Shown: in pieces, positions 1-64,000 of the stretch
Position numbering within the stretch: position 1 is the first letter of the stretch
Layout: each line of letters starts with the position of its first letter
Assembly: GCF_009708005.2 (NCBI RefSeq)
Contig: NZ_CP052757.1
Coordinates: 1,612,001 to 1,676,000, forward strand
Length of the DNA: 64,000 nucleotides
DNA from: Cellulosimicrobium protaetiae
GTDB lineage: Bacteria > Actinomycetota > Actinomycetes > Actinomycetales > Cellulomonadaceae
Reading direction: 5' to 3'
Notes under the pieces: generated by a model
The model's database searches: none
Told to the model about the DNA's origin: nothing
Seen by the model: the letters and a program-made list of their open reading frames with translations, nothing else
Program-made: the position numbers and the translations under genes

Positions 1-24
1 CTCGCGCCGCTGGCTCGCGGTCAT
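1..24 (-). CDS. Start of a probable TetR-family regulator (partial)
   Basis: Only the first eight codons are visible, reading M-T-A-S-Q-R-R-E from the ATG at 24 toward the window edge. A T-x-x-Q-R-R-E-Q start is common in TetR/AcrR-type DNA-binding proteins. From established knowledge, a TetR gene lies divergent from glmU-prs in mycobacteria, which fits this position. No clear ribosome binding site precedes the ATG. The assignment rests on eight residues plus synteny and is weak. Bases 25-257, between this start and the tRNA, contain no gene that I can support and no convincing promoter. Confidence 0.3.
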
Positions 25-257
25 GCGGGATCGGGGGGTACGTCTGGACTCGGCCACGAGGACCATCATGCCGTGCTGTGCGCGACGGCGTCCGGAGCGT
101 CCGACGCGCCCGGGTGCGGCCCGGTGCGCCTCGGGTGTGGCGCGGCCCACGCCGCGACCGGGGTGCGGATGGGGCGAGACGGGCGCAGGCGGCGTCGGGC
201 ACGCAGGCCGACCTGGCAGACTGTTCCAGGACCCACCCCGCACGGCAGCGGGTCCGA

Positions 258-329
258 TCCGCCTTGGTGTAATCGGCAGCACAAGGGTTTTTGGTGCCCT
301 TGGTCCAGGTTCGAGTCCTGGGGGCGGAG
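258..329 (+). tRNA. tRNA-Gln (anticodon TTG)
   Basis: A full cloverleaf folds. The 7-bp acceptor stem pairs 258-264 with 322-328, ending in a T·G wobble. The anticodon stem AGGGT/GCCCT encloses loop TTTTGGT with anticodon TTG, reading CAA codons. The T stem CCAGG/CCTGG (305-309/317-321) encloses TTCGAGT. The discriminator is G329 and the 3' CCA is not encoded. Its place just upstream of glmU matches other actinobacteria. Confidence 0.95.
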
Positions 330-359
330 CTCGTGCCACCGATCCCGAGGGGAACACCC

Positions 360-2036
360 ATGGAAGCTCAGCAGGGCACCGACACCACCGTCGCCCCCGC
401 TGCCGTGATCGTCCTCGCCGCAGGCGAGGGCACGCGGATGAAGTCGTCCACCCCCAAGATGCTCCACACCCTCGCGGGCCGCAGCCTGCTCGGGCACGTG
501 CTCGTCGCGGCGCGCTCGCTCGACCCGGCGCTGCTCGCCGTCGTCGTGCGGCACGAGCGCGACCGCGTCGCCGAGCACGCGGTCTCGGTCGACCCGGACG
601 CCGTCGTCGTGGACCAGGACGAGATCCCCGGGACCGGGCGCGCCGTGCAGTGCGCGCTCGTCGCGCTCGACGCGAAGGCCCACGCGCAGGCCCTCGTGGC
701 CGGGGTGCCCGACGGCGAGGAGGGGCGCGGCCTGGGCGACGGGCTGGAGGGCCCGGTGGTCGTCACGGCGGGCGACACCCCGCTGCTCGACGGCGGCACG
801 CTCGCCCAGCTCCTCGCCGCGCACGTCGCGGACGGCAACGCGGTGACGATGCTGACGACGGAGCTCGAGGACGCGACCGGGTACGGGCGCGTCGTGCGCG
901 ACGGCGCGGGCGACGTGCAGCGGATCGTCGAGCACAAGGACGCGTCGGCCGACGAGCGTGCGATCCGCGAGATCAACGCGTCGATCTACGTGTTCGACGC
1001 CGCGGTCCTGCGCCGCGGCCTGGGCACGCTCGGTCGCGACAACGCGCAGGGCGAGGTGTACCTCACGGACGTCGTCGCGGCGGCGCGCGCCGAGGGCGGC
1101 TCGGTCCGGGCGCTCGTGTCGGCGGACCCGACGATCGTCGAGGGCGTCAACGACCGCGTGCAGCTCGCGACGCTGCGCGCGGAGCTCAACCGCCGGATCC
1201 TCGAGGACTGGATGCGCGAGGGCGTGACCGTCGTCGACCCGACCTCGACGTGGGTCGACGTCGACGTCGAGCTCGCGCGCGACGTCACCCTGCTCCCGGG
1301 CACGCAGCTCCACGGCGCGACGGTGGTCGCCGAGGGCGCCACCATCGGCCCGGACACGACGCTCACGGACACCGAGGTCGGTGCGGGCGCGACCGTGACC
1401 CGCACGCACGGCTCGCTCGCGGTCCTGGGCGCGGGGACGTCCGTCGGCCCGTTCGCCTACCTGCGCCCCGGCACCGTGCTGGGCGCGCGGGGCAAGATCG
1501 GCACGTTCGTCGAGACGAAGAACGCGGAGATCGGCGAGGGCTCCAAGATCCCGCACCTGTCCTACGTGGGCGACGCGACGATCGGCGAGCACACGAACAT
1601 CGGCGCCGCGTCGGTCACGGTCAACTACGACGGCGTGCACAAGCACCGCACGGTGATCGGCTCGCACGCGCGCACGGGCGCGGACAACATGTTCGTCGCT
1701 CCCGTGAGCGTCGGCGACGGCGCGTACACCGCGGCCGGGTCCGTCATCCGCCGCGACGTGCCCGCGGGTGCGCTCGGTGTGAGCGGTGGCCAGCAGCGCA
1801 ACATCGAGGGCTGGGTCGAGCGCCGTCGCCCGGGCACCGCCGCCGCCGACGCCGCGGCCGCCGCGCGCGCGAACGACCCCGAGGCGCCTCCGCTCGGCGC
1901 GCAGGCGCAGGCACAGCTCGCCGACCAGAACGTCGCCGCGACCGCCGAGCGCCCGACCCCGCCCCCGCCCGGCCCCGAGCTCGAGCACACGCTCGAGGCG
2001 CTGCGTGGCGGTCGCCCCGCCGCCACGGCAGACTGA
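360..2036 (+). CDS. glmU: Bifunctional UDP-GlcNAc pyrophosphorylase / GlcN-1-P acetyltransferase
   Basis: A 558-residue cytosolic enzyme making UDP-GlcNAc, the amino-sugar donor for peptidoglycan and surface glycans. It first acetylates GlcN-1-P and then transfers UMP. The N-terminal nucleotidyltransferase domain shows the signature LAAGEGTRMK with the following K33 (residues 19-33) and a GDTPLL metal/nucleotide motif. The C-terminal half is a left-handed beta-helix acetyltransferase with HLSYVGD, containing the catalytic-type His, and NYDG. The last 60 or so residues are Ala/Pro-rich and disordered, as in other actinobacterial GlmU. The ATG at 360 is chosen because GAGGGG precedes it by 7 nt; the in-frame ATG at 291 lies inside the tRNA. 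It is followed by prs after 68 nt, probably co-transcribed. Confidence 0.97.
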   Translation: MEAQQGTDTTVAPAAVIVLAAGEGTRMKSSTPKMLHTLAGRSLLGHVLVAARSLDPALLAVVVRHERDRVAEHAVSVDPDAVVVDQDEIPGTGRAVQCALVALDAKAHAQALVAGVPDGEEGRGLGDGLEGPVVVTAGDTPLLDGGTLAQLLAAHVADGNAVTMLTTELEDATGYGRVVRDGAGDVQRIVEHKDASADERAIREINASIYVFDAAVLRRGLGTLGRDNAQGEVYLTDVVAAARAEGGSVRALVSADPTIVEGVNDRVQLATLRAELNRRILEDWMREGVTVVDPTSTWVDVDVELARDVTLLPGTQLHGATVVAEGATIGPDTTLTDTEVGAGATVTRTHGSLAVLGAGTSVGPFAYLRPGTVLGARGKIGTFVETKNAEIGEGSKIPHLSYVGDATIGEHTNIGAASVTVNYDGVHKHRTVIGSHARTGADNMFVAPVSVGDGAYTAAGSVIRRDVPAGALGVSGGQQRNIEGWVERRRPGTAAADAAAAARANDPEAPPLGAQAQAQLADQNVAATAERPTPPPPGPELEHTLEALRGGRPAATAD

Positions 2037-2104
2037 CCGCGACCGGCCGAGACGTCTCAGAACCGCCCCCGTACCCGGAAACACCACCGAAGGAACCCAC
2101 AGGT

Positions 2105-3088
2105 ATGAGCAGCACGATCGCCGGAAACGGGGAGAAGTCCCTCGTCCTCGCCTCGGGACGCGCGCACCCCGAGCTCGCCAACGACGTCGCGCGGGAGCTG
2201 GGCATCGACCTGCTGCCCACGACCGCGTACGACTTCGCCAACGGCGAGATCTACGTCCGGTTCGGGGAGTCGGTGCGCGGCGCCGACGTCTTCATCCTCC
2301 AGAGCCACACCGCGCCGATCAACCAGTGGATCATGGAGCAGCTGCTCATGGTCGACGCCGCCAAGCGCGCCTCGGCCCGCACCATCACGGTCGTCCAGCC
2401 GTTCTACGGCTACGCGCGCCAGGACAAGAAGCACCGCGGCCGCGAGCCGATCTCGGCCCGCCTCATGTCCGACCTGTTCACCGCCGCGGGCGCCGACCGC
2501 CTCATGAGCGTCGACCTGCACGCCGCGCAGACGCAGGGCTTCTTCGACGGGCCGGTCGACCACCTGTGGGCCATGCCGATCCTCACCGACTACGTCCGCT
2601 CGCGCGTCGACACGTCGAACGTCACGGTCGTCTCGCCCGACGCCGGCCGCATCCGCGTCGCCGAGCAGTGGGCGGCGAAGCTCGGCGGCGGCCCGCTCGC
2701 GTTCGTGCACAAGACGCGCGACATCACGCGCCCCAACCAGGCCGTCGCCAACCGCGTCGTCGGCGAGGTCGAGGGCCGCGACTGCGTGCTCGTCGACGAC
2801 CTCATCGACACCGGCGGCACGATCGCCGAGGCGGTGCGCGTCATCCTCGCCGCGGGCGCCCGGTCGGTCATCGTGGCCGCGACGCACGGCGTGCTGTCCG
2901 ACCCGGCGGCGCAGCGCCTCTCGGAGTGCGGGGCGAGCGAGGTCGTCATCACCGACACGCTGCCCATCGCCGCGGAGAAGCAGTTCCCGCAGCTCACCGT
3001 GCTCTCCATCGCGCCGCTCGTCGCGCGCGCGATCCGTGAGGTGTTCGACGACGGGTCGGTCACCTCGCTCTTCGACGGCAACAGCTGA
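2105..3088 (+). CDS. prs: Ribose-phosphate pyrophosphokinase (PRPP synthetase)
   Basis: A 327-residue class I PRPP synthetase. It transfers pyrophosphate from ATP to ribose-5-phosphate, feeding nucleotide, His and Trp synthesis and, in actinobacteria, decaprenyl-phosphoarabinose. Family motifs are present: the catalytic loop YGYARQDKKHRGREPIS, the metal-binding DLHAAQTQGFF and the PRPP-binding VLVDDLIDTGGTI. Length is normal for the family. The ATG at 2105 follows AAGGAA by about 10 nt. The reading frame is open far upstream, but that part runs through glmU in another frame and is not coding. A perfect 16-bp terminator hairpin lies 12 nt after the stop. Confidence 0.97.
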   Translation: MSSTIAGNGEKSLVLASGRAHPELANDVARELGIDLLPTTAYDFANGEIYVRFGESVRGADVFILQSHTAPINQWIMEQLLMVDAAKRASARTITVVQPFYGYARQDKKHRGREPISARLMSDLFTAAGADRLMSVDLHAAQTQGFFDGPVDHLWAMPILTDYVRSRVDTSNVTVVSPDAGRIRVAEQWAAKLGGGPLAFVHKTRDITRPNQAVANRVVGEVEGRDCVLVDDLIDTGGTIAEAVRVILAAGARSVIVAATHGVLSDPAAQRLSECGASEVVITDTLPIAAEKQFPQLTVLSIAPLVARAIREVFDDGSVTSLFDGNS

Positions 3089-3100
3089 CGCACCACCACC

Positions 3101-3136
3101 GGACGCCCCGCCGCGCACCCGCGCGGCGGGGCGTCC
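3101..3136 (+). terminator. Terminator after glmU-prs
   Basis: A perfect 16-bp stem (3101-3116 with 3121-3136) around an ACCC loop, very GC-rich and without a U-tract, as is usual for high-GC actinobacteria. It starts 12 nt after the prs stop. Confidence 0.85.
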
Positions 3137-3255
3137 GCGTACGTAGACGCCGGGGCCGAGCGCGCGTGGCGCGGCGCGACGGCGGACTGCCGCGTAGCGT
3201 GAGCGCGTCGCCGACTGGTGCCGCCCGGCACCGCGACGCCGCGGGAGGAGACGCG

Positions 3256-3867
3256 ATGGGTACCTCGGGAGTGACGACCACCGGCCAGGGCGCCGTGACG
3301 GCGACGCCGGACGTCGCCGTCGTCGAGCTGGGCGCGGAGTCGAGCGCCCCCGGGGTGCAGGAGGCCCTCGACCGGGCGAACGCCGGCCTCGCCGCGGCGC
3401 GCGACGCGCTCGTCGCGGCGGGTGTCCTACAAGCAGACGTGCGCACGTCGCAGACCTCGACCTGGACCGAGCAGCGCGACGACGGACCGCGCACGACGGC
3501 GCGCCTCACGCTGCGCGCGACCGTGCGCGACGTCGCGGCGTGCGGCGAGATCGTCCGTGCCGCCCTCGACGCGGCAGGGCCCGTCGCGCGGCTCGACTCG
3601 ACGAGCCTCGCCGTCGGCGACCCCGGGCCGCTCGCCGTGGCGGCGCGCGACGCCGCGTACGCCGACGCGCGGTCCCGCGCCGAGCAGTACGCGCGCCTCG
3701 CCGGTCGGTCGCTCGGGCCGGTCGTCGAGATCCGTGAGGACTCCGGCGGCCCCGGCCCGATGCCGCGGATGATGGCGGCCAAGGCGGCGACCGACGCGCT
3801 CGTCGTCGAGCCGGGTACGCAGGAGGTCCGCGCGAGCGTCACGGTGCGCTGGGAGCTCGCGGACTGA
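3256..3867 (+). CDS. SIMPL-domain (DUF541) protein
   Basis: A 203-residue protein with the SIMPL/DUF541 fold pattern. It has an N-terminal VTTTGQG-A-V-TATPDVA strand pair, an alternating E/A-rich helix, and a C-terminal strand ending VRASVTVRWEL. The molecular role of this family is unsettled; members are often periplasmic or membrane-associated. This copy has no signal peptide or membrane segment and should be cytosolic. The ATG at 3256 is chosen because GGGAGGAG precedes it by 5 nt. A TAGCGT -10-like hexamer at 3195-3200 suggests its own promoter with a leader of about 50 nt. It is convergent with the next gene, with only 4 nt between the stops. Confidence 0.75.
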   Translation: MGTSGVTTTGQGAVTATPDVAVVELGAESSAPGVQEALDRANAGLAAARDALVAAGVLQADVRTSQTSTWTEQRDDGPRTTARLTLRATVRDVAACGEIVRAALDAAGPVARLDSTSLAVGDPGPLAVAARDAAYADARSRAEQYARLAGRSLGPVVEIREDSGGPGPMPRMMAAKAATDALVVEPGTQEVRASVTVRWELAD

Positions 3868-3871
3868 TCCG

Positions 3872-6800
3872 CTAGGTGTGCTCGAGGTCGAGCCACACGT
3901 CCAGGTGGTGACGAGCCTCTGTCGTCCTCGCGTCGCTGAGAGCGAGTACCCCGAGCCGTCGGTCCACGGCGCCGTGGAGGACCAGTCGCTTCGCCTCCGG
4001 CAGCGTGGGCAGGCTCATGTCGTACGGACGACCTGTCGTCCCGATGGCCGCCTCGGCGATCTCGTATCTGATGGTCGCGAGCGAGTGCGGCACGGCCAGG
4101 ACGAGTCGAGCGATCTGCACGATGTCGGCGGCGTTGCGCGGGGAGAGCGCAAGGCAGCTCTGGAGCAGCAGCCCCGGTGACGCGGGGACGTCGTCCTCCC
4201 TGCGGATCCCTGCTTGCTCGAGGAGGTCGCGGTGCCGCGCGATCTCACCGATCGCCAGGAAGGATCCGAGCGGCTCGGCGCCGAACACGACACGGTACGA
4301 CTCGCTCGTGCGGTAGGTCGTGAGCACCGGGTCGGTCTTGATCCACGTCCGCGCGGACGGGTGCACACGCGCGCGGAGGAACTGCTCGGTGGCGAGCGCG
4401 TCGTCGATCCTGGCTGCTTCACTGGTGGCGGGACGCGAGGCGTAGTAGCACCCGAGGTTGTACCAGCTCGCCGGTGTCGTCGCGTCGTCCGGGTCCAGCG
4501 GCTCGACCCGCGAACGGGGTTCTTTCCCGGGTTCGCCGGATGTCGGCCCCGTGGAGAACCGGACGACGCACGTGGTGTCGACCGTGATCGGACCGAGGAA
4601 GAGAGCTGATTCCGCCCGGACACGGATCGTGCGGTGCCGACTGTTCTCGGACCCCTCGATGATCAGGGTTCCCCCGGGGAAGGCGGCGTCCTCCGCGATG
4701 ACCCGAACCGACCTGTCGTCGGCCACGCAGAGCGCGAGGGGCCCTGCGGGCAGCGCGAGCGTCGCGATCACCTTGACCGGAACGACGTGCGCGCACCCCC
4801 GGTGTGCGGCGTGATCGCACGGCGGCGCGCCCTCTGCCGTGCGGACGACAGGACCCGGGGCGGGCGGGATCGTGATGGTCTCGACCGTCGTCCACAGCCG
4901 GTAGGACATGGCGGTGGCCGCGGCTCGGACGCGTTCGACGACCTGCTCGCCCTCCCGACCGGCCGGCCTCGAGTGCAGCTCGGCCTCGAGCTCCTCGACC
5001 GCGCTGCGCGCCCGGCCGTCGGGTCGAGATCGCCGACCGTCGTTGGCGGCGAACGACGCGTTGATCGCCACGGCCGCCCGCGTGTACAGGGCGCGGAGGA
5101 CGAGCACCTCGTGCCCGGGTCGTGGCGAGCCGTCGACACGGGCACGCCCGACCAGCTCCGTGAGCCATCGGACGTACCGGTCGGCCTTCTCGAACGTGTC
5201 GCTGCGTCGCATCGTCACCCTCGCGAGGGCGACCTGCGCCGGGAGGTTGCCGGGGTCGTCGGAGCAGGCCGCGGCGAGCAGCCCCTTCTGGGTCTCCTCG
5301 TCGTGGTCGTACACCGACGTCGCCAGGTCGAAGAGCGCGAGGCTGCGCCAGCTCGTCGTCCCGCACAGGCCCTCGAACCCGGTGTGGTGCCGGGCGAGCG
5401 TCGTCAGCACGACGGCGGCCGCCGCCCGCTGGAGATCCGACCACGAGTCCGCGGGCGTCGCGGCGGCATCGTCCTCCGGCTCCGGCTCCTGTGCCCCGTC
5501 CCGGACGGGAGCGACACGCCCGACCAGGCGGTCGTGCGAGACGACCGCGGACCCTGCGAGTCGCCCGTTGCGCGTGATCACCACGGCCAGGGACGTGCCG
5601 CGCTCCTCGACCACGACGCGCCACGGAAGCGAACCCGCGAGGCCCGTCACGAGGCTGGTCAGCACCTTCAGGACGGCGTTCTGCGGGAGCTCGGAGAGCA
5701 CGCCGCCGCGCAGCGTCTCGACGTCGGTGCCGCGGGGCATCTCGAGTCCGCGGGCCGAGGTGCCGCCCAGCTCGCGCAGGAGCGCGACCAGGTGCCCGGA
5801 CTCCAGGGCGGGATCCTTCGCCTCCTCTCCCCGCACGTCGACGCGGACCCGCAAACGGGTCGCGAGGAAGACGGTCGTCAGGCCGACTCCGAGGACCGCG
5901 AGCGAGAGGCCGGCGGCCGCGACGGGGACGTCGCCCGCGCGGCTCGGATCGGGCGGGACCGCGCCGTCCCTCCCGACCAGGAACACGAACACGAGGGTGG
6001 CTCCTGCGCCGATCGACAGGACGACGGGCCAACCCCCGAAGCCCTGAGCCCCCGAGCCCGGCGTGGCCTTCGGCAGCCGGGCGAACAGGACGACGGTCAT
6101 GACCGCGACGACCACGGCCCCGAGGCCGACAACGACCCAGACGACACTCGCGCCGCGCCACCATCCGTCGCCCACCCGCGCCCGGGTGCCCATCAGGTCG
6201 AGCGCGGTCGCCCACGTCAGGGTGAGCGCGGCGGTGACGATCGACACGGCACCGGTGACGCCGACCGTGCGGGCCGTCCGCGGGCCGAGGCGCGGCCAGG
6301 ACAGCGTGGTCGGCGTCAGGGCCCGGGCCACGACGAAGAGCCCGGCGAGGACGACGACGAGGACGACGGCCGGCTGGGTGAGCGGCTCGACGTACCGGTC
6401 GACGAAGCGGGTCCACGCTGCCGAGAACGTGCCCACCGGCTGCGCCAGGGCCGCGTCCGCCGCGCTCTTCGCCTCGGCCGCGGTCTCGTTCTCCGCGTCG
6501 ACGGCGAGAGCCTCCTGGGCCTTCTCCTGGGCGCCGCGCGCATCCGTCGGGACGAGCGCGGCGGCCTCGTCCGCGAGCGCCTGCGCACGCTCGATCGCGT
6601 CGAGGGCGAGCGCTTCCTCGTCCGCACAGGGGAGAGCAGGGCTCTGCGACTCCTCGACGGCGGTGGACGCGCCCTCGTCGTCGAAGGTCGTCGTGGTCCC
6701 CGACGACGTGGTGGGGGTTCCGACGTCCTCGGCACGCAGCGCGGTGACCTGAGCGAGCGCAGCCTCCGGCTGCGCGGCGTCCACCAGCGTGCGGACGCCG

Positions 6801-6958
6801 TCGCACACGTCCGAGACCCCGGCGGGGGTGCCCAGGGCGGGGGCGGCGACGGCCAGGGACGCGAGGGCGAGCGCTGCCGCGGCGAGCAGGTGTGGCGCCG
6901 ACGGGCCGGGTCGCGACAGGCCGGGTCGGTGGCCCTCGCGGAGGGTGCGTGCTCGCAT
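3872..6958 (-). CDS. Large signal-peptide and multi-TM protein of unknown function
   Basis: A 1028-residue protein I do not recognise. Residues 1-45 look like a signal peptide or anchor: basic N-region, then an Ala/Leu core ending near APALGTPAG. An acidic, Ala-rich helical stretch follows (about 45-190). Five hydrophobic segments lie near residues 197-217, 229-250, 266-290, 307-328 and 342-365. The remaining 650 residues are soluble. They contain helical, TPR-like stretches (for example around W-S-D-L-Q-R and S-W-Y-N-L-G-C-Y-Y) and a central beta-rich part. The ATG at 6958 is chosen because GGGAGC lies 5 nt upstream and it opens the signal peptide; longer in-frame starts encode Arg/Pro-rich shadow sequence. 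Convergent with the SIMPL gene and divergent from the GPP34 gene. Confidence 0.7.
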   Translation of the reverse strand: MRARTLREGHRPGLSRPGPSAPHLLAAAALALASLAVAAPALGTPAGVSDVCDGVRTLVDAAQPEAALAQVTALRAEDVGTPTTSSGTTTTFDDEGASTAVEESQSPALPCADEEALALDAIERAQALADEAAALVPTDARGAQEKAQEALAVDAENETAAEAKSAADAALAQPVGTFSAAWTRFVDRYVEPLTQPAVVLVVVLAGLFVVARALTPTTLSWPRLGPRTARTVGVTGAVSIVTAALTLTWATALDLMGTRARVGDGWWRGASVVWVVVGLGAVVVAVMTVVLFARLPKATPGSGAQGFGGWPVVLSIGAGATLVFVFLVGRDGAVPPDPSRAGDVPVAAAGLSLAVLGVGLTTVFLATRLRVRVDVRGEEAKDPALESGHLVALLRELGGTSARGLEMPRGTDVETLRGGVLSELPQNAVLKVLTSLVTGLAGSLPWRVVVEERGTSLAVVITRNGRLAGSAVVSHDRLVGRVAPVRDGAQEPEPEDDAAATPADSWSDLQRAAAAVVLTTLARHHTGFEGLCGTTSWRSLALFDLATSVYDHDEETQKGLLAAACSDDPGNLPAQVALARVTMRRSDTFEKADRYVRWLTELVGRARVDGSPRPGHEVLVLRALYTRAAVAINASFAANDGRRSRPDGRARSAVEELEAELHSRPAGREGEQVVERVRAAATAMSYRLWTTVETITIPPAPGPVVRTAEGAPPCDHAAHRGCAHVVPVKVIATLALPAGPLALCVADDRSVRVIAEDAAFPGGTLIIEGSENSRHRTIRVRAESALFLGPITVDTTCVVRFSTGPTSGEPGKEPRSRVEPLDPDDATTPASWYNLGCYYASRPATSEAARIDDALATEQFLRARVHPSARTWIKTDPVLTTYRTSESYRVVFGAEPLGSFLAIGEIARHRDLLEQAGIRREDDVPASPGLLLQSCLALSPRNAADIVQIARLVLAVPHSLATIRYEIAEAAIGTTGRPYDMSLPTLPEAKRLVLHGAVDRRLGVLALSDARTTEARHHLDVWLDLEHT

Positions 6959-7101
6959 GTCGTGCTCCCGGAACGGTCGGGGCAGCGGCGTTCGACGGCG
7001 AACGCGACGAGCCGCGGCGTCGAGGCTCGGAACAGCGGCGTGCAGGCGGTGCTCTTGAGTCGCAGGGTCCCACCGGCAGCGTCGGGGTGCTCGGTGGGCC
7101 C

Positions 7102-7109
7102 GGGTGAAA
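7102..7109 (-). promoter_or_regulatory. TTTCACCC element between the membrane protein and GPP34 genes
   Basis: On the minus strand this reads ATTTCACCCGGG, the same core as sites before ugd and the polysaccharide operons. It is 143 bp upstream of the minus-strand gene at 6958. I found no TAnnnT hexamer at the usual spacing, so its target is not assigned. Confidence 0.35.
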
Positions 7110-7214
7110 TCTCGGAGAGGCCACGTCGGCGGTCGACGTGAACGGGTACGACGTCGTGCACGCCGGGCGGGACGCCCGTGACATTCGGCACCTCCCGCGT
7201 CCGCGGCGCCGCCG

Positions 7215-7220
7215 TAGCGT
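7215..7220 (+). promoter_or_regulatory. -10 element of the GPP34 gene (leaderless start)
   Basis: TAGCGT ends exactly 6 nt before the ATG at 7227. Transcription should therefore begin at or next to the start codon, giving a leaderless mRNA. No recognisable -35 was seen. Confidence 0.5.
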
Positions 7221-7226
7221 GGGGTC

Positions 7227-7955
7227 ATGCTCATCCTCGAGGACTACCTGCTGCTCACGCTCGACGACGTGACGGGCAAGGCCGTCGTCGACGCGTCGTA
7301 CCGCGAGCAGGTCGCGGCCGGTGCGCTGCTCGTGGAGCTCGCGCTCCTGGGCCGGGCGGACCTCGCGGGCGACGGGGACGGCGGTCGGATCGGGCGCATC
7401 GTCGTGCGGGACGCGTCGCCGACGGGCAACCGTCTGCTGGACGAGGCGCTCGACGTCGTCCGGTCGCGCGAGGGATCGAAGCCCAAGGCGCTCGTGGCGC
7501 CCATCGCGAAGCTCAAGCCCGCGTCGCGCGCGATCGGTTCGCTCGCCGAGCGCGGGGTCCTGCGACGCGAGGAGGGCCGCGTCCTCGGGATCTTCCCGAC
7601 CACGCGGTGGCCCGCGGCGGACTCGCGGCACGAGGACTCCGTGCGCGCGGACCTGTGGCGCGTGCTGGTCGAGGGCGGGGTGCTGGATGATCGGACCGCG
7701 GCGCTCGTCGCGATCCTCTCGGCGACCGGCCAGGCGGGTCGTGTCCTCGCCGCGGGCGGCGACCGCGGGGCCGCGGCGGTCGCCGACGGCGGTCAGGAGT
7801 GGACGGGCGCGCGACGGCGCGCCGTGGACGGGCGCGCGAAGGACATCGCTCGCGAGAGCTGGGCGAGCGAGGCCGTGCGCGCGTACGTCGAGGAGATCAC
7901 CGCTGTGCTCCTCGTCGGTGCCACGGTGGCGGCGACGGCCGCGGCGACGAGCTGA
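7227..7955 (+). CDS. GPP34-family (GOLPH3/Vps74-like) protein
   Basis: A 242-residue protein that starts with the GPP34 hallmark L-I-L-E-D-Y-L-L-L-T-L-D-D-x-T-G-K and continues as an all-helical fold with A-A-G-A-L-L-V-E-L-A-L-L-G-R near residue 35. Eukaryotic GOLPH3 binds phosphatidylinositol-4-phosphate and retains glycosyltransferases in the Golgi. Bacterial homologues are common in actinobacteria, but their function is not established. No signal peptide or TM segment is visible. The start is supported by a -10 hexamer 6 nt upstream rather than a Shine-Dalgarno sequence. Its closeness to the glycan genes is suggestive only. Convergent with ugd. Confidence 0.85.
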   Translation: MLILEDYLLLTLDDVTGKAVVDASYREQVAAGALLVELALLGRADLAGDGDGGRIGRIVVRDASPTGNRLLDEALDVVRSREGSKPKALVAPIAKLKPASRAIGSLAERGVLRREEGRVLGIFPTTRWPAADSRHEDSVRADLWRVLVEGGVLDDRTAALVAILSATGQAGRVLAAGGDRGAAAVADGGQEWTGARRRAVDGRAKDIARESWASEAVRAYVEEITAVLLVGATVAATAAATS

Positions 7956-7985
7956 CGGCGTCGAACCGAAGGAAGGTCGCGAGCG

Positions 7986-9296
7986 TCAGGGACGGCCCAG
8001 GGCCCGGTAGGCCCAGCCCGCGTCGCGCCAGACCGTCGGGTCGAGGGCGTTGCGTCCGTCGAGGACCCGCCGGTGCGCGACGTGCTCGCCGAGCGCGCGC
8101 GGGTCGAGCTCGCGGTACTCGCGCCACTCGGTGAGCAGGACGACGACGTCGGCCTCCTGCACCGCCTCCTCGACGGTGGCCGCGTACTTCAGCTCGGGGG
8201 CTGTGCGCCGGGCGTTCTCGACGGCGCGCGGGTCGGTCACGACGACGTGCGCGCCCTGGAGGTGCATCTGCATCGCGACGTTGAGCGCGGGGGAGTCGCG
8301 CGTGTCGTCGCTGTCGGGCTTGAACGCAGCGCCGAGGACGGCGACGTTGCGCCCGACGACCGACCCGCCGCAGACCTCGCGGGCGAGGTCGACCATCCGG
8401 ACGCGGCGCCGCATGTTGATCGAGTCGACCTCGCGCAGGAACGACAGAGCCTGGTCGACGCCGAGCTCGCCCGCGCGGGCCATGAACGCCCGGATGTCCT
8501 TGGGCAGGCAACCGCCGCCGAACCCGAGCCCCGCGTTGAGGAAGCTGCGACCGATGCGCGCGTCGTGGCCGATCGCGTCCGCGAGCACGGTGACGTCGCC
8601 GCCTGTGGCCTCGCACAGCTCGGCCATGGCGTTGATGAAGGAGATCTTCGTCGCGAGGAACGAGTTCGCCGCGACCTTGACGAGCTCGGCCGTCGCGAAG
8701 TCCGTCACGACCTTCGGTGTGCCGTCGCCGAGGAGGCTCGCGTAGACCTCGTCGAGGACCCGCTCGGGGACATCGTCCGCCGCCGGGTCGAGCCCGTAGA
8801 CGAGCCGGTCGGGGTGCAACGTGTCCTGGACCGCGTGGCCCTCGCGCAGGAACTCCGGGTTCCACACGAGATGGGCTTCCGGCTGGGCCTCGCGGACGCG
8901 TGCGGCCAGCCGTAGGGCCGTCCCCACGGGGACCGTGGACTTGCCGACGACGACGTCGCCCGGCGACAGGTGCGGCAGGAGGGACTCGATCGCGGCGTCG
9001 ACGTAGCGCAGGTCCGCCGCGTACTCACCCTGCTTCTGGGGCGTGCCCACGCACACGAAGTGGACCCGTGCGCCCCGGACCTGCGAGACGTCGGTGGTGA
9101 ACGAGAGGCGGCCGCTCGCGAGCTCCTGGCCGAGCAGGTCGGGCAGGTCGGGCTCGAAGAACGGTGCCCGCGCCGCGGTGAGGGACACGACCTTGTCCTC
9201 GTCGACGTCGACGCCGACGACGTCGTGGCCGAGCGAGGCCAGGCTGGCTGCGTGCACCGCGCCGAGGTAGCCGCACCCGACGACGGAGATGCGCAT
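7986..9296 (-). CDS. ugd: UDP-glucose 6-dehydrogenase
   Basis: A 436-residue NAD-dependent enzyme oxidising UDP-glucose to UDP-glucuronate, the acidic-sugar donor for capsule- or teichuronic-type polymers. The N-terminal Rossmann motif is VVGCGYLG (residues 5-12). VCVGTP and STVPVGT follow, and the catalytic Cys263 sits in GFGGGCLPKD. The C-terminal UDP-binding domain carries the FKPDSDDTRDSPAL motif. The ATG at 9296 follows GGAGG by 5 nt. Its promoter has a TAGCGT -10 and a TTTCACCC element, the latter shared with the polysaccharide operons. This supports a link to them although it is not contiguous with those operons. Confidence 0.95.
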   Translation of the reverse strand: MRISVVGCGYLGAVHAASLASLGHDVVGVDVDEDKVVSLTAARAPFFEPDLPDLLGQELASGRLSFTTDVSQVRGARVHFVCVGTPQKQGEYAADLRYVDAAIESLLPHLSPGDVVVGKSTVPVGTALRLAARVREAQPEAHLVWNPEFLREGHAVQDTLHPDRLVYGLDPAADDVPERVLDEVYASLLGDGTPKVVTDFATAELVKVAANSFLATKISFINAMAELCEATGGDVTVLADAIGHDARIGRSFLNAGLGFGGGCLPKDIRAFMARAGELGVDQALSFLREVDSINMRRRVRMVDLAREVCGGSVVGRNVAVLGAAFKPDSDDTRDSPALNVAMQMHLQGAHVVVTDPRAVENARRTAPELKYAATVEEAVQEADVVVLLTEWREYRELDPRALGEHVAHRRVLDGRNALDPTVWRDAGWAYRALGRP

Positions 9297-9332
9297 CGAG
9301 TCCTCCGGTGGGATCGGTCTGAGTGACGGCTC

Positions 9333-9380
9333 ACGCTACTCCGGACCGGCGGTGCGGCACCCCGCCCGGGGAGGGTGAAA
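9333..9380 (-). promoter_or_regulatory. ugd promoter with TTTCACCC element
   Basis: On the minus strand TTTCACCC (9380-9373) is followed after 34 bp by TAGCGT (9338-9333), then a leader of roughly 30 nt to the ATG at 9296. The spacing matches sites before the ABC-exporter operon (33 bp), the 43.7-kb GT gene (33 bp) and the peroxidase (33 bp). Confidence 0.55.
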
Positions 9381-9560
9381 TGACGGACACGACGCCTCTT
9401 CCGCCCGCCGCCGGGGCCCTTCGCGGGTGAACTTCGGCGGACGGTGTCGCCGCACGGGTCCTGGGAGTGGTTCGATGCGCGGGAGGGTGCGTGCGGGGGG
9501 TGGCGGTCACGTGGTGTCGCCGCAGTCTCGACGAGCACGCGAGAAGCAGGACGCACGAAC

Positions 9561-12500
9561 ATGTCGCAGACCTCTCCCAGGCCCGAACGGAGCGGCATCC
9601 CCCGCCGTCGGTGGGCCGTCGCCACGGCCGGGGCGGTGGCCGGCGCGCTCGCGCTGGTCGGCATCGGTACCGCGCTCCCGGGTCTCCCGGGCGGCGCCGG
9701 TACCACCCAGCTCACCGACGTCGTCGGCGACGCGGAGGCGGAGAGCGTCGCCATCGGCGGGACGGTGGGCCAGGAGGTCGCCGCGAACTTCGCTCCCGGG
9801 GAGTCCGGGCCCGAAGGTCCCGGCGCGACCGCTGCGTCGATGTGGTGGCGCTGGACGGCGCCCGAGTCCGGCCCCATCACGTTCTCGACCCACGGCAGCG
9901 AGCTCGACACGCTGCTCACCGTCTACCCGCGGAGCGCGAGGAACGCGCCCGTCGCCACCAACGACGACGAGGGCGACGTCCGGACCTCGTCCGTCACGTT
10001 CGACGCCGTCGCGGGCGACGAGTACCTCGTCGAGGTCTCCTCGAAGTCCCCCGACCCGGGCCTGCTGACGCTCTCCTGGCAGCCTCCCGCGCCCGCCGCG
10101 GCGGCGGCAGCACCCGAGGCACCGGCCACGACGGCGATCACCTCGACCGGGATCCCGCTCACGGGGAACACCGGTGAGAAGCCGCAGTCGAAGCTGTGGT
10201 CCGCGGGCGGCACGTGGTGGGCGGTGCTCGCGTCTGCGAGCGCCTCGCCGGCCGGGACGTGGGTCTGGCGCTACGACGCCGCGGCGCAGACGTGGACGAA
10301 CGTGAGCCGGATCTCCGAGCGGACCGACGTGCGCGCTGACGTGAAGGTCGTGGGCGACGTCGCCCACGTCCTGCTGCACGGCCCCACGACGACGCTCGTC
10401 TCGATCCAGCGCGACGCGGCGACCAACACGTACATGCCCTGGACGCAGCGCACGGTTCCGACCGCCGTCTCCCTGCCGGGCAGCGAGACGGCGACGATCG
10501 ACGTCGACTCGACGGGCCGCATGTGGGTCGCGTGGGACACGGCGAGCCAGGTGCAGGTCCGGTACAGCGACTCGCCCTACACGGCGTTCTCGTCGCCGGT
10601 CACGGTCGCGTCCGGGATCACGGACGACGACATCGCCGTCGTCACCGCCATGCCGGGCAACAAGATCGGCGTCCTGTGGTCCAACCAGAGCACGAAGCGC
10701 TTCGGCTTCCGGACGCACGCGGACGGCGCCTCCCCCTCGACCTGGACCGCCGACGAGGTGCCAGCGGCGGGTTCCGCGCTCCCGGTGGGCGGCGGCATGG
10801 CGGACGACCACCTCAACGTCGCGCTGTCGGAGGACGGCACGCTCTACGCGGCCGTGAAGACGTCCTACGACTCCTCGAGCCGGCCGGTGATCGGCCTGCT
10901 CGTGCGGCACCCGAACGGCACCTGGGACCCGCTCCACGAGGTCGACCGCATCGGGACGCGCGGGATCGTCCTCGTCGACGACGTCACCGACCGTCTGCGC
11001 GTCGTCTACACGCGCAGCACGGAGCTGGACGACATCCTCGTCAAGGAGACGTCGCGCCTCGCGCCCGACTTCGACGGAGCGGCCGAGACGGTGCTCGACG
11101 GCACGTGGAACAACGCCACCGCGACGAAGTCCAACGTGCCCGGCGAGGTGCTCGTGATGGCGGCGTCGGCCTCGACGGCGCGCGCGGCCCGTCTCGCCTG
11201 GACCCCGGCGGGTGCACCTGCCGTGCAGGACTCGACCGTCTCGACGACCGCGGGCGGCTCGGTGAGCGGGACGCTCGCGGCGCAGGCCGCGACCGACGAC
11301 CCGCTGACGTTCGAGATCGTGACGCCGCCGAGCTCGGGGACGCTCACCGCTCTCAACCCCGCGACCGGGACGTTCACGTACCGCGCCGGGAGCACGAGCG
11401 GAGCCGACTCGTTCACGTTCCGCGCGGGCAGTGGCGGGGTCTGGTCGGGCACCGCGACCGTGAGCGTCCGCGTCTCGTCCGCGGACGGGCTCGTCGGTGC
11501 GTGGAACCTCGACGAGGGCCAGGGCCTCGTGACCACGGACTCGTCCGGCTGGGGCGGGACCGGTTCCCTCGTCGGCGCGTCGACGTGGGTGCCAGGTGTC
11601 GCCGGGTCCGCGGTGCGGTCCGACGGCTCGACCGGCTACGTGCGGGTGCCGGACTCCGCGGCCCTCGACCTGACGACGCGGCTCACCGTGGCCGCGTGGA
11701 TCCGTCCCGAGCAGCGCGCCACGCAGTACGTGGTGAAGAAGGCGACGCAGGGTGCGACCGACGGCTACGAGCTCGGCCTGGCCTCGGGAGGGAAGCCGTT
11801 CCTGAGGCTGAACCACGGGGCGTCGGGCGACACCTTCCGGGTCGAGGCGACGTCGTCGTACCCCACGAACGGGACCTGGATGCACGTCGTGGGGACGTAC
11901 GACGGGACACGCATGAGGATCTACGTCGACGGCGTCGAGCAGGCGTCCAAGGCAGGGCCGGCGAGCATCGCCGCGAACGCGCTGCCCCTGGGCATCGGCG
12001 CCGAGCCCAACGGGTACCGGCCGATGAAGGGCGCGGTCGACGGCGTCCGGCTCTACGACCGGGCGCTGTCCGCGACCGAGGTCGCCGTTCTGTTCCAGGG
12101 TGGGTCGACGCAGCCGAACCCGGCGCCCGTCGCCCAGGACCTGGCGGTCTCGACCTCGCTCGGGACCGCGGTCTCGGGCACCTTGGCGGCGACGGTCCCG
12201 CAGGGCACGACGCCCCGGTTCGAGGTCGTGTCCCCGCCGGCGCGCGGCACGGTGGCGCTGACCGGTACGACGACGGGGGCGTTCACCTACACCCCGGGGG
12301 CTTCGGCGGGTGTCGACACCTTCACCTTCCGCGTCGGAGCCGGTGGGCAGTGGTCCGCCCCGGCCACCGTCCGGGTCTCGGTGACGTCGCCGGACGGCCT
12401 CGTCGGCGCGTGGGACCTCGACGAGGGACAGGGGCCGGCGACGGCGGACGCGTCCGGATGGGCGAACGACGGCGCGCTCGTCGGCAACGCGACGTGGGCG

Positions 12501-13877
12501 ACCGGTGTCGTGGGCTCGGCGGTGCGCTCGGACGGTACGACCGGCTACGTCCGCGTGCCCGACGCTCCCGTCCTCGACCTGACCACCCGCATGACCGTGG
12601 CAGCCTGGGTCCGCCCGGAGCAGCTCGCGACGCAGTACGTCGTGAAGAAGGCGGCCCAGGGGACGACGGACGGCTACGAGCTGGGTCTGGCGTCGGGCGG
12701 CAAGCCGTTCGTCCGCCTGAACCACGCGTCGTCCGGGGACACGTACCGGGTCGACGCGACGTCGACCTACCCGACGGACGGGACGTGGATGCACCTCGTC
12801 GGGACGTACGACGGTGCTCGCGTGCGGATCTACGTGAACGGCGTCGAGCAGGCGTCGAAGGCAGGTCCTGCGAGCATCGGCACGAACACGCTCCCGCTCG
12901 GCATCGCCGCGGAGTCCAACGGGACGCGACCCACCAAGGGGCGGGTCGACGGCGTCCGCGTCTACGACCGGGCACTCTCGTCCGCCGAGGTCGGGGCGCT
13001 CTACTCGGGCGCAGACGAGTCGACGCCAACGCCGGACCCCACACCGACGCCGGACCCGACGCCGACGCCGGACCCCACACCGACGCCGGACCCGACGCCG
13101 ACGCCGGACCCGACGCCGGATCCCACGCCGACGCCGGATCCCACGCCTGACCCGACGCCGGATCCCACGCCTGACCCGACGCCGGATCCCACGCCTGACC
13201 CGACGCCGACCCCGGATCCCACGCCTGACCCCACGCCCGCGCCGCCTGCGGGGGCGATCGGGGTGTGGGCCTTCGACGAGGGACAGGGGACGGTGGCCGC
13301 CGACACGTCGCCGAACGGCAGTGCGGCGTCCCTGCGCTCGGGAGCGACATGGGCCACCGGTCTGTCCGGCAGCGCGCTGAGCCTCGACGGCGTGGACGAC
13401 TACGCGCGCGTGGACGACAAGGCTGCGTTGCGGCTGTCCGGCCCGATGACCGCCTCGGCATGGGTGCGCCCCGAGCAGGTCGGCACGCAGTACGTCGTGA
13501 AGAAGGCGGCCCAGGGGGTCACCGACGGCTACGAGCTCGGGCTCGCGTCGTCGGGCAAGGCCTTCCTGCGGTTCAACCACGCGTCGTCCGGTGACACCTT
13601 CCGTGTGGACACGACGTCCGCGTACCCGACGGACGGGACGTGGGTGCACCTCGTCGGGACGTTCGACGGGACACGGATGCGCATCTACGTGAACGGCGTG
13701 GAGCAGGCGTCCAAGGCCGGACCGGCGAGCATCGGCACGAGCTCGCTGCGACTCGGGATCGGTGCGGAGTCCGACGGCACGCGTCCGATGAAGGGGCGGA
13801 TCGACGGCGTGCGCCTGTACGACCGCGCTCTGTCCTCCGCCGAGGTCGCGCAGCTGTACGCCGCGCGCGGGCAGTAG
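9561..13877 (+). CDS. Secreted multidomain protein with three LamG-like modules
   Basis: A 1438-residue exported protein. Residues 1-45 form a signal peptide with R-R-R-W before the hydrophobic core, so Tat or Sec export is possible. About 55-170 resembles a pre-peptidase C-terminal/PPC-like beta domain (S-M-W-W-R-W-T-A-P). About 200-550 is a beta-propeller-like stretch. Two cadherin/Big_9-like Ig modules (about 555-640 and 853-940) each precede a LamG/concanavalin-like module (643-845, 945-1148). A Thr-Pro-Asp-Pro linker (about 1154-1229) leads to a third LamG-like module (1232-1438). The LamG modules share Q-Y-V-V-K-K-A and D-G-Y-E-L-G-L-A-S. There is no catalytic signature and no sortase motif. 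Likely role: extracellular glycan binding, perhaps of the polymer made nearby. The ATG at 9561 opens the signal peptide. Bases 9381-9560 upstream hold no gene. Confidence 0.8.
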   Translation: MSQTSPRPERSGIPRRRWAVATAGAVAGALALVGIGTALPGLPGGAGTTQLTDVVGDAEAESVAIGGTVGQEVAANFAPGESGPEGPGATAASMWWRWTAPESGPITFSTHGSELDTLLTVYPRSARNAPVATNDDEGDVRTSSVTFDAVAGDEYLVEVSSKSPDPGLLTLSWQPPAPAAAAAAPEAPATTAITSTGIPLTGNTGEKPQSKLWSAGGTWWAVLASASASPAGTWVWRYDAAAQTWTNVSRISERTDVRADVKVVGDVAHVLLHGPTTTLVSIQRDAATNTYMPWTQRTVPTAVSLPGSETATIDVDSTGRMWVAWDTASQVQVRYSDSPYTAFSSPVTVASGITDDDIAVVTAMPGNKIGVLWSNQSTKRFGFRTHADGASPSTWTADEVPAAGSALPVGGGMADDHLNVALSEDGTLYAAVKTSYDSSSRPVIGLLVRHPNGTWDPLHEVDRIGTRGIVLVDDVTDRLRVVYTRSTELDDILVKETSRLAPDFDGAAETVLDGTWNNATATKSNVPGEVLVMAASASTARAARLAWTPAGAPAVQDSTVSTTAGGSVSGTLAAQAATDDPLTFEIVTPPSSGTLTALNPATGTFTYRAGSTSGADSFTFRAGSGGVWSGTATVSVRVSSADGLVGAWNLDEGQGLVTTDSSGWGGTGSLVGASTWVPGVAGSAVRSDGSTGYVRVPDSAALDLTTRLTVAAWIRPEQRATQYVVKKATQGATDGYELGLASGGKPFLRLNHGASGDTFRVEATSSYPTNGTWMHVVGTYDGTRMRIYVDGVEQASKAGPASIAANALPLGIGAEPNGYRPMKGAVDGVRLYDRALSATEVAVLFQGGSTQPNPAPVAQDLAVSTSLGTAVSGTLAATVPQGTTPRFEVVSPPARGTVALTGTTTGAFTYTPGASAGVDTFTFRVGAGGQWSAPATVRVSVTSPDGLVGAWDLDEGQGPATADASGWANDGALVGNATWATGVVGSAVRSDGTTGYVRVPDAPVLDLTTRMTVAAWVRPEQLATQYVVKKAAQGTTDGYELGLASGGKPFVRLNHASSGDTYRVDATSTYPTDGTWMHLVGTYDGARVRIYVNGVEQASKAGPASIGTNTLPLGIAAESNGTRPTKGRVDGVRVYDRALSSAEVGALYSGADESTPTPDPTPTPDPTPTPDPTPTPDPTPTPDPTPDPTPTPDPTPDPTPDPTPDPTPDPTPDPTPTPDPTPDPTPAPPAGAIGVWAFDEGQGTVAADTSPNGSAASLRSGATWATGLSGSALSLDGVDDYARVDDKAALRLSGPMTASAWVRPEQVGTQYVVKKAAQGVTDGYELGLASSGKAFLRFNHASSGDTFRVDTTSAYPTDGTWVHLVGTFDGTRMRIYVNGVEQASKAGPASIGTSSLRLGIGAESDGTRPMKGRIDGVRLYDRALSSAEVAQLYAARGQ
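11488..13874 (+). repeat. Three near-identical LamG-coding repeats
   Basis: Copies at about 11488-12090, 12397-13000 and 13258-13860, each close to 600 bp, encode LamG-like modules with long runs of identical residues. The first two are each preceded by an Ig-like module, so the unit that duplicated was probably Ig+LamG. The third is preceded by the Pro/Thr linker instead. Confidence 0.8.
13021..13245 (+). repeat. Thr-Pro-Asp-Pro linker-coding tandem repeat
   Basis: About 225 bp of short tandem units (ACGCCGGACCCG-type) encode an extended TPDPTP linker of about 75 residues between LamG modules 2 and 3. It is in frame throughout. This is a linker typical of secreted actinobacterial carbohydrate-active proteins, not a CRISPR or mobile repeat. 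Confidence 0.9.
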
Positions 13878-13931
13878 GAGAGCGGGGGGCGCCGGCGGCT
13901 GCGCGGGTTTCGCGGGGCCGTCGCGGCCGGG

Positions 13932-14191
13932 TACAGTAGTCAGGTTGCCTCGGCGAGGGACGTCTGACGGCCGGCAGCGCCGCACCGGTGAGCACACCGG
14001 CGGCGCGGGACCGTGAGTGTCAGCCAGACCTGTTGGATCTCCGTTATCGACTGGGCGGTCGTCCTCCTGCGCGCCCGTCACACGTCCCGCGCCGACGCAG
14101 CCGCCCGTCCGGGTGGCCCTCTCAACCGTCCGGACAGCCGACCGCTCCCCACTGGTGGCCGGCCCGCAACGTTCTTCCAGGAGTGATCCAC
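13932..14191 (+). promoter_or_regulatory. rplY promoter and structured 250-nt leader
   Basis: TACAGT (13932-13937) is a -10-like hexamer with TTTCGC 18 bp upstream. The distance to the GTG start is about 250 nt, long for a ribosomal protein gene. The leader holds a hairpin: GCGCCG (13977-13982) pairs with CGGCGC (14001-14006), and CCGGTG (13985-13990) with CACCGG (13995-14000), around an AGCA loop with a 2-nt bulge. Nothing else in this 314-nt gap looks coding. Autoregulation is possible but unproven. Confidence 0.45.
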
Positions 14192-14797
14192 GTGTCTGAG
14201 ATCAAGCTCGCCGCCGAGGCCCGCACCGAGTTCGGCAAGGGTGCCGCCCGCCGCGTCCGCCGCGCCGGCAAGATCCCCGCGGTCCTCTACGGCCACGGCA
14301 CCGACCCGCTGCACGTGACCCTGCCGGGTCACGAGACGATGATGGCGCTCAAGCACTCTAACGCCCTCTTCTCGATCGAGCTCGACGGCAAGTCCCAGCT
14401 CGCGATCACCAAGGACGTCCAGCGCGAGCCGGTCCGCAACGTCATCGAGCACGTCGACCTGCTCATCGTGAAGAAGGGCGAGAAGGTCGCCGTCGACGTC
14501 CCCGTCGTCGTCACGGGCGAGTCCGCGCCCGGCACCATCCACCTCGTCGACCTGCAGACGCTCGCGATCGAGGCCGAGGCGACGCACCTTCCCGAGTCGA
14601 TCGAGGTCTCCATCGAGGGCCTCGAGGCCGGCACGCAGGTGCTCGCCGGCGACGTGAAGCTCCCGAAGGGCGCGACGCTCACGGCCGACGCCGAGCTCAT
14701 CGTCGTCTCCGTCACGGAGCCGCAGGCCGAGGAGCCCGCGGAGGAGGCGGCCGAGGCCGCCGAGGAGGCCGCCCCGGAGGCTGCCGAGGCCGAGTGA
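14192..14797 (+). CDS. rplY: 50S ribosomal protein L25/general stress protein Ctc
   Basis: A 201-residue protein of the long L25/Ctc (TL5-type) form. Residues 1-95 are the 5S-rRNA-binding L25 domain, with R-T-E-F-G-K-G-A-A-R-R-x-R-R-A-G-K-I-P-A-V-L-Y-G split around G. Residues 96-180 form the TL5 beta domain (G-x-x-x-x-x-V-D-V-P-V). The tail is Glu/Ala-rich, as usual in actinobacteria. It binds 5S rRNA in the large ribosomal subunit. The GTG start at 14192 has AGGAG about 9 nt upstream. It is followed by a 17-bp terminator and then pth, a conserved gene order. Confidence 0.95.
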   Translation: MSEIKLAAEARTEFGKGAARRVRRAGKIPAVLYGHGTDPLHVTLPGHETMMALKHSNALFSIELDGKSQLAITKDVQREPVRNVIEHVDLLIVKKGEKVAVDVPVVVTGESAPGTIHLVDLQTLAIEAEATHLPESIEVSIEGLEAGTQVLAGDVKLPKGATLTADAELIVVSVTEPQAEEPAEEAAEAAEEAAPEAAEAE

Positions 14798-14813
14798 CCT
14801 CGCACTGACCACC

Positions 14814-14852
14814 GCGCAGCGCCCGGCACCCTCGCGGTGCCGGGCGCTGCGC
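14814..14852 (+). terminator. Terminator after rplY
   Basis: A perfect 17-bp stem (14814-14830 with 14836-14852) around CTCGC, starting 16 nt after the rplY stop. There is no T-tract. It separates rplY from pth. Confidence 0.85.
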
Positions 14853-14929
14853 GTACCCGCCGGGCTCGACCGCGGGGCGGGAGCCGTCCCCGCCGCCCGA
14901 CGACCGCTCCAGACCACGAAGGACCGTGA

Positions 14930-15532
14930 ATGACCGACCAGCCGTGGCTCGTCGTCGGGCTCGGCAACCCCGGGCCGACGTACGCGGGCAACCGCCACAA
15001 CCTGGGCCACATGGTGCTCGACGTCCTCGCGGGCCGCGCTGCCGCCCGGTTCGCGCGCCACCCGCGCGCGCAGGCCGCCGTCGCCGAGGCCCGCCTCGGC
15101 GTGCTCCCCGGCGGGCGGCCGGGGCCCCGCGTCCTCCTGGCCAAGCCCACGACGTACATGAACGTCTCGGGCGGGCCGGTGGCGGGGCTCGCGAAGTACT
15201 ACGGGATCGACCCGGACCACGTCGTCGTCGTCCACGACGAGGTCGACATCCCGTTCGGCGCCGTGAAGCTCAAGGTCGGCGGTGGCGAGGGCGGGCACAA
15301 CGGCCTGCGCGACATCTCCAAGGCGCTCGGCACCAAGGACTACGTCCGGGTGCGTGGTGGCGTCGGGCGCCCGCCCGGCCGCCAGGACACCGCCGACTTC
15401 GTGCTCAAGGACTTCAAGGGCACGGAGGCGAAGGAGCTCCCGTTCCTGCTCGACGACGCCGCGGACGCCGTCGAGATGCTGCTCACCGACGGTCTCCTCG
15501 CGGCCCAGGGGAAGTACCACACGAAGGCGTAG
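14930..15532 (+). CDS. pth: Peptidyl-tRNA hydrolase
   Basis: A 200-residue cytosolic enzyme that releases tRNA from stalled peptidyl-tRNA. Family motifs: V-V-G-L-G-N-P-G-P-x-Y (residues 8-18), the catalytic His in N-R-H-N (21-24), P-T-T-Y-M-N-V-S-G, the catalytic Asp region H-D-E-V-D-I-P-F-G, G-G-G-E-G-G-H-N-G-L-R and G-R-P-P-G-R-Q-D. The ATG at 14930 follows GAAGGA by 7 nt. The length is typical. The rplY–pth order is conserved across actinobacteria and marks the left edge of the polysaccharide locus. Confidence 0.96.
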   Translation: MTDQPWLVVGLGNPGPTYAGNRHNLGHMVLDVLAGRAAARFARHPRAQAAVAEARLGVLPGGRPGPRVLLAKPTTYMNVSGGPVAGLAKYYGIDPDHVVVVHDEVDIPFGAVKLKVGGGEGGHNGLRDISKALGTKDYVRVRGGVGRPPGRQDTADFVLKDFKGTEAKELPFLLDDAADAVEMLLTDGLLAAQGKYHTKA

Positions 15533-15561
15533 CGTCGTACGGAGCGGGCCAGGACGCCCGT

Positions 15562-15619
15562 TTTCACCCGGGTGACGTCGCTTCGTCCCCCCTCGCGCGT
15601 GCCGCGCCCCGCCTAGGCT
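15562..15619 (+). promoter_or_regulatory. Promoter of the GT–co-polymerase operon
   Basis: TTTCACCC (15562-15569) is part of the perfect palindrome TCACCCGGGTGA. It is followed after 44 bp by TAGGCT (15614-15619) and a 28-nt leader with GGGAGGA before the ATG at 15648. This is the most symmetric of the TTCACCC elements in the window. Confidence 0.5.
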
Positions 15620-15647
15620 GGGTGCCTGCGTTCGCGAGGGAGGACCG

Positions 15648-16817
15648 ATGACCCACGGTGTCGCGCTCGCGCACGACTACGCGACCCAGCGTGGCGGCGC
15701 GGAGCGGGTCGCGCTGCTGCTCGCCGACGCGTTCCCCGGCTCGCCCATGTACACGACGCTGCACGACCCGGCGGGGACGTTCCCCGAGTTCGACGGGCTC
15801 GACCTGCGCACGTCCGCGCTCGACCGCGCCGGGCTCCTGCGTCGGCACCACCGGGTCGCGCTGCCGTTCCTCGCGCCCGCCGTGGACCGTCAGCGGGTCG
15901 ACGCCGACGTGCTCCTCGCGTCCTCCACCGGCTGGGCCCACGGGTACCGCGGCGCACGGCGCACGGTCGTCTACTGCCACGCCCCCGCGCGCTGGCTCTA
16001 CCAGCGGGACCGCTACCTCGGCCCCGCGGAGGGCTCCACCGCGCACCGCGCCCGCCGGCGTGCCGCAGCGGCGGCGCTCGGCCTCCTGTCGCCGGGCCTG
16101 CGCCGGTGGGACGGCGCGGCCGCGCGGCGCGCGGACGTCTACCTCGCCAACTCGACCGTGACGCAGCGCGCGATCCGCGACGCGTACGGCATCGAGGCCG
16201 AGGTGCTCGCGCCGCCGCCCGCGATGCTGCCCGACGGCGAGGAGCGCGCGGTCCCGGGCGTGGAGCCCGGGTTCCTCCTGTGCGTCGCGCGGCTGCTGCC
16301 GTACAAGAACGTCGACGTCGTCGTCGCGGCGGCGCAGGCGACCGGCCGCGAGCTCGTGGTCGTCGGCGACGGACCCGACCGGGCGCGTCTCGACGCGCAG
16401 GCCGCGCGCGGTGGTGGGCGGGTGCACCTGCTCGGCCGGGTCGACGACGCCACGCTGCGCTGGGTCTACCGGAACGCGGCCGCGCTCGTCGCCGCGTCGT
16501 ACGAGGACTACGGGCTGTCGCCGCTCGAGGCGGGGGCGTTCGGGCGGCCGAGCGTGGTGCTGCGCGACGGCGGCTACCTGGACACCGTCGTGGAGGGCGT
16601 CAACGGCGTGTTCTTCGACGCGCCGCGCCCGGAGCTCGTCGCGGACGCCGTCGAGGCCGCGGTGGCGCGCACGTGGGATGATGGCGCCGTGACGGCGCAC
16701 GTCGCGACCTTCGGCCGCGACCGGTTCGTCGAGCGGCTGCAGGGCGTCGTGGCCGAGCAGCAGCAGGACCGCACCGCGAGCGCGGCACGACCCGGTGGGG
16801 GGAGAGCACGGCGATGA
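15648..16817 (+). CDS. GT4-family glycosyltransferase
   Basis: A 389-residue GT-B-fold retaining glycosyltransferase. The N-terminal acceptor domain opens with A-L-A-H-D-Y-A-T-Q-R-G-G-A-E-R, resembling WbaZ-like mannosyltransferases; C-H-A-P-A-R-W-L-Y follows near residue 107. The C-terminal donor domain shows F-L-L-C-V-A-R-L-L-P-Y-K-N and the E-D-Y-G-L-S-P-L-E-A catalytic/donor-binding motif (EX7E-like). The sugar transferred cannot be told from sequence. GGGAGGA precedes the ATG at 15648. First gene of an operon with the next two genes; the stop overlaps the next ATG by 4 nt. Confidence 0.88.
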   Translation: MTHGVALAHDYATQRGGAERVALLLADAFPGSPMYTTLHDPAGTFPEFDGLDLRTSALDRAGLLRRHHRVALPFLAPAVDRQRVDADVLLASSTGWAHGYRGARRTVVYCHAPARWLYQRDRYLGPAEGSTAHRARRRAAAAALGLLSPGLRRWDGAAARRADVYLANSTVTQRAIRDAYGIEAEVLAPPPAMLPDGEERAVPGVEPGFLLCVARLLPYKNVDVVVAAAQATGRELVVVGDGPDRARLDAQAARGGGRVHLLGRVDDATLRWVYRNAAALVAASYEDYGLSPLEAGAFGRPSVVLRDGGYLDTVVEGVNGVFFDAPRPELVADAVEAAVARTWDDGAVTAHVATFGRDRFVERLQGVVAEQQQDRTASAARPGGGRARR

Positions 16818-18793
16818 CGATCAGGGAGTTCGTCCGCACCGTCTGGGCGGGCAAGTACTACGTCCTCGCGGCGGTGCTGGTCGTCGTGGCGGGGGCGCTG
16901 TTCTACCTCGACCGTCAGGAGACGATGTACCGCGCGACCGCGACGGTCCAGCTCTACGGCGTGCAGAGCGCGCAGGGCGGGGAGTCGCTCGTCGAGGTGA
17001 CCGTCATGACGGACCCGGACGACGTCACGTCGTCCGAGGTCGCCCAGGCCGCGGCGACGGCTCTCGGGGACCCCGCCGCGGCCGACGAGCTCGCCGACCT
17101 GGTGACGGCGGAGGTTGACGGCGAGACCAGAATGGTCGCCGTGCAGGCGACCACGCCGGACGAGGCGTGGTCCGTGGACGTCGCCAACGCGTTCGCGGAG
17201 GCGTACGCCGCGGAGCTCGTGAACATCCAGGCCGCGCAGGTCGCGGAGCTCGAGGCGCGTCGTCAGGCGCTCGCCGAGCAGCTCGGTGGCGTGCGCCAGC
17301 GGCTCAACGTCGATGGTGACGACCCCCTCGCGCTCGCCGAGCAGGACATCATCGTGGGCGACTACTCGGCGCTCACCGTGCAGGTCAACTCGCTCCGCGG
17401 GATCGCGGTCCCGGGCGAGGTCGTCACGGCCGCGACCGGTGCCGAGGCTCTCGGACTGTCCCGAGCCACGGTCCTCGCCCTCGCGGTCCTCGTCGGGCTG
17501 GTCGCCGGGATCGGCCTCGCGTTCGCGCGCCGCGGCCTGGACATCCGCGTCCGCAGCGCGGCGGAGTCCACGCGGCTCACCGAGACCCCGGTCCTGGCCG
17601 AGCTGTACGGGACTCGACCCGCCGAGAAGGAGTTCGCGCACACGCACGCGCTCCCGGTCGCGAGCAAGGTCGCGACCCCCTTCACGGAGTCGATCCGCGA
17701 GCTGCGCACCGCCGTCCAGGTCTCGACCGCGGGCATGAAGCACGCGGTCGTCGTCGTCACGGCCGCCGACCCGTCGGCGCCCCGGTCGTTCATCACGGCG
17801 AACCTCGCGGCGTCGTTCGCGCTGAGCGGCCGGCGCACCGTGGCGCTGTCGGGCGACCTGCGACGCCCGCAGCTCGACCGGATGCTCCCGGCGCCGGACG
17901 ACTGGCACGGGCTCGAGCAGGAGCTGCGTCCGACCGGTGTGCCGAACCTGCGCGTCATGCCCGTCCCCGAGGAGGAGATGGACCCGGCGGACTTCCTCGC
18001 GACGGAGCGGGCCCGGGGCCTCGTCGGGAGCCTGCGCGACCACGCGGAGGTCGTCGTCGTCGATGCGCCCCCCGTGCTCGCGGCCGCCGACGCGACGATC
18101 CTCGGCGGCTACGCGAACGGCGTCGTCCTCATCGCGTCCGCGGGCCGGACCGACCGCGCCGTGCTCGCGGAGGCGGCCGAACGGCTGCGCGTGAGCAACG
18201 TCCCGCTTCTCGGGATCGCGCTGACCGGCGTCACGGGCGACCGTCGCATGCTCTACGCCTCGACGTACGGCGACGACGAGGCCGTCGGCCCGGCCGACAC
18301 CGCGTCGGGAGACGAGGAGACGTCGGCGCCGCCGGCCGAGGGTCCTGCTCGCCGACCCTCCGGGTCGGGTCCGCGCCCGGGCGCCGACGAGCCGGCGGAG
18401 CCCGGTGGGGTCCGTGCGTCCGGCACCGCGGAGGTGCCAGAGACGGGCGACGGGCAGTCGGTCGGGACGCGCCGCGCGTCCGTCGCCGCCGCGGCGGTCG
18501 CGGTCGAGGACGCGTCCGCGCGTGCCGCGGCACCCGTCGGGGCGGGCGACGAGCCCGCGACCGGCCCGGGTTCCCCGTCACCGGGCTCGTCCTCGGGCTC
18601 GCCCGCGCGCCCGGCGTCGGCCCCGTCGACCGGCACCGACGCCGGCACCGCGCACGGTCGGCGCACGCCCCAGGGCGGTGGCAGGCGCAACGCGGTCCTC
18701 GCCCCGGCCTGGAGCAAGGTCGAGCCGGCCGCCCCGGCCGCGACCGGTGACGAGCCGGAGAACGACGAGCGCAAGCGTCCCTTCCGGTGGTGA
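16814..18793 (+). CDS. Wzz/BY-kinase-like co-polymerase with degenerate ATPase site
   Basis: A 659-residue membrane protein of the polysaccharide co-polymerase type. TM1 (about 13-33) and TM2 (about 211-236) flank an extracytoplasmic Wzz-type helical loop. A cytoplasmic CpsD/BY-kinase-like domain (about 260-480) follows, then a 170-residue Pro/Ala/Gly/Ser-rich tail. The ATPase motifs are eroded. The Walker A position reads D-P-S-A-P-R-S-F where active kinases have P-G-E-G-K-S-T. The A' motif reads A-L-S-G-D-L-R-R-P. Only the Walker B-like V-V-V-V-D-A-P-P (about 411) is intact. There is no C-terminal tyrosine cluster. It probably sets chain length without kinase activity. It overlaps both neighbours by 4 nt. 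Confidence 0.82.
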   Translation: MTIREFVRTVWAGKYYVLAAVLVVVAGALFYLDRQETMYRATATVQLYGVQSAQGGESLVEVTVMTDPDDVTSSEVAQAAATALGDPAAADELADLVTAEVDGETRMVAVQATTPDEAWSVDVANAFAEAYAAELVNIQAAQVAELEARRQALAEQLGGVRQRLNVDGDDPLALAEQDIIVGDYSALTVQVNSLRGIAVPGEVVTAATGAEALGLSRATVLALAVLVGLVAGIGLAFARRGLDIRVRSAAESTRLTETPVLAELYGTRPAEKEFAHTHALPVASKVATPFTESIRELRTAVQVSTAGMKHAVVVVTAADPSAPRSFITANLAASFALSGRRTVALSGDLRRPQLDRMLPAPDDWHGLEQELRPTGVPNLRVMPVPEEEMDPADFLATERARGLVGSLRDHAEVVVVDAPPVLAAADATILGGYANGVVLIASAGRTDRAVLAEAAERLRVSNVPLLGIALTGVTGDRRMLYASTYGDDEAVGPADTASGDEETSAPPAEGPARRPSGSGPRPGADEPAEPGGVRASGTAEVPETGDGQSVGTRRASVAAAAVAVEDASARAAAPVGAGDEPATGPGSPSPGSSSGSPARPASAPSTGTDAGTAHGRRTPQGGGRRNAVLAPAWSKVEPAAPAATGDEPENDERKRPFRW

Positions 18794-20019
18794 CCGCCCC
18801 GGGCGGTCCGCCGCTCCGGGTCCTCGTCCTCGACCACACGGCGGAGCTCGGCGGTGCCGAGCTCGCGCTCGTCCGCACGTGCGCAGCGCTCGGTCCGGCC
18901 GTCGACGTCCGGGTGCTGCTCTTCGCCGACGGGCCGCTGCGCGCTCGGCTGGCCGAGGTCGGGGTGCGGGTCGACGTCGTCCCGCTCGCGTCGTCCGTGG
19001 CGACGACCGACCGGGCGAGCGCCGGACGCCTCTCGGCCGCGACGGTCGCGGGGGCCCTGCGCACGCTTCCCTTCCTGTGGCGGCTCTCCCGTCGGGTGCG
19101 GGCTCTGCGCCCCGACGTCGTGCACACGACGTCGCTCAAGGCCGACCTCCTGGGGATCGTCCCCGCGGCGGTCGCCCGCCGGCCCCTCGTGTGGCACGTC
19201 CACGACCGGATCGCGCCCGACTACCTCCCGGGACCGCTGGTGCGGGTCGTCCGCGCGCTGGCGCGCCGGGCCCCGGCGGCGGTCGTGGCGAACTCCCGTG
19301 CGACGGCGGGCACGCTGCCCGCGGTGACCGCCGTCGCGTACCCCGGGTTCGCGCGGGAGCAGGCGGCCGGGGCGGACGCGCCCGCCGCAGCCCGCGCGGA
19401 CGTGCCCGGGCCGACGGTCGTCATGGTCGGCCGGATCAGCCCGACCAAGGGCCAGCTCGAGGTCGTCCGGGCGCTGCGCGCCGTGGTGGACGCCGTGCCC
19501 GCGGCGCGGCTGCGCATCGTCGGCGAGCCCGCCTTCGGCGCCGAGGACTACGCGGCGCTCGTCCGAGCCGAGGTGACCCGGCTCGGGCTCGACGACCACG
19601 TCGACCTCGTGGGGTTCGTCGCCGACCCGCGCGCGGAGCTCGACGCCGCCGCCGTGTGCGTGCATGCGTCGCCGGTGCCGGAGCCCTTCGGGCAGGTCGT
19701 CGTCGAGGCGATGGTGCGGGGCGTCCCGGTGGTCGCGACGCGTGCGGGCGGGGTCGAGGAGATCCTCGTCGACGCCGAGGACGCCGAGGACGCCGAGGCC
19801 GCCGACGAGGGCGACGCGCCGCTCGGACTCCTGGTCCCTCCTGGCGACTCCGACGCCCTCGCGACGGCGGTGCTCGACGTGCTGCGCGACCCGGCGGCGG
19901 CCTGCGAGCGCGCGCAGCGGGCCCGTGCGTCGGCACTGCGCCGGTTCCCCGTCGAGCGCACCGCGCGGGTGCTCACGGACGTCTGGACGTCCGTGTCCGG
20001 CGGAGCGCGTCGCGCATGA
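18790..20019 (+). CDS. GT4-family glycosyltransferase
   Basis: A 409-residue GT-B-fold enzyme. The N-terminus shows V-L-D-H-T-A-E-L-G-G-A-E-L and H-T-T-S-L-K-A-D-L-L-G. The donor domain shows V-M-V-G-R-I-S-P-T-K-G-Q and P-E-P-F-G-Q-V-V-V-E-A-M, the usual GT4 motif. An acidic repeat, three times D-A-E followed by A-A-D-E (encoded about 19770-19810), is inserted in the donor domain, which is unusual. The GTG at 18790 gives a GTGA overlap with the upstream stop, so translation is probably coupled; a GTG one codon earlier is an alternative. Its last 47 bp overlap the convergent gene ending at 19973. Confidence 0.85.
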   Translation: MTAPGGPPLRVLVLDHTAELGGAELALVRTCAALGPAVDVRVLLFADGPLRARLAEVGVRVDVVPLASSVATTDRASAGRLSAATVAGALRTLPFLWRLSRRVRALRPDVVHTTSLKADLLGIVPAAVARRPLVWHVHDRIAPDYLPGPLVRVVRALARRAPAAVVANSRATAGTLPAVTAVAYPGFAREQAAGADAPAAARADVPGPTVVMVGRISPTKGQLEVVRALRAVVDAVPAARLRIVGEPAFGAEDYAALVRAEVTRLGLDDHVDLVGFVADPRAELDAAAVCVHASPVPEPFGQVVVEAMVRGVPVVATRAGGVEEILVDAEDAEDAEAADEGDAPLGLLVPPGDSDALATAVLDVLRDPAAACERAQRARASALRRFPVERTARVLTDVWTSVSGGARRA

Positions 20020-21148
20020 GCGCGGCCTGACCGCGCCAGGTCGGCACGTCCGGCGGGTCGTCGTCGAGGCGGGCCACGCGCGGCGGGGGTGCGTCGTCGA
20101 GCGCGGCACGCACCGCGGCGGGGAAGCTGCCGGCGTCCGCGACCCGTACCTGCGGGTCGTCCCGGAACCCGGCGACCGGCGTCGAGACGACGGGGCGCCC
20201 GACGGCGCGGTACTCGTACAGCTTGATGGGGTCGAGGCTGTCCGTGAACGCGTCCACGACGTGCGGGACGAGCAGGACGTCCGCGTGGCGCAGGTAGGCG
20301 GGGACCGTGGTCCACGGACGTGGCCCGAGGACGACCACACCTGCACGGGCGAGCTCGGCGTGCTCGTGCGGCGCGAGGTCGACGACCGGCCCGACGAGGA
20401 CGACGCTCGCCCGACCGGCGAGGGCACGCGCGGTCGCGAGCAGCAGCGGCACGTCGAACCGGTCGGGGTGCACGGTCCCGGCGTACAGCGCGACCCGGCC
20501 CGCCGGGAGGTCGGCCGGTCGCTCGTGCGCGGCACGGTAGCGGTCGAGGTCGACGCCGTTCGTCACGAGCGTCACGTCGCGCACCGTCCCCTTGCGTGCG
20601 ACGAGACCCGTCGAGCACACGGTGACCTCCGCGCACCGGTCGAGCAGGGTGGCCTCGTCGTCGACGAGCCGGGCGTGCTCGGCGGGGGACCGGTCGGCGG
20701 CGAGCCAGTCGTCGGTGACGTCGTAGAGGGCGGGCCATCCCGTGCGCCGCACGACGGCGGCACCGGACGGGTCGTTGACCCACAGCACGGGGCGGCGCAG
20801 CCCGGCGCGGGCGACGGCGCGCTCGACGGACCGGGCGAGGCGCGCGTCCACGTGCGGGTCGACCCTGCGGGGGAGCCACTTGGTCGGCTCGTGGAGGAGC
20901 ACGCGCCCGGAGGCGATCCCGTCGAGGTCGGGTGCCGCGCGCAGCCCGCGGCCGGGGCGGGGCGTGCTGCGACGGCTGAGCCGGTGCAGCGGGTCGGCCG
21001 CGGGCTCGACGAACAGCACCCGGGCCGTCGGGTCGGCGCGGCACAGCTCCGCCACGAGGTACTGGTTGCGGCGCCACACGTCGTCCCAGCGCTCGAGCGA
21101 CAGGAAGACGACGTCGCCGACGGCCGCCGCGCTCTCGCCGCGCGTCAC
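19973..21148 (-). CDS. GT-B-fold glycosyltransferase
   Basis: A 391-residue glycosyltransferase resembling enzymes annotated as GT1/GT4-like 'teichuronic acid' or family-1 transferases. It has F-L-S-L-E-R-W-D-D-V-W-R-R-N-Q near the start, D-V-T-D-D-W near the middle, N-G-V-D-L-D-R-Y, Y-A-G-T-V-H-P-D-R, and a donor motif D-S-L-D-P-I-K-L-Y-E-Y-R-A-V-G. The last of these fits the subgroup with K-L-Y-E-Y in place of the classical E-G-F-G. The GTG at 21148 forms a GTGA overlap with the gene upstream. It is the last gene of a five-gene minus operon (26769 to 19973), all joined by 4-nt overlaps. Confidence 0.82.
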   Translation of the reverse strand: MTRGESAAAVGDVVFLSLERWDDVWRRNQYLVAELCRADPTARVLFVEPAADPLHRLSRRSTPRPGRGLRAAPDLDGIASGRVLLHEPTKWLPRRVDPHVDARLARSVERAVARAGLRRPVLWVNDPSGAAVVRRTGWPALYDVTDDWLAADRSPAEHARLVDDEATLLDRCAEVTVCSTGLVARKGTVRDVTLVTNGVDLDRYRAAHERPADLPAGRVALYAGTVHPDRFDVPLLLATARALAGRASVVLVGPVVDLAPHEHAELARAGVVVLGPRPWTTVPAYLRHADVLLVPHVVDAFTDSLDPIKLYEYRAVGRPVVSTPVAGFRDDPQVRVADAGSFPAAVRAALDDAPPPRVARLDDDPPDVPTWRGQAALMRDALRRTRTSRRP

Positions 21149-22176
21149 GTGAGCACCGCGCGGTAGACGGCGTCCGTCCCGGCGACCTGGGCCGCGGGCG
21201 TGAACCTCTCGCGCTGCGCGGCGCGGCCGGCGGCGGCGCACGCGTCACGGCGTGCGGGGTCCGCCGCGAGGGTGGCCAGGGCCTGGCCGGCGGCCCCCGG
21301 GTCGAGCGCCGGGTAGAGCGTGAGCGGGTCGATCCCGGCCAGCGTCTCGCGGTGCCCGCCCGCAGCGGAGGCCACCACCGGGAGCCCGCTCGCCATCGCC
21401 TCCAGGACGCTCAGGCCGAGCCCCTCGACCGGGCACGGCGCGACGAGCAGCCCTGCCCGGTCCAGGAGCGCGTCGACGTCGTCGCGCGCCCCGAGGAACG
21501 ACGTGGCGTCGCCGATGCCGAGCGACCGGGCGAGGTCCTCGAGCGCCGCGCGCTGCGCGCCGTCGCCCGCGACCTCGAGGCGCCACCCCCGGGCGGAGAG
21601 CCCGGACGCGGCGAACGCCTCGAGCGCGAGGTCGGTGCGCTTCTCCGTCTCGAGCCGCTGGACGACGAGCACGACGTCGTCGCGCTCGGCGGCGGCGCGG
21701 CCGTCGGGACGGTCCGCCACGCCCGGGTGCACCACCACGCACTCACCCTCGACGTGCTCGGCGACGTACCGGCTGATGGCGACCTGCGCGCGGACCGACG
21801 ACGCGGCGACCACCGCGACGAGCCGTCCCCGGGCGCCGGTACCGCGGCGCCGCGCGAAGTGGCGCGTCGAGACGACCGGGGGGAACGCGCGCGTCGTCCG
21901 GGCCGCGACCGCCGCCGCGATCTCCGCCGCCGTCATGTGCACGTGCACGACGTCCGCCGTCGCGCCGTGGCGGCGGAGCGCGCGCACGACGTCCCCCGTC
22001 GAGGCGGCGGGCAGGAGCGGCACGGTCGGGTCGTCGACGGTCGCCGACATCCCGGCCGGCGCGCCGCCCACGACGGCCACGTCGTGCCCGGCGGCGGACT
22101 GCGCGCGCGCGAGCCGGGCGACGTGCCGCTCGACGCCGGCGAAGCCGTCGGACCGGACGGCGTGCAGGATCCTCAC
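21145..22176 (-). CDS. GT4-family glycosyltransferase
   Basis: A 343-residue GT-B enzyme. R-I-L-H-A-V-R-S-D-G-F-A-G-V-E-R-H opens the acceptor domain. V-V-H-P-G-V-A-D and V-L-V-V-Q-R-L-E-T-E-K-R-T-D start the donor domain, and P-V-E-G-L-G-L-S-V-L-E-A-M-A-S-G-L-P-V-V is the conserved GT4 donor-site motif. GTG at 22176 is chosen because it makes the 4-nt GTGA overlap shared by the whole operon; the long upstream extension of the frame is a shadow of the neighbouring gene. The substrate is unknown. A small cytosolic, membrane-associated enzyme in the Wzy-containing operon. Confidence 0.85.
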   Translation of the reverse strand: MRILHAVRSDGFAGVERHVARLARAQSAAGHDVAVVGGAPAGMSATVDDPTVPLLPAASTGDVVRALRRHGATADVVHVHMTAAEIAAAVAARTTRAFPPVVSTRHFARRRGTGARGRLVAVVAASSVRAQVAISRYVAEHVEGECVVVHPGVADRPDGRAAAERDDVVLVVQRLETEKRTDLALEAFAASGLSARGWRLEVAGDGAQRAALEDLARSLGIGDATSFLGARDDVDALLDRAGLLVAPCPVEGLGLSVLEAMASGLPVVASAAGGHRETLAGIDPLTLYPALDPGAAGQALATLAADPARRDACAAAGRAAQRERFTPAAQVAGTDAVYRAVLT

Positions 22177-23345
22177 GGGCGGTCCTCCGATCGTGCGGCG
22201 ACGAGCGCCGCCGCGAGGTCGAGGTAGCGACGCGCGACCGCGTCCCAGTCGTGCCGCTCGGCGGTGGCGCGGGCGGCGAGCGCGACGGCGCGGCGCGCCT
22301 CGTCGTCGAGCGCCGCGACGGCGGCGATCCCCGCGCGGACCCCGTCGACGGACCGGTCGACGAGCCAGCCGTTCCGGCCGTCGTCGACGACGTCGGGCGC
22401 GTAGCCGACGGGGGTCGCGACGACCGGCACCCCGCACGCGAGCGCCTCGAGGACGACGAGCGCGTTCGCCTCGTACGCGCTCGGCAGGGCGAGGGCGTCG
22501 GCCGCGCGGAGCCAGGGCCGCGGGTCGGGCACGCGGCCGGCGAGGTGCACGCGGTCGGCGGACCCGAGCCGGGTGACCCGCGCCCGGACGTCGGCGAGCA
22601 TGTCGGGCGTCCCGCCGACCACGCTGACGTGGACCCGGGGCAGGTCCGCGGCGGCGGCGAGCAGGAGGTCGAGCCCCTTGCGGTCGAACTCGTGCCCGAC
22701 GAAGACGACGTGGACGGCCCCCTCGGGGATCCCGACCGCGGCACGGGCCGCCGCGCGCTCGTCGGGAGTCGGCGGGAAGAAGCGGTCCACGTCGACCCCG
22801 TTTCCGATGACGACGGCGCGTGCCCGCAGCCGCGGGTAGGTGGCGCGCAGCGCGTCGCGCTCGGACCGTGTGAGGTTGACGACCACGCGGTGGGCCCGGC
22901 CGCGGTACCGGACGGCGTCGCGCGCCGCCGTGAAGAGGTGCAGGGGGTTGCGGACCATGCGCCACGCGTACCCGCCGCGCGCCCGCATCGCGACCCGCAG
23001 GATGCCGTGGTTGACGTACACGTCGCCCGCGAGGACGTCGTTGTGGCAGATCGCGACGACGGCGTCGCCCGCCCCCTGGGGTGCTCGGCGCTCGCGGGCG
23101 ACCCGGCGTCGCGCGAGGGCCGTCCCCACGGTGGAGAACCACACGACCCGCGCGAGGAGCACGAGCCGCCCCCGGACGCCCGGCCCGGGCTCGGGGAGCC
23201 ACGCCCCCCGCGCGTCGGCGAGCGTGAAGCGCGCGGTCTCGACGCCCGCCCGCTCGAACGCCTCCTCGAGGTGGTGCGCGACGCCGCCCACGCCGCTGCC
23301 GGGCGCGATCTCCGGCGCGATCTGCAGGATCCGCAGGTCTGTCAT
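22173..23345 (-). CDS. GT4-family glycosyltransferase
   Basis: A 390-residue GT-B enzyme. L-Q-I-A-P-E-I-A-P-G-S-G-V-G-G-V-A-H-H-L opens the glycogen-synthase-like acceptor domain. V-I-G-N-G-V-D-V-D-R-F-F-P and F-V-G-H-E-F-D-R-K-G-L-D-L-L follow. S-A-Y-E-A-N-A-L-V-V-L-E-A-L-A-C-G is the donor motif; it has E-A-N-A in place of E-G-F-G, as in the subgroup that includes many Micrococcales enzymes. The ATG at 23345 overlaps the upstream stop by 4 nt (ATGA). It sits directly downstream of the Wzy-like polymerase, so it probably extends the repeat unit that protein polymerises. Confidence 0.85.
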   Translation of the reverse strand: MTDLRILQIAPEIAPGSGVGGVAHHLEEAFERAGVETARFTLADARGAWLPEPGPGVRGRLVLLARVVWFSTVGTALARRRVARERRAPQGAGDAVVAICHNDVLAGDVYVNHGILRVAMRARGGYAWRMVRNPLHLFTAARDAVRYRGRAHRVVVNLTRSERDALRATYPRLRARAVVIGNGVDVDRFFPPTPDERAAARAAVGIPEGAVHVVFVGHEFDRKGLDLLLAAAADLPRVHVSVVGGTPDMLADVRARVTRLGSADRVHLAGRVPDPRPWLRAADALALPSAYEANALVVLEALACGVPVVATPVGYAPDVVDDGRNGWLVDRSVDGVRAGIAAVAALDDEARRAVALAARATAERHDWDAVARRYLDLAAALVAARSEDRP

Positions 23346-24754
23346 CGTTCGGCCATCTCCCGGACGGATCGCAGCTCGTCGAGAGGGAGCTCTCGACCGG
23401 TCTCGTCCCGCAGGTTCTGCCGGGACTCGGCGTACGCCTCCGCGCCGAGGCACACGCCGACGATGACGAACGGCACGGTCACCTGGACGGAGACCCAGAA
23501 CAGGTCGAACTGGCCCTGGACGAAGCGCATCATGAGCATCGAGAACGCGAGCGTGCCGAAGCGCGGGTTGATGCGCCAGAGCACGACCATGCCCCCGAGG
23601 AACAGCGCGAGGAAGCCGACGAGACCGACGATCCCGGCGGACGTCAGCACCTCGAGCTCGACGTTGGGCGGCTGGAAGACGAACTCCGTGACGCCCGCCG
23701 TCCACCAGCGCAGCCCCATCCCGACCCACGGGCTGCGCTGCCAGACGTCGATCGAGTCCGCGTACCAGGTGAGGCGCTGGTTCGCGGAGTTGAACTCGTT
23801 GCCGGACTCGAGCTGCTCCTGCACGGCGAGCACGACGAAGTAGACGGCCGGGACGGCGGCGAGCAGGATGAGCTTGGACCGCTTGCGGTCGGGGTCGCCC
23901 CGCAGCGTGATGAGCATGATGCCGATCGCGAGCCCGATGAGGGCCTGGCGGGCCTGGGCCGCGAGCACCCCGAGCGAGCACAGCCAGAACGCGCCGAGCG
24001 AGAACCACCGCGGCCAGCCGACCCACCACGGTCGCGCGTACGCGGTGAGCGCCGCGAAAGCGAGCACGCACCCGATGAAGTTCTTGTGCATCGCGATCGG
24101 CGAGTCGATGTAGACCGGGCCCGAGATGCCCGCGGCGAGCTGCTGGAGCGCGACGACGCACGTCTGCGCGGCGATCGCGAGGCAGGGCACGAGGAAGAGG
24201 GTCAGCCCGAGCCGTGCGCGCCCGGACCGCCCGACGGCCCAGCCGAGCACGAGCGCCCCGGCGACCGAGAGCCACGCGTGGAACCACTCCACGACGTTCG
24301 CGCTGAACGGGTTGACGATCACGGTGAAGAGCGTCGCGACCTGGTACACGAGCGACAGCCACAGCATGGCCCGCATCGGCCGGGAGAACGGACGTGGCGA
24401 GAAGAAGAGCGCGAACCAGAACGCGCCGAAGAGCGCGAAGTCGCTCAGCGAGAGGTCGACGCCGCCGCCGCCGACGCGCTGGACGACGACGAGCGCGGGC
24501 ATCGCGAGGATCGGGAGCGCGACGGGCTCGTAGGCCGTGAGCCCGACGATCAGCACGAGCAGGGCGCCCCCGACGGCGGCCGTCTGCAGCGCGGGCACCA
24601 CGAACCCGAGCACCGCGAGGAGCGCGACCACGATCGCGCCACCCGCCACCCAGCCCGCCACGGTCCGCGTCCGCGCGAGCGCGGCCCCCCGCACGCGCGG
24701 CGCGCGGTAGAGGACGGGGCGTCGCCGGGGCAGGCGGACGGCGGGCAGGTTCAC
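23342..24754 (-). CDS. Wzy-like O-antigen ligase/polymerase family membrane protein
   Basis: A 470-residue integral membrane protein with about eleven hydrophobic segments and one longer extracytoplasmic loop. The loop (about 320-390) contains N-S-A-N-Q-R-L-T-W-Y-A-D and W-V-G-M-G-L-R-W-W-T-A-G, in the style of the Wzy_C/WaaL family; W-x-G-x-G-x-x-x-W marks many polymerases. It would join lipid-linked repeat units on the outer face of the membrane. The start is GTG 24754, giving a GTGA overlap with the upstream fusion gene. The frame extends far upstream only as a shadow. No Wzx flippase accompanies it in this window. Confidence 0.82.
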   Translation of the reverse strand: MNLPAVRLPRRRPVLYRAPRVRGAALARTRTVAGWVAGGAIVVALLAVLGFVVPALQTAAVGGALLVLIVGLTAYEPVALPILAMPALVVVQRVGGGGVDLSLSDFALFGAFWFALFFSPRPFSRPMRAMLWLSLVYQVATLFTVIVNPFSANVVEWFHAWLSVAGALVLGWAVGRSGRARLGLTLFLVPCLAIAAQTCVVALQQLAAGISGPVYIDSPIAMHKNFIGCVLAFAALTAYARPWWVGWPRWFSLGAFWLCSLGVLAAQARQALIGLAIGIMLITLRGDPDRKRSKLILLAAVPAVYFVVLAVQEQLESGNEFNSANQRLTWYADSIDVWQRSPWVGMGLRWWTAGVTEFVFQPPNVELEVLTSAGIVGLVGFLALFLGGMVVLWRINPRFGTLAFSMLMMRFVQGQFDLFWVSVQVTVPFVIVGVCLGAEAYAESRQNLRDETGRELPLDELRSVREMAER

Positions 24755-26769
24755 AGGGCGGACTCCGCCCGCACCGGACCGGTGAGGTAGAGCCGCAGGC
24801 GGCGCCGGGCGCTCGCCCGGCCCTCGCCCGTCAGCGCGACGGAACGCACGGCCGCGCCGAGCACGGCGCCGACGCGCGCGACCGCCCACCCGGCGCGGCC
24901 GTGGTGCTTGCGCAGGTAGCGCTCCTGCGAGGCGTGGAAGTGCGTCTCGCGCCGGGTCGGGTCGGTGCTGGTCGCGCCACCGAGGTGCGTCGCGCGCGCC
25001 TCCGGCACGACGGCGTGCCGCCAGCCGGCCCGGACGGCGCGGTACGCCCAGTCGGTCTCCTCCGCGTAGAGGAAGAACCGCTCGTCGAGGCCGCCGAGCT
25101 CCTCGACCGCGGCGGCGTCGAGCAGCAGCACCGACCCGATGACGAACGAGCGGTCCGCCGGGGTCCGTCGCAGCCGCGCGAGGCCGACGGCCTCGATCCA
25201 CGTGGCCGCGGGCGAGGGGAACGGCCACACGACCCGGGCGGGCGTCCCCTCGTCGTCGACCTGCTGCGGCCCCACGCTCGCGACCCGGGGGGACGCGTGC
25301 AGCGCTCGGTGCAGGGTCTCGACGTCCTCGGGCGTCACGACGGCGTCCGGGTTGAGCAGCAGGACGTCGGCCCCCGGCGCCTGCCGGTGGGCGAGCGCGT
25401 GGTTCACGCCGGCGGCGAAGCCCCCGTTGCGCCCGGGGTCGAGGTAGCGACCCCCGGCCAGCTCGGTGATCTCCCGGATCTCGGGCAGCGACGAGTTGTC
25501 CACGACCGTGATCGGGTACTTCCCGGCGAGCGGGGCGAGCGCGTCGCGCACCATGGCGGGCGACCCGTAGGCGACGACCACGACCTCGGGCGGCGTGGAC
25601 GCCGACGCGCCGCGCGGCGCCGTCGTGGGGGTGGTTGGTGCCGCGCCCCCGGAGACGGCGGTGGTGTACAGGTCCTCGTAGCGGCGGGCGACCTCGGCCC
25701 AGGAGCACGACGCCGCACGGTCCGCCGCCGCGGCGCGCAGCCGGTCGGCGAGGCCGTCCTCGTCCAGGACGCGCACGAGGGCGGCGCGGAGCGCGTCGGG
25801 GTCGTCGGGCGGCACGAGCAGGCCGGCACCGCCCACGACGTCGGGCAGCGCGCCCGTCCGGCTCGCGACCACGGGGACGCCGCACGCCATCGCCTCGACC
25901 GCGACCCGGCCGAACTGCTCGACCCAGCCCGGCGTCTCGCGCGACGGGACGGCGAGCGCGTCGAGGTCGCGGTAGAAGGCGACGAGGTCGTCGCCGTCGA
26001 GCGCGCCCACGAACCGCACCCGGTCCCCGAGCGGGCGGGCGGCCCGTTCGAGGGAGGCGCGGTCCGGACCCTCCCCGGCGAGGACGAGGTCGAGCCGGTC
26101 GTCGGCCGCGACCGCGGCGAGGAGCGCGTCGACGCCCTTGTGGGACGCGAGCCGCCCGGCGTACCCGACGCGGAGTCGCCTCGGGGTGCGACCCGTGCTG
26201 GGTCCCGGGGGGACGGCGTCGGGTGCGGGGGAGAAGACCGCCGGGTCCACGCCCAGCGGGACGGTCTCGACGCGGCCGCGTGCGCCCTTGGCGCGCACGA
26301 TCCGCCCGGCCTCGTCGTTGCAGACCGACACCGCGGCCGCGCCGCGGAGCGCGCGCGCCTCGAACCACCGGAACGGCCACGGGTAGCGCTTGGCGAGGTT
26401 CTGCGCGGAGTACAGGACGTAGGGCGGGGCCGGGCGGCGACCGAGGAGAGCACGCAGGCGGCGCAGGGCCAGGACCTCCGCCGTCGCGAGCGCGAACGGC
26501 TCCTCGTGCAGGTCGAGGACGTCCCAGTCCTGGCCGAGCGCGCGCCACAGGGGGACGGGGTCGTAGACGAAGAGCGCCGGGTGCGTCCCGAACGTCCGCA
26601 CCCCCCGCACCGGCTCGCCCGGGCGCGGCACGAGCGGGACCGTCGTGCCGCCCTCGTCCCACGCGCGCGCGGACAGGAGCCGCACGTCGAGGCCACGCGC
26701 CCGGAGCGCGCGCTCGCGCTCGCGCCAGGCGTCGACGACGGCGCTGTGCGAGACGCGGAGGACCTTCAT
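24751..26769 (-). CDS. GT4–GT2 fusion glycosyltransferase
   Basis: A 672-residue protein with two different glycosyltransferase folds in one chain. Residues 1-385 form a GT-B/GT4 enzyme: G-Y-A-G-R-L-A-S-H-K-G near 215 and W-V-E-Q-F-G-R-V-A-V-E-A-M-A-C-G as donor motif. A Thr/Pro/Ala linker (about 388-405) leads to a GT-A/GT2 domain (about 408-630). That domain has V-V-V-A-Y-G, V-V-D-N-S-S, N-G-G-F-A-A-G-V-N, L-L-N-P-D-A (the DxD equivalent) and F-F-L-Y-A-E-E-T-D-W, typical of rhamnosyltransferase-like GT2s. It may add two successive sugars. First gene of the five-gene operon. ATG 26769 has no Shine-Dalgarno; a GACAAT hexamer 7 nt upstream suggests a leaderless start. Confidence 0.87.
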   Translation of the reverse strand: MKVLRVSHSAVVDAWRERERALRARGLDVRLLSARAWDEGGTTVPLVPRPGEPVRGVRTFGTHPALFVYDPVPLWRALGQDWDVLDLHEEPFALATAEVLALRRLRALLGRRPAPPYVLYSAQNLAKRYPWPFRWFEARALRGAAAVSVCNDEAGRIVRAKGARGRVETVPLGVDPAVFSPAPDAVPPGPSTGRTPRRLRVGYAGRLASHKGVDALLAAVAADDRLDLVLAGEGPDRASLERAARPLGDRVRFVGALDGDDLVAFYRDLDALAVPSRETPGWVEQFGRVAVEAMACGVPVVASRTGALPDVVGGAGLLVPPDDPDALRAALVRVLDEDGLADRLRAAAADRAASCSWAEVARRYEDLYTTAVSGGAAPTTPTTAPRGASASTPPEVVVVAYGSPAMVRDALAPLAGKYPITVVDNSSLPEIREITELAGGRYLDPGRNGGFAAGVNHALAHRQAPGADVLLLNPDAVVTPEDVETLHRALHASPRVASVGPQQVDDEGTPARVVWPFPSPAATWIEAVGLARLRRTPADRSFVIGSVLLLDAAAVEELGGLDERFFLYAEETDWAYRAVRAGWRHAVVPEARATHLGGATSTDPTRRETHFHASQERYLRKHHGRAGWAVARVGAVLGAAVRSVALTGEGRASARRRLRLYLTGPVRAESAL

Positions 26770-26776
26770 GTGGGAG

Positions 26777-26826
26777 ATTGTCCCCCAGCGGAGGGCGGAT
26801 CCCGCGGGATTCTGCCGATTTCACCC
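26777..26826 (-). promoter_or_regulatory. Promoter of the GT-fusion/Wzy operon and shared TTTCACCC element
   Basis: GACAAT (minus strand, 26782-26777) lies 7 nt before the ATG at 26769, as in a leaderless start. TTTCACCC (plus strand, 26819-26826) lies in the 126-bp divergent gap. Measured from its dyad axis it is 44 bp from this -10, but in inverted orientation. No TAnnnT was found for the plus-strand gene at 26896. Confidence 0.4.
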
Positions 26827-26895
26827 CGTCCGTCCGGTGCCGTCGTCCCGACCCCGGGAGGCGCCGGGCCGGACCGACGACCCAGGAGGAGCCAG

Positions 26896-27867
26896 GTGAG
26901 CGACGCACCCCGGGCGGGCGGCCCGCGCGCCGCGTACCCGCGCGTCAGCGTCGTCCTCGCGACCAACCGCGGCGGCCCGTTCCTCGCCGAGGCCCTGGCC
27001 TCGGCCCTCGCCCAGTCCCTGCCCGCGGCCGAGCTCGTGGTCGTCGACGACGGCTCGCCCGACCCCGCGACGCTCCGCGGGATCGTCGAGGCGGTCCCGG
27101 TCCCGGACGGCGCCCCCCGCCCGCGGCTCGTGCGGCGCGCGCCGTCCGGGGTGTCGGCGTCGCGCAACGCCGGGGTCAGCGAGACGACGGGCGAGCTCGT
27201 CGCGTTCCTCGACGACGACGACCGCTGGCACCCCGACCGGCTCCGCCGCCACGTCGAGGCCATGGTCGAGCAGCCCGGGACCGTCGTGAGCTACTGCGCG
27301 ATGCGGACCGTCGACGCCGACGGCGCGGAGCTCGTCGCGGCGGACCAGCGCGCCGCGCACGACCGGCGGGACGTCATCCGTGGGCCCGGCGTCATGCTCC
27401 CCAACCTCGTCGTCCGGCGCGAGACGTTCGACGCCGTCGGCGGGTTCGACCCGGCGTACCGGCAGGGCGAGGACCTCGACCTCGTGCTCAAGGCCGCGGC
27501 CCTCGGACCCTTCGTGTTCGTCGACGACGTGCTCGTCGACTACCGCCACCACGCGTCGAACACCACCCGGTCGTACCGCGACCTGGCCACGAGCATCCGG
27601 AGGATCCTGCGCCGGCACCGCGACTCGGCCGTCGCAGCGGGTCGTCGCGACCTCGTCGACGCCTACGACGACCGCCTGCGCGCCAACGACCGGTTCGCCT
27701 GGTGGAGCGCGGGACGCGCGGCGCGTGCTGCCTGGCGGGATCGTCGAGTCACGGCTGTGATCGCGGACGCCGCCTGGGTCGCGGCCTTCGCTCCGACGGC
27801 ACCGGTCGCACGGACGGCGGGGCGTGTCCGGGCACGGTGGCGGTCGCGAGGCGGGCCCGCTGGTTGA
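26896..27867 (+). CDS. GT2-family glycosyltransferase
   Basis: A 323-residue GT-A-fold inverting glycosyltransferase. V-S-V-V-L-A-T-N-R-G-G-P-F-L opens the nucleotide-binding domain. L-V-V-V-D-D-G-S-P-D, S-A-S-R-N-A-G-V-S and the metal-binding F-L-D-D-D-D-R-W-H-P follow, then G-E-D-L-D-L near residue 192, a catalytic-base motif. The C-terminal 80 residues are helical and Arg/Ala-rich. The GTG at 26896 has AGGAGG 7 nt upstream; the much longer upstream frame is antisense to the GT fusion. It is a single-gene transcript, divergent from the Wzy operon. Confidence 0.87.
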   Translation: MSDAPRAGGPRAAYPRVSVVLATNRGGPFLAEALASALAQSLPAAELVVVDDGSPDPATLRGIVEAVPVPDGAPRPRLVRRAPSGVSASRNAGVSETTGELVAFLDDDDRWHPDRLRRHVEAMVEQPGTVVSYCAMRTVDADGAELVAADQRAAHDRRDVIRGPGVMLPNLVVRRETFDAVGGFDPAYRQGEDLDLVLKAAALGPFVFVDDVLVDYRHHASNTTRSYRDLATSIRRILRRHRDSAVAAGRRDLVDAYDDRLRANDRFAWWSAGRAARAAWRDRRVTAVIADAAWVAAFAPTAPVARTAGRVRARWRSRGGPAG

Positions 27868-27972
27868 GTTCGCGGTCGGCGGGAACTGGTGGAAAGCCGC
27901 TCCCTCCGTTCGCCGGTCACGGTGACGGCCGACCGCGTCACCCGCGCCCGGAGGAGCGCGACCCCGCGGAGG

Positions 27973-28665
27973 TCATCGTTCGCAGCGACGGAGGATCTCC
28001 TCGACGACGCCGGCGGCCAGCAGCGACGCGTCCTGCGCTCGCGTGGTGTCGACGACCAGACCGTCCGGACCCCGGGCGGCGGCGATCCGGCGGTTCCAGC
28101 GCGAACGGAAGACGTGGTTGGCGAGAAGCTCTTCGTCGGTACGGCCCCGGGCGTGAGGCCGACCGTTCGAGCGCATGCGGTCGAGGCGAACCGGGAAGCT
28201 GCACACGACGTTCACGGCCAGGTCCGGCGAGGGCATCGACCGGTAGAGCAGATCCGGTCGTCGCGAGCCCTCGGCGAGGGTCGCGTACCGCTTCAGGGGT
28301 CCCTCGTCGAGGAGGACGATCTGTCCCGCACCGACGTGCGCGTGCAGCTCCCGCGCCTTGGCGATGACGTAGGCGAACGCGCGAGCACGGGGACTCAGCG
28401 CAACTCGTGGATTGACGAGCGCCCAGAGGAGGAAGTCGACGTTCGTGTAGCCCGCCGCGACAGCGCGTGCCCGATCGAGCGAACGATCTCCCGGGTCGAT
28501 GTCGACGAGACGGAACTCGTCCGCCCGCACCTGGAGCGCGCTCACGATGCCGGCGACGAGCGTGGACTTCCCGGCGCAGGAGAGCCCGAAGATCTCGACG
28601 ACCTGGTGGGACCCGCCTCGCTCCGTCGTGCGGCCCGACCGGACACCGCGGCACGGCTTCGTCAT
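27973..28665 (-). CDS. P-loop kinase-like protein
   Basis: A 230-residue protein with a Walker A motif G-L-S-C-A-G-K-S-T (residues 27-35) after a beta strand, and a Walker B-like I-V-L-L-D-E-G-P near residue 115. R-L-D-R-M-R-S-N-G-R-P-H-A-R-G-R-T gives an Arg-rich lid. The overall plan is that of small-molecule kinases (APS-kinase/nucleoside-kinase/thymidylate-kinase-like); the substrate cannot be read. The ATG at 28665 overlaps the stop of the upstream four-module fusion by 4 nt, so the two are translationally coupled and probably act together. Bases 27868-27972 to its 3' side hold no gene and no clear terminator. Confidence 0.7.
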   Translation of the reverse strand: MTKPCRGVRSGRTTERGGSHQVVEIFGLSCAGKSTLVAGIVSALQVRADEFRLVDIDPGDRSLDRARAVAAGYTNVDFLLWALVNPRVALSPRARAFAYVIAKARELHAHVGAGQIVLLDEGPLKRYATLAEGSRRPDLLYRSMPSPDLAVNVVCSFPVRLDRMRSNGRPHARGRTDEELLANHVFRSRWNRRIAAARGPDGLVVDTTRAQDASLLAAGVVEEILRRCER

Positions 28666-30962
28666 GAGGACCGGCCCGCAGACCGTGCCCGCCACCGTGC
28701 CCAGAGCGTGTAGCGCCACAGGATCGTGCCCTTGGCGCCCCGTGCGGCACCGTAGGCGCGTCGCGCGAGCCCCGTCGCCCGCACGCGAGGCACGCCGACG
28801 AGGCTCCGAGCACGATGACGCCGGCGGTGCGAGCGCTGCTCCTGCTCCGAGCCGTCGAGCAGCACCGCGAGCGGCATCCCCGTGTACGGCAGCCAGCGCT
28901 TGTCGTACGACATGTCGCCGACAGGGCGGTCCGGTGCGAAGCCAGGCGCCACGTCGACGAAGGTCGCGCTCCGCTCGAGCGGCGGCGGGTCGCCCTCGTA
29001 GCGGTACATGAACTCGAAGTCGACGATCCGGAGACCGAGCGCACGGTCGACGACGAAGTTCTGGGGCTTCGCGTCGACGAGGTCGTACCCGAGCTCGTGG
29101 AGACGGCGGAGCACCACGACCATCTGGCGCAGGACCGGGAGCGGGACGAGACGCGGGCTCCTCGGCGTGTCGAGAGGACCGAGGACGTCGTCGTAGAACG
29201 GGCACGTGAACCAGTTCGGCCCGGAGTCCAGGACGGGCGGGACAGCGTCCACGAGGCCGGAGAGCTCGCGCATCGCCCAGACCTCGCGCTCCATGAAGCG
29301 CAGGAAACCGCGGGCGAACGTCTTGCGCACGACGGGGCCGTCCGAGCCGGCGACGATCTCGACGCGGGCTCGCCGCCCGCGGCTCAGCGTCCGGAGCACC
29401 GAGACGTCGGTCCGGAGCTCCGCGCGGCGCTCGTCCACGTCGGCACGGATCCTCTCCACGGCGTCCGGGACCGCGACCTCGAGGTACTCCCAGGCCTCCT
29501 CCTCGTTGTCGGACGAGTGGATCGGGTTGAACGCACCGTCGCCGTCGGTCCGCGCCTCGATCGCGCGCCGGACCCGTTGCTTCGCGACGACCACCTCGGC
29601 GTTGGTGAGGTGCGGGTAGCGGCCCTGGAGGTCGGGGCCGGGCGGGTCGGGGTCGTGGTGGAGCGCGGCGACGACGACGACCGGGTCCCCACCGCTCACC
29701 GGGAACGGCCCCTGCCCCCAGTTGCCGCCGCGCAGGCTCCGCGCCGTGCGGGCGCGCGCCTCGTCGTCCAGCTCGATCACCTCGACGACGTCGAACCCGA
29801 CGTGCTCGAGCTCGTCCAGGACGTCCGCCGTCGGCAGCGTGGCGAGCGTGCGTCGGCGGACGAGGAAGACGGTGAGCTCCGAGTCCTCGCGCGGGACACC
29901 CGTGCTCGTGCCGAGAGCCGCCTCGATCCACGGGTTGGAGGGCGCGAAGCGACGCAGCGCGTCCAACGGCGGCCGCCAGCCCACCGCGGCGAGGTAGTCG
30001 TCGACGTCCTCGAGCGTGCGCATCGTGGAGGCGCCGAGGGGCGCGGCCAGCCGGGCGACCTCCGCCGGGTAGTCGTGCTCGGGGTCCGGGTCCGTGCGGC
30101 CCAGGAGCACGGAGGGGAACCCAGAGGACGGACCCTTGTGGTAGACGGCGTGGTAGGCGAGCGAACGCAGGTGGTCCTCCGGGGCCGGCACGAGGAACCC
30201 GCTCGTGTGCACCACCGCCCGGTCGAGGAGCCCCGTCGCGAGCGGGGGAGGGTAGTAGGCCGCGCCCTGGAAGTCCGAGTGGTCCAGCCCGGAGGCGCTG
30301 TAGAGGTCGACGGGCAGGACCCCGGGCTCCGACTCGAGGAGAGCGCGGAGCGCGTCGGTGTCGTCGTCCGCGACGAGGACGTCGAGGTCCTCTCCCGGCG
30401 CGATGTCGGGCAACGTCTCGAACCAGCGGAGCACGGCATACCGCAGCCCCGCCTCCTTGAGGCGCTCCGCCAGGCCGGCGGGCCCCCAGACGGGGGAGAA
30501 GTAGGTCCGCGGCGCGGGCTCGCGATGCTGCGGGACCTCGTAGACGTCGAGGCGGATCCCGTCGCACACGACGTGGCCCTGGTCACGGAGCCGCCCGATC
30601 GTCCGGCCCGCGAGCGCGGCGGCCCGGCGCTCGACGTCTTGCGCGCCGGTGCTCCGCTCGACGACGACCTGGCCGACGTGGTGGAGGTCGCGGTGCGCCC
30701 ACAGGGCCCGTGCCCACCGACCACGGAGGACGAGCACGTCGGTGCTGTTGCGGATCGCCTGGTCAGGCGACGTCAGCGGGTGGACGCGGTGCGCGAGGTC
30801 GTCGCCGACGTCCGAGCGGACCGCCGCCAGGTGCTCGGGCGGGACGAGCCCCAGGTAGCGGCTGGTGAGCCCGGACCGTTCGAGGGCACGCGCGAGCACC
30901 CCGTCCGTGGCCCCGATCTCGAGGACACGCGCACCGGGTGGCACGACAGACGCGAGATCCAC
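28662..30962 (-). CDS. Four-module fusion: methyltransferase-like, nucleotidyltransferase-like, NDK-like and kinase-like
   Basis: A 766-residue cytosolic protein whose architecture I do not recognise. Residues 1-140 show a truncated SAM-methyltransferase-like start (V-L-E-I-G-A-T-D-G, 13-21). About 155-345 resembles a nucleotidyltransferase fold, with E-D-L-D-V-L-V (191-197) and a third Asp at 219. About 362-500 resembles nucleoside diphosphate kinase: a beta-alpha start, then N-P-I-H-S-S-D-N with His482 where NDK has its phospho-His in N-V-I-H-G-S-D-S. About 530-690 is protein-kinase-like: K547 in V-V-R-K-T, catalytic Asp630/Lys632/Asn635 in Y-D-L-V-D-A-K-P-Q-N, and Asp648 in V-D-F-E. The GTG at 30962 lies 6 nt after TAGGGT, suggesting a leaderless start. 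The role is perhaps phosphorylation or nucleotidylation of a glycan precursor; this is inference. Confidence 0.7.
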   Translation of the reverse strand: MDLASVVPPGARVLEIGATDGVLARALERSGLTSRYLGLVPPEHLAAVRSDVGDDLAHRVHPLTSPDQAIRNSTDVLVLRGRWARALWAHRDLHHVGQVVVERSTGAQDVERRAAALAGRTIGRLRDQGHVVCDGIRLDVYEVPQHREPAPRTYFSPVWGPAGLAERLKEAGLRYAVLRWFETLPDIAPGEDLDVLVADDDTDALRALLESEPGVLPVDLYSASGLDHSDFQGAAYYPPPLATGLLDRAVVHTSGFLVPAPEDHLRSLAYHAVYHKGPSSGFPSVLLGRTDPDPEHDYPAEVARLAAPLGASTMRTLEDVDDYLAAVGWRPPLDALRRFAPSNPWIEAALGTSTGVPREDSELTVFLVRRRTLATLPTADVLDELEHVGFDVVEVIELDDEARARTARSLRGGNWGQGPFPVSGGDPVVVVAALHHDPDPPGPDLQGRYPHLTNAEVVVAKQRVRRAIEARTDGDGAFNPIHSSDNEEEAWEYLEVAVPDAVERIRADVDERRAELRTDVSVLRTLSRGRRARVEIVAGSDGPVVRKTFARGFLRFMEREVWAMRELSGLVDAVPPVLDSGPNWFTCPFYDDVLGPLDTPRSPRLVPLPVLRQMVVVLRRLHELGYDLVDAKPQNFVVDRALGLRIVDFEFMYRYEGDPPPLERSATFVDVAPGFAPDRPVGDMSYDKRWLPYTGMPLAVLLDGSEQEQRSHRRRHRARSLVGVPRVRATGLARRAYGAARGAKGTILWRYTLWARWRARSAGRSS

Positions 30963-30968
30963 ACGGCG

Positions 30969-31089
30969 ACCCTATGGCAACGGAAACCGTGCACGAGCCG
31001 CTCATCCGGAATTCACCCGGGCGACATCGGGACGTGCGCGTCGGTGTCGCCCGGACGGCGGGTCCGAGCGACCCGGGCCCCGCTATGCT
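30969..31089. promoter_or_regulatory. Divergent promoters of the kinase fusion and a GT2 gene with a TTCACCC element
   Basis: Minus strand: TAGGGT (30974-30969) ends 6 nt before the GTG at 30962. Plus strand: TATGCT (31084-31089) precedes the gene starting at 31135. Between them ATTCACCCGGG (31011-31021) has its axis 44 bp from the minus -10 and 65 bp from the plus -10. Confidence 0.5.
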
Positions 31090-31134
31090 CGGCGGGTCGT
31101 GGACGACCCCGCGATCCCGGACGAGGAGAGGCGC

Positions 31135-32052
31135 ATGGAGGACGCTCCCCGTCGGGCTGACGACCTGCCGAGAGTCACGGTCATCATCCCGGTGTACAAC
31201 GACGTCGAGCGTCTGAGGCTGTGCCTCGACGCCCTCGCTCAGCAGGACTACCCGGCCGACCGGCTGGACGTCGTCGTGGTCGACAACGCGTCGACCGTCG
31301 ACCTGCGCCCGGCGCTCCCCGACGACGACCGGTTCGTCATGGTCCGTGAGCTGCGGAAGGGGTCGTACGCGGCACGCAACGCCGGGCTCGAGGTCGCGAC
31401 GGGCGAGGTGCTCGCCTTCACGGACGCGGACTGTCGACCCTGGCGGGACTGGCTGAGCACCGCGGTCGCCATGCTGAAGGCGCCCGGCGCACCCGACGCG
31501 GTCGGCGGACGGATCCGGCTGGTGTTCCGGGACGGCCCGGAGCCCACGACGGGACCCGAGCTGTACGAGTCGGTCCACGGGTTCGACCAGGAGCGCTTCG
31601 TCACGACGTTCCACTTCGCCGCGACCGCGAACCTCGTCGCGACGTCCGAGGCGGTCCGCGGCGTCGGTGGCTTCGACCCGGCGCTCCAGTCCGGAGGGGA
31701 CGACGACTTCGGTCACCGGTTGGCAGCGAGCGGCCGCCGCCTCGCCTACGCGCCGGACGCGGTCGTCGACCACCCCTCCCGGCCGTCGTGGTCGGAGCTC
31801 ACCACCAAGTCGGTCCGCATCGCCAAGGGGATGGCGGACCTCAGCGCGTCGGGACCGTTGCGGGAGGCCGGGCGTGCCGCGGTGGGCGAGCTTCGTGCCG
31901 GGACGTCCGTCTGGCTGACCATCTGGCGCAAGCCGTGGCCGACGACGCCGCGGGGAAGGGCCGGCTACGCCGCGGCACTGAGCTGGGTGAGCGTCATCCG
32001 GCTGGCGACCTGGACGCCGCGGCTGGTCCGTCGGTCCCTGCGCCGCGGCTGA
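31135..32052 (+). CDS. GT2-family glycosyltransferase
   Basis: A 305-residue GT-A-fold enzyme. T-V-I-I-P-V-Y-N-D opens it (about 22-30), then V-V-V-D-N-A-S-T, Y-A-A-R-N-A-G-L-E, and the metal-binding F-T-D-A-D-C-R-P. G-G-F-D-P-A-L-Q-S-G-G-D-D-D-F-G carries the catalytic-base region. The ATG at 31135 is preferred because GAGGAGAGG lies 3 nt upstream. An in-frame GTG at 31099, 9 nt after the -10, would add 12 residues and is an alternative. Monocistronic, convergent with the next gene (15-nt gap). Confidence 0.86.
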   Translation: MEDAPRRADDLPRVTVIIPVYNDVERLRLCLDALAQQDYPADRLDVVVVDNASTVDLRPALPDDDRFVMVRELRKGSYAARNAGLEVATGEVLAFTDADCRPWRDWLSTAVAMLKAPGAPDAVGGRIRLVFRDGPEPTTGPELYESVHGFDQERFVTTFHFAATANLVATSEAVRGVGGFDPALQSGGDDDFGHRLAASGRRLAYAPDAVVDHPSRPSWSELTTKSVRIAKGMADLSASGPLREAGRAAVGELRAGTSVWLTIWRKPWPTTPRGRAGYAAALSWVSVIRLATWTPRLVRRSLRRG

Positions 32053-32067
32053 CGGTCACGCCGCCGG

Positions 32068-33051
32068 TCACGCCGGGTCGCGGCCGTCGACCGATCGGTC
32101 CGGCGGGGCGACCTGCGGCATCGTGGCAGGGGGAACCACCCGGCGGCCTCGTGACCAGCCTGCGCGCCACACGACGTCGGCGATGTCGGCCGGGTTCCAG
32201 AGGCGGGCCACCTTACGCAGGGCGCGAGCCGCGGCCGCGCGCCGGGCGGGCGACGTCGAGACGGATCCCTGACGGGTGGTGACGATCCCGTCGCCCCTCG
32301 GCACCTCGGCGGTCGACCGCACCAGGGATCGCGCGACGAGGGCGTACCGGTACTCGAGCCAGCGCGAGCCGACGCCGTAGGCGTACGCCTGCCGGTAGAC
32401 GGCCAGCACACCCTCCCGTCGGCGCACCCGCAGCACGAGCGCGGGGTCGAACGCGAGCCGGTAGCCGGCGATCTGCAGACGGAGGCACAGGTCGTCGTCC
32501 TCGCGCGTCGCGGCCGTCTCGTCGAAGCCGCCCACCGAGCGGAACGCCGCGGACCGCACACCGAGGTTGCCGGCACCCGCGGTCACGAACCCGGGGAGGA
32601 AGTCGAGCGTCGTCAGCCCGTGCTCCTGGGGCGACCAGGTCACCGCGACCCGGTGCCGGGGTGTCGGGACCGTCTCGAACCGTCCCGCGACCACGTCGTG
32701 CGCGTCGAGGGCGCGGCGCATCCCGGCCACCCAGCCTGGACCGACCCGGTCGTCGGCGTCGCAGAACGCGAGCCGCGAGGACCTGGCCACCGCGGCGCCG
32801 GCGTTGCGTGCCGCACCGGGGCCGCGGACCGCGGACGCGTCGACCAGCCGCAGCTCCGGCATCCGGCGCCCCCACCGGCGGACGAGGTCCGGCGTCCCGT
32901 CGGTCGACCCGTTGTCGCAGACGAGGACCTCCCAGGGGTGCTCGGGCCGCTGCTCGAGGAGAGCGCCGAGCTGGACCTCGATCGTCCCGGCCGCGTCGTA
33001 CGCGGGGACGATCACCGAAAGCTCCGGGACGGCCGCCTCGTTCCCGCTCAC
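32068..33051 (-). CDS. GT2-family glycosyltransferase
   Basis: A 327-residue GT-A enzyme. L-S-V-I-V-P-A-Y-D-A-A opens it, then V-L-V-C-D-N-G-S-T-D, G-A-A-R-N-A-G-A-A, A-F-C-D-A-D-D-R-V (DxD) and F-D-E-T-A-A-T-R-E-D-D-D-L. The C-terminal tail (about 255-327) is basic and helical. GTG 33051 makes a GTGA overlap with the deacetylase gene upstream; the longer frame is a shadow. Last gene of the eight-gene ABC-exporter operon reading from 40050 down to 32068. Confidence 0.85.
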   Translation of the reverse strand: MSGNEAAVPELSVIVPAYDAAGTIEVQLGALLEQRPEHPWEVLVCDNGSTDGTPDLVRRWGRRMPELRLVDASAVRGPGAARNAGAAVARSSRLAFCDADDRVGPGWVAGMRRALDAHDVVAGRFETVPTPRHRVAVTWSPQEHGLTTLDFLPGFVTAGAGNLGVRSAAFRSVGGFDETAATREDDDLCLRLQIAGYRLAFDPALVLRVRRREGVLAVYRQAYAYGVGSRWLEYRYALVARSLVRSTAEVPRGDGIVTTRQGSVSTSPARRAAAARALRKVARLWNPADIADVVWRAGWSRGRRVVPPATMPQVAPPDRSVDGRDPA

Positions 33052-33854
33052 GGGCGGACCATCCGTTGACGCGCGACGCTCGCCACGCGACGGTGGCGCG
33101 CCACGAGCTCGCCGGCGGTCACCTCGCGAAAGCCTGCCGCACGGGTCCGCTCGAGCAGGAGGTCCAGCACGGCGGCGCGGTCGAAGGTGGGGAGCCGCTC
33201 GCCGGGGCGGATCGTCTCGGGGTCGGCCCGCGTGTCGTGCAGGAGCAGGATGCTCCCCGGGAACACCGACCCGGCGGCCCGGTCCGCGATGGTGGTCTCG
33301 TTGCCGTCCAGCCAGTCCACCGCGTCCCCGGACCACAGCACCAGGTCGAGCCCCAGCCGCCGCAGGCCGACCGCCTGGCGCAGCGTGTGCGCGCCGTAGG
33401 GCGGCCGGTACAGACGCAGGGGGGTGCCGACGATCTCCTCGACGGTCTCCTTCGCCCGACGCACCGTCGCGACCGCCTCCCGACCGGAGAGCGTGAGGAG
33501 CGAGCGGTGGTCCGCACCGTGGAGCGCGAGCTCGTGCCCGTCCGCGACGATGCGGGCCGCGACGTCGGGGTGCCGGCGCACGGCGTCCGACAGGACGAAG
33601 AAGGTCGCGCGCGCGCCCCTGCGCGCCAGCACGTCGAGGATCGGCGGCGTCTGCTCCGGGTCCGGTCCGTCGTCGTAGGTGATCGCGTGCACGCGCTCGT
33701 CCGTGTCGACGCAAAAGGTCCCGAGGGGGGACGTGGCCACCAGCGGAACGAGCCCGCGGGCGACCGCGACGTCCCGGAACCGGCCGCCGGTCGTGGACGC
33801 GGACTCGACGTCGCGGAGCCGGACGAGGAGGGGTCTCGAGGGGCGCGGGCTCAT
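33048..33854 (-). CDS. NodB-type polysaccharide deacetylase
   Basis: A 268-residue carbohydrate esterase 4 family protein. The metal site and catalytic residues are recognisable: T-Y-D-D-G-P-D-P (motif 1, Asp-Asp), H-G-A-D-H-R-S (motif 2, the HxxxH-type metal ligands), R-P-P-Y-G-A-H (motif 3) and L-L-L-H-D-T (motif 5). It removes N- or O-acetyl groups from sugars. There is no signal peptide or TM segment, so it should act in the cytosol on a precursor or lipid-linked intermediate. The ATG at 33854 overlaps the stop of the acetyltransferase-like gene by 4 nt (ATGA), so the two enzymes are translationally coupled. Confidence 0.9.
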   Translation of the reverse strand: MSPRPSRPLLVRLRDVESASTTGGRFRDVAVARGLVPLVATSPLGTFCVDTDERVHAITYDDGPDPEQTPPILDVLARRGARATFFVLSDAVRRHPDVAARIVADGHELALHGADHRSLLTLSGREAVATVRRAKETVEEIVGTPLRLYRPPYGAHTLRQAVGLRRLGLDLVLWSGDAVDWLDGNETTIADRAAGSVFPGSILLLHDTRADPETIRPGERLPTFDRAAVLDLLLERTRAAGFREVTAGELVARHRRVASVARQRMVRP

Positions 33855-35008
33855 GCGGCTTCCAGACCGGGCGACCTGCGGCCGAGGCGCTCGCGCAGGG
33901 TGGTACGCACCGCGGCGGCCCGCGGGAGCGCGCGCACGAGCGTGCGGTTCACCACGCCCCGGGGCGCGAGGAGCAGCCCGACGAACGCTCGACGCTGCGG
34001 GTAGAGCGCGGAGCTCTCGACGTGCTTCGGGTGCATGCACTGGTCGAACACGTCGACGCCCGCAGGGTCGGCCAGGAAGTGGTCGACCTCCGCGGCCCTG
34101 CCGACGACTCCCGGGCTGAGCCGGGCGAAGCGCTCGTCGTAGGTGTCCATGAGTGCGAACACCCCTCGCCCGCACACGAGCGACACGGACATGAAGAGCG
34201 TCTCCTCCCCGACGCTCAGGGTGAAGATCCGCAGGAGCCCGCGCTCGCGGAAGCCGTCTGCCACCTCGGTGAACCACTCGACGCCGTTCGGGGTGACACG
34301 GAGAGCCCCGCCCCGCTCGGTCGTGCCCTTCCAGCCTGCCGCCTCGAGGTCGAGGAACTCCTCCAACGCCCGAGGGTCTGGGCCACGGTCCTCGGCGACG
34401 AGCGGCGCGCCGAGCTCCCGCTCGACGTTACGGGCGAGCCGTCCCAGCTTCTTGCGTCGGCTCGTGCTGAGGCCGTCGCGCCAGCTCGAGCCCTCGGGCA
34501 CCGGTCGCATGCTCGCCCGCTCGAAGCGGTAGCGCTCGAGCAGCGGGGTGCGGGTCTCCCGTGCGGCCTCGAGGATCGCGCCGTGCAGTGCCCCGGTCCC
34601 CGGCAGGAGCGTGAGCTCGACGAGGCCCGGCAGCCCGGTTCCCCGTTCGGAGAGATACCTCAGGAGCGCCGTCAGGGCGTCCACGGGCGACCCGTCGTCG
34701 ACGAGCGGTGCGCACAGGGGAGCGCGGCGCGACAGGAAGGGACCTGCCGTCGTCGCGTAGGGGAGAGGCAGCCCCTGGAAGCGCGGTTCGACGCTCAACG
34801 GCAGCAGCGCGAGCATGCGGTCCACGTCCTCGACCACGACCAACCGGATGCCGGCGGTCGCGGGGAACCAGCGCGCTGCCGTGAGCAGGAACGCCGGGTC
34901 CAGGAACGGGTTCGGCTCGACGGCGCGCGCCGCGAGCCCGCGCCAGCGGGCCTCGTCCTCGGCCGTGACGTCCGAGAGCAGGAGGGTCCGTGCGTGCATC
35001 GATGTCAT
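33851..35008 (-). CDS. GNAT-fold (FemAB/BioF2-like) acyltransferase
   Basis: A 385-residue protein of the CelD/BioF2-like GNAT superfamily seen in exopolysaccharide clusters. The C-terminal GNAT half shows S-R-R-K-K-L-G-R-L-A-R-N, F-L-D-L-E-A-A-G-W-K-G (a family hallmark near residue 230) and D-T-Y-D-E-R-F-A-R-L-S-P-G. A beta-strand exchange domain precedes it. It likely transfers an acyl or aminoacyl group to an amino sugar. The ATG at 35008 forms an ATGA overlap with the GT4 gene upstream. Paired with the following deacetylase, it suggests removal of one acyl group and addition of another. Confidence 0.8.
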   Translation of the reverse strand: MTSMHARTLLLSDVTAEDEARWRGLAARAVEPNPFLDPAFLLTAARWFPATAGIRLVVVEDVDRMLALLPLSVEPRFQGLPLPYATTAGPFLSRRAPLCAPLVDDGSPVDALTALLRYLSERGTGLPGLVELTLLPGTGALHGAILEAARETRTPLLERYRFERASMRPVPEGSSWRDGLSTSRRKKLGRLARNVERELGAPLVAEDRGPDPRALEEFLDLEAAGWKGTTERGGALRVTPNGVEWFTEVADGFRERGLLRIFTLSVGEETLFMSVSLVCGRGVFALMDTYDERFARLSPGVVGRAAEVDHFLADPAGVDVFDQCMHPKHVESSALYPQRRAFVGLLLAPRGVVNRTLVRALPRAAAVRTTLRERLGRRSPGLEAA

Positions 35009-36156
35009 CGGGCCTCCGCGTCGTGCCCGATGGTGCCGGAGAGCGCGTCGTCGAGCCTCTCTCTCGCGTGCGCCCAGGTCAGCCTCCCGGCCCGGCTGCG
35101 CCCGGCGGCCTGCGTCCGCCCGAGCAGCCCGGCGTCGTCCGCCAACGCCTCGAGGGCCTCGGCGAGCGCCGCGACGTCGCCCGGGGGGACGAGGAGACCG
35201 CCGTCTCCGACCGCCTCGGGCAGCCCGCCGACGTCGGACGCGACGACCGCCGCCCCGGCGGCCATGCCCTCGAGCGCGGTGAGCCCGAAGGGCTCCGGCC
35301 ACGCCGACGGCACGACGAGGACGTCCGTGCTTCGCAGGATCGCGGGCAGTGCCGGACGGGGGACGAACGAGGCGAACTCGACGGTCGTGCGCGTGCCGGC
35401 CGCTGCCCGCCGCAGCTCCTGCTCGTAGGCGGTCAGGGGAGCGTCCGCGGCGAACCCCGGACGGCCGACCACGGTGACCTGGAGGTCCGGGCGGTCGAGC
35501 CGGCGGACGGCGTCGAGCAGGACGTGCACCCCCTTGTCCCGGATCACCCGGCCGACGAACGCGACCCTCGTGACTCCCTCGCGCGGTGGGCGTGGGCCGT
35601 CGAACGCCTCGACGTCGACCCCGTTGGGTACGGCACGGACACGATCGCGCAGCCGGGGCGGGAGCATCCGCGCGGTCTCCTCGGCGAGGTACTCGCTCAC
35701 GCAGACGACGGCGGACACCGGGTCGAGCACCCGCCCGGCTTCGCGCTCGCCGTAGGTCCGCAGCAGCTGGTTGTGGGCGTAGAGGACCGGTGCGTGCCGC
35801 GCTGCGACGAGCGGCACCGCCTGCGGCGCGTTGTGCGCGAGGACCACCGAGCCGGGCCACGAGTGCTGCGCGCGGAGCGCCGCGGCGAGCCGCCGGCGTG
35901 CGCCGGGGCGCGTCACGCCGATCGTCCCGGCCACGAGGTCCAGGTACCGGTCGGTCCGTCGCGGCGGGGCGTCGTCGTACTCGACCACGTCGGCGCTCGT
36001 GTACCTGGGCGTGTAGGTGCCGCGCGCCACGAGGACCGCGGCCCGCGGCCCGGTCCCGGCAGAGGCGAGCCCGTGCACGACGGTGGGGACTGCGCTGCCG
36101 GTGCGTGGCGAGAAGTGGTCGCCCGGCGTGAGGAGGTGGACGTGCCGACCGGACAT
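35005..36156 (-). CDS. GT4-family glycosyltransferase
   Basis: A 383-residue GT-B enzyme. L-L-T-P-G-D-H-F-S-P-R-T-G-S-A-V-P opens the acceptor domain, V-V-L-A-H-N-A-P-Q-A-V-P follows. N-G-V-D-V-E-A-F and F-V-G-R-V-I-R-D-K-G-V-H-V-L-L begin the donor domain, and P-S-A-W-P-E-P-F-G-L-T-A-L-E-G-M-A-A-G is the classical GT4 donor motif. ATG 36156 lies 4 nt after the upstream stop, the only non-overlapping junction in this part of the operon. The substrate is unknown. Confidence 0.87.
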   Translation of the reverse strand: MSGRHVHLLTPGDHFSPRTGSAVPTVVHGLASAGTGPRAAVLVARGTYTPRYTSADVVEYDDAPPRRTDRYLDLVAGTIGVTRPGARRRLAAALRAQHSWPGSVVLAHNAPQAVPLVAARHAPVLYAHNQLLRTYGEREAGRVLDPVSAVVCVSEYLAEETARMLPPRLRDRVRAVPNGVDVEAFDGPRPPREGVTRVAFVGRVIRDKGVHVLLDAVRRLDRPDLQVTVVGRPGFAADAPLTAYEQELRRAAAGTRTTVEFASFVPRPALPAILRSTDVLVVPSAWPEPFGLTALEGMAAGAAVVASDVGGLPEAVGDGGLLVPPGDVAALAEALEALADDAGLLGRTQAAGRSRAGRLTWAHARERLDDALSGTIGHDAEAR

Positions 36157-36160
36157 CGGC

Positions 36161-37159
36161 TCACCCCGCGAGGGCGGGCGTCGCGACGCCCGCCCGGACG
36201 TCCCGGCGACGGGCGACCGCGGCCGCGGGGACCCCGGCGGCGAGCCCGGCGAGCTCGGCGACCGCGCGGGTGAGCACGATCACCGACTTCGCCCGCTTGC
36301 GCAGCGGACGACGCGTGCCGTCCTCCTTGACCGAGCCGAGCCGCCGCCTCGCTTCGTGGAGGTAGGCGTGCTGTGCGCGCAGCGCGGTGCGCACGTAGCG
36401 GCGGGCGAGCGGGTCGCGCCAGCCGAAGTTCCGGACCAGCATGACCACGTGGTTGCGGCGCAGGTAGTACAGGTAGCGGCGGTCGAACCGCTTGCCGCCG
36501 ATCCCGTACGGGGCCGCGACGTGCCGGACGACCGCGCGTGGCGTGAAGAGCAGCGTGCCACCGGTGGCGCGCAGCCGCAGCGAGATGTCGGACTCCTCGC
36601 ACAGGCACGTGCCCGGATAGTTGCCGCGGATCCCGCCGATCGCGGCGAGCGCGCTGCGCCGGAACGACATGTTGGCGCCCAGCAGGTGGTCCACCTCGAT
36701 GACCCGGCCGGGATCCGCACCGAAGTGGCCCGTGAGCCGACCGTCGGGGAGCAACCTGCCGATCCGTCCGAGCCCTTCGGACTCCTCGCCGGGTATCCCG
36801 TTGTCCGCGCGGCCCCCCACCGCGACGACCGCAGGGTCCTCGTAAGGGGCGACGAGCTCGTCGAGCCAGTCCGGCGCGACGTACGCGTCGTCGTCGATGA
36901 ACGCGACCACGTCTCCCCGCGTGACGGCGAACCCCATCTGCCGCGACTCCGGCGTCGTGCCCCGGCCGAGGGTGCTGTGGAGCAGCCTGACCTCGGGGAA
37001 CTCCCCACGCACGAGCCGCCGCGTGGTGTCCGCCGGGGTGGCGTCGACGACGATCACCTCGAGCGGTGCGGTGCGCAGCCGCGCCAGGTGCGTGAGGCAC
37101 TCGCGCACGCTGTCGGGCCGTCCGTACGTGACGACGACGACGCTCACGGTAGGGCTCAC
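36161..37159 (-). CDS. GT2-family glycosyltransferase
   Basis: A 332-residue GT-A enzyme. V-S-V-V-V-V-T-Y-G-R-P-D-S-V opens it; V-I-V-V-D-A-T-P, S-R-Q-M-G-F-A-V and F-I-D-D-D-A-Y-V (metal site) follow. G-A-N-M-S-F-R-R-S-A-L and C-E-E-S-D-I-S-L-R-L mark the acceptor side. The C-terminal 100 residues include a basic helix and a hydrophobic stretch near 300-320 that may anchor it to the membrane. GTG 37159 makes a GTGA overlap with the gene upstream. Fourth gene of the exporter operon. Confidence 0.86.
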   Translation of the reverse strand: MSPTVSVVVVTYGRPDSVRECLTHLARLRTAPLEVIVVDATPADTTRRLVRGEFPEVRLLHSTLGRGTTPESRQMGFAVTRGDVVAFIDDDAYVAPDWLDELVAPYEDPAVVAVGGRADNGIPGEESEGLGRIGRLLPDGRLTGHFGADPGRVIEVDHLLGANMSFRRSALAAIGGIRGNYPGTCLCEESDISLRLRATGGTLLFTPRAVVRHVAAPYGIGGKRFDRRYLYYLRRNHVVMLVRNFGWRDPLARRYVRTALRAQHAYLHEARRRLGSVKEDGTRRPLRKRAKSVIVLTRAVAELAGLAAGVPAAAVARRRDVRAGVATPALAG

Positions 37160-37998
37160 GGCTCGCCTCCCGGCGGCTCGGGGACGGTCACGAGACGGAA
37201 CCAGTCGCGCCGACGCAGGGGGGAGGTCAGGACTGCGCGCCGCGGGTTGCGGGACCGCGCGACCCAGGACTCGTAGACGTCCGGCCGGGAGTAGTGCGCG
37301 GTGTGGCCGGACCATCCGAACTTCTTGCGCATCGCCTCCGGCGTCCGGACCCAGGAGAAGTGGAGCACCGCGTCGCCGGGATCGACGACCTCGTGGACGA
37401 TCTCGTCGTGGCGGTGGCTCGGGTCGGTGTTCCAGGGGCGCAGGTCGACCCGGTAGAGCGGAGCGTCCGTCTGGCGCGCATGGGTGAGGGTCGTGCCGGC
37501 GCGTACGGCGAGCGGTCCGGGGTAGGACGCGACGGGCCGGCCGAACCGGCTGCTCGCCTCGAGGTACCGTCCGGGCGCGACACGCGAGTACAACCATCGT
37601 GCGGGGTAGTCCAGCCCGGACGCGCCGGCGGCCTCGGCCCGCTCGAGCGACGCGAGGAAGGCGGCGGGGGAGAGCATCACCTCGTCGGTGTCGAGCTGGA
37701 GCACCCAGTCGGCACCCTCCGAGGCCTCGTCGAGCGCGACCTGCCGCTGGAACGTGTCGTTGTCGAGCGGGTGCTCGTCGAGCCGTGCGAAACGTCCTGG
37801 CGCGTGCACGCACTTGCCGTCGCGGTCGACCTCCTTGGCGATCGCGAGGCATTCGTCGACGGGGATCGGGGTGCCGGTCCAGGAGGTCGACGTCTCGTCG
37901 TACGACAGGACGATCCGGTCGACGTGGTCGTAGTAGGCGCGCAGGCTCGCCGCGAGGAAGCTCGGGTCGGCCAGCAGCACGTACGCGGTGAGGCGCAT
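37156..37998 (-). CDS. GT2-like glycosyltransferase (GT-A fold)
   Basis: A 280-residue protein resembling the 'glycosyl transferase family 2' subgroup often found next to Wzm/Wzt. The N-terminus L-T-A-Y-V-L-L-A-D-P-S-F and Y-Y-D-H-V-D-R-I-V-L-S-Y-D-E lacks the classical V-V-D-D-G-S motif. W-V-L-Q-L-D-T-D-E-V provides the DxD metal site near residue 105. H-R-H-D-E-I-V-H and H-F-S-W-V-R-T-P-E occupy the C-terminal part. ATG 37998 shares one base with the upstream permease stop (TGATG). The exact family is less certain than for its neighbours. Confidence 0.75.
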   Translation of the reverse strand: MRLTAYVLLADPSFLAASLRAYYDHVDRIVLSYDETSTSWTGTPIPVDECLAIAKEVDRDGKCVHAPGRFARLDEHPLDNDTFQRQVALDEASEGADWVLQLDTDEVMLSPAAFLASLERAEAAGASGLDYPARWLYSRVAPGRYLEASSRFGRPVASYPGPLAVRAGTTLTHARQTDAPLYRVDLRPWNTDPSHRHDEIVHEVVDPGDAVLHFSWVRTPEAMRKKFGWSGHTAHYSRPDVYESWVARSRNPRRAVLTSPLRRRDWFRLVTVPEPPGGEP

Positions 37999-38834
37999 CA
38001 GATGAAGTCCGCGAACTCGCGCTCGTTCTTCTGGAAGACGAGCGTCCCGACCAGCAGGATGAGCGGAGCGGCGACGACGAGCGCGACGACCTGCCACGCG
38101 ACCGGCGCCTCGGTGCCGAGCAGGGACCAGCGGAAGCACTCGAGGAACCACGTGATCGGGTTGATGTCGAACAGCCAGCGCAGGTTCGCGGGGACCTCCG
38201 AGAGCGCGTACGCCACGGGGCTCGCGTAGAGCAGGATCTGCACGAGCCACGGCAGGACGTAGCCGACGTCGCGGTACTTGACCATGTACGCGGCGGCGGC
38301 GAGACCGATGCCGGTCCCGATCATGAGGACGAGGACGATCCAGACGGGGAGGAGGAGGACGGGCCAACCCGGGTTGATGCCGTACACGAACAGCAGCACG
38401 ATCGCCAGGACGAGCGCGACGAGGAAGTCGACGACCACCGACGCGAGGCTCGAGATCGGGACGAGCAGCCGCGGGAAGAACACCTTCTGCACCAGGGACT
38501 GGTTGCCGACCATCGACCCGGACGCCTTGCCGAGCGACCCGTTGAAGAGGTTCCACGCGAGCATGCCGGCGAGCGTGAAGAGGAAGTAGGGGATGCGATC
38601 GTCGCCGGTCGAGAGGTCGGCGATCTGGCCGAACACGACGGTGAAGACGCCCGCGCTCACGAGCGGCTGGGCGATGACCCACGTGACGCCGAAGATCGTC
38701 TGCCGGTAGCGCACGATGATGTCGCGCTGGGCGAGCCGCACCGCTACCTCACGCGCGCCCCACAGCTCGCGCAACGACGGCAGGTTGAGGCGCCCGGGGG
38801 GCGCGATGACGGTGCGCTGGACGGTGTGCTCCAC
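37998..38834 (-). CDS. wzm: ABC-2 type polysaccharide export permease
   Basis: A 278-residue permease with six predicted TM helices and the family landmarks: an N-terminal amphipathic R-D-I-I-V-R-Y-R-Q-T-I-F-G, W-V-I-A-Q-P-L, F-F-P-R-L-L-V-P, A-A-A-Y-M-V-K-Y-R-D-V and N-P-I-T-W-F-L-E. It exports a completed lipid-linked polysaccharide or wall teichoic-type polymer across the membrane together with the ATPase encoded just upstream. GTG 38834 starts 1 nt after the wzt stop. Length and topology are normal for Wzm/TagG. Confidence 0.92.
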   Translation of the reverse strand: MEHTVQRTVIAPPGRLNLPSLRELWGAREVAVRLAQRDIIVRYRQTIFGVTWVIAQPLVSAGVFTVVFGQIADLSTGDDRIPYFLFTLAGMLAWNLFNGSLGKASGSMVGNQSLVQKVFFPRLLVPISSLASVVVDFLVALVLAIVLLFVYGINPGWPVLLLPVWIVLVLMIGTGIGLAAAAYMVKYRDVGYVLPWLVQILLYASPVAYALSEVPANLRWLFDINPITWFLECFRWSLLGTEAPVAWQVVALVVAAPLILLVGTLVFQKNEREFADFI

Positions 38835-38835
38835 G

Positions 38836-40050
38836 TCAGACCCCCTCGTAGTCGAAGTTCACGAAGACCATGCCCTTCTCGGTGCTCGACGCCTCGGTGA
38901 ACTCCGGGTACGGGAGGTCGGGCAGCACCTCGAAGCGCCACGCGCCCTCCCACGCGTCCAGGACCCCCGCCTGGCACGCGTACACGTCGACGGTGTACTG
39001 GCCGGGCTTGAGCCACAGGTCGCGGACCACGAGGCGGCCCTTCTGCGGCTTCTCCGGGTCGAACCACCTGCCCACGAGGCGGGAGTCGCACTGCGCGATG
39101 ACGGTGCCCTGGTCGTTGTTGATGTGCATCGAGACGAAGTAGGTGCCGACGAGCTTCTTGCTCGCGGGCGCCTCGAATTCCACGACGACGTCCTGCGAGG
39201 ACTTGACGAACTCGTCCTCCATGCGGACCGAGGAGAGCCGGACCTTGCCGTTCCCGGGGCGTGCCTTGGGGTCGGACTGCGCGGCCGCGAAGCTCTCGAA
39301 GCTGTCCCGGTACGCCTGGAGCGTGCCCTCGACGGTGCCCGAGTACTTCAGCGTGCCCCGGTCGAGCAGCACGGCGGACGTGCACAGCGCCTGGACGGTC
39401 TGGAGCTGGTGGCTCACGTAGAGCACCGTGCGGCCACCCTGCGCGGCCTCGCGCATCTTCTGGATCGAACGGCGCTGGAACTCGGCGTCACCCACGGCCA
39501 GCACCTCGTCGATCGCGAGGATCTCGGTGTCGAGGTGGGCCGCGACGGAGAAGGCGAGGCGCACGTACATTCCGGACGAGTAGCGCTTGACGGGCGTCGC
39601 GAGGAACTTCTCGATCCCGGAGAACGCGACGATCTCGTCGTAGCGCGCGTTGATCTCCTTGCGCGTCATGCCGAGGATCGCGCCGTTGAGGTAGATGTTC
39701 TCCTTGCCGGTGAGCTCCGGGTGGAACCCCGTCCCGACCTCCAGGAGCGACCCGACGCGACCGTTGAGCTCGATGCGCCCCCGCGTGGGCGCGGTGACGC
39801 GCGTGAGGATCTTCAGCAGCGTCGACTTGCCCGCACCGTTGCGTCCGACGATCCCGAGCGCCTCACCCTTCGGGACCTCGAACGACACGTCGTCGAGCGC
39901 GTCGAACAGCGTGTACTTCTGCTTGCCGGTCGACCGGACCCACTGGATCGCCGCCGCGGCCGCCGTCGAGGGACGCTCGCCGAACGCACCGAGCCGGTAG
40001 GTCTTGCCCAGCCCGGCGACGCGGATCGCGGGTTCCGTGGTCGCCTGCAC
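38836..40050 (-). CDS. wzt: Polysaccharide ABC exporter ATPase with C-terminal recognition domain
   Basis: A 404-residue protein. Residues 1-250 are the nucleotide-binding domain: Walker A G-R-N-G-A-G-K-S-T, signature Y-S-S-G-M-Y-V-R-L, Walker B I-L-A-I-D-E-V-L-A-V-G-D and switch His in Y-V-S-H-Q. Residues 270-404 form a Wzt-C-like beta-sandwich, the part that in ABC O-antigen systems recognises the modified end of the polymer. This implies a capped or terminally modified glycan. GTG 40050 lies 6 nt after TATCTT with no Shine-Dalgarno, so the operon's first gene looks leaderless. It leads the eight-gene operon down to 32068. Confidence 0.93.
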   Translation of the reverse strand: MQATTEPAIRVAGLGKTYRLGAFGERPSTAAAAAIQWVRSTGKQKYTLFDALDDVSFEVPKGEALGIVGRNGAGKSTLLKILTRVTAPTRGRIELNGRVGSLLEVGTGFHPELTGKENIYLNGAILGMTRKEINARYDEIVAFSGIEKFLATPVKRYSSGMYVRLAFSVAAHLDTEILAIDEVLAVGDAEFQRRSIQKMREAAQGGRTVLYVSHQLQTVQALCTSAVLLDRGTLKYSGTVEGTLQAYRDSFESFAAAQSDPKARPGNGKVRLSSVRMEDEFVKSSQDVVVEFEAPASKKLVGTYFVSMHINNDQGTVIAQCDSRLVGRWFDPEKPQKGRLVVRDLWLKPGQYTVDVYACQAGVLDAWEGAWRFEVLPDLPYPEFTEASSTEKGMVFVNFDYEGV

Positions 40051-40056
40051 AGATGA

Positions 40057-40178
40057 AAGATAGTCGGCCCGCCGGCGCCCGAGGCCGGGTGCGTCGGGTG
40101 AATCGTGCGCAGAACCGGACGAACGCGGGTGAAAGTGCCCCGGAGCACTGGGTCGACCGCACGACGCGGCCCTACGCT
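40057..40178. promoter_or_regulatory. Divergent promoters of the ABC-exporter operon and the GH-A hydrolase
   Basis: Minus: TATCTT (40062-40057) ends 6 nt before the GTG of wzt. Upstream of it on the same strand ATTCACCC (40103-40096) is 33 bp away and TTTCACCC (40134-40127) is 64 bp away. Plus: TACGCT (40173-40178) precedes the hydrolase ATG at 40227. The two elements are 31 bp, about three helical turns, apart. Confidence 0.55.
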
Positions 40179-40226
40179 CGCCAGAGCGGTACGTGGTACC
40201 GCGCCTCCCGACGGCAGGGGCGTCCG

Positions 40227-43200
40227 ATGACCTCGCACGACGACGACGGCGTCCGTCCCGCCCGGCGCAGGGACGTCACCGCGGTGAGCGGTGCGATCGC
40301 CGCGGTCCTGGGCGTGGCCGCGGCCGTCGTGGTCGGCGGTGCCGGACCCACCGCCACGACCGGTGCCTCGGACGCCTTCACCGCGTCGCCCGTCCCGGCG
40401 TCGGCGCCCGTCACGCAGCAGGGTGTGCTCCCGCTGTGCGGCTTCCCCCTGCTGGGTCAGGTCACGGACGACGGCGTCGCGAACCGCGACCTCGACGGGA
40501 TCCGTGCGGTCGTGGACGACGTGGTCACGGTCGCCGACGGCCGGCTCGTGACCTTCCGTGTGCTCGACGGGTCGGCGTACGTCCTGGAGTGGGACCGCGA
40601 GGCCACGTACACCGTGACGCGCTACGACCTCGGGACCGGCGACGTCGTCGCGACCACCCCCGTGGAGCTCGAGTGGGACGGCACGAGCGAGACCTTCTCC
40701 ACCGACTCGTTCGAGGTCGACGCCGACGGGAGCGTCTACCTGCTCGACACGCTCATGCAGCGTCGCGACCTCCTCAAGGTGGCGCCCGACGGCTCCACGA
40801 CGTGGACGGCGACCGTCCCCGACGGGGAGCACACCACGGGCGGCCTCCTCGACCTCTACGGCACCGTGCGCTGGACGGTCGACGGCCGGACCGTCGTCGG
40901 CGTCCAGGAAGCAGGTGACGTGCTGCACGAGGTCTCCGGGGACGGCGACCTCCTCACGTCGGTCCCGTTCGACGGCGCGGTGCTCGCCCAGCTCCCGGAC
41001 GGAACCGCCCTGGTCCAGACGGACGTGCGCGACGGCGATCGTCGCACGGTCGACCTGCGCGCGGTCGGCCCCGACGGCGACGACCCGGACCTCCACCTCG
41101 GCGCTTCGTGGGTGCGCGGGCGCGCGTTCGGCGTCCCGCGCGTGCCGTGGCTGGACGACACGACGGGTGCGACCACCGGGCCGTCGGCCGGGCCGGAGGA
41201 CGACGGCCTCGTCGTCGCCGACGAGAACCTCGGGTTCCGGTGGTGGGCGAGCGACGGCGTGTTCCGGGGCGTGTGGCCCGACACGCACAAGGACCTCGAG
41301 CAGCCGTTCGCGCTGTGGGAGAGCACGCCCGTCCTGCGCGACGGCACCGCCGGGGACGCGCCGTACTACGTGCTCACGCACGGCGAGGACGGCGGGTTCT
41401 CGATCACCGAGATCACGGCGGAGCGCATGGCCTACCAGCTCGGCGCGCCGGTGAAGTACAACGCGGCGAACGAGGAGCTGTTCGGCGGCCTCGGGCTCGG
41501 TGCAGGGCTGCTCGTGGACGTCCCGTACGGCGTCTTCCCCGACGGGACCGCACCACGCGTGGTCGCGGCCTTCGACGACGCGTGGGGCGCGTCCGCCGGG
41601 ACGTACCGCCTGCGGTACCAGGTGCGCGGCGACCCGCGCGTGTGGGACCCGGTGGCCGGCGAGGAGACCGTCGTCGACCTGCCCGCGGACGGCGGCGAGC
41701 TCCCGCTCGTCCTGCCGCCCACCCGGCCGGGGGTGTACGAGGTCGACGCGGCGCTCGTGGACGCCGCGACGGGGGAGCCGGTCTCGGGCACGTGCCTGCG
41801 CTACACGGTGGCCGCGCCGGGCAGCGGCCTCGACCCGGCGGCGCTCGCGGACGGCGCGGACTGGGGCGGCGCGGGACCGCTGCGCGGCGTGCAGCTCGCG
41901 GACCAGCTCGGTGTGGGCAGCCACCGCACGCAGCTCGACTTCGGGGCGATCGTGCCCGACCCGACCGCGGAGCCGGACGCCGACGCGCTCGTCTGGGACT
42001 CGCTGCCGAACGCGGCGTTCGCGCCCGACGAGGAGGAGGGCGAGGAGCCCGCCGACGTCGACCCGTTCGCGGAGCTGACGGCCGCGGCCGCGCTCGCCGA
42101 GGAGACGGGGGTGATCCTCACGCTCCAGCTCGGCTCGGGCGGCGAGGCGGAGCAGGCCGCGGTCGAGGCGGGGACGTGGGAGGGCTGGGCGCGCGAGATC
42201 GTCGCCGCCGTCCACGAGCGCGCCCCGCAGGTCCGGTACTGGCAGCCGTGGAACGAGCCGAACAACACGGGCTACGAGGACGCGGCGGCGTACGAGGAGG
42301 AGGTCGGGGCGCCGTTCGCGGCGGGGGCTCGGGCGGCCTCCCGGGACGTCCTGGTCGTCGGCGGGAACACGCTCGGGATCGAGCCCGCGTGGTGGGCCGA
42401 CCTCGTCGCGGCCGGCGGCTGCGACTCTCTCGACGCGATCGGGATCCACCCCTACACGGGCCTCAACCGGTCGTGGGAGGAGGAGGGGTTCTCCGTGGAG
42501 GGCGCGGAGCTCGACGACCTGCGGGAGGCGGTCTCCGCGTGCGGCGACGTCCCGGTGTGGGACACGGAGACGGGCTGGTGGTCCGACGGCGTCGCGAACT
42601 TCTGGGCCGGAGGGTCCGACGCCGTGCGCAAGCTCCTCTGGTACGGGCTGGAGGGCGTGGACGAGTGGACGTACTTCTTCTCCGAGGGCGGGTTCGGCGA
42701 GGCGGGGAACTCGTGGTCGCTCCTCCAGTACGGGCAGTACGTGAAGCCCGCCGGCGCGGCGTTCGCGGCGAGCGCGCCGTTCCTCGGCGGGTTCGGGGCC
42801 CCTGAGACGGTCGAGACCGGGACGCCCGGGGTGCACGCGCTGCGCGCGCCCGGGACCGGTGACCGCGGCGGTGCGGAGCTGCTCGCCCTGTGGAGCGAGG
42901 ACCTGTCGACGTCCGTGCGGCTCGCGGCGCCCGGCGGCGCGGTCACCGTGACCGCGCGGGACCAGTTCGGGGCCGAGCGCGGGCTCGAGGTCCCGGCGGG
43001 CGGCGTCGAGGTCCCGGTGAACGGGGCTCCCGTGCTGCTCGTGGCGCCCGCGGGTACCGGGCTCGCCGTCGAGCCCGTCGAGGCGTTCGGCGAGGACGTG
43101 CTGGAGGGGCGTCCGGCGACCGCCACGTCGACCCACGAGGAGGCGAACGACGCGGACGTCGTCACGTCGGGCACCTTCGCCGTGCGCGAGCCGTGGCGGT

Positions 43201-43610
43201 CCGGGCGCCTGCCCGACGGCTCCGTCGACGAGGCGCCCGCGGTCGAGGTCACGACGGACGGCCCGCGCACGATCGACCGTGTCGCCGTCGCGACGGCCGG
43301 CATCCGCTGCTGCACGTCGGGTCTTCGGGACTACACCGTCTCCGTCCGGACGCCCGACGGCGCGTGGCACGACGTCGCGCAACCGACCGACCAGTTCTTC
43401 GACCGCGTCGCGCTGTTCTCGTTCGACCCGGTCGAGGTGACGGCGGTACGTGTCTCCCTCCCGATGACGACCGAGCGCGACGTGCCCGTGCTCGCCGCGA
43501 ACTACTCGGGCATCGTCGGCGGTCTGCACCCGGACTTCATCCCGCTCGCCACGGAGAGCGAGTGGATCGCGACGATCAGCGCGGTCCGGGCGTGGGAGCC
43601 CGCGAGGTGA
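40227..43610 (+). CDS. Secreted clan GH-A glycoside hydrolase with C-terminal discoidin-like domain
   Basis: A 1127-residue exported protein. Residues 1-45 carry R-R-R-D before a hydrophobic segment (signal peptide or anchor). About 60-440 is beta-propeller-like. About 445-550 is a beta-sandwich. About 570-850 is a TIM barrel of clan GH-A: acid/base E677 in W-N-E-P-N-N, I-G-I-H-P-Y, and nucleophile-type E781 in W-D-T-E-T-G-W-W. The barrel resembles GH39/PslG-like enzymes. About 980-1120 looks like an F5/8-type (discoidin) domain. ATG 40227 is chosen to open the signal sequence downstream of the -10 at 40173; no strong Shine-Dalgarno. Divergent from the exporter operon, so it may trim the exported polymer. 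Confidence 0.8.
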   Translation: MTSHDDDGVRPARRRDVTAVSGAIAAVLGVAAAVVVGGAGPTATTGASDAFTASPVPASAPVTQQGVLPLCGFPLLGQVTDDGVANRDLDGIRAVVDDVVTVADGRLVTFRVLDGSAYVLEWDREATYTVTRYDLGTGDVVATTPVELEWDGTSETFSTDSFEVDADGSVYLLDTLMQRRDLLKVAPDGSTTWTATVPDGEHTTGGLLDLYGTVRWTVDGRTVVGVQEAGDVLHEVSGDGDLLTSVPFDGAVLAQLPDGTALVQTDVRDGDRRTVDLRAVGPDGDDPDLHLGASWVRGRAFGVPRVPWLDDTTGATTGPSAGPEDDGLVVADENLGFRWWASDGVFRGVWPDTHKDLEQPFALWESTPVLRDGTAGDAPYYVLTHGEDGGFSITEITAERMAYQLGAPVKYNAANEELFGGLGLGAGLLVDVPYGVFPDGTAPRVVAAFDDAWGASAGTYRLRYQVRGDPRVWDPVAGEETVVDLPADGGELPLVLPPTRPGVYEVDAALVDAATGEPVSGTCLRYTVAAPGSGLDPAALADGADWGGAGPLRGVQLADQLGVGSHRTQLDFGAIVPDPTAEPDADALVWDSLPNAAFAPDEEEGEEPADVDPFAELTAAAALAEETGVILTLQLGSGGEAEQAAVEAGTWEGWAREIVAAVHERAPQVRYWQPWNEPNNTGYEDAAAYEEEVGAPFAAGARAASRDVLVVGGNTLGIEPAWWADLVAAGGCDSLDAIGIHPYTGLNRSWEEEGFSVEGAELDDLREAVSACGDVPVWDTETGWWSDGVANFWAGGSDAVRKLLWYGLEGVDEWTYFFSEGGFGEAGNSWSLLQYGQYVKPAGAAFAASAPFLGGFGAPETVETGTPGVHALRAPGTGDRGGAELLALWSEDLSTSVRLAAPGGAVTVTARDQFGAERGLEVPAGGVEVPVNGAPVLLVAPAGTGLAVEPVEAFGEDVLEGRPATATSTHEEANDADVVTSGTFAVREPWRSGRLPDGSVDEAPAVEVTTDGPRTIDRVAVATAGIRCCTSGLRDYTVSVRTPDGAWHDVAQPTDQFFDRVALFSFDPVEVTAVRVSLPMTTERDVPVLAANYSGIVGGLHPDFIPLATESEWIATISAVRAWEPAR

Positions 43611-43654
43611 GGGTCCGTCCGGGACGGGCTGGTGCCTCGCGGCCCGCGGGACGG

Positions 43655-44731
43655 TCAGCCGCGTGCGGCGACGGCGCGCCAGATCTCCGCGTGCTGGGCG
43701 GCGCTGCGCTCCCACGTGAACGTCGCGGCGCGCTCGCGGCCACGACCCACCAGGGTCTCGACCTCGGCGTCCCGCGTCGTCACCCACAGCAGCCCCTCGG
43801 CGAGGCTCGCGCCGTCGGGCTCGGCGAGGACGCCGCCGTCGCCCACGACCTCAGGCAGCGAGCTCGTCCGCGCCGCGACCACGGGGACCCCGGCCGCCAT
43901 GGCCTCCAGCGCGGGGAGCCCGAACCCCTCGTAGCGCGACGGCACGACGACGGCCGCCGCGCCCGCGACGAGGCCCGGCATGAGCTCCGCGGGCAGCCGC
44001 CCGACGAGTCGCGTTCCCGGCAGCCCGCCGAACAGGTCCGTGCGGCGCGGGTGCGGGGGCCCGCTCATGACGAGCGTCAGGTCGGGCCGCGCCGAGCGGA
44101 CCGCGCGCCACGCGACGGCGAGCTCCTCGAGGTTCTTGCGCCGCGACGCGCCCCCGGCGTGCAGGACGTACGGGCCGTCCACCCCGAGCGTCGCGAGACG
44201 CTCGGCGGACAGCGGCTCGGCGGTGAAGTACACCGGGTCGACGCCGTTGTAGGCGACCGCGGGGCGCTCGGAGAGACCGAGGACGTCGGCGGCCTCGTCC
44301 GCGCTGAACTCGGACACGCACACGACGGCCGCCGCCCGGCGGACCTCCTCGGCCGCGGCGCGCACCGGCGCGGACTCGTCGTCGTAGCGCCACGACACGA
44401 CGTCCTGCACGGTCACGACGTCGCGCGTCGGGTGCGGCGGCAGGTCGAGCCCCACCCGGTGCACGACGGCGCCGCGCGGGTACACGGCGCGGCCGACGGC
44501 CCGGCGCAGGGCGGGGCCGGCGCCGGAGAGGCGGCCGAGCGGGAGCCGGTGCGTCCCGGCGAGCGGCGAGCGCAGCGAGCGGAAGACGGCCCGGTCGACG
44601 GACCACGCGCCGGTCACGTCGGCGGGACCGTCCGCGAGCGCCGTCGCGGCACGCGCCGCGACCTCCTCCTGGTACACCTGGGCCCCCATGGGGACCTCGA
44701 CGGCGACGGTCGCCACGACGAGCTGCGGCAT
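43655..44731 (-). CDS. GT4-family glycosyltransferase
   Basis: A 358-residue GT-B enzyme. V-V-A-T-V-A-V-E-V-P-M-G-A-Q-V-Y opens it, with V-T-V-Q-D-V-V-S-W, N-G-V-D-P-V-Y-F, V-L-H-A-G-G-A-S-R-R-K-N and P-S-R-Y-E-G-F-G-L-P-A-L-E-A-M-A-A-G (donor motif). ATG 44731 is chosen because it starts the domain, has GGGGGAG upstream, and lies downstream of the -10 at 44811-44816; a frame start at 44812 would lie before the predicted transcript. Two TTCACCC-like half-sites 11 bp apart stand 33 and 44 bp from that -10. Confidence 0.87.
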   Translation of the reverse strand: MPQLVVATVAVEVPMGAQVYQEEVAARAATALADGPADVTGAWSVDRAVFRSLRSPLAGTHRLPLGRLSGAGPALRRAVGRAVYPRGAVVHRVGLDLPPHPTRDVVTVQDVVSWRYDDESAPVRAAAEEVRRAAAVVCVSEFSADEAADVLGLSERPAVAYNGVDPVYFTAEPLSAERLATLGVDGPYVLHAGGASRRKNLEELAVAWRAVRSARPDLTLVMSGPPHPRRTDLFGGLPGTRLVGRLPAELMPGLVAGAAAVVVPSRYEGFGLPALEAMAAGVPVVAARTSSLPEVVGDGGVLAEPDGASLAEGLLWVTTRDAEVETLVGRGRERAATFTWERSAAQHAEIWRAVAARG

Positions 44732-44799
44732 CGGGAGGCTCCCCCTCGGGGCGTGGTGCGCGGCGGGTGCGCGACGGTCGGCGCGACCGGAACGGTCGG

Positions 44800-44866
44800 T
44801 AGAGTGGCCCACTCTAGTGGCGCCGACGCCCGGCCGGACCTGCGGGAGCGGGTGATGAACGGGTGA
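44800..44866. promoter_or_regulatory. Symmetric bidirectional -10 and paired TCACCC half-sites
   Basis: TAGAGTGG-C-CCACTCTA (44800-44816) is an 8+1+8 inverted repeat that places a TAGAGT -10 on each strand, serving the two divergent GT4 genes. To the right, GGGTGA at 44850-44855 and 44861-44866 are direct repeats 11 bp apart. On the minus strand they read TCACCC, 33 and 44 bp from the minus -10. Confidence 0.5.
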
Positions 44867-44910
44867 TCGTGGAGGGGTCGCGGGACGTCCCGCGAGAGGG
44901 TGAGGGACCC

Positions 44911-46122
44911 ATGGCAGGGCGCCGTCGCGTGGCTCTGGTCGCGAGCTCGTTCGAACCGCACACGGGCGGTGTCGAGTCGCACGTGCGGCACGTCGCGCGC
45001 GTGCTGGCCGCGCGCGGCACGCCGGTGGAGGTCTGGACGGTCGACCGCGGCGAGCACCTGGGCACGCGCCGCGTCGACGGCGTCCTCGTGCGCTACCTGC
45101 CCACGCCGCAGCCGTCGAGCAGGCCGGGCGACGTCGCCCGGTTCGCCCTCGCCGCGCCCGGGGCCGCGCTCGCGTGGGGCCGGGCCTTCCGGTCCTTCCG
45201 GCCCGACGTCCTGCACGTGCAGTGCTTCGGCCCCAACGGCGCGTACGCGCTCGGCCTGCGCACGCTCACGCGCACCCCGCTCGTCGTCAGCTCGCACGGG
45301 GAGACGTTCGCCGACGACTACGCCGTGTTCGAGCACTCGCGACTGCTGCGGTCGGCGCTGGAGCGGTCGATCGGCGTCGCGGGCGCGGTGACGGGGTGCT
45401 CGCGCGTCGTCGCGGACGACCTCGTCCGGTTCGGCGCCGAGGACGCCGTCGTCGTCCCGAACGGCGTCGACCTGACGGGCCACGACCCGAAGAGCAGCAC
45501 GGAGAGCGGCACCCGGGCCGCGCCGCCCGCCGGGGCGGGACCGGCCGAGCCCGTGGTGGTCGCGGTGGGACGCATCGAGCACGTCAAGGGCTTCGACCTG
45601 CTCGTGGACGCGTTCGCCGCGTCGCCTCTGCGCGAGCGAGCGCGTCTCGTGGTCGTCGGCGACGGGAGCGAGGCGGGTGCGCTGCGCCGCCGGGTGACGT
45701 CCGCGGGCCTCCAGGACCGCGTGGACCTTCCCGGGCGGCTCGACCCCGCGGAGGTGGCGGCCCGGCTCGCGGCCGCCGACGTCGTCGTCGTGCCCAGCAG
45801 GGCGGACGCCGCACCGCTCGTCGTCCTCGAGGCCTGGCGGTCGGGCCGGCCCCTCGTCGCGACCGTGCGCGGCGGACCGCCGGAGATCGTCACGGACGGC
45901 GTCGACGGCGTGCTCGTCGACCCGCAGGACACGACGGCGCTCGCGGGCGCCGTGCTCGGTCTGCTCGACGACCCGGCGCGCGCGGCCCGCATCGGGGCGG
46001 CGGGACGCCGGCGGGTCGAGGACTTCACGTGGGAGCGTGTCGTCGACCGGTACGAGGGTCTCTACGCGGGCCTCGGCGCGGCCGGCGGGGCGGGCGGGGC
46101 TACGTCGTCGTCGGGAGGCTGA
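44911..46122 (+). CDS. GT4-family glycosyltransferase
   Basis: A 403-residue GT-B enzyme. V-A-L-V-A-S-S-F-E-P-H-T-G-G-V-E-S-H opens it; S-S-H-G-E-T-F-A-D-D, V-V-P-N-G-V-D-L, V-A-V-G-R-I-E-H-V-K-G-F and P-S-R-A-D-A-A-P-L-V-V-L-E-A-W-R-S-G follow. The donor motif has A-D-A-A-P in place of E-G-F-G, so donor choice may differ from its neighbours. ATG 44911 is chosen because GAGGGTGAGGGA precedes it; an in-frame GTG at 44863 would add 16 residues. The last 61 bp overlap the convergent PAP2 gene. Confidence 0.86.
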   Translation: MAGRRRVALVASSFEPHTGGVESHVRHVARVLAARGTPVEVWTVDRGEHLGTRRVDGVLVRYLPTPQPSSRPGDVARFALAAPGAALAWGRAFRSFRPDVLHVQCFGPNGAYALGLRTLTRTPLVVSSHGETFADDYAVFEHSRLLRSALERSIGVAGAVTGCSRVVADDLVRFGAEDAVVVPNGVDLTGHDPKSSTESGTRAAPPAGAGPAEPVVVAVGRIEHVKGFDLLVDAFAASPLRERARLVVVGDGSEAGALRRRVTSAGLQDRVDLPGRLDPAEVAARLAAADVVVVPSRADAAPLVVLEAWRSGRPLVATVRGGPPEIVTDGVDGVLVDPQDTTALAGAVLGLLDDPARAARIGAAGRRRVEDFTWERVVDRYEGLYAGLGAAGGAGGATSSSGG

Positions 46123-46778
46123 CCCGCGACGGGCACCGGGTCGTCGTCAGGCGGGGTGGACGGGCTGCCGTCGCCGGGGGAGACGGCCCGGGGGACGTCG
46201 AGCAGCCACGCCACGGCGATCGCGACCGCCGCGGCGACCAGCAGGGAGCCGACCACGTCGCTCGGCCGGTGCGCGTACGTCACGACGGACGCGAACGCCG
46301 CGACCGCGGTGGCGCCGAGCCCGACCCAGCCGGCGAGGGACCGGGAGGCGGGCCACGGCCACAGGAGCCAGATCGCGACGCACAGCCCGCCGACCACCGC
46401 GACGTGCCCGCTCGGGAACGTCTGGTGGGCGTAGCCGAACCCGCCGAGGTCGGGGCGCACGAGGACCGCGCGCAGGCCGAGGGCGATCCCGACGGTCCCG
46501 AGCACCACGAGGAGGGCCGCGACGAGGTCGCGCCACGCGCGGCGCACGATCGCGACCACGCCGAGCACCGCGACGACGCCCGCGCACACGACGGGAAGCC
46601 CCCGGCGCAGGGCACCGGCGGTCCCGAGGCCGACGTCGTGGAGCGGGGCGACGGTCCGGAACACGCCCGCGTCGGCCTGCTGGCCCGCGGCGGTGAGGTG
46701 GGACGCCGCCCAGAGCGCGACGAACGCGAGGACGAGCAGGAGGATCAGGGTGGCGGCGGCCCGAGGACGCTCACCCAT
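46062..46778 (-). CDS. PAP2-family membrane phosphatase
   Basis: A 238-residue protein with about six TM helices. Lipid phosphatase motifs are intact: L-R-A-V-L-V-R-P (KX6RP-like), the catalytic P-S-G-H (about residue 125) and T-Y-A-H-R-P-S-D-V-V (SRX5HX3D-like). The C-terminal 35 residues are Pro/Asp-rich and cytosolic. It would dephosphorylate a lipid such as undecaprenyl pyrophosphate, recycling the carrier freed by glycan polymerisation, or another phospholipid. ATG 46778 overlaps the acyltransferase stop by 8 nt, so both are one operon. Confidence 0.88.
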   Translation of the reverse strand: MGERPRAAATLILLLVLAFVALWAASHLTAAGQQADAGVFRTVAPLHDVGLGTAGALRRGLPVVCAGVVAVLGVVAIVRRAWRDLVAALLVVLGTVGIALGLRAVLVRPDLGGFGYAHQTFPSGHVAVVGGLCVAIWLLWPWPASRSLAGWVGLGATAVAAFASVVTYAHRPSDVVGSLLVAAAVAIAVAWLLDVPRAVSPGDGSPSTPPDDDPVPVAGQPPDDDVAPPAPPAAPRPA

Positions 46779-47955
46779 CGTCGTCCCTCACGACCGCGGG
46801 TTCCGGGGCGGGGGAGTCGGTGGGCCCGCGCCGCCTGGTCCGCACGAGCGCCGCCCGCAGGGTGTGCCGGTCCACGTCCTTGAGCCGGGTCGCCCAGTGC
46901 ATCGCCGGTGTCTCGACCCAGCGGTGGAGGATCGCCGCGGCCCCGAACGCCACCGCGCCGGCGACGACGTAGGCCGCGAGCGCCCCCGCCGCCGACTCTC
47001 CCGTGACCTTGTAGGCACCGGCCATCACCGTGTCGACGACCGGGAGGTGCACGAGGTAGAGCGAGTAGGAGAGCGTCCCGAGGTAGAGCACCGCGCGCGG
47101 CGGTCGCCACGACATCGTGCGGGTGACGAGGAGCGCGAGGATCGTCACGCCGGTGAGCCACGCGAACCAGTGGCTGCCCCAGGGGTCGGCCACCGGGGCC
47201 CAGAGCGTCACCGCGAGGCACCAGAGGCCGACGACCGCGGACGCGGCGACCACGACGGCGAACGGGAGCCTGCCGATCATGAACCAGGCGACGACGGCGC
47301 CGTAGCAGAACATCCACCACGTCCCGATGAACCAGGGCCCGCCGTCGGTCCCGAGGAAGGGGAGCGCCAGGGACACGACGCCGAGGGCGATCGCCGCGAC
47401 GCTGACCGCGAGCCCACGTGCCGCGGTGCGTGCCGGGCCCGGGAGCACGCGTCCGGTGATCCAGACGAGGAGGACGACGACGAGGTAGAACTGGACCTCC
47501 AGGCAGAGCGTCCAGGCGACGGCGAGGACGGGCTCGGCGCCGACGATGTCCTGGAGGTAGACCATGTTGAGCAGGACGTCGCCCGCCGAGAACGACCGGG
47601 TCTCGAGCCCGGGCACGAGTCGTTCCAGGCCCGAGAGCGCGACGACGACGGCGATCATCACGTAGTACGGGGGGTCGAGCCGCACCTGTCGGCGGAGGGC
47701 GAACCGCGCGCCGTCGCGCGCCCGGGTACCGAGGTCGCGCGTCGTGTACGCGATGACGAACCCCGAGATCACGAAGAACACCGCGACGCCGCTCCGCGCC
47801 AGGTCCGACACCGTGACCCAGAACGCGGGGAAGGTGGCCGCGAGGACGTCGGCCTGCGGCGGGCTGCGGAACAGGTGGAAGAGGAGCACCGAGACGGATG
47901 CGGCCCCGCGCATCGCGTCGATGGGCAGGAACCGGCCGGCGGGTGGTGGCTTCAT
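46771..47955 (-). CDS. Acyltransferase-3 (OafA/YrhL-like) membrane O-acyltransferase
   Basis: A 394-residue integral membrane protein with about ten TM helices. Family landmarks: I-D-A-M-R-G-A-A-S-V-S-V-L-L-F-H at the start (R-G and catalytic-type His), V-F-F-V-I-S-G-F-V-I (S-G-F), W-T-L-C-L-E-V-Q-F-Y (the W-S-L-x-x-E-x-x-F-Y motif), and Y-S-L-Y-L-V-H-L-P. It would O-acylate a surface glycan. ATG 47955 follows GGGGAGGCG. First gene of the two-gene operon with the PAP2 phosphatase. It is the right-hand end of the polysaccharide locus. Confidence 0.9.
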   Translation of the reverse strand: MKPPPAGRFLPIDAMRGAASVSVLLFHLFRSPPQADVLAATFPAFWVTVSDLARSGVAVFFVISGFVIAYTTRDLGTRARDGARFALRRQVRLDPPYYVMIAVVVALSGLERLVPGLETRSFSAGDVLLNMVYLQDIVGAEPVLAVAWTLCLEVQFYLVVVLLVWITGRVLPGPARTAARGLAVSVAAIALGVVSLALPFLGTDGGPWFIGTWWMFCYGAVVAWFMIGRLPFAVVVAASAVVGLWCLAVTLWAPVADPWGSHWFAWLTGVTILALLVTRTMSWRPPRAVLYLGTLSYSLYLVHLPVVDTVMAGAYKVTGESAAGALAAYVVAGAVAFGAAAILHRWVETPAMHWATRLKDVDRHTLRAALVRTRRRGPTDSPAPEPAVVRDDDG

Positions 47956-48068
47956 CGGCTCGCCTCCCCGTGCGCGCGGGCGGCCGGGCGGCCGTCGACA
48001 ACGAGTGTGCCGCCGGAGGGGCGGACGGCACCAGGGTTCGCGCCCGGGACGGTCGCGGCACGCGCGGA

Positions 48069-48121
48069 TTTCACCCGGGGCACCGGCGGCTGCGGGCGCC
48101 GTGGGTGGCGGGGCGTACGCT
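48069..48121 (+). promoter_or_regulatory. mfd upstream region with TTTCACCC element and -10
   Basis: In the 340-bp gap before mfd, ATTTCACCCGGGG (TTTCACCC 48069-48076) and a TACGCT -10-like hexamer (48116-48121) are seen, 39 bp apart. That spacing is out of phase with the other sites, so function here is doubtful. The rest of the gap (47956-48068, 48122-48295) holds no gene that I can support. Confidence 0.3.
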
Positions 48122-48295
48122 GGTCGCGTCGTCTCGCACGGCACCAGCCCGGACCTGCTCGCCCCTCGGAGAGCCTCGGTCCGGGCCGTTCGTGCTGCCC
48201 CGTCGTGTCCGCTGCCCGTCTCCCGGCACCACCCGGCCCGCCCCGCGCGCGGTCGCCGACGCTCCCGACCACCGTCCTCGGAGGGACCCCACCGC

Positions 48296-51200
48296 ATGAA
48301 CCTCACCGGCATCCTGCCCGCGCTGCTCGCCGACCCCGCCGCGTCGGCGGCGGTCGAGCACGTGCGCGCCCGCGGCGAGGCGGACGTGGTCGGCCCGGCA
48401 GGGGCTCGCCCGCCGCTGCTCGCGGCGATGACCGGCGCCCGCGCGACCGGCCCCGTGCCCGACGGCGACGGTACCGCCGGCGGTGACACCGCGCCGTCGG
48501 GCACGGCGTGGGCGGCGGGCTCGCGCCCGCTCGTCGTGGTGACCGCGACCGGGCGGGACGCCGACGAGCTCGCGGCGAGCGTGCGCGCGTACCTGCCGGA
48601 CGAGCTGGCGGACGTGGTCGCCGTCCTGCCGAGCTGGGAGACGCTGCCGCACGAGCGGCTGAGCCCGCGCGCGGACACCGTCGCCAAGCGCATCGCGGTG
48701 TTCCGCCGCCTCGCGCACCCGGACGCGGAGGTGGGGCTGTCGGGCCCCGTGCGCGTGCTCGTCATGCCCGTGCGCGCGCTCCTGCAGCCGGTCGTGGACG
48801 GGCTGGGCGAGCTCGAGCCGGTCGAGCTGCACGCCGGGTCGACGGCAGACCTCACCGACGTCGCGGAGCGCCTCGTCGCGGCGGCCTACACGCGCGTGGA
48901 CATGGTCGAGCGTCGCGGCGAGTTCGCGGTGCGCGGCGGCATCCTCGACGTGTTCCCGCCGACCGAGGACCACCCGTTGCGCGTCGAGTTCTGGGGCGAC
49001 GAGGTGTCGGAGATCCGCTGGTTCGCGGTCGCGGACCAGCGCAGCCTGGAGATCGCCGAGCACGGTCTGTGGGCGCCGCCGTGCCGCGAGATCCTGCTCA
49101 CCGAGTCGGTGCGGGCACGGGCCGCGGCGCTCGTCGAGGACCTGCCGGGGGCCACGGAGATGCTGGACAAGCTCGCGGCGGGCGTCGCGGTGGAGGGCAT
49201 GGAGTCGCTCGCGCCGGTCCTCGTGGACCGCATGGTGCCGGTGCTCGAGCTCGTCCCCGACGACGCGCTCCTGGTCGTGGACGACGCCGAGCGCGTGCGC
49301 CGCCGTGCCCACGACCTGGTCGCGACGACGGAGGAGTTCCTCGCCGCCGCGTGGACCGGCGCGGTGGCGGGCGGCAAGGCGCCGGTCGACCTGTCCGCGG
49401 CGTCGTTCGAGACGTTCGCCGAGGTGCGCGCGGTCGCGCAGCGCCGTGGGCTGGGCTGGTGGACGCTGTCGTCGTTCGCGCTCGACAACCCGGACCTCGA
49501 CGTGCCGACCGAGGTGGCCCCCGACGGAGGTGCGCGGGCCGCGGCCGGCGCGGGCGCGCCGACGGGCACGACGGCCGCGCACGTGGGGGAGACCGCCGAC
49601 GGCATCCCGACCTTCACGATCGGCGCGCGCGACGTCGAGTCCTACCGCGGCGACGTGTCACGGGCCCTCGACGACGTGCGCGGGCTCCAGCACGCAGGCT
49701 GGCGCCTCGTGCTCACGACCGAGGGGCACGGGCCCGCCAAGCGCATGGTCGAGCAGCTCGGCGCCGTCGACACGCCCGCGCGCCTCGTGCCGCGGCTCGA
49801 CGACGAGCCCGAGGGGGGCATCGTCCTCGTCACGCCGGCGATGGTCGGCAAGGGATTCGTCGCACCCGAGCTGCGCCTCGCCGTCTTCTCCGAGTCCGAC
49901 CTGACCGGCCGCGCGGGGACGAGCACGCGCGACATGCGCAAGATGCCGAGCCGGCGGCGCAACGTCGTCGACCCCTTGCAGCTCAAGGCGGGCGACTTCG
50001 TCGTGCACGAGCAGCACGGCGTGGGGCGGTTCGTCGAGCTCGTGCAGCGCACGCTCGGGACGGGCGGTAACGCCGCGACGCGCGAGTACCTCGTCATCGA
50101 GTACGCGTCGTCGAAGCGGGGCCAGCCCGGGGACCGGCTGTTCGTCCCGATGGACCAGCTCGACCAGGTCACCAAGTACACGGGCGGCGAGTCGCCGAGC
50201 CTCAACAAGATGGGCGGCGCGGACTGGTCGAAGACGAAGTCCCGGGCGCGCAAGCACGTCAAGGAGATCGCGGGCGAGCTCATCCGCCTGTACTCGGCGC
50301 GCATGGCGACGCAGGGCCACGCGTTCGGCGCCGACACGCCGTGGCAGCGCGAGCTCGAGGACGCGTTCGCGTACGTCGAGACGCCGGACCAGCTCGCGAC
50401 GATCGACGAGGTCAAGGCGGACATGGAGAAGACGGTCCCCATGGACCGGCTCGTGTGCGGCGACGTCGGCTACGGCAAGACGGAGATCGCGATCCGCGCG
50501 GCGTTCAAGGCGGTCCAGGACGGCAAGCAGGTTGCGGTGCTCGTGCCGACGACGCTCCTGGTCCAGCAGCACCTCGAGACGTTCTCCGAGCGGTACGCGG
50601 GCTTCCCCGTCACCGTGAAGGCGCTCTCGCGCTTCCAGACGGCCAAGGAGTCCGAGGAGACGATCGAGGGGCTGCGGCAGGGGAAGGTCGACGTCGTCAT
50701 CGGCACGCACCGGCTCATCACGGGCAGCATCCGGTTCAAGGACCTCGGGCTCGTCATCATCGACGAGGAGCAGCGGTTCGGCGTCGAGCACAAGGAGACG
50801 CTCAAGCAGCTCCGCACCAACGTGGACGTCCTCGCGATGTCCGCGACCCCGATCCCGCGCACGCTCGAGATGGCGGTCACGGGCATCCGCGAGATGTCGA
50901 CGCTCGCGACCCCGCCCGAGGAGCGCCACCCCGTCCTCACGTACGTGGGCGCGTACGAGGAGAAGCAGATCGCGGCGGCGCTGCGGCGCGAGCTGCTGCG
51001 CGAGGGCCAGGTGTTCTACGTGCACAACAAGGTCGAGACGATCGACCGGACGGCCCAGCGGCTGCGCGAGCTCGTGCCCGAGGCCCGGGTGGGCGTGGCG
51101 CACGGCAAGATGAACGAGAACCAGCTCGACCAGGTGATCCGGGCGTTCTGGGAGAAGGAGCTCGACGTCCTCGTCTGCACGACGATCATCGAGACCGGCC

Positions 51201-52060
51201 TCGACATCTCCAACGCGAACACGCTCATCCTGGAGCGGGCCGACATGCTCGGCCTGTCGCAGCTCCACCAGCTCCGGGGGCGGGTGGGGCGCGGCCGCGA
51301 GCGCGCGTACGCATACTTCCTCTACCCGCCGGAGCGGCCGCTCACCGAGACGGCGCACGACCGCCTCGCGACCATCGCGGCCCACACCGACCTCGGCGCG
51401 GGCATGCAGGTCGCGATGAAGGACCTCGAGATCCGCGGCGCGGGCAACCTGCTCGGCGGTGAGCAGTCGGGGCACATCGCGGGCGTCGGGTTCGACCTGT
51501 ACGTGCGCATGGTCGGCGAGGCGGTCGCGAACTTCCGGGGCGACGGTCCCGAGGAGCAGCCCGAGATCTCCATCGAGCTCCCGGTCGACGCGCACCTGCC
51601 CGAGTCGTACATCGCGACCGAGCGCCTGCGCCTCGAGGCGTACAAGAAGATCGCCGCCGCCACGGACGCGCCGGAGCTCGCCGAGGTGCGGGCCGAGCTC
51701 GTCGACCGGTACGGCGCGCTGCCCGACGTCGCGTCCGCGCTGTTCGACGTCGCGGACTTCCGCAACCACGCGCGCCGCGCGGGGCTCACGGACGTCACCG
51801 CGCAGGGCAAGTTCATCCGGTTCGCGCCGGTGGACCTCGCCGAGTCGGCACAGCTCCGGCTCAAGCGCCTGTACCCCGGCACGCTGCTCAAGCCGGCGAT
51901 CCGCGCGTTCCTCGTCCCGTACCCGACGACGGCACGCATCGGCGGCCGCCCGCTCCGCGGCGCCGAGGTCCTCACGTGGGCGCGCCAGCTCATCGACGCC
52001 GTGGTCCTCGGCGAGGTGAGCGCGGCGGCGACGGTAGGGACGTCACCAACCACCCGCTGA
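48296..52060 (+). CDS. mfd: Transcription-repair coupling factor
   Basis: A 1254-residue DNA translocase that removes RNA polymerase stalled at lesions and recruits UvrA. Domain order: N-terminal UvrB-homology region (about 1-420, with L-P-S-W-E-T-L-P-H-E-R), an acidic/Ala linker, the CarD-like RNAP-interaction domain (about 560-640, K-A-G-D-F-V-V-H-E-Q-H-G-V-G-R), the helicase motor (Walker A G-D-V-G-Y-G-K-T near 722, D-E-E-Q, S-A-T-P-I-P-R-T) and a C-terminal TRCF domain. ATG 48296 follows GGAGGG by 9 nt. An extra Ala/Gly-rich insert near residue 415 is usual in high-GC homologues. Downstream is a hairpin terminator. Confidence 0.97.
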   Translation: MNLTGILPALLADPAASAAVEHVRARGEADVVGPAGARPPLLAAMTGARATGPVPDGDGTAGGDTAPSGTAWAAGSRPLVVVTATGRDADELAASVRAYLPDELADVVAVLPSWETLPHERLSPRADTVAKRIAVFRRLAHPDAEVGLSGPVRVLVMPVRALLQPVVDGLGELEPVELHAGSTADLTDVAERLVAAAYTRVDMVERRGEFAVRGGILDVFPPTEDHPLRVEFWGDEVSEIRWFAVADQRSLEIAEHGLWAPPCREILLTESVRARAAALVEDLPGATEMLDKLAAGVAVEGMESLAPVLVDRMVPVLELVPDDALLVVDDAERVRRRAHDLVATTEEFLAAAWTGAVAGGKAPVDLSAASFETFAEVRAVAQRRGLGWWTLSSFALDNPDLDVPTEVAPDGGARAAAGAGAPTGTTAAHVGETADGIPTFTIGARDVESYRGDVSRALDDVRGLQHAGWRLVLTTEGHGPAKRMVEQLGAVDTPARLVPRLDDEPEGGIVLVTPAMVGKGFVAPELRLAVFSESDLTGRAGTSTRDMRKMPSRRRNVVDPLQLKAGDFVVHEQHGVGRFVELVQRTLGTGGNAATREYLVIEYASSKRGQPGDRLFVPMDQLDQVTKYTGGESPSLNKMGGADWSKTKSRARKHVKEIAGELIRLYSARMATQGHAFGADTPWQRELEDAFAYVETPDQLATIDEVKADMEKTVPMDRLVCGDVGYGKTEIAIRAAFKAVQDGKQVAVLVPTTLLVQQHLETFSERYAGFPVTVKALSRFQTAKESEETIEGLRQGKVDVVIGTHRLITGSIRFKDLGLVIIDEEQRFGVEHKETLKQLRTNVDVLAMSATPIPRTLEMAVTGIREMSTLATPPEERHPVLTYVGAYEEKQIAAALRRELLREGQVFYVHNKVETIDRTAQRLRELVPEARVGVAHGKMNENQLDQVIRAFWEKELDVLVCTTIIETGLDISNANTLILERADMLGLSQLHQLRGRVGRGRERAYAYFLYPPERPLTETAHDRLATIAAHTDLGAGMQVAMKDLEIRGAGNLLGGEQSGHIAGVGFDLYVRMVGEAVANFRGDGPEEQPEISIELPVDAHLPESYIATERLRLEAYKKIAAATDAPELAEVRAELVDRYGALPDVASALFDVADFRNHARRAGLTDVTAQGKFIRFAPVDLAESAQLRLKRLYPGTLLKPAIRAFLVPYPTTARIGGRPLRGAEVLTWARQLIDAVVLGEVSAAATVGTSPTTR

Positions 52061-52088
52061 CGGACCCACCCCCACCCCTGCCGCCGAA

Positions 52089-52136
52089 CAGGTGGTCCTG
52101 GTGCGTACGTCACCCGTGACGTGCCAGGACCACCTG
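52089..52136 (+). terminator. Hairpin after mfd
   Basis: CAGGTGGTCCTGG (52089-52101) pairs perfectly over 13 bp with 52124-52136. Inside, ACGTCA/TGACGT forms a second 6-bp helix with a CCCG loop. It begins 28 nt after the mfd stop. One arm is repeated again at 52146. Confidence 0.6.
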
Positions 52137-52145
52137 CTCGGGCGA

Positions 52146-52159
52146 CCAGGACCACCTGG
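52146..52159. repeat. Extra copy of the mfd terminator arm
   Basis: CCAGGACCACCTGG (52146-52159) repeats the right arm of the preceding hairpin ten bases later and can itself form a 5-bp hairpin. The three copies in 71 bp may be part of a dispersed intergenic repeat. Confidence 0.5.
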
Positions 52160-52173
52160 TCGGCGTGGTGTGG

Positions 52174-52392
52174 TCAGAACTTGCGGCCGTCGAGGAAGTA
52201 GGCGATGGGGCCGACCCAGTTGACGAGCAGCGCGAGGCCCCACGCGAGCTTGGTGCCGTTCACCTGCTCCGCCGGGCGGCGCAGCAGGTCGCGGTAGGCC
52301 GCGGCGGTGAGCGTGACCTGTGCCGCGCCCACGACCCCGACGGCGATCTTCTGACCCCTGGTCAGGTCCTTCCAGCGGCGCTTGGTCCCCAT
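52174..52392 (-). CDS. PLDc_N-domain small membrane protein
   Basis: A 72-residue protein with two hydrophobic segments, near residues 15-33 and 49-66. The C-terminal W-G-L-A-L-L-V-N-W-V-G-P-I-A-Y-F-L-D-G-R-K matches the PLDc_N (phospholipase D/nuclease N-terminal) small-protein family found alone in many actinobacteria. Function is unknown. There is a short basic N-terminus (M-G-T-K-R-R-W-K). ATG 52392 has GGAGGAG about 9 nt upstream. It is encoded opposite to mfd and amylase. Confidence 0.8.
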   Translation of the reverse strand: MGTKRRWKDLTRGQKIAVGVVGAAQVTLTAAAYRDLLRRPAEQVNGTKLAWGLALLVNWVGPIAYFLDGRKF

Positions 52393-52584
52393 GTCGTCGT
52401 CTCCTCCCGTGGTGCGTACCGCTCGACGCTATGCCGTCGGGGCCCGCGGTGCACGGCCCGCGGGTCAGCCACGAGGTCCCGCCGGCGAGAGCTGCGCGGC
52501 CGGGTAGTGCACCCCGACGCGCGTCACCCGGCCCGGAGCGCGTCGCTCGGCACGGGCGGGTCGACCGGCCGCCACGGAGGAGGC

Positions 52585-52642
52585 GTGACAGCGTGGGGGT
52601 TGCTCTGTAAGGTTGCAGCAACATCCGGAAACTCTCTGCAAC
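52585..52642 (+). promoter_or_regulatory. Amylase promoter with GTTGC/GCAAC operator-like repeats
   Basis: GTGACA (52585-52590), 17 bp, TAAGGT (52608-52613) is a good sigma-70-type promoter. The palindrome GTTGC-A-GCAAC (52612-52622) overlaps the start point, with further half-sites GTTGC (52599-52603) and GCAAC (52638-52642). This resembles LacI-family (MalR-type) operators; the regulator is not in the window. The rest of the 359-bp gap 52393-52751 holds no gene. Confidence 0.6.
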
Positions 52643-52751
52643 GCCGCCGAGTCCGGACGCGCCCGACACCCCGGGGCGCCGTCAGCACCGCGTGGCCCTC
52701 CGTGCTCGATGCCGAGCGCGCCGTCGGCCGCAGCACCTCGAAGGAGCAGCA

Positions 52752-54959
52752 ATGACGCGCACCACTGATCCCGCCGGTCCGCCGGCACCCACCCCGACGC
52801 CCGTCGCCGGTCGCAGTCCCCGGCGAACGTCCAGGCGCACGAACCGCGGGGACGGTCGCCTGCGGCGTCTCGCCGCGGCCACGGCGTCGGCCGCCCTCGC
52901 GCTCGGGGCGGTGCTCGCCGCCACGGCCCCGGTCGCCGCACCCGCCGCGGCGGCGCCGCCCGTGCCCACGCCCGTCGTCGACTCCCCGAACGGCCGGGGC
53001 GACGTGATCCTCAACCTCTTCCAGTGGACGTGGGACTCCGTGGCCGCCGAGTGCACCAGCACCATCGGGCCGGCCGGGTTCGGCTACGTCCAGGTCTCCC
53101 CGCCGCAGGAGACGATCCAGGGCACGGCCTGGTGGACGTCGTACCAGCCCGTGAGCTACCGGATCGACTCGAAGCTCGGCACCCGGGCGGAGTTCGAGAA
53201 CATGGTCGACACGTGCCGTGCGGCCGGCGTCGGCGTCGTCGCGGACGCGGTCCTCAACCACATGGCGGGGGCGGACCAGGGCGGCGGGACGGGGGTCGCG
53301 GGCTCGTCGTACGGCGTCGAGAGCTACCCCGGCCTCTACGGCCCGAACGACTTCAACGACTGCCGGTCGAACATCAGCAACTACGGCGACCGGTACCAGG
53401 TGCAGAACTGCCGCCTGGTCTCGCTCCAGGACCTGCGGACGGGCTCGGAGTACGTCCGCGGCACGATCGCGGGCTACCTCAACGACCTGCTCTCCCTCGG
53501 CGTCGCCGGGTTCCGCATCGACGCCGCGAAGCACATCCCGGCCGCCGACCTCGCGGCGATCAAGGGGAAGCTCACGAACCCGAACGTCTTCTGGGTGCAC
53601 GAGGTCATCGGCGCGCACGGGGAGCCGATCCAGCCCACGGAGTACCTCGGCTCGGGCGACTCGCACGAGTTCCACTACGGGCGCGACCTCAAGTCCCGGT
53701 TCGACGGCCAGATCAAGGACCTGCGCACCATCGGGGACGGCAAGCTGCCGTCGGACCGGGCGGGCGTGTTCGTCGACAACCACGACACCGAGCGCAACGG
53801 CGAGACCATGAGCTACAAGTGGGGCGCCAAGTACAAGCTCGCCAACGCGTTCATGCTCTCGTGGCCGTACGGCGCGCCGAGCGTCTACTCGGGCTACACG
53901 TGGACCGACAAGGACGCGGGCGCACCCGGGGCCTCCGCGACGGCGGTCCCCGACGCGAGCTGCGCGAGCAGCGCGTGGGTCTGCACGCAGCGCTGGACCG
54001 AGATCGCGGGCATGGTCGGCTTCCACAACGCCGTCGCCGGGACCGCGGTCACGAACTGGTGGGACGACGGGAACAACCACGTCGCGTACGGCCGCGGTAG
54101 CAAGGGGTACGTGACGCTCAACAACACCGCGAACGCCGTCACCCGCACCTACCAGACGTCGCTCCCCGCCGGGACGTACTGCGACGTCGTCGCCTCGAAG
54201 GACTGCTCGAAGACGGTCACCGTCTCGGGGTCCGGCACCTTCACCGCGACGGTCCCGGCGTACGGGGCGCTCGCGCTGCACGTCGAGGCCGCGGACGACG
54301 GCGGCACCGGCGGCCCCGGACCCGTCGACCCGTCAGGGACGACGACCGTCTTCTACGCGACGGGCGGCTGGAACGCGTACAACGTCCACTACCGCGTCGG
54401 CACGGGTGCCTGGACCGCCGTGCCCGGCGCCGCGATGACCGCCGCCTGCACGGGCTGGGTCTCGAAGGAGATCGCCCTGCCGGACGGGGCGACGGGACCG
54501 GCCGCGACCATCACGGCGGCGTTCACGAACGGCTCCGGCTCGTGGGACAACAACGGCGGAAAGGACTACTCGCTGAGCGGCGCCGCCGTCGCGGTCTCGG
54601 GTGGGACGGTTACGGCCGGGGACCCGTGCGACGACGACGGCGAGGGGCCCGGACCGGTCGACGGCCAGGGCGACGCGTCGTTCGCCGTGACCGCGACGAC
54701 GACCTGGGGGCAGGGCGTGCTCGTCGTCGGGAGCATCCCCGCGCTCGGGTCGTGGGCGCCCGCGAACGGCGTCGCGCTCTCCGCGGGGACCTACCCCGTC
54801 TGGACCGCGACCCTCGACCTCCCGGCCGGGACGTCGTTCGCGTACAAGTACGTCAAGCGCGACGGCGGCGGCAACATCGTCTGGGAGAGCGGGAGCAACC
54901 GCACCGCAACCGTCGGTCAGGACGGCACGGTGACCTTGTCGGACACCTGGCGGTCGTAG
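52752..54959 (+). CDS. Extracellular alpha-amylase with CBM25- and CBM20-like modules
   Basis: A 735-residue secreted starch hydrolase. A long basic N-region precedes the signal core (about 40-70), ending A-P-A-A-A-A. The GH13 barrel (about 80-430) has nucleophile D257 in G-F-R-I-D-A-A-K-H, acid/base E284 in W-V-H-E-V, and transition-state D345 in F-V-D-N-H-D-T-E-R. The beta-domain C ends near 510. A CBM25-like starch-binding module (about 530-630, F-Y-A-T-G-G-W) and a CBM20-like one (about 640-735, V-V-G-S-I-P-A-L-G-S-W) follow. ATG 52752 has AAGGAG 6 nt upstream. Substrate-controlled by the operator-like repeats, by inference. Confidence 0.93.
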   Translation: MTRTTDPAGPPAPTPTPVAGRSPRRTSRRTNRGDGRLRRLAAATASAALALGAVLAATAPVAAPAAAAPPVPTPVVDSPNGRGDVILNLFQWTWDSVAAECTSTIGPAGFGYVQVSPPQETIQGTAWWTSYQPVSYRIDSKLGTRAEFENMVDTCRAAGVGVVADAVLNHMAGADQGGGTGVAGSSYGVESYPGLYGPNDFNDCRSNISNYGDRYQVQNCRLVSLQDLRTGSEYVRGTIAGYLNDLLSLGVAGFRIDAAKHIPAADLAAIKGKLTNPNVFWVHEVIGAHGEPIQPTEYLGSGDSHEFHYGRDLKSRFDGQIKDLRTIGDGKLPSDRAGVFVDNHDTERNGETMSYKWGAKYKLANAFMLSWPYGAPSVYSGYTWTDKDAGAPGASATAVPDASCASSAWVCTQRWTEIAGMVGFHNAVAGTAVTNWWDDGNNHVAYGRGSKGYVTLNNTANAVTRTYQTSLPAGTYCDVVASKDCSKTVTVSGSGTFTATVPAYGALALHVEAADDGGTGGPGPVDPSGTTTVFYATGGWNAYNVHYRVGTGAWTAVPGAAMTAACTGWVSKEIALPDGATGPAATITAAFTNGSGSWDNNGGKDYSLSGAAVAVSGGTVTAGDPCDDDGEGPGPVDGQGDASFAVTATTTWGQGVLVVGSIPALGSWAPANGVALSAGTYPVWTATLDLPAGTSFAYKYVKRDGGGNIVWESGSNRTATVGQDGTVTLSDTWRS

Positions 54960-54976
54960 ACCGCACCTGCCCATCC

Positions 54977-55084
54977 CGCCGAGCGTGCGGTCGTGGCGCG
55001 TGCCGACGACCGCGTGGGCCACGACCGCATGCTCGACCGGCGCGCGAACCGCGGGCTCGACCGGCGCGAACCGCACGCTCGGCG
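54977..55084. repeat. Intergenic element with two competing inverted repeats
   Basis: Between amylase and mazG, 54977-54991 pairs over 15 bp with 55070-55084. TGCGGTCGTGGC (54986-54997) pairs over 12 bp with 55018-55029. The two helices share six bases and cannot form together. The centre has a near-duplicate of GCTCGACCGGCGCG. One form may terminate the amylase transcript. Confidence 0.45.
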
Positions 55085-55088
55085 AACC

Positions 55089-55094
55089 TACGAT
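55089..55094 (+). promoter_or_regulatory. -10 element of mazG (leaderless start)
   Basis: TACGAT ends 6 nt before the GTG at 55101, so the transcript should start at the start codon. There is no Shine-Dalgarno at this start. Confidence 0.5.
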
Positions 55095-55100
55095 GAACCG

Positions 55101-55859
55101 GTGACCGCCCCCGAGCCCCCGGCCGCACCGGCCGAGCACGAGCCTGCGCGCGACCGGGCGTCCGGTGCCGCGACCGACCCGCTGCGCGACGTCGTCGCCG
55201 TCATGGACCGGCTCTACTCCCCGGGTGGGTGCCCGTGGGACCGCGAGCAGACGCACGAGTCGCTCGTGCGGTACCTGCTCGAGGAGGCGCACGAGCTCGC
55301 CGACGCCATCGAGACCGGAGACCGCGCGGGGATGCGCGAGGAGCTCGGCGACCTGCTGCTCCAGGTCCTGTTCCACGCCCGCATCGCGAGCGAGGAGCCG
55401 GACCCCTTCACCGTCGACGACGTCGCGGCGGACCTCGCGGCCAAGCTCGTCCGGCGCCACCCGCACGTGTTCGCCGACGCCGAGGCGACCGACCTGCACC
55501 AGCAGTGGGACGCGATCAAGAAGGCCGAGAAGCAGCGCACGTCCGTGCTCGAGGGCATCTCGCACACGCAGGGCGCGCTCGCCCGCGCGCAGAAGGTCCT
55601 CAGCCGCGCCGCACGCGGCGGCCTCGCGGACGTCGTCGGGGAGGCGCTCGCCGGTGGGGCACGCGCCGACACCGACACCGACACCGACGTCGGCCCCGAC
55701 GGCGGCGCGGACCCGACGGCGGACGAGAGGCTGGGGCGCGAGCTGCTCGCCCTCGTGGCGCGCGCCGAGGCAGACGGGATCGACGCGGAGGCCGCGCTGC
55801 GTCGCGAGCTGCGGCGGGTCGAGGGCGTGATCGTCGTCGCCGAGAGGAGCGGCGACTGA
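55101..55859 (+). CDS. mazG: Nucleoside triphosphate pyrophosphohydrolase
   Basis: A 252-residue MazG-family NTP pyrophosphohydrolase that clears aberrant (d)NTPs to NMP and PPi. The catalytic helical core shows G-G-C-P-W-D-R-E-Q-T-H, the metal-binding L-L-E-E-A-H-E-L-A-D-A-I and E-E-L-G-D-L-L-L-Q-V-L-F-H-A, then R-R-H-P-H-V-F. An Asp/Thr-rich low-complexity insert (three T-D units) near residue 195 separates the core from a C-terminal helical region. A GTG at 55101 is chosen because of the -10 exactly 6 nt upstream; it adds a 30-residue Pro/Ala-rich start. Convergent with the peroxidase gene. Confidence 0.92.
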   Translation: MTAPEPPAAPAEHEPARDRASGAATDPLRDVVAVMDRLYSPGGCPWDREQTHESLVRYLLEEAHELADAIETGDRAGMREELGDLLLQVLFHARIASEEPDPFTVDDVAADLAAKLVRRHPHVFADAEATDLHQQWDAIKKAEKQRTSVLEGISHTQGALARAQKVLSRAARGGLADVVGEALAGGARADTDTDTDVGPDGGADPTADERLGRELLALVARAEADGIDAEAALRRELRRVEGVIVVAERSGD

Positions 55860-55882
55860 TCCCGCAACCGCTGGCACGACGG

Positions 55883-55912
55883 GGGGGTCCGTCGCCGGAG
55901 CGACGGACCCCC
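55883..55912. terminator. Bidirectional terminator between mazG and the peroxidase gene
   Basis: A 13-bp stem GGGGGTCCGTCGC (55883-55895) pairs with 55900-55912 around CGGA, in the 124-bp gap of two convergent genes. Confidence 0.8.
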
Positions 55913-55983
55913 TCGCCGTCAGGAGGGCGGCCCGGTGGAGAGGGGACCGGTGCCGGCCGGGCCCCGCGGGCCGCTCTACCTTG

Positions 55984-58900
55984 TCAGGGGCCACCCGTCA
56001 CCGTGGAGACGGTCGAGACCACCGTCTCCACGGTGCCCTGGTCGTCCGTGTAGGCGACCACGACCCGGATCTGGTGACCGGCCTCGGCGGCGGTCACCTG
56101 GAAGGCCGTCGGCACCACGTTGCCCAGGACCCGCACCGTGGCGAACCCGTCGGTCGACGCCTGCCACGTGTACGTGATCCCCGCCTCCGACGACTCCTCG
56201 AGCCCGTCCCCGTCGGTGAACCCGCCGAGGTTGAGCCCGCTGCCGACCGTCACGACCTCCGGCGACAGCACGGGCTGCGTCGGGACGTCGTTGACGTTCA
56301 CGACCGCCGGGAGCGCGTCGGAGACGATCGACCGGAGCTGGCCCTGGTCGTCACGGAACGTGACCACCACCCGGAGCAACATCCCGCCGTCCCCGTCACC
56401 CGGGGTGAACGTGTCGACGCGACCGTTCGGCGCGTCGGGCAGGGTGTCGCCCGTGGCGGAGGGCTCCCACTCCTCGCCGCCCTCTCCCAGCTGCCACGCG
56501 AACCGGATGTTCGTCGGGTTCTGGACGAGGGAGTCGTCGAAGACGACCGTGGCCGCGAGGGGCAGGTCCTCCGTCGGCGGGTCGATCTGGCCTGCGAACG
56601 TGACGGACCCGAAGGACGGGCACGCCTCCATCGTGGCCAGGACGAGGCAGCCGTCGCCGAACTGCAGCATCTCGACGTTGCGGAGGACGTCGCGACCGTC
56701 GCTCTCCTCGAGTTCTGCCGCGCCCGTGTGCTCGACGGCGGTGTAGCCGTCGCCGAGGTCGGTCACCTCGTACGCCTCCCGGTCGAACTGATAGACCGCC
56801 GTGTCGATCACGCCGTCCGCCTCGTCGTCCTCAACGATCTCGCGGACGATCGAGATGTCGCCCGGGTTGATCTCGCCCGAGAAGACTCGGGTCTGGAGCT
56901 GCGCCGCGTTGTCGAAGCGTTCGTCGCCGACGGCGAGCTGCACGCGCAGGTATGCGTCGCCGTCGATGAAGTCGTTCCCGCCCCGACCTTCGACGAGGTC
57001 GGAGCCCGGCCCCCCGATGAGCAGGTTGCTCTGCCCGTCCTGGTCGGCCGCGAGAGGGTCGTCCATGAACCGCAGCGCGTAGTCCTCGTGCCCGCCGCCC
57101 GGTCGGAGGATGGCCTCCAGCCCGGGGAACAGGTCGAGGGTCTCCTGCGTCATCTTGTGCAGCGGCACCTCGTTGTCCGGGATGTCGTCGACGCCGAAGC
57201 CCTGCCCGCGCAGGACGTCGTTGCCGCCACCGCCGGAGAGCGCCTCGACGAGGTCGTACCGGTCGCGGACCGCCTGGACGTCCGGGCGCTGCAGCGTTGA
57301 GAACCTCAGATCGGCGTCCACGCCGCCGTTCTCGCCGTAGTACGTCACCCAGTCGTAGCCGATGGCGCCCTCGTGCCGGTCAGTGCCGAAGGCTCGGCCG
57401 ACGAGCACGTCGTCGCCACCCTCACCCTCGATGTCGTCGTTGCCCGGTCCGCCGACCACGACGTCGTTCCCTCCGATCGTGTCGTTCTGGAACTGGTTCG
57501 CGTTGTCGCCCTGGGCCAGGTCGGCGTGCGAGCCGCCCTGGATCCAGTCGTCACCCTCGCCGCCGAAGACGTTCGTGCGCCCGGCACCGCCGAGCACCAC
57601 GTCGTTCCCCGTGCCGGCGAAGATGTCGTTCGGCGTGTCGTTGCCGCCCACCACGAAGTCGTTCCCGTGGCTCGCGAGCAGCAGGTTCACGCCGGGACCG
57701 CCGTTGATGGCGTCGTTGCCGAGGCCACCCTTGATGTTGTCGTCGCCGAAGCTGTCCGTGAGGATGTCGTCGCCCGGTCCACCGATGATCTCGTCGTTCC
57801 CGGAACCACCCTCGATGCGGTCGTTCCCGCCGTAGCCCCACAGCGCGTCGTCACCCTGGCCGCCGCGGATGCGGTCCGCCTCGGTCCGGTTGCCGTGGAT
57901 CTCGACGTGCTCGTCGCCGTCCCACCGATACGTTCCGTCGCCCATCTGGGTCAGCTGCGACGGCCAGGGGTCGGGCAGGTTCTCGAGGTCGAGCGACGGG
58001 TCCGGGACGGAGAAGATGTCCGCCGGGAGGAGCGACGCGTCCGTGTTGCGCTGGATGAGCTTGGCGAACGAGTTCGCCTCGAGCGCCGCGAAGAGCTGGT
58101 TCCCCTGGTTGCGGAACAGGTAGTAGAACCGGTCGCCGAACTGCAGGTTCTCCAGCTGCTTCTCGAACACGAAGTTGAACGTCGAGCCGAGCATGCCGCC
58201 GAACGGGTCGAGAGCCTCGGCGAGGCCACCCGTCCAGAAGTCGACGTTCTCGAGCCCCGTCGTCGTCAGGCCGTCGGGCTGGTTCGCCCACGCGCCCGTG
58301 CTGTGCACGAAGTCGAGCCGGTCGGCCGGGAGGTCGGCAGGCACGGGAGGTGGCGGGGTGAGCTGCTGCTGGATCGCCGGGCTGATGACGCCCGTACCAC
58401 CGAGCAGCGTGACGCGGTCCGCGCCGAGGCGAGCGAGCTCCGCCAGCACTCCCGGAGGAGCAGCCGTCGGCGGGACGAGCAGGAGCGGAGCACCGCTCAG
58501 ACCGGCGACGGGTGCTGCCGCCAACGCGTCCGGGAAGTTGCTCCCGGTCGCGACGAACGCCGCCGGCGCACCTGACGGGTAGGCGTACTGGCTGATGAGC
58601 AGCGCCGTCTGGTATCGGTCTGCTCCACCCAGGCGGGTGACCCCGCCGTCGGTGTAGGTGCCGAGCTGGGTCTGTACGGCAGGACTGACGACGCCCGCGC
58701 CGCCCAGGACGACGATCCGACCGGGGTCCAGACGATCGAGCTCTGCCTGGACCGCGGCCGGGATCGAGCCCTGCGTGACGAGCAGGATGGGTGCGCCGTC
58801 GCGAGCGGCGACCGCCCCGCCGGCGAGCGCGTCGGGGAAGTTCTCCCCGCTCGCGACGTAGACGACGTCGACGCCCGGGGCGAAGACCGTGGCGCTGATG

Positions 58901-61626
58901 TTCGCCGCCGTCTCGTACCGGTCCGCCCCGAAGACGCGGGTGACCGCGCCCGACGTGTACGTCCCGAGACCGTTGAGGACGGTCTGGCTGACCGCTCCCT
59001 CGCCGCCGAGCACGACGATCCGCTGCGGCTGCAAGCGGGCGAGCTCGGTGGAGGTCGCGTCGGGGATCGACCCGGGTTGGACGAGCAGGACGGGTCCACC
59101 ACCCGCGGCCGCCGCCGGACCGCCGGCGAGCGCGTCGGGGAAGTTCATCCCGCTGGTCACGTAGGCGACCGGGACGCCGGTGCCGAAGTACCCGGCGCTG
59201 ATCTGCGCGGCGGTGGCGAACCGGTCGCCCCCACCGACCCGGAAGGTCACCTCCTGACCCTGGAGCGTGCCGTTGACCAGCAGGGACGCTGCGTCACGCT
59301 TTGCCTCGACGGTGTTCGCGGAGAGGATCGTCGGGTGGGTGCCGTACGCGGCGACGAAGTTGATCAACGACGCGTTGCTGCCGCCGCGACCGAAGTTGTT
59401 GCCGTTCTTGAGGCCGACCCCGAAGTCGTACCAGCTCTCGTAGGGTTCGAGCGTCGGCGACCCCGTGGTGGCGAAGAACGTCCGGCGGGCCTCCTGGAGA
59501 CCGGGCGTCCCCGTGTCACGGCCACGCAGCATGTTGATCGTCGCGAGGTCGAGCGGCAGGCCGAGCAGGTTGTTGCGCAGCGTGCCGATCACGTGCTCGT
59601 CGATCTGGCCCGCGACCTGGTTGGTCGTGCCGTTGACGACGGCCCCGGCGGCCTGCTCGGGGGTCAGCGTCCCGTCGTCGTCGTACGTGCGTGGGTTCAG
59701 GAAGCCGTCGAGCAGGCTGACGCTCTGTGTCCCGAAGCCCGTGCGATCGATCTCCTCCGTGAGCATCGAGTGCCCGAACCGGTACACGACGTGCGCGTAC
59801 TCGGCCACGATCGCCGGGTCGACCGTCGCGTCATAGCTGTTCTCGTTGAACACGATCGGGTCGACGTTCGGCTGGATCTTGCGGGCGAACTCCTCGAAGA
59901 CGAGGTGCTGGTACTGCATCTCCGTCGCGAAGCGTGCCGCCTGGAAGAGCCGCTGCTCATAGCTCCAGTCGTCGTCCTCCGGTCCCGGGAGCTCGTCGCC
60001 CGACCGCTTCGTCGGCCACTGGTGCTCGAGGCCCTGGTACGCCTTCTGGAGCTCCGGGTTCTCCGCGAGCACGCCGTCGATGTACCCGACGAGCCGGTTG
60101 TGCTCGGCGTGGAACACGTGGTGCACGGCCGTGAGCCCGATGTTCTCGTTGCCGCGGCCGTCACCGGTAACGAAGTGCTCGTCGAGCGAGACGTTGTCGT
60201 AGCCGGCGAGCGACTGGTCCGTGACCGGTGACCCGTCCGCGTTGAACAGGGGGACACCCGGCGGGATCGGGCTGCCCTCGTCGTCGAACTGCTGCGGGAC
60301 GAGGTTGCCGTCGGCGTCGAACAGCGGGGTCGAGCCGTGCGCGATGTCGTCGAGGAAGGCGTGCGCGGTGCCGAGCGCGTTCGTCGTGGCGACCGGGTCG
60401 GCCAGGTCGCCCTCGACGTTGAGAGGGTCCTCCGTCGCAGGATCGCCGTCCTCGTCGGTGACGAGCAGCGGGAACCCGCCCGGGCCCGGGACGAAGTTGC
60501 CGTAGAGGTCCACGGCGACCTGCGGCACGTTGAGCACGTCGGCGTCGGTGAGCGCGATCCCGAGGACCTCGTTCGCCTGGCGCTTGACGTCGGCCCACGT
60601 GGTGAGGCCTCCGGTGCCCCCGCCGGGGAGCGTGCCGTCCAGCAGCCGGCCCGTGTCGTGCGGGACGCCGTCCCGCAGCTCGTACTCCCGCAGGAAGACC
60701 TGGTGCGCGGGGTGCGACGTGTACGTCTGGTTCTGGTCGACCCACGGTGTGGTCTGGTTGTTGTGCTCGTCGTCCGAGGTCCCGACGACGCCGTCGGGGC
60801 CGGGGAGGCGCGTGGCACGCGTGAGGACGAGGAAGTTGGTCCGCGACGCCGGGTCGTACAGCGGGTCGTCGGGCTGCAGCGGGACGACGAGCGTGCCGTT
60901 GCCCCCCTTGTTCACGAGGTCGAGGCCGTGGTCGAAGAACTGGCCGAAGAACGTGAACCAGGCGTTGAAAGGGGCGGAGAGGCCCTCGTCCGGCGCCGTG
61001 TTCGGGATGTACACGGAGCCGTCGGGACGGACCTCACCGCCCTCGGTGCTCTCCGCCGCGTTGACGGCGGCAGGGTTGTCGGCGCTCTGGTCGACGATCA
61101 GGTTCGAGATGACGCGCGGGTCGGCGTCGTAGACGAAGCTGCCGGGCGCGAACATCGAGTAGCAGGTCGTGCCGGCTGCGCACACGTCCGTCGCGCCGGG
61201 AGGGTTCGGCGGCGAGAACGGTGGGCCGGGATCGGCCTCGCGCCACGTGGTCCCCAGGTGCCGGGGGAACGGGCGGTCGGCGCTGCCGTACTCCTCCTGG
61301 CCGGCGAGCAGGTTGTTGAACGAGCCGTCGACGGTGCGCAGACCGAACGGGAGGGCAGGGCTCGGGACGCACTTGCCGCTCCTGTCGGTCGGTTCGTCGC
61401 AGAGCAGCGTGCCGCCCGCGGAGTGCGCCTCGGAGACGTGGATCTGCTTGAGGATGAACTCGAGGTCGTGCGCGGTCAGGCGGAACGACGGGTCGGGATC
61501 GGTGACCGCCGCAGCCGGGGTGCTCACGAGTGTGCCCGCGAGGATAAAGGCGAAGAATGCGGCGATGAGCCTTCTGGTCCGCCCATTTCGCCGCGCTCGT
61601 TCCGAGCGCATTTCATAGAGCTTCAT
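55984..61626 (-). CDS. Giant secreted heme peroxidase with inserted cell-wall-binding repeats and RTX repeats
   Basis: A 1880-residue exported protein. Residues 1-41 are a signal peptide (basic start, hydrophobic core, T-P-A-A-A). Animal-type heme peroxidase sequence runs about 170-790 and resumes at about 1095-1230. Distal His233 lies in F-F-D-H-G-L-D and proximal His619 in R-F-G-H-S. Between these halves lie three CW_binding_2 repeats (about 793-1085, each starting with G-G-x-D-R-(F/Y)-x-T-A). RTX-type G-G-x-G-N-D repeats (about 1245-1565) bind calcium. The C-terminus (about 1675-1880) is Ig-like. There is no sortase motif or TM segment, so wall attachment would use the CW repeats. ATG 61626 follows AAAGGGG and starts the signal peptide. 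A PHO-box-like array precedes it. Confidence 0.88.
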   Translation of the reverse strand: MKLYEMRSERARRNGRTRRLIAAFFAFILAGTLVSTPAAAVTDPDPSFRLTAHDLEFILKQIHVSEAHSAGGTLLCDEPTDRSGKCVPSPALPFGLRTVDGSFNNLLAGQEEYGSADRPFPRHLGTTWREADPGPPFSPPNPPGATDVCAAGTTCYSMFAPGSFVYDADPRVISNLIVDQSADNPAAVNAAESTEGGEVRPDGSVYIPNTAPDEGLSAPFNAWFTFFGQFFDHGLDLVNKGGNGTLVVPLQPDDPLYDPASRTNFLVLTRATRLPGPDGVVGTSDDEHNNQTTPWVDQNQTYTSHPAHQVFLREYELRDGVPHDTGRLLDGTLPGGGTGGLTTWADVKRQANEVLGIALTDADVLNVPQVAVDLYGNFVPGPGGFPLLVTDEDGDPATEDPLNVEGDLADPVATTNALGTAHAFLDDIAHGSTPLFDADGNLVPQQFDDEGSPIPPGVPLFNADGSPVTDQSLAGYDNVSLDEHFVTGDGRGNENIGLTAVHHVFHAEHNRLVGYIDGVLAENPELQKAYQGLEHQWPTKRSGDELPGPEDDDWSYEQRLFQAARFATEMQYQHLVFEEFARKIQPNVDPIVFNENSYDATVDPAIVAEYAHVVYRFGHSMLTEEIDRTGFGTQSVSLLDGFLNPRTYDDDGTLTPEQAAGAVVNGTTNQVAGQIDEHVIGTLRNNLLGLPLDLATINMLRGRDTGTPGLQEARRTFFATTGSPTLEPYESWYDFGVGLKNGNNFGRGGSNASLINFVAAYGTHPTILSANTVEAKRDAASLLVNGTLQGQEVTFRVGGGDRFATAAQISAGYFGTGVPVAYVTSGMNFPDALAGGPAAAAGGGPVLLVQPGSIPDATSTELARLQPQRIVVLGGEGAVSQTVLNGLGTYTSGAVTRVFGADRYETAANISATVFAPGVDVVYVASGENFPDALAGGAVAARDGAPILLVTQGSIPAAVQAELDRLDPGRIVVLGGAGVVSPAVQTQLGTYTDGGVTRLGGADRYQTALLISQYAYPSGAPAAFVATGSNFPDALAAAPVAGLSGAPLLLVPPTAAPPGVLAELARLGADRVTLLGGTGVISPAIQQQLTPPPPVPADLPADRLDFVHSTGAWANQPDGLTTTGLENVDFWTGGLAEALDPFGGMLGSTFNFVFEKQLENLQFGDRFYYLFRNQGNQLFAALEANSFAKLIQRNTDASLLPADIFSVPDPSLDLENLPDPWPSQLTQMGDGTYRWDGDEHVEIHGNRTEADRIRGGQGDDALWGYGGNDRIEGGSGNDEIIGGPGDDILTDSFGDDNIKGGLGNDAINGGPGVNLLLASHGNDFVVGGNDTPNDIFAGTGNDVVLGGAGRTNVFGGEGDDWIQGGSHADLAQGDNANQFQNDTIGGNDVVVGGPGNDDIEGEGGDDVLVGRAFGTDRHEGAIGYDWVTYYGENGGVDADLRFSTLQRPDVQAVRDRYDLVEALSGGGGNDVLRGQGFGVDDIPDNEVPLHKMTQETLDLFPGLEAILRPGGGHEDYALRFMDDPLAADQDGQSNLLIGGPGSDLVEGRGGNDFIDGDAYLRVQLAVGDERFDNAAQLQTRVFSGEINPGDISIVREIVEDDEADGVIDTAVYQFDREAYEVTDLGDGYTAVEHTGAAELEESDGRDVLRNVEMLQFGDGCLVLATMEACPSFGSVTFAGQIDPPTEDLPLAATVVFDDSLVQNPTNIRFAWQLGEGGEEWEPSATGDTLPDAPNGRVDTFTPGDGDGGMLLRVVVTFRDDQGQLRSIVSDALPAVVNVNDVPTQPVLSPEVVTVGSGLNLGGFTDGDGLEESSEAGITYTWQASTDGFATVRVLGNVVPTAFQVTAAEAGHQIRVVVAYTDDQGTVETVVSTVSTVTGGP

Positions 61627-61687
61627 GGTGTCTTGTACCCCTTTGAACGGTGCTGTCTTCGTTGGCAGCACTACGGTTCGTGGCGTC

Positions 61688-61734
61688 ACGCTACTGCTGG
61701 ACCAAGGTGAACGGTAGGTGAACACCGGGTGAAC
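61688..61734 (-). promoter_or_regulatory. Peroxidase promoter with triple 11-bp PHO-box-like repeat
   Basis: On the minus strand GTTCACC occurs at 61734-61728, 61723-61717 and 61712-61706, exactly 11 bp apart. TAGCGT (61693-61688) follows, so the last repeat covers the -35 region. Direct GTTCACC repeats of 11 bp are the Streptomyces PhoP (PHO box) signature. The leader to ATG 61626 is about 55 nt. Confidence 0.7.
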
Positions 61735-61955
61735 TTGCCCGGTATTGCGCGCCCCGGCGAATGGCAGCGGCAGGCAACGAGTTGGACGGTTGTGGGGGTC
61801 AATTGAGCCGGATTCTCCGAGATTAGACCTGGTCGATCGTCCGACTCGCCGCGCGTCGTCCTCCCCTGCGGGACCAACGTCACGGGCGCTCCCGTCGAGG
61901 GTCCCGCGTGCGGGACCACGGACCGGACGCAGCGGCGCAGGTCACATCCGGGCAC

Positions 61956-61961
61956 TAGGCT
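61956..61961 (+). promoter_or_regulatory. Probable -10 of the enolase promoter
   Basis: TAGGCT (61956-61961) gives a leader of about 105 nt before the GTG at 62074. No clear -35 is visible. Apart from this and the peroxidase promoter, the 447-bp gap 61627-62073 holds no gene that I can support. Confidence 0.4.
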
Positions 61962-61971
61962 GGGGTCGTAA

Positions 61972-63360
<1,389 letters not shown>

Positions 63361-63411
63361 CCTGCAGCTGACCGTCCGGTCACGCAGCACGCCGCCGGGG
63401 CGACCCGGCAC

Positions 63412-63452
63412 CCGGAGCCCGGTGGGCCGCTCGTCGGCCCGCCGGGCTCCGG
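63412..63452 (+). terminator. Terminator after eno
   Basis: A long stem: 63412-63422 with 63442-63452 (11 bp), a T·G wobble (63423·63441), then GGGCCG/CGGCCC (63424-63429 with 63435-63440) around CTCGT. It starts 51 nt after the eno stop. Confidence 0.8.
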
Positions 63453-63584
63453 CGCGTCCGGGGGCGTGCGGCGGGCGGGCGGGGCTCCGTCGCAGGTCAC
63501 GGTCGCGGGTGAAGAATCGGTGTCGATCGGCTCACGTTCGCGGACGCACCGCGCGTGCTCCCGGGGCCAGCCCCGTCGCGGCAG

Positions 63585-63590
63585 CACAAT
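63585..63590 (+). promoter_or_regulatory. Possible -10 of the ftsB-like gene
   Basis: CACAAT ends 6 nt before the ATG at 63597, compatible with a leaderless transcript, although the first base is not the usual T. Confidence 0.35.
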
Positions 63591-63596
63591 CGGGGC

Positions 63597-64000
63597 ATGC
63601 CGTCCTCGCGCCGCCCTCCGCGCCCGGGTGCGCCCGCGCGCCCCGGGACCGGGCCCGCGCGCGGGTCGACCGGGTCGAAGCCTGCGCCCCGGTCCGGCTC
63701 GACGGCTTCCGGGGCGTCCCGTCCCGCGGCGTCGAAGCCCACCTCGCCGAAGGGCGCGTCGGGCGCACGGCCGACGGCCGGCAAGAGCTCCACGACGGGC
63801 CGGACGACGGGCGCGAAGGCCGCCGCGTCGTCGAGCGCCCGCCGGCCCGCCTCGCGGGCCACGCGGTCGGCACCCACGCGCCGGGCCGCGGGGCCCGCAC
63901 CGGAGGACCGGCGCCGGAGCCGGTACGGGTTCCTGCTGCCCGAGGTGGTGACCGTCCGGACCCTCGTGCTGTCCGTCGTCGTGCTCCTCGCCGTCGTGCT
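63597..64000 (+). CDS. FtsB/DivIC-like septum formation protein (partial)
   Basis: The first 134 codons are visible before the window ends. Residues 1-110 are a basic, Ser/Pro/Ala/Thr-rich cytosolic tail (many S-K-P and T-G-x-K units) typical of actinobacterial FtsB/DivIC. A hydrophobic TM segment starts at about 120 (T-L-V-L-S-V-V-V-L-L-A-V-V-L). The periplasmic coiled coil would lie beyond the window. From established knowledge, the gene directly after eno in actinobacteria encodes this divisome protein. ATG 63597 has no Shine-Dalgarno; a -10-like hexamer lies 6 nt upstream. The assignment rests on position and composition. Confidence 0.7.
   Translation, partial: MPSSRRPPRPGAPARPGTGPARGSTGSKPAPRSGSTASGASRPAASKPTSPKGASGARPTAGKSSTTGRTTGAKAAASSSARRPASRATRSAPTRRAAGPAPEDRRRSRYGFLLPEVVTVRTLVLSVVVLLAVV

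What the first reader, a model, noticed from the sequence alone, without database searches (positions are those of the whole stretch)
28662..30962. Four-module fusion with NDK-like and protein-kinase-like domains
One protein carries a methyltransferase-like start, a nucleotidyltransferase-like D-x-D domain, an NDK-like domain keeping a phospho-His context (N-P-I-H-S-S-D-N) and a kinase-like domain with Lys547, Asp630, Lys632, Asn635 and Asp648. I know of no described enzyme with this order. Its place in a glycan locus suggests activation or phosphorylation of a sugar or lipid intermediate.
Basis: partly seen in the sequence, partly recalled or inferred. Interest (0 to 1): 0.8.

Follow-up and report, generated by a model that had tools for sequence, protein, structure and literature searches.

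The report
Fused phosphotransfer enzyme in glycan locus
An actinobacterium carries, inside a surface-sugar gene cluster, one protein that joins a probable nucleotide-transferring domain, a relative of nucleoside diphosphate kinase and a protein-kinase-like domain; close relatives carry the same parts as two neighbouring genes instead, which points to one shared and apparently undescribed phosphate-transfer job in making the sugar coat.

Summary
In detail: ORF 28662-30962(-), 766 aa, has the stated order and residues. The kinase module is firm at superfamily level (profile E 3e-8 to solved kinases). The NDK-like module is well supported: an AlphaFold model from two sequences, no templates (pLDDT 61), retrieves named NDKs in 48 of the 50 listed PDB matches (best E 1.5e-4), and the His is invariant. 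It is divergent: no Pfam NDK hit, K12 is Arg, HGSD is HSSD. The nucleotidyltransferase module rests on sub-threshold hits to PF14907. The 'methyltransferase' start has a degenerate SAM loop and is probably not catalytic.

New here: relatives replace the fused gene, in the same glycan locus, by two adjacent genes: an NDK-like+nucleotidyltransferase protein (order reversed) and a stand-alone kinase. Of 17 same-genus genomes 6 are fused, 5 split, 6 neither, 0 both. So nucleotidyltransferase + NDK-like + kinase looks like the functional unit.

Best guess (0.42): it phosphorylates and then nucleotidylates (or glycosylates) a lipid-linked glycan or precursor, the NDK-like domain relaying phosphate. 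Substrate and chemistry are untested. My paper searches found no description.

The parts
28662..30962 (-). Four-module protein P0001, 766 aa (GTG start)
   Evidence: homologues; dN/dS
30519..30962 (-). Residues 1-148: methyltransferase-like (Rossmann-type) start, SAM loop degenerate, probably non-catalytic
   Evidence: Methyltransf_23 E 0.2; motif-I conservation; absent in L032/G050
29898..30515 (-). Residues 150-355: nucleotidyltransferase-like domain, D192/D194/D199, H264, H271, K276
   Evidence: PF14907 hit in 7 of 11 members, best E 0.0019; first member 15.4 bits against a cut-off of 31.2; no PDB profile hit; 12 of 12 conserved
29448..29891 (-). Residues 358-505: NDK-like domain
   Evidence: model of residues 355-507, pLDDT 60.9; 48 of 50 listed Foldseek PDB matches are named NDKs; hhalign
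29517..29519 (-). Codon of H482, counterpart of the NDK phospho-histidine
   Evidence: 13 of 13 fused rows; HSS kept in 7 of 7 split-family rows
28893..29405 (-). Residues 520-690: protein-kinase-like domain (K547, E560, D630, K632, N635, D648)
   Evidence: profile vs PDB best E 3.1e-8, 934 sequences at E<=1, the 60 listed are kinases or kinase-containing proteins; NCBIfam LanL 1.6e-4
28665..28844 (-). Residues 707-766: Arg-rich tail, mostly with a W-A-R-x-R-A motif, possible membrane anchor
   Evidence: 13-21 K/R against 0-3 D/E in 13 of 13 rows with a C-terminus; membrane role inferred
27973..28620 (-). Neighbour gene: P-loop kinase-like protein, about 215 aa
   Evidence: weak AAA_33/AAA_18 hits; tblastn found it only in the own-genome loci among those held
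31099..32052 (+). Neighbour gene: GT2 glycosyltransferase (w21); 49-86% identical copies lie by the fused gene in 9 of 10 fused loci tested
   Evidence: Pfam; tblastn
37998..38834 (-). Wzm-like ABC permease of the glycan locus
   Evidence: beside the Wzt gene; 65-88% relatives in other loci; no Pfam run on this protein, name inferred
38836..40050 (-). Wzt-like ATPase with C-terminal glycan-binding domain
   Evidence: ABC_tran 7.5e-21; Wzt_C 30.4 bits, exactly its cut-off
23342..24754 (-). Wzy_C (O-antigen ligase family) membrane protein of the same locus
   Evidence: 2.8e-14

Best explanation
The protein is a cytoplasmic, probably membrane-docked phosphotransfer machine of a surface-glycan locus. 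Shown: a eukaryotic-type kinase domain with a full catalytic set; a divergent NDK-fold domain (by model) with an invariant His; a conserved D-x-D domain of probable nucleotidyltransferase type; and exchange of the fused gene for a two-gene split form. Inferred: the kinase phosphorylates a hydroxyl of a lipid-linked glycan, its terminal sugar or a precursor; the nucleotidyltransferase-like domain then adds a nucleotidyl (or, as seen with PsmN, a hexosyl) group on or next to that phosphate; the NDK-like domain shuttles a phosphate through H482, either recharging NDP to NTP on site or passing phosphate to the product; the MT-like start and the Arg-rich tail act as docking parts.
For: Kinase profile to PDB E 3e-8. 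NDK: model matches named NDKs in 48 of 50 listed hits; PDB search with profile A6 lists two sequences below E 10, one of them NDK 5x00 with H482 on the catalytic His (E 0.81); hhalign 32.3 against a maximum of 19.2 in 200 column shuffles. NTase: PF14907 in 7 of 11 members. Split form: NDK-like+NTase protein with a stand-alone kinase beside it in 6 of 7 split loci, the seventh ending at a contig end; its two domains match the fused ones at P 2e-8 and 1e-10. Exclusive: of 46 genomes searched with the NTase profile 18 have one match and none has two. A GT2 gene (w21) lies by the fused gene in 9 of 10 fused loci tested. Precedent: WbdD, a eukaryotic-type kinase that phosphorylates a glycan end (PMC3482155, abstract and section 7).
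Against: No substrate or activity evidence. NTase fold not shown (0 PDB profile hits). NDK sequence support sits mainly in the His motif: with the motif masked the score falls to 19.0, which the best of 100 shuffles equals; with the motif held in place 1 of 150 shuffles reaches the observed score. The split-form NDK-like domain alone is not significant against NDK (P 0.17; 0.074). PDB search with profile A2 listed two non-NDK chains and no NDK, and a non-NDK (yiiL) ranks first with A6. K12 is Arg, HGSD is HSSD, and the split form lacks N115, so NDK catalysis may be altered or lost. The full-length model failed (pLDDT 33.9). 6 of 17 same-genus genomes have neither form (two of the 17 are under 90% complete: G001 75%, G014 83%).
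Confidence: 0.42

Rival explanations
1. WbdD-like chain terminator: it caps the non-reducing end of the polymer with a phosphate-based group that the carbohydrate-binding domain of Wzt recognises for export.
For: Kinase in a locus with a Wzm/Wzt pair; Wzt_C at its cut-off; full-length Wzt in 13 of 13 genomes with the fused or split form among the 19 searched; MT-kinase terminators and caps read by Wzt are known (PMC3482155 abstract; PMC11231755 passages; PMC9445017 abstract).
Against: Distant homologues sit beside flippases (L032, L038) or beside or near single-chain ABC exporters (L037, L035; L033 about 6 kb away). 3 of 6 same-genus genomes with neither form have a full-length, more divergent Wzt. 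MT loop degenerate.
Confidence: 0.2
2. Precursor activation: kinase plus nucleotidyltransferase make a nucleotide-activated sugar or polyol (logic of HldE or FKP, recalled), with the NDK-like domain supplying the NTP.
For: Module content; conserved catalytic residues; glycosyltransferase-rich or glycan-export neighbourhoods.
Against: The NTase-like domain resembles PF14907, and no sugar-nucleotide pyrophosphorylase family was listed for the protein. A membrane-docking tail would not be expected.
Confidence: 0.18
3. Regulator: a Ser/Thr or His protein kinase that controls glycosyltransferases or export.
For: Closest sequence matches of the kinase part are mostly protein kinases; NDKs can act as protein-histidine kinases (PMC13256974, search listing).
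Against: Patchy distribution tied to glycan loci; an NTase-like part in every homologue not cut by a contig end; eukaryotic-type kinases in glycan loci can act on glycans (PMC3482155).
Confidence: 0.12
4. Anti-phage or toxin-type module.
For: Kinase and nucleotidyltransferase domains are common in such systems (recalled).
Against: No PADLOC hit at E<=1 for the fused protein, the split protein or its kinase; stable place in a glycan locus.
Confidence: 0.02

Closest known systems
WbdD of E. coli O9a (MT-kinase O-antigen terminator)
   Same: Eukaryotic-type kinase in a glycan export locus, joined to a methyltransferase domain in one chain (PMC3482155 abstract, section 7)
   Different: WbdD has an active MT and a coiled-coil; here the MT loop is degenerate, NTase-like and NDK-like modules lie between, and homologues occur with other exporters
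MT-kinase terminator ORF6 of K. pneumoniae O7
   Same: Shows that MT-kinase terminators arise with unrelated kinases (PMC11231755 passages); the 559-577-aa MT+kinase-like protein near the fused gene in L027-L031 and L036 recalls it
   Different: No NTase or NDK part reported in the passages seen
Nucleoside diphosphate kinase (PF00334)
   Same: Predicted fold, invariant His, R105 and N115 counterparts
   Different: No Pfam hit, K12 to Arg, HGSD to HSSD, embedded in a fusion
PF14907 nucleotidyltransferases, and PsmK/PsmN of the lasso peptide pseudomycoidin
   Same: Kinase paired with a putative nucleotidyltransferase; PsmN is needed for hexoses on the phosphate made by PsmK (PMC9266682 passages)
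   Different: That PsmN belongs to PF14907 is recalled, not tested; peptide substrate; separate genes; no NDK part mentioned in the passages seen
DYNAMO1, a local GTP-supplying NDK-like protein
   Same: Idea of on-site NTP supply (PMC6219506 abstract)
   Different: Eukaryotic 17-kDa protein, not a fusion

Membership tests
Nucleoside diphosphate kinase | NDK fold | tested here: met
   Foldseek: 48 of 50 listed PDB matches are named NDKs (the other two are chains of ciliary complexes not named in the table), prob 0.98-1.00, TMt 0.42-0.62; model pLDDT only 60.9
Nucleoside diphosphate kinase | Catalytic His in N-x-x-H-G-S-D | tested here: inconclusive
   His 13 of 13, Asn 13 of 13, Asp 13 of 13, but Gly is Ser in 13 of 13
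Nucleoside diphosphate kinase | K12 of the KPD motif (numbering recalled) | tested here: not met
   Arg in 13 of 13 at the aligned position
Nucleoside diphosphate kinase | Match to Pfam PF00334 | tested here: not met
   0 of 13 members of A6 at E<=10
Nucleoside diphosphate kinase | NTP:NDP phosphotransfer activity | not testable with these tools
   needs an enzyme assay
Protein-kinase-like superfamily | VAIK Lys, alpha-C Glu, D-x-K-x-x-N, DFG Asp | tested here: met
   K547, E560, D630, N635, D648 13 of 13; K632 11 of 13; profile E 3e-8
Protein-kinase-like superfamily | Pfam Pkinase gathering score | tested here: not met
   12.9 bits against 31.7
PF14907 nucleotidyltransferase | Match over the curated cut-off | tested here: not met
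   first member 15.4 bits against 31.2; 7 of 11 members hit at E<=10, best E 0.0019; bits of the other members not shown
PF14907 nucleotidyltransferase | Acidic pair D-x-D | tested here: met
   12 of 12 fused; E-x-D in the 3 split rows of A4
Class I SAM methyltransferase | Motif I E/D-x-G-x-G-x-G | tested here: not met
   position 19 never Gly, Gly21 5 of 11
WbdD-type terminator | Kinase plus active methyltransferase | tested here: not met
   kinase yes, MT loop degenerate; activity itself not testable here
WbdD-type terminator | C-terminal coiled-coil ruler | not tested
   no coiled-coil predictor was run
WbdD-type terminator | Wzt with glycan-binding domain in the locus | tested here: inconclusive
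   full-length Wzt in 13 of 13 searched genomes with either form, but other exporters by distant homologues

The most novel reading that the evidence does not exclude
A new enzyme class of actinobacterial glycan loci in which a divergent NDK domain works as a phospho-His relay inside a kinase-nucleotidyltransferase machine, charging or handing over phosphate directly on a lipid-linked polysaccharide; it exists as two interchangeable builds, one fused and one split.
Probability: 0.3. Interest if true: 0.85.

Novelty: new variant of a known kind. Interest (0 to 1): 0.6.

Why it matters
NDK is a textbook housekeeping enzyme; a diverged NDK-fold domain wired to a kinase and a probable nucleotidyltransferase in a polysaccharide locus would be a new use of phospho-His chemistry and a new route to phosphate-decorated or capped surface glycans in Gram-positive actinobacteria. 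The fused and split builds in close relatives make the idea directly testable by complementation.

Tried and rejected
Plain domain searches gave little: Pfam and NCBIfam on the whole protein, PDB by phmmer (the 60 of 82 matches shown all lie in the kinase region, best E 0.058), plasmids for the fused protein and plasmids and phages for the split protein: no match. PHROGs gave one weak kinase hit and one at E 0.42. PADLOC gave nothing for the fused protein, the split protein or its kinase, and a weak hit (mad8, 2.8e-4) for the P-loop neighbour. Scans with the NDK-like profile over 394 class and 326 phylum genomes (at most 10-12 candidates scored per genome) found no further architecture: apart from the fused homologues, matches were at E 0.002 or worse and I treat them as noise without looking at each. 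Two weak Pfam-NDK hits in G005 and G008 (E about 0.85, one stop inside each) were put aside: no NDK-like protein showed among the ORFs printed. The full-length structure model was useless. Profile comparison of the MT-like start with the neighbouring MT+kinase protein covered only 27 columns. Fused and stand-alone kinases align only over 55 columns around the catalytic loop (P 0.006), so they may be separate kinase families recruited to the same job.

Considered and rejected: chance motif (the His is kept in 13 of 13 fused and 7 of 7 split rows although the split rows of A6 are 19-26% identical to the first fused row in this domain); pseudogene (dN/dS 0.24); canonical NDK; plain WbdD member.

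Rows dropped before counts: A2 used 9 of 13 fused rows plus 1 split row; A4 8 of 12 fused plus 3 of 7 split; A5 9 of 13 fused; A6 9 of 13 fused plus 4 of 7 split; A9 5 of the 6 stand-alone kinases; mostly close duplicates were left out. In one search one row (L030) was lost by my own trimming error; it was restored. Full-length searches with A1 scored only 2 candidates per genome, so their counts are lower bounds.
Full report
WHAT IS THERE. The window lies at G000:C1:1612001-1676000 of a 4.78-Mb genome. A same-genus relative, G012, has a contig of the same length and a match at the same place as Cellulosimicrobium sp. Marseille-Q4280, so the host is a Cellulosimicrobium or very near it (inference). 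It is the only match in its own genome at E<=1. Selection against the 79%-identical relative is purifying (dN/dS about 0.24, simple counting method).

HOMOLOGUES. The fused protein was found in 8 of 59 relatives searched, own genome included, in 3 of 394 genomes drawn from the class (11 had some match; the other 8 touch the kinase part only) and in 5 of 396 from the order (6 had some match; G655 touches the NTase part only; two of the five, G000 and G050, were already counted). Together that is 13 genomes and 14 alignment rows, one homologue being split over two contig ends and another (G566) cut by one. It is rare and patchy, which suggests horizontal spread (inference). One homologue (G050) has no MT-like start.

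MODULE BY MODULE. Kinase: profile A5 against PDB gives 934 sequences at E<=1, best 3.1e-8; the 60 listed are kinases or kinase-containing proteins. The catalytic set is kept in 13 of 13 rows except K632 (11 of 13). NTase-like: 7 of 11 members hit PF14907, best E 0.0019; the first member is far below the cut-off; a PDB profile search gave 0 hits; D192, D194, D199, H264, H271 and K276 are kept in 12 of 12. MT-like: Gly17 is kept in 11 of 11 but position 19 is never Gly and Gly21 is Gly in 5 of 11, so SAM binding is doubtful. C-terminal tail: 13-21 Arg/Lys against 0-3 Asp/Glu in the last 60 residues in 13 of 13 rows, with a conserved Trp in 11 of 13; membrane docking is an inference, and the split protein's tail is less basic.

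THE NDK QUESTION. Against: none of 13 members hits Pfam NDK; the PDB profile search with A2 lists two non-NDK chains only. For: hhalign of the fused-family domain with 17 canonical NDKs (18 loci fetched, one not retrieved by the script) gives score 27.2, P 8e-4, in register over 117 columns, above 200 of 200 column shuffles (maximum 24.6); reversed alignment and the other three modules score 13-19. With the split family added (20 rows) and 40 NDKs, score 32.3, P 1e-4, shuffle maximum 19.2 of 200; reversed alignment and other modules score 14-17. Most of this rests on the His motif: masked, the score is 19.0, equal to the best of 100 masked shuffles; with the motif kept in place, 1 of 150 shuffles reaches 32.3 (in one search masking cut 27.2 to 13.4). 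A PDB search with profile A6 lists two sequences below E 10: yiiL (0.69) and NDK 5x00 (0.81), the latter aligned over profile positions 27-143 with H482 on the catalytic His. The independent line is stronger: an AlphaFold2 model of residues 355-507 from the window and L009 alone, no templates, pLDDT 60.9, pTM 0.60, gave 786 Foldseek matches at E<=10 and 11 at E<=0.001; of the 50 listed, 48 are named NDKs, best E 1.5e-4, and two are chains of ciliary complexes that the table does not name (NDK-domain proteins by recall). In the viral library the first and third hits are named NDK or NDK-like, but none reaches E 0.001. I take the NDK fold as about 0.9 likely. From the alignment (NDK numbering recalled): K12=R369, R88=R448, T94=T453, R105=R465, N115=N479, H118=H482, S120=S484. 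K12 to Arg and Gly119 to Ser make it a non-canonical NDK whose chemistry may differ.

THE SPLIT FORM. A partial hit in G655 led to a 452-aa protein with the NDK-like domain first and the NTase-like domain second, in the same kind of glycan locus. Relatives occur in G003, G004, G009, G014, G016 and G1076. The split domains match the fused ones at P 2e-8 (NDK-like) and 1e-10 (NTase-like). In 6 of these 7 loci the next gene is a kinase-like protein (261-310 aa as called; the other five are 65-88% identical to the one of G009) with HGDLQPHN and DFE motifs; in the seventh (G014) the contig ends at the split gene. Of 17 same-genus genomes, own included, 6 have the fused gene, 5 the split gene, 6 neither and none both; G001 (neither) and G014 (split) are only 75% and 83% complete. 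A sensitive NTase-profile search of 46 genomes found 18 with one match each and none with two; in one of the others, G566, the homologue is cut at a contig end before the NTase part. This fused-or-split pattern is the main new evidence that NTase + NDK-like + kinase act together.

SURROUNDINGS. By my reading of the sequences (names recalled) the locus lies between glmU/prs/rplY/pth-like genes and an enolase gene. Pfam shows glycosyltransferases, a Wzy_C protein, a polysaccharide deacetylase, a GNAT acetyltransferase, a sub-threshold Wzz hit, and an ABC ATPase with a Wzt_C domain at the cut-off score. A GT2 gene like w21 (49-86% identity) lies by the fused gene in 9 of 10 fused loci tested (L009, L027-L031, L033, L036, L037; not L032) and not, at that level, in the split loci. 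Full-length Wzt is present in 13 of 13 genomes with either form among the 19 searched; of 6 same-genus genomes with neither, 3 have a full-length Wzt at 64-70% identity, 2 a match to the ATPase half only and 1 none at E<=1e-60. The fetched Wzt loci of those three show a different gene set without the module. Outside the family the fused gene shares its locus with Wzm/Wzt (L036), with a single-chain ABC exporter (adjacent in L035 and L037, about 6 kb away in L033) or with a flippase (adjacent in L032 and L038). So the module follows glycan loci, not one exporter. Next to the fused gene, or one GT2 gene further, there is often another phosphotransferase-like gene of changing type: a P-loop kinase here; a 385-aa protein in L009 that looks kinase-like by eye but has no Pfam hit; and a 559-577-aa methyltransferase plus phosphotransferase-like protein in L027-L031 and L036.

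HOW IT PROBABLY WORKS. Eukaryotic-type kinases can act on glycans: WbdD phosphorylates the terminal mannose of the O9a polymer and then methylates the phosphate (PMC3482155, abstract and section 7). A kinase and a putative nucleotidyltransferase act in sequence in pseudomycoidin, where PsmN is responsible for one or two hexoses on the phosphate made by PsmK, though the review notes other readings (PMC9266682, passages). An NDK-like protein can supply NTP on site (DYNAMO1, PMC6219506, abstract). By analogy I propose: the kinase phosphorylates a glycan or precursor hydroxyl; the NTase-like domain extends that phosphate; the NDK-like domain relays phosphate by H482. Every step of chemistry is inferred. 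A cap read by Wzt (PMC9445017, abstract, for the principle) is possible (0.2) but not required by the wider distribution.

NOVELTY. Paper searches of the held open-access library (listings only) showed no description of an NDK-like, nucleotidyltransferase and kinase fusion in glycan loci; subscription papers are mostly not held, so absence is not proof. The parts are known folds; the combination, the divergent NDK-like domain and the fused/split exchange appear new.

Noticed in passing
L028:11825-13528, L029:11806-13509, L027:13611-15302, L031:6315-7994, L030:13712-15445, L036:5849-7579: A 559-577-aa protein joining a methyltransferase and a TCAD9/phosphotransferase-like kinase lies one GT2 gene away from the fused gene; it resembles the module order of methylphosphate terminators.
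   Followed up: partly
L102-L107, L039, L036, L033, L038; window 9561-13877: A large protein of the w7 family (LamG and Ig-like domains in the window copy) lies next to the split genes (62-66% identity) and in the loci of some fused ones (L036 66%, L033 33%, L038 30%); possible glycan-binding partner or glycan acceptor.
   Followed up: partly
window 27973-28620: P-loop kinase-like gene right after the fused gene; tblastn found it only in the own-genome loci among those held.
   Followed up: partly
L009:10325-11482; L103:5326-6414; L106:5947-7047: Proteins of 362-385 aa that look kinase-like by eye (P-S-G-x-D ... N-L then I-D-L), in fused and split loci; no Pfam hit for the two scanned.
   Followed up: no
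BFVD A0A1V0SAX2 and A0A481Z0W0: Weak fold matches (E about 0.04-0.05) of the NDK-like model to a giant-virus glycosyltransferase and an uncharacterised giant-virus protein; possibly NDK-like domains in other glycan enzymes.
   Followed up: no
window 24751-26769: A 672-aa protein that looks like two glycosyltransferases in one chain (GT4-like then GT2-like, by eye; not scanned with Pfam).
   Followed up: no
window 31099-32052; L033:7378-8205 and eight other loci: The GT2 gene w21 goes with the fused gene even in a different family of the class (G099, 49% identity), so it may be its direct partner.
   Followed up: partly
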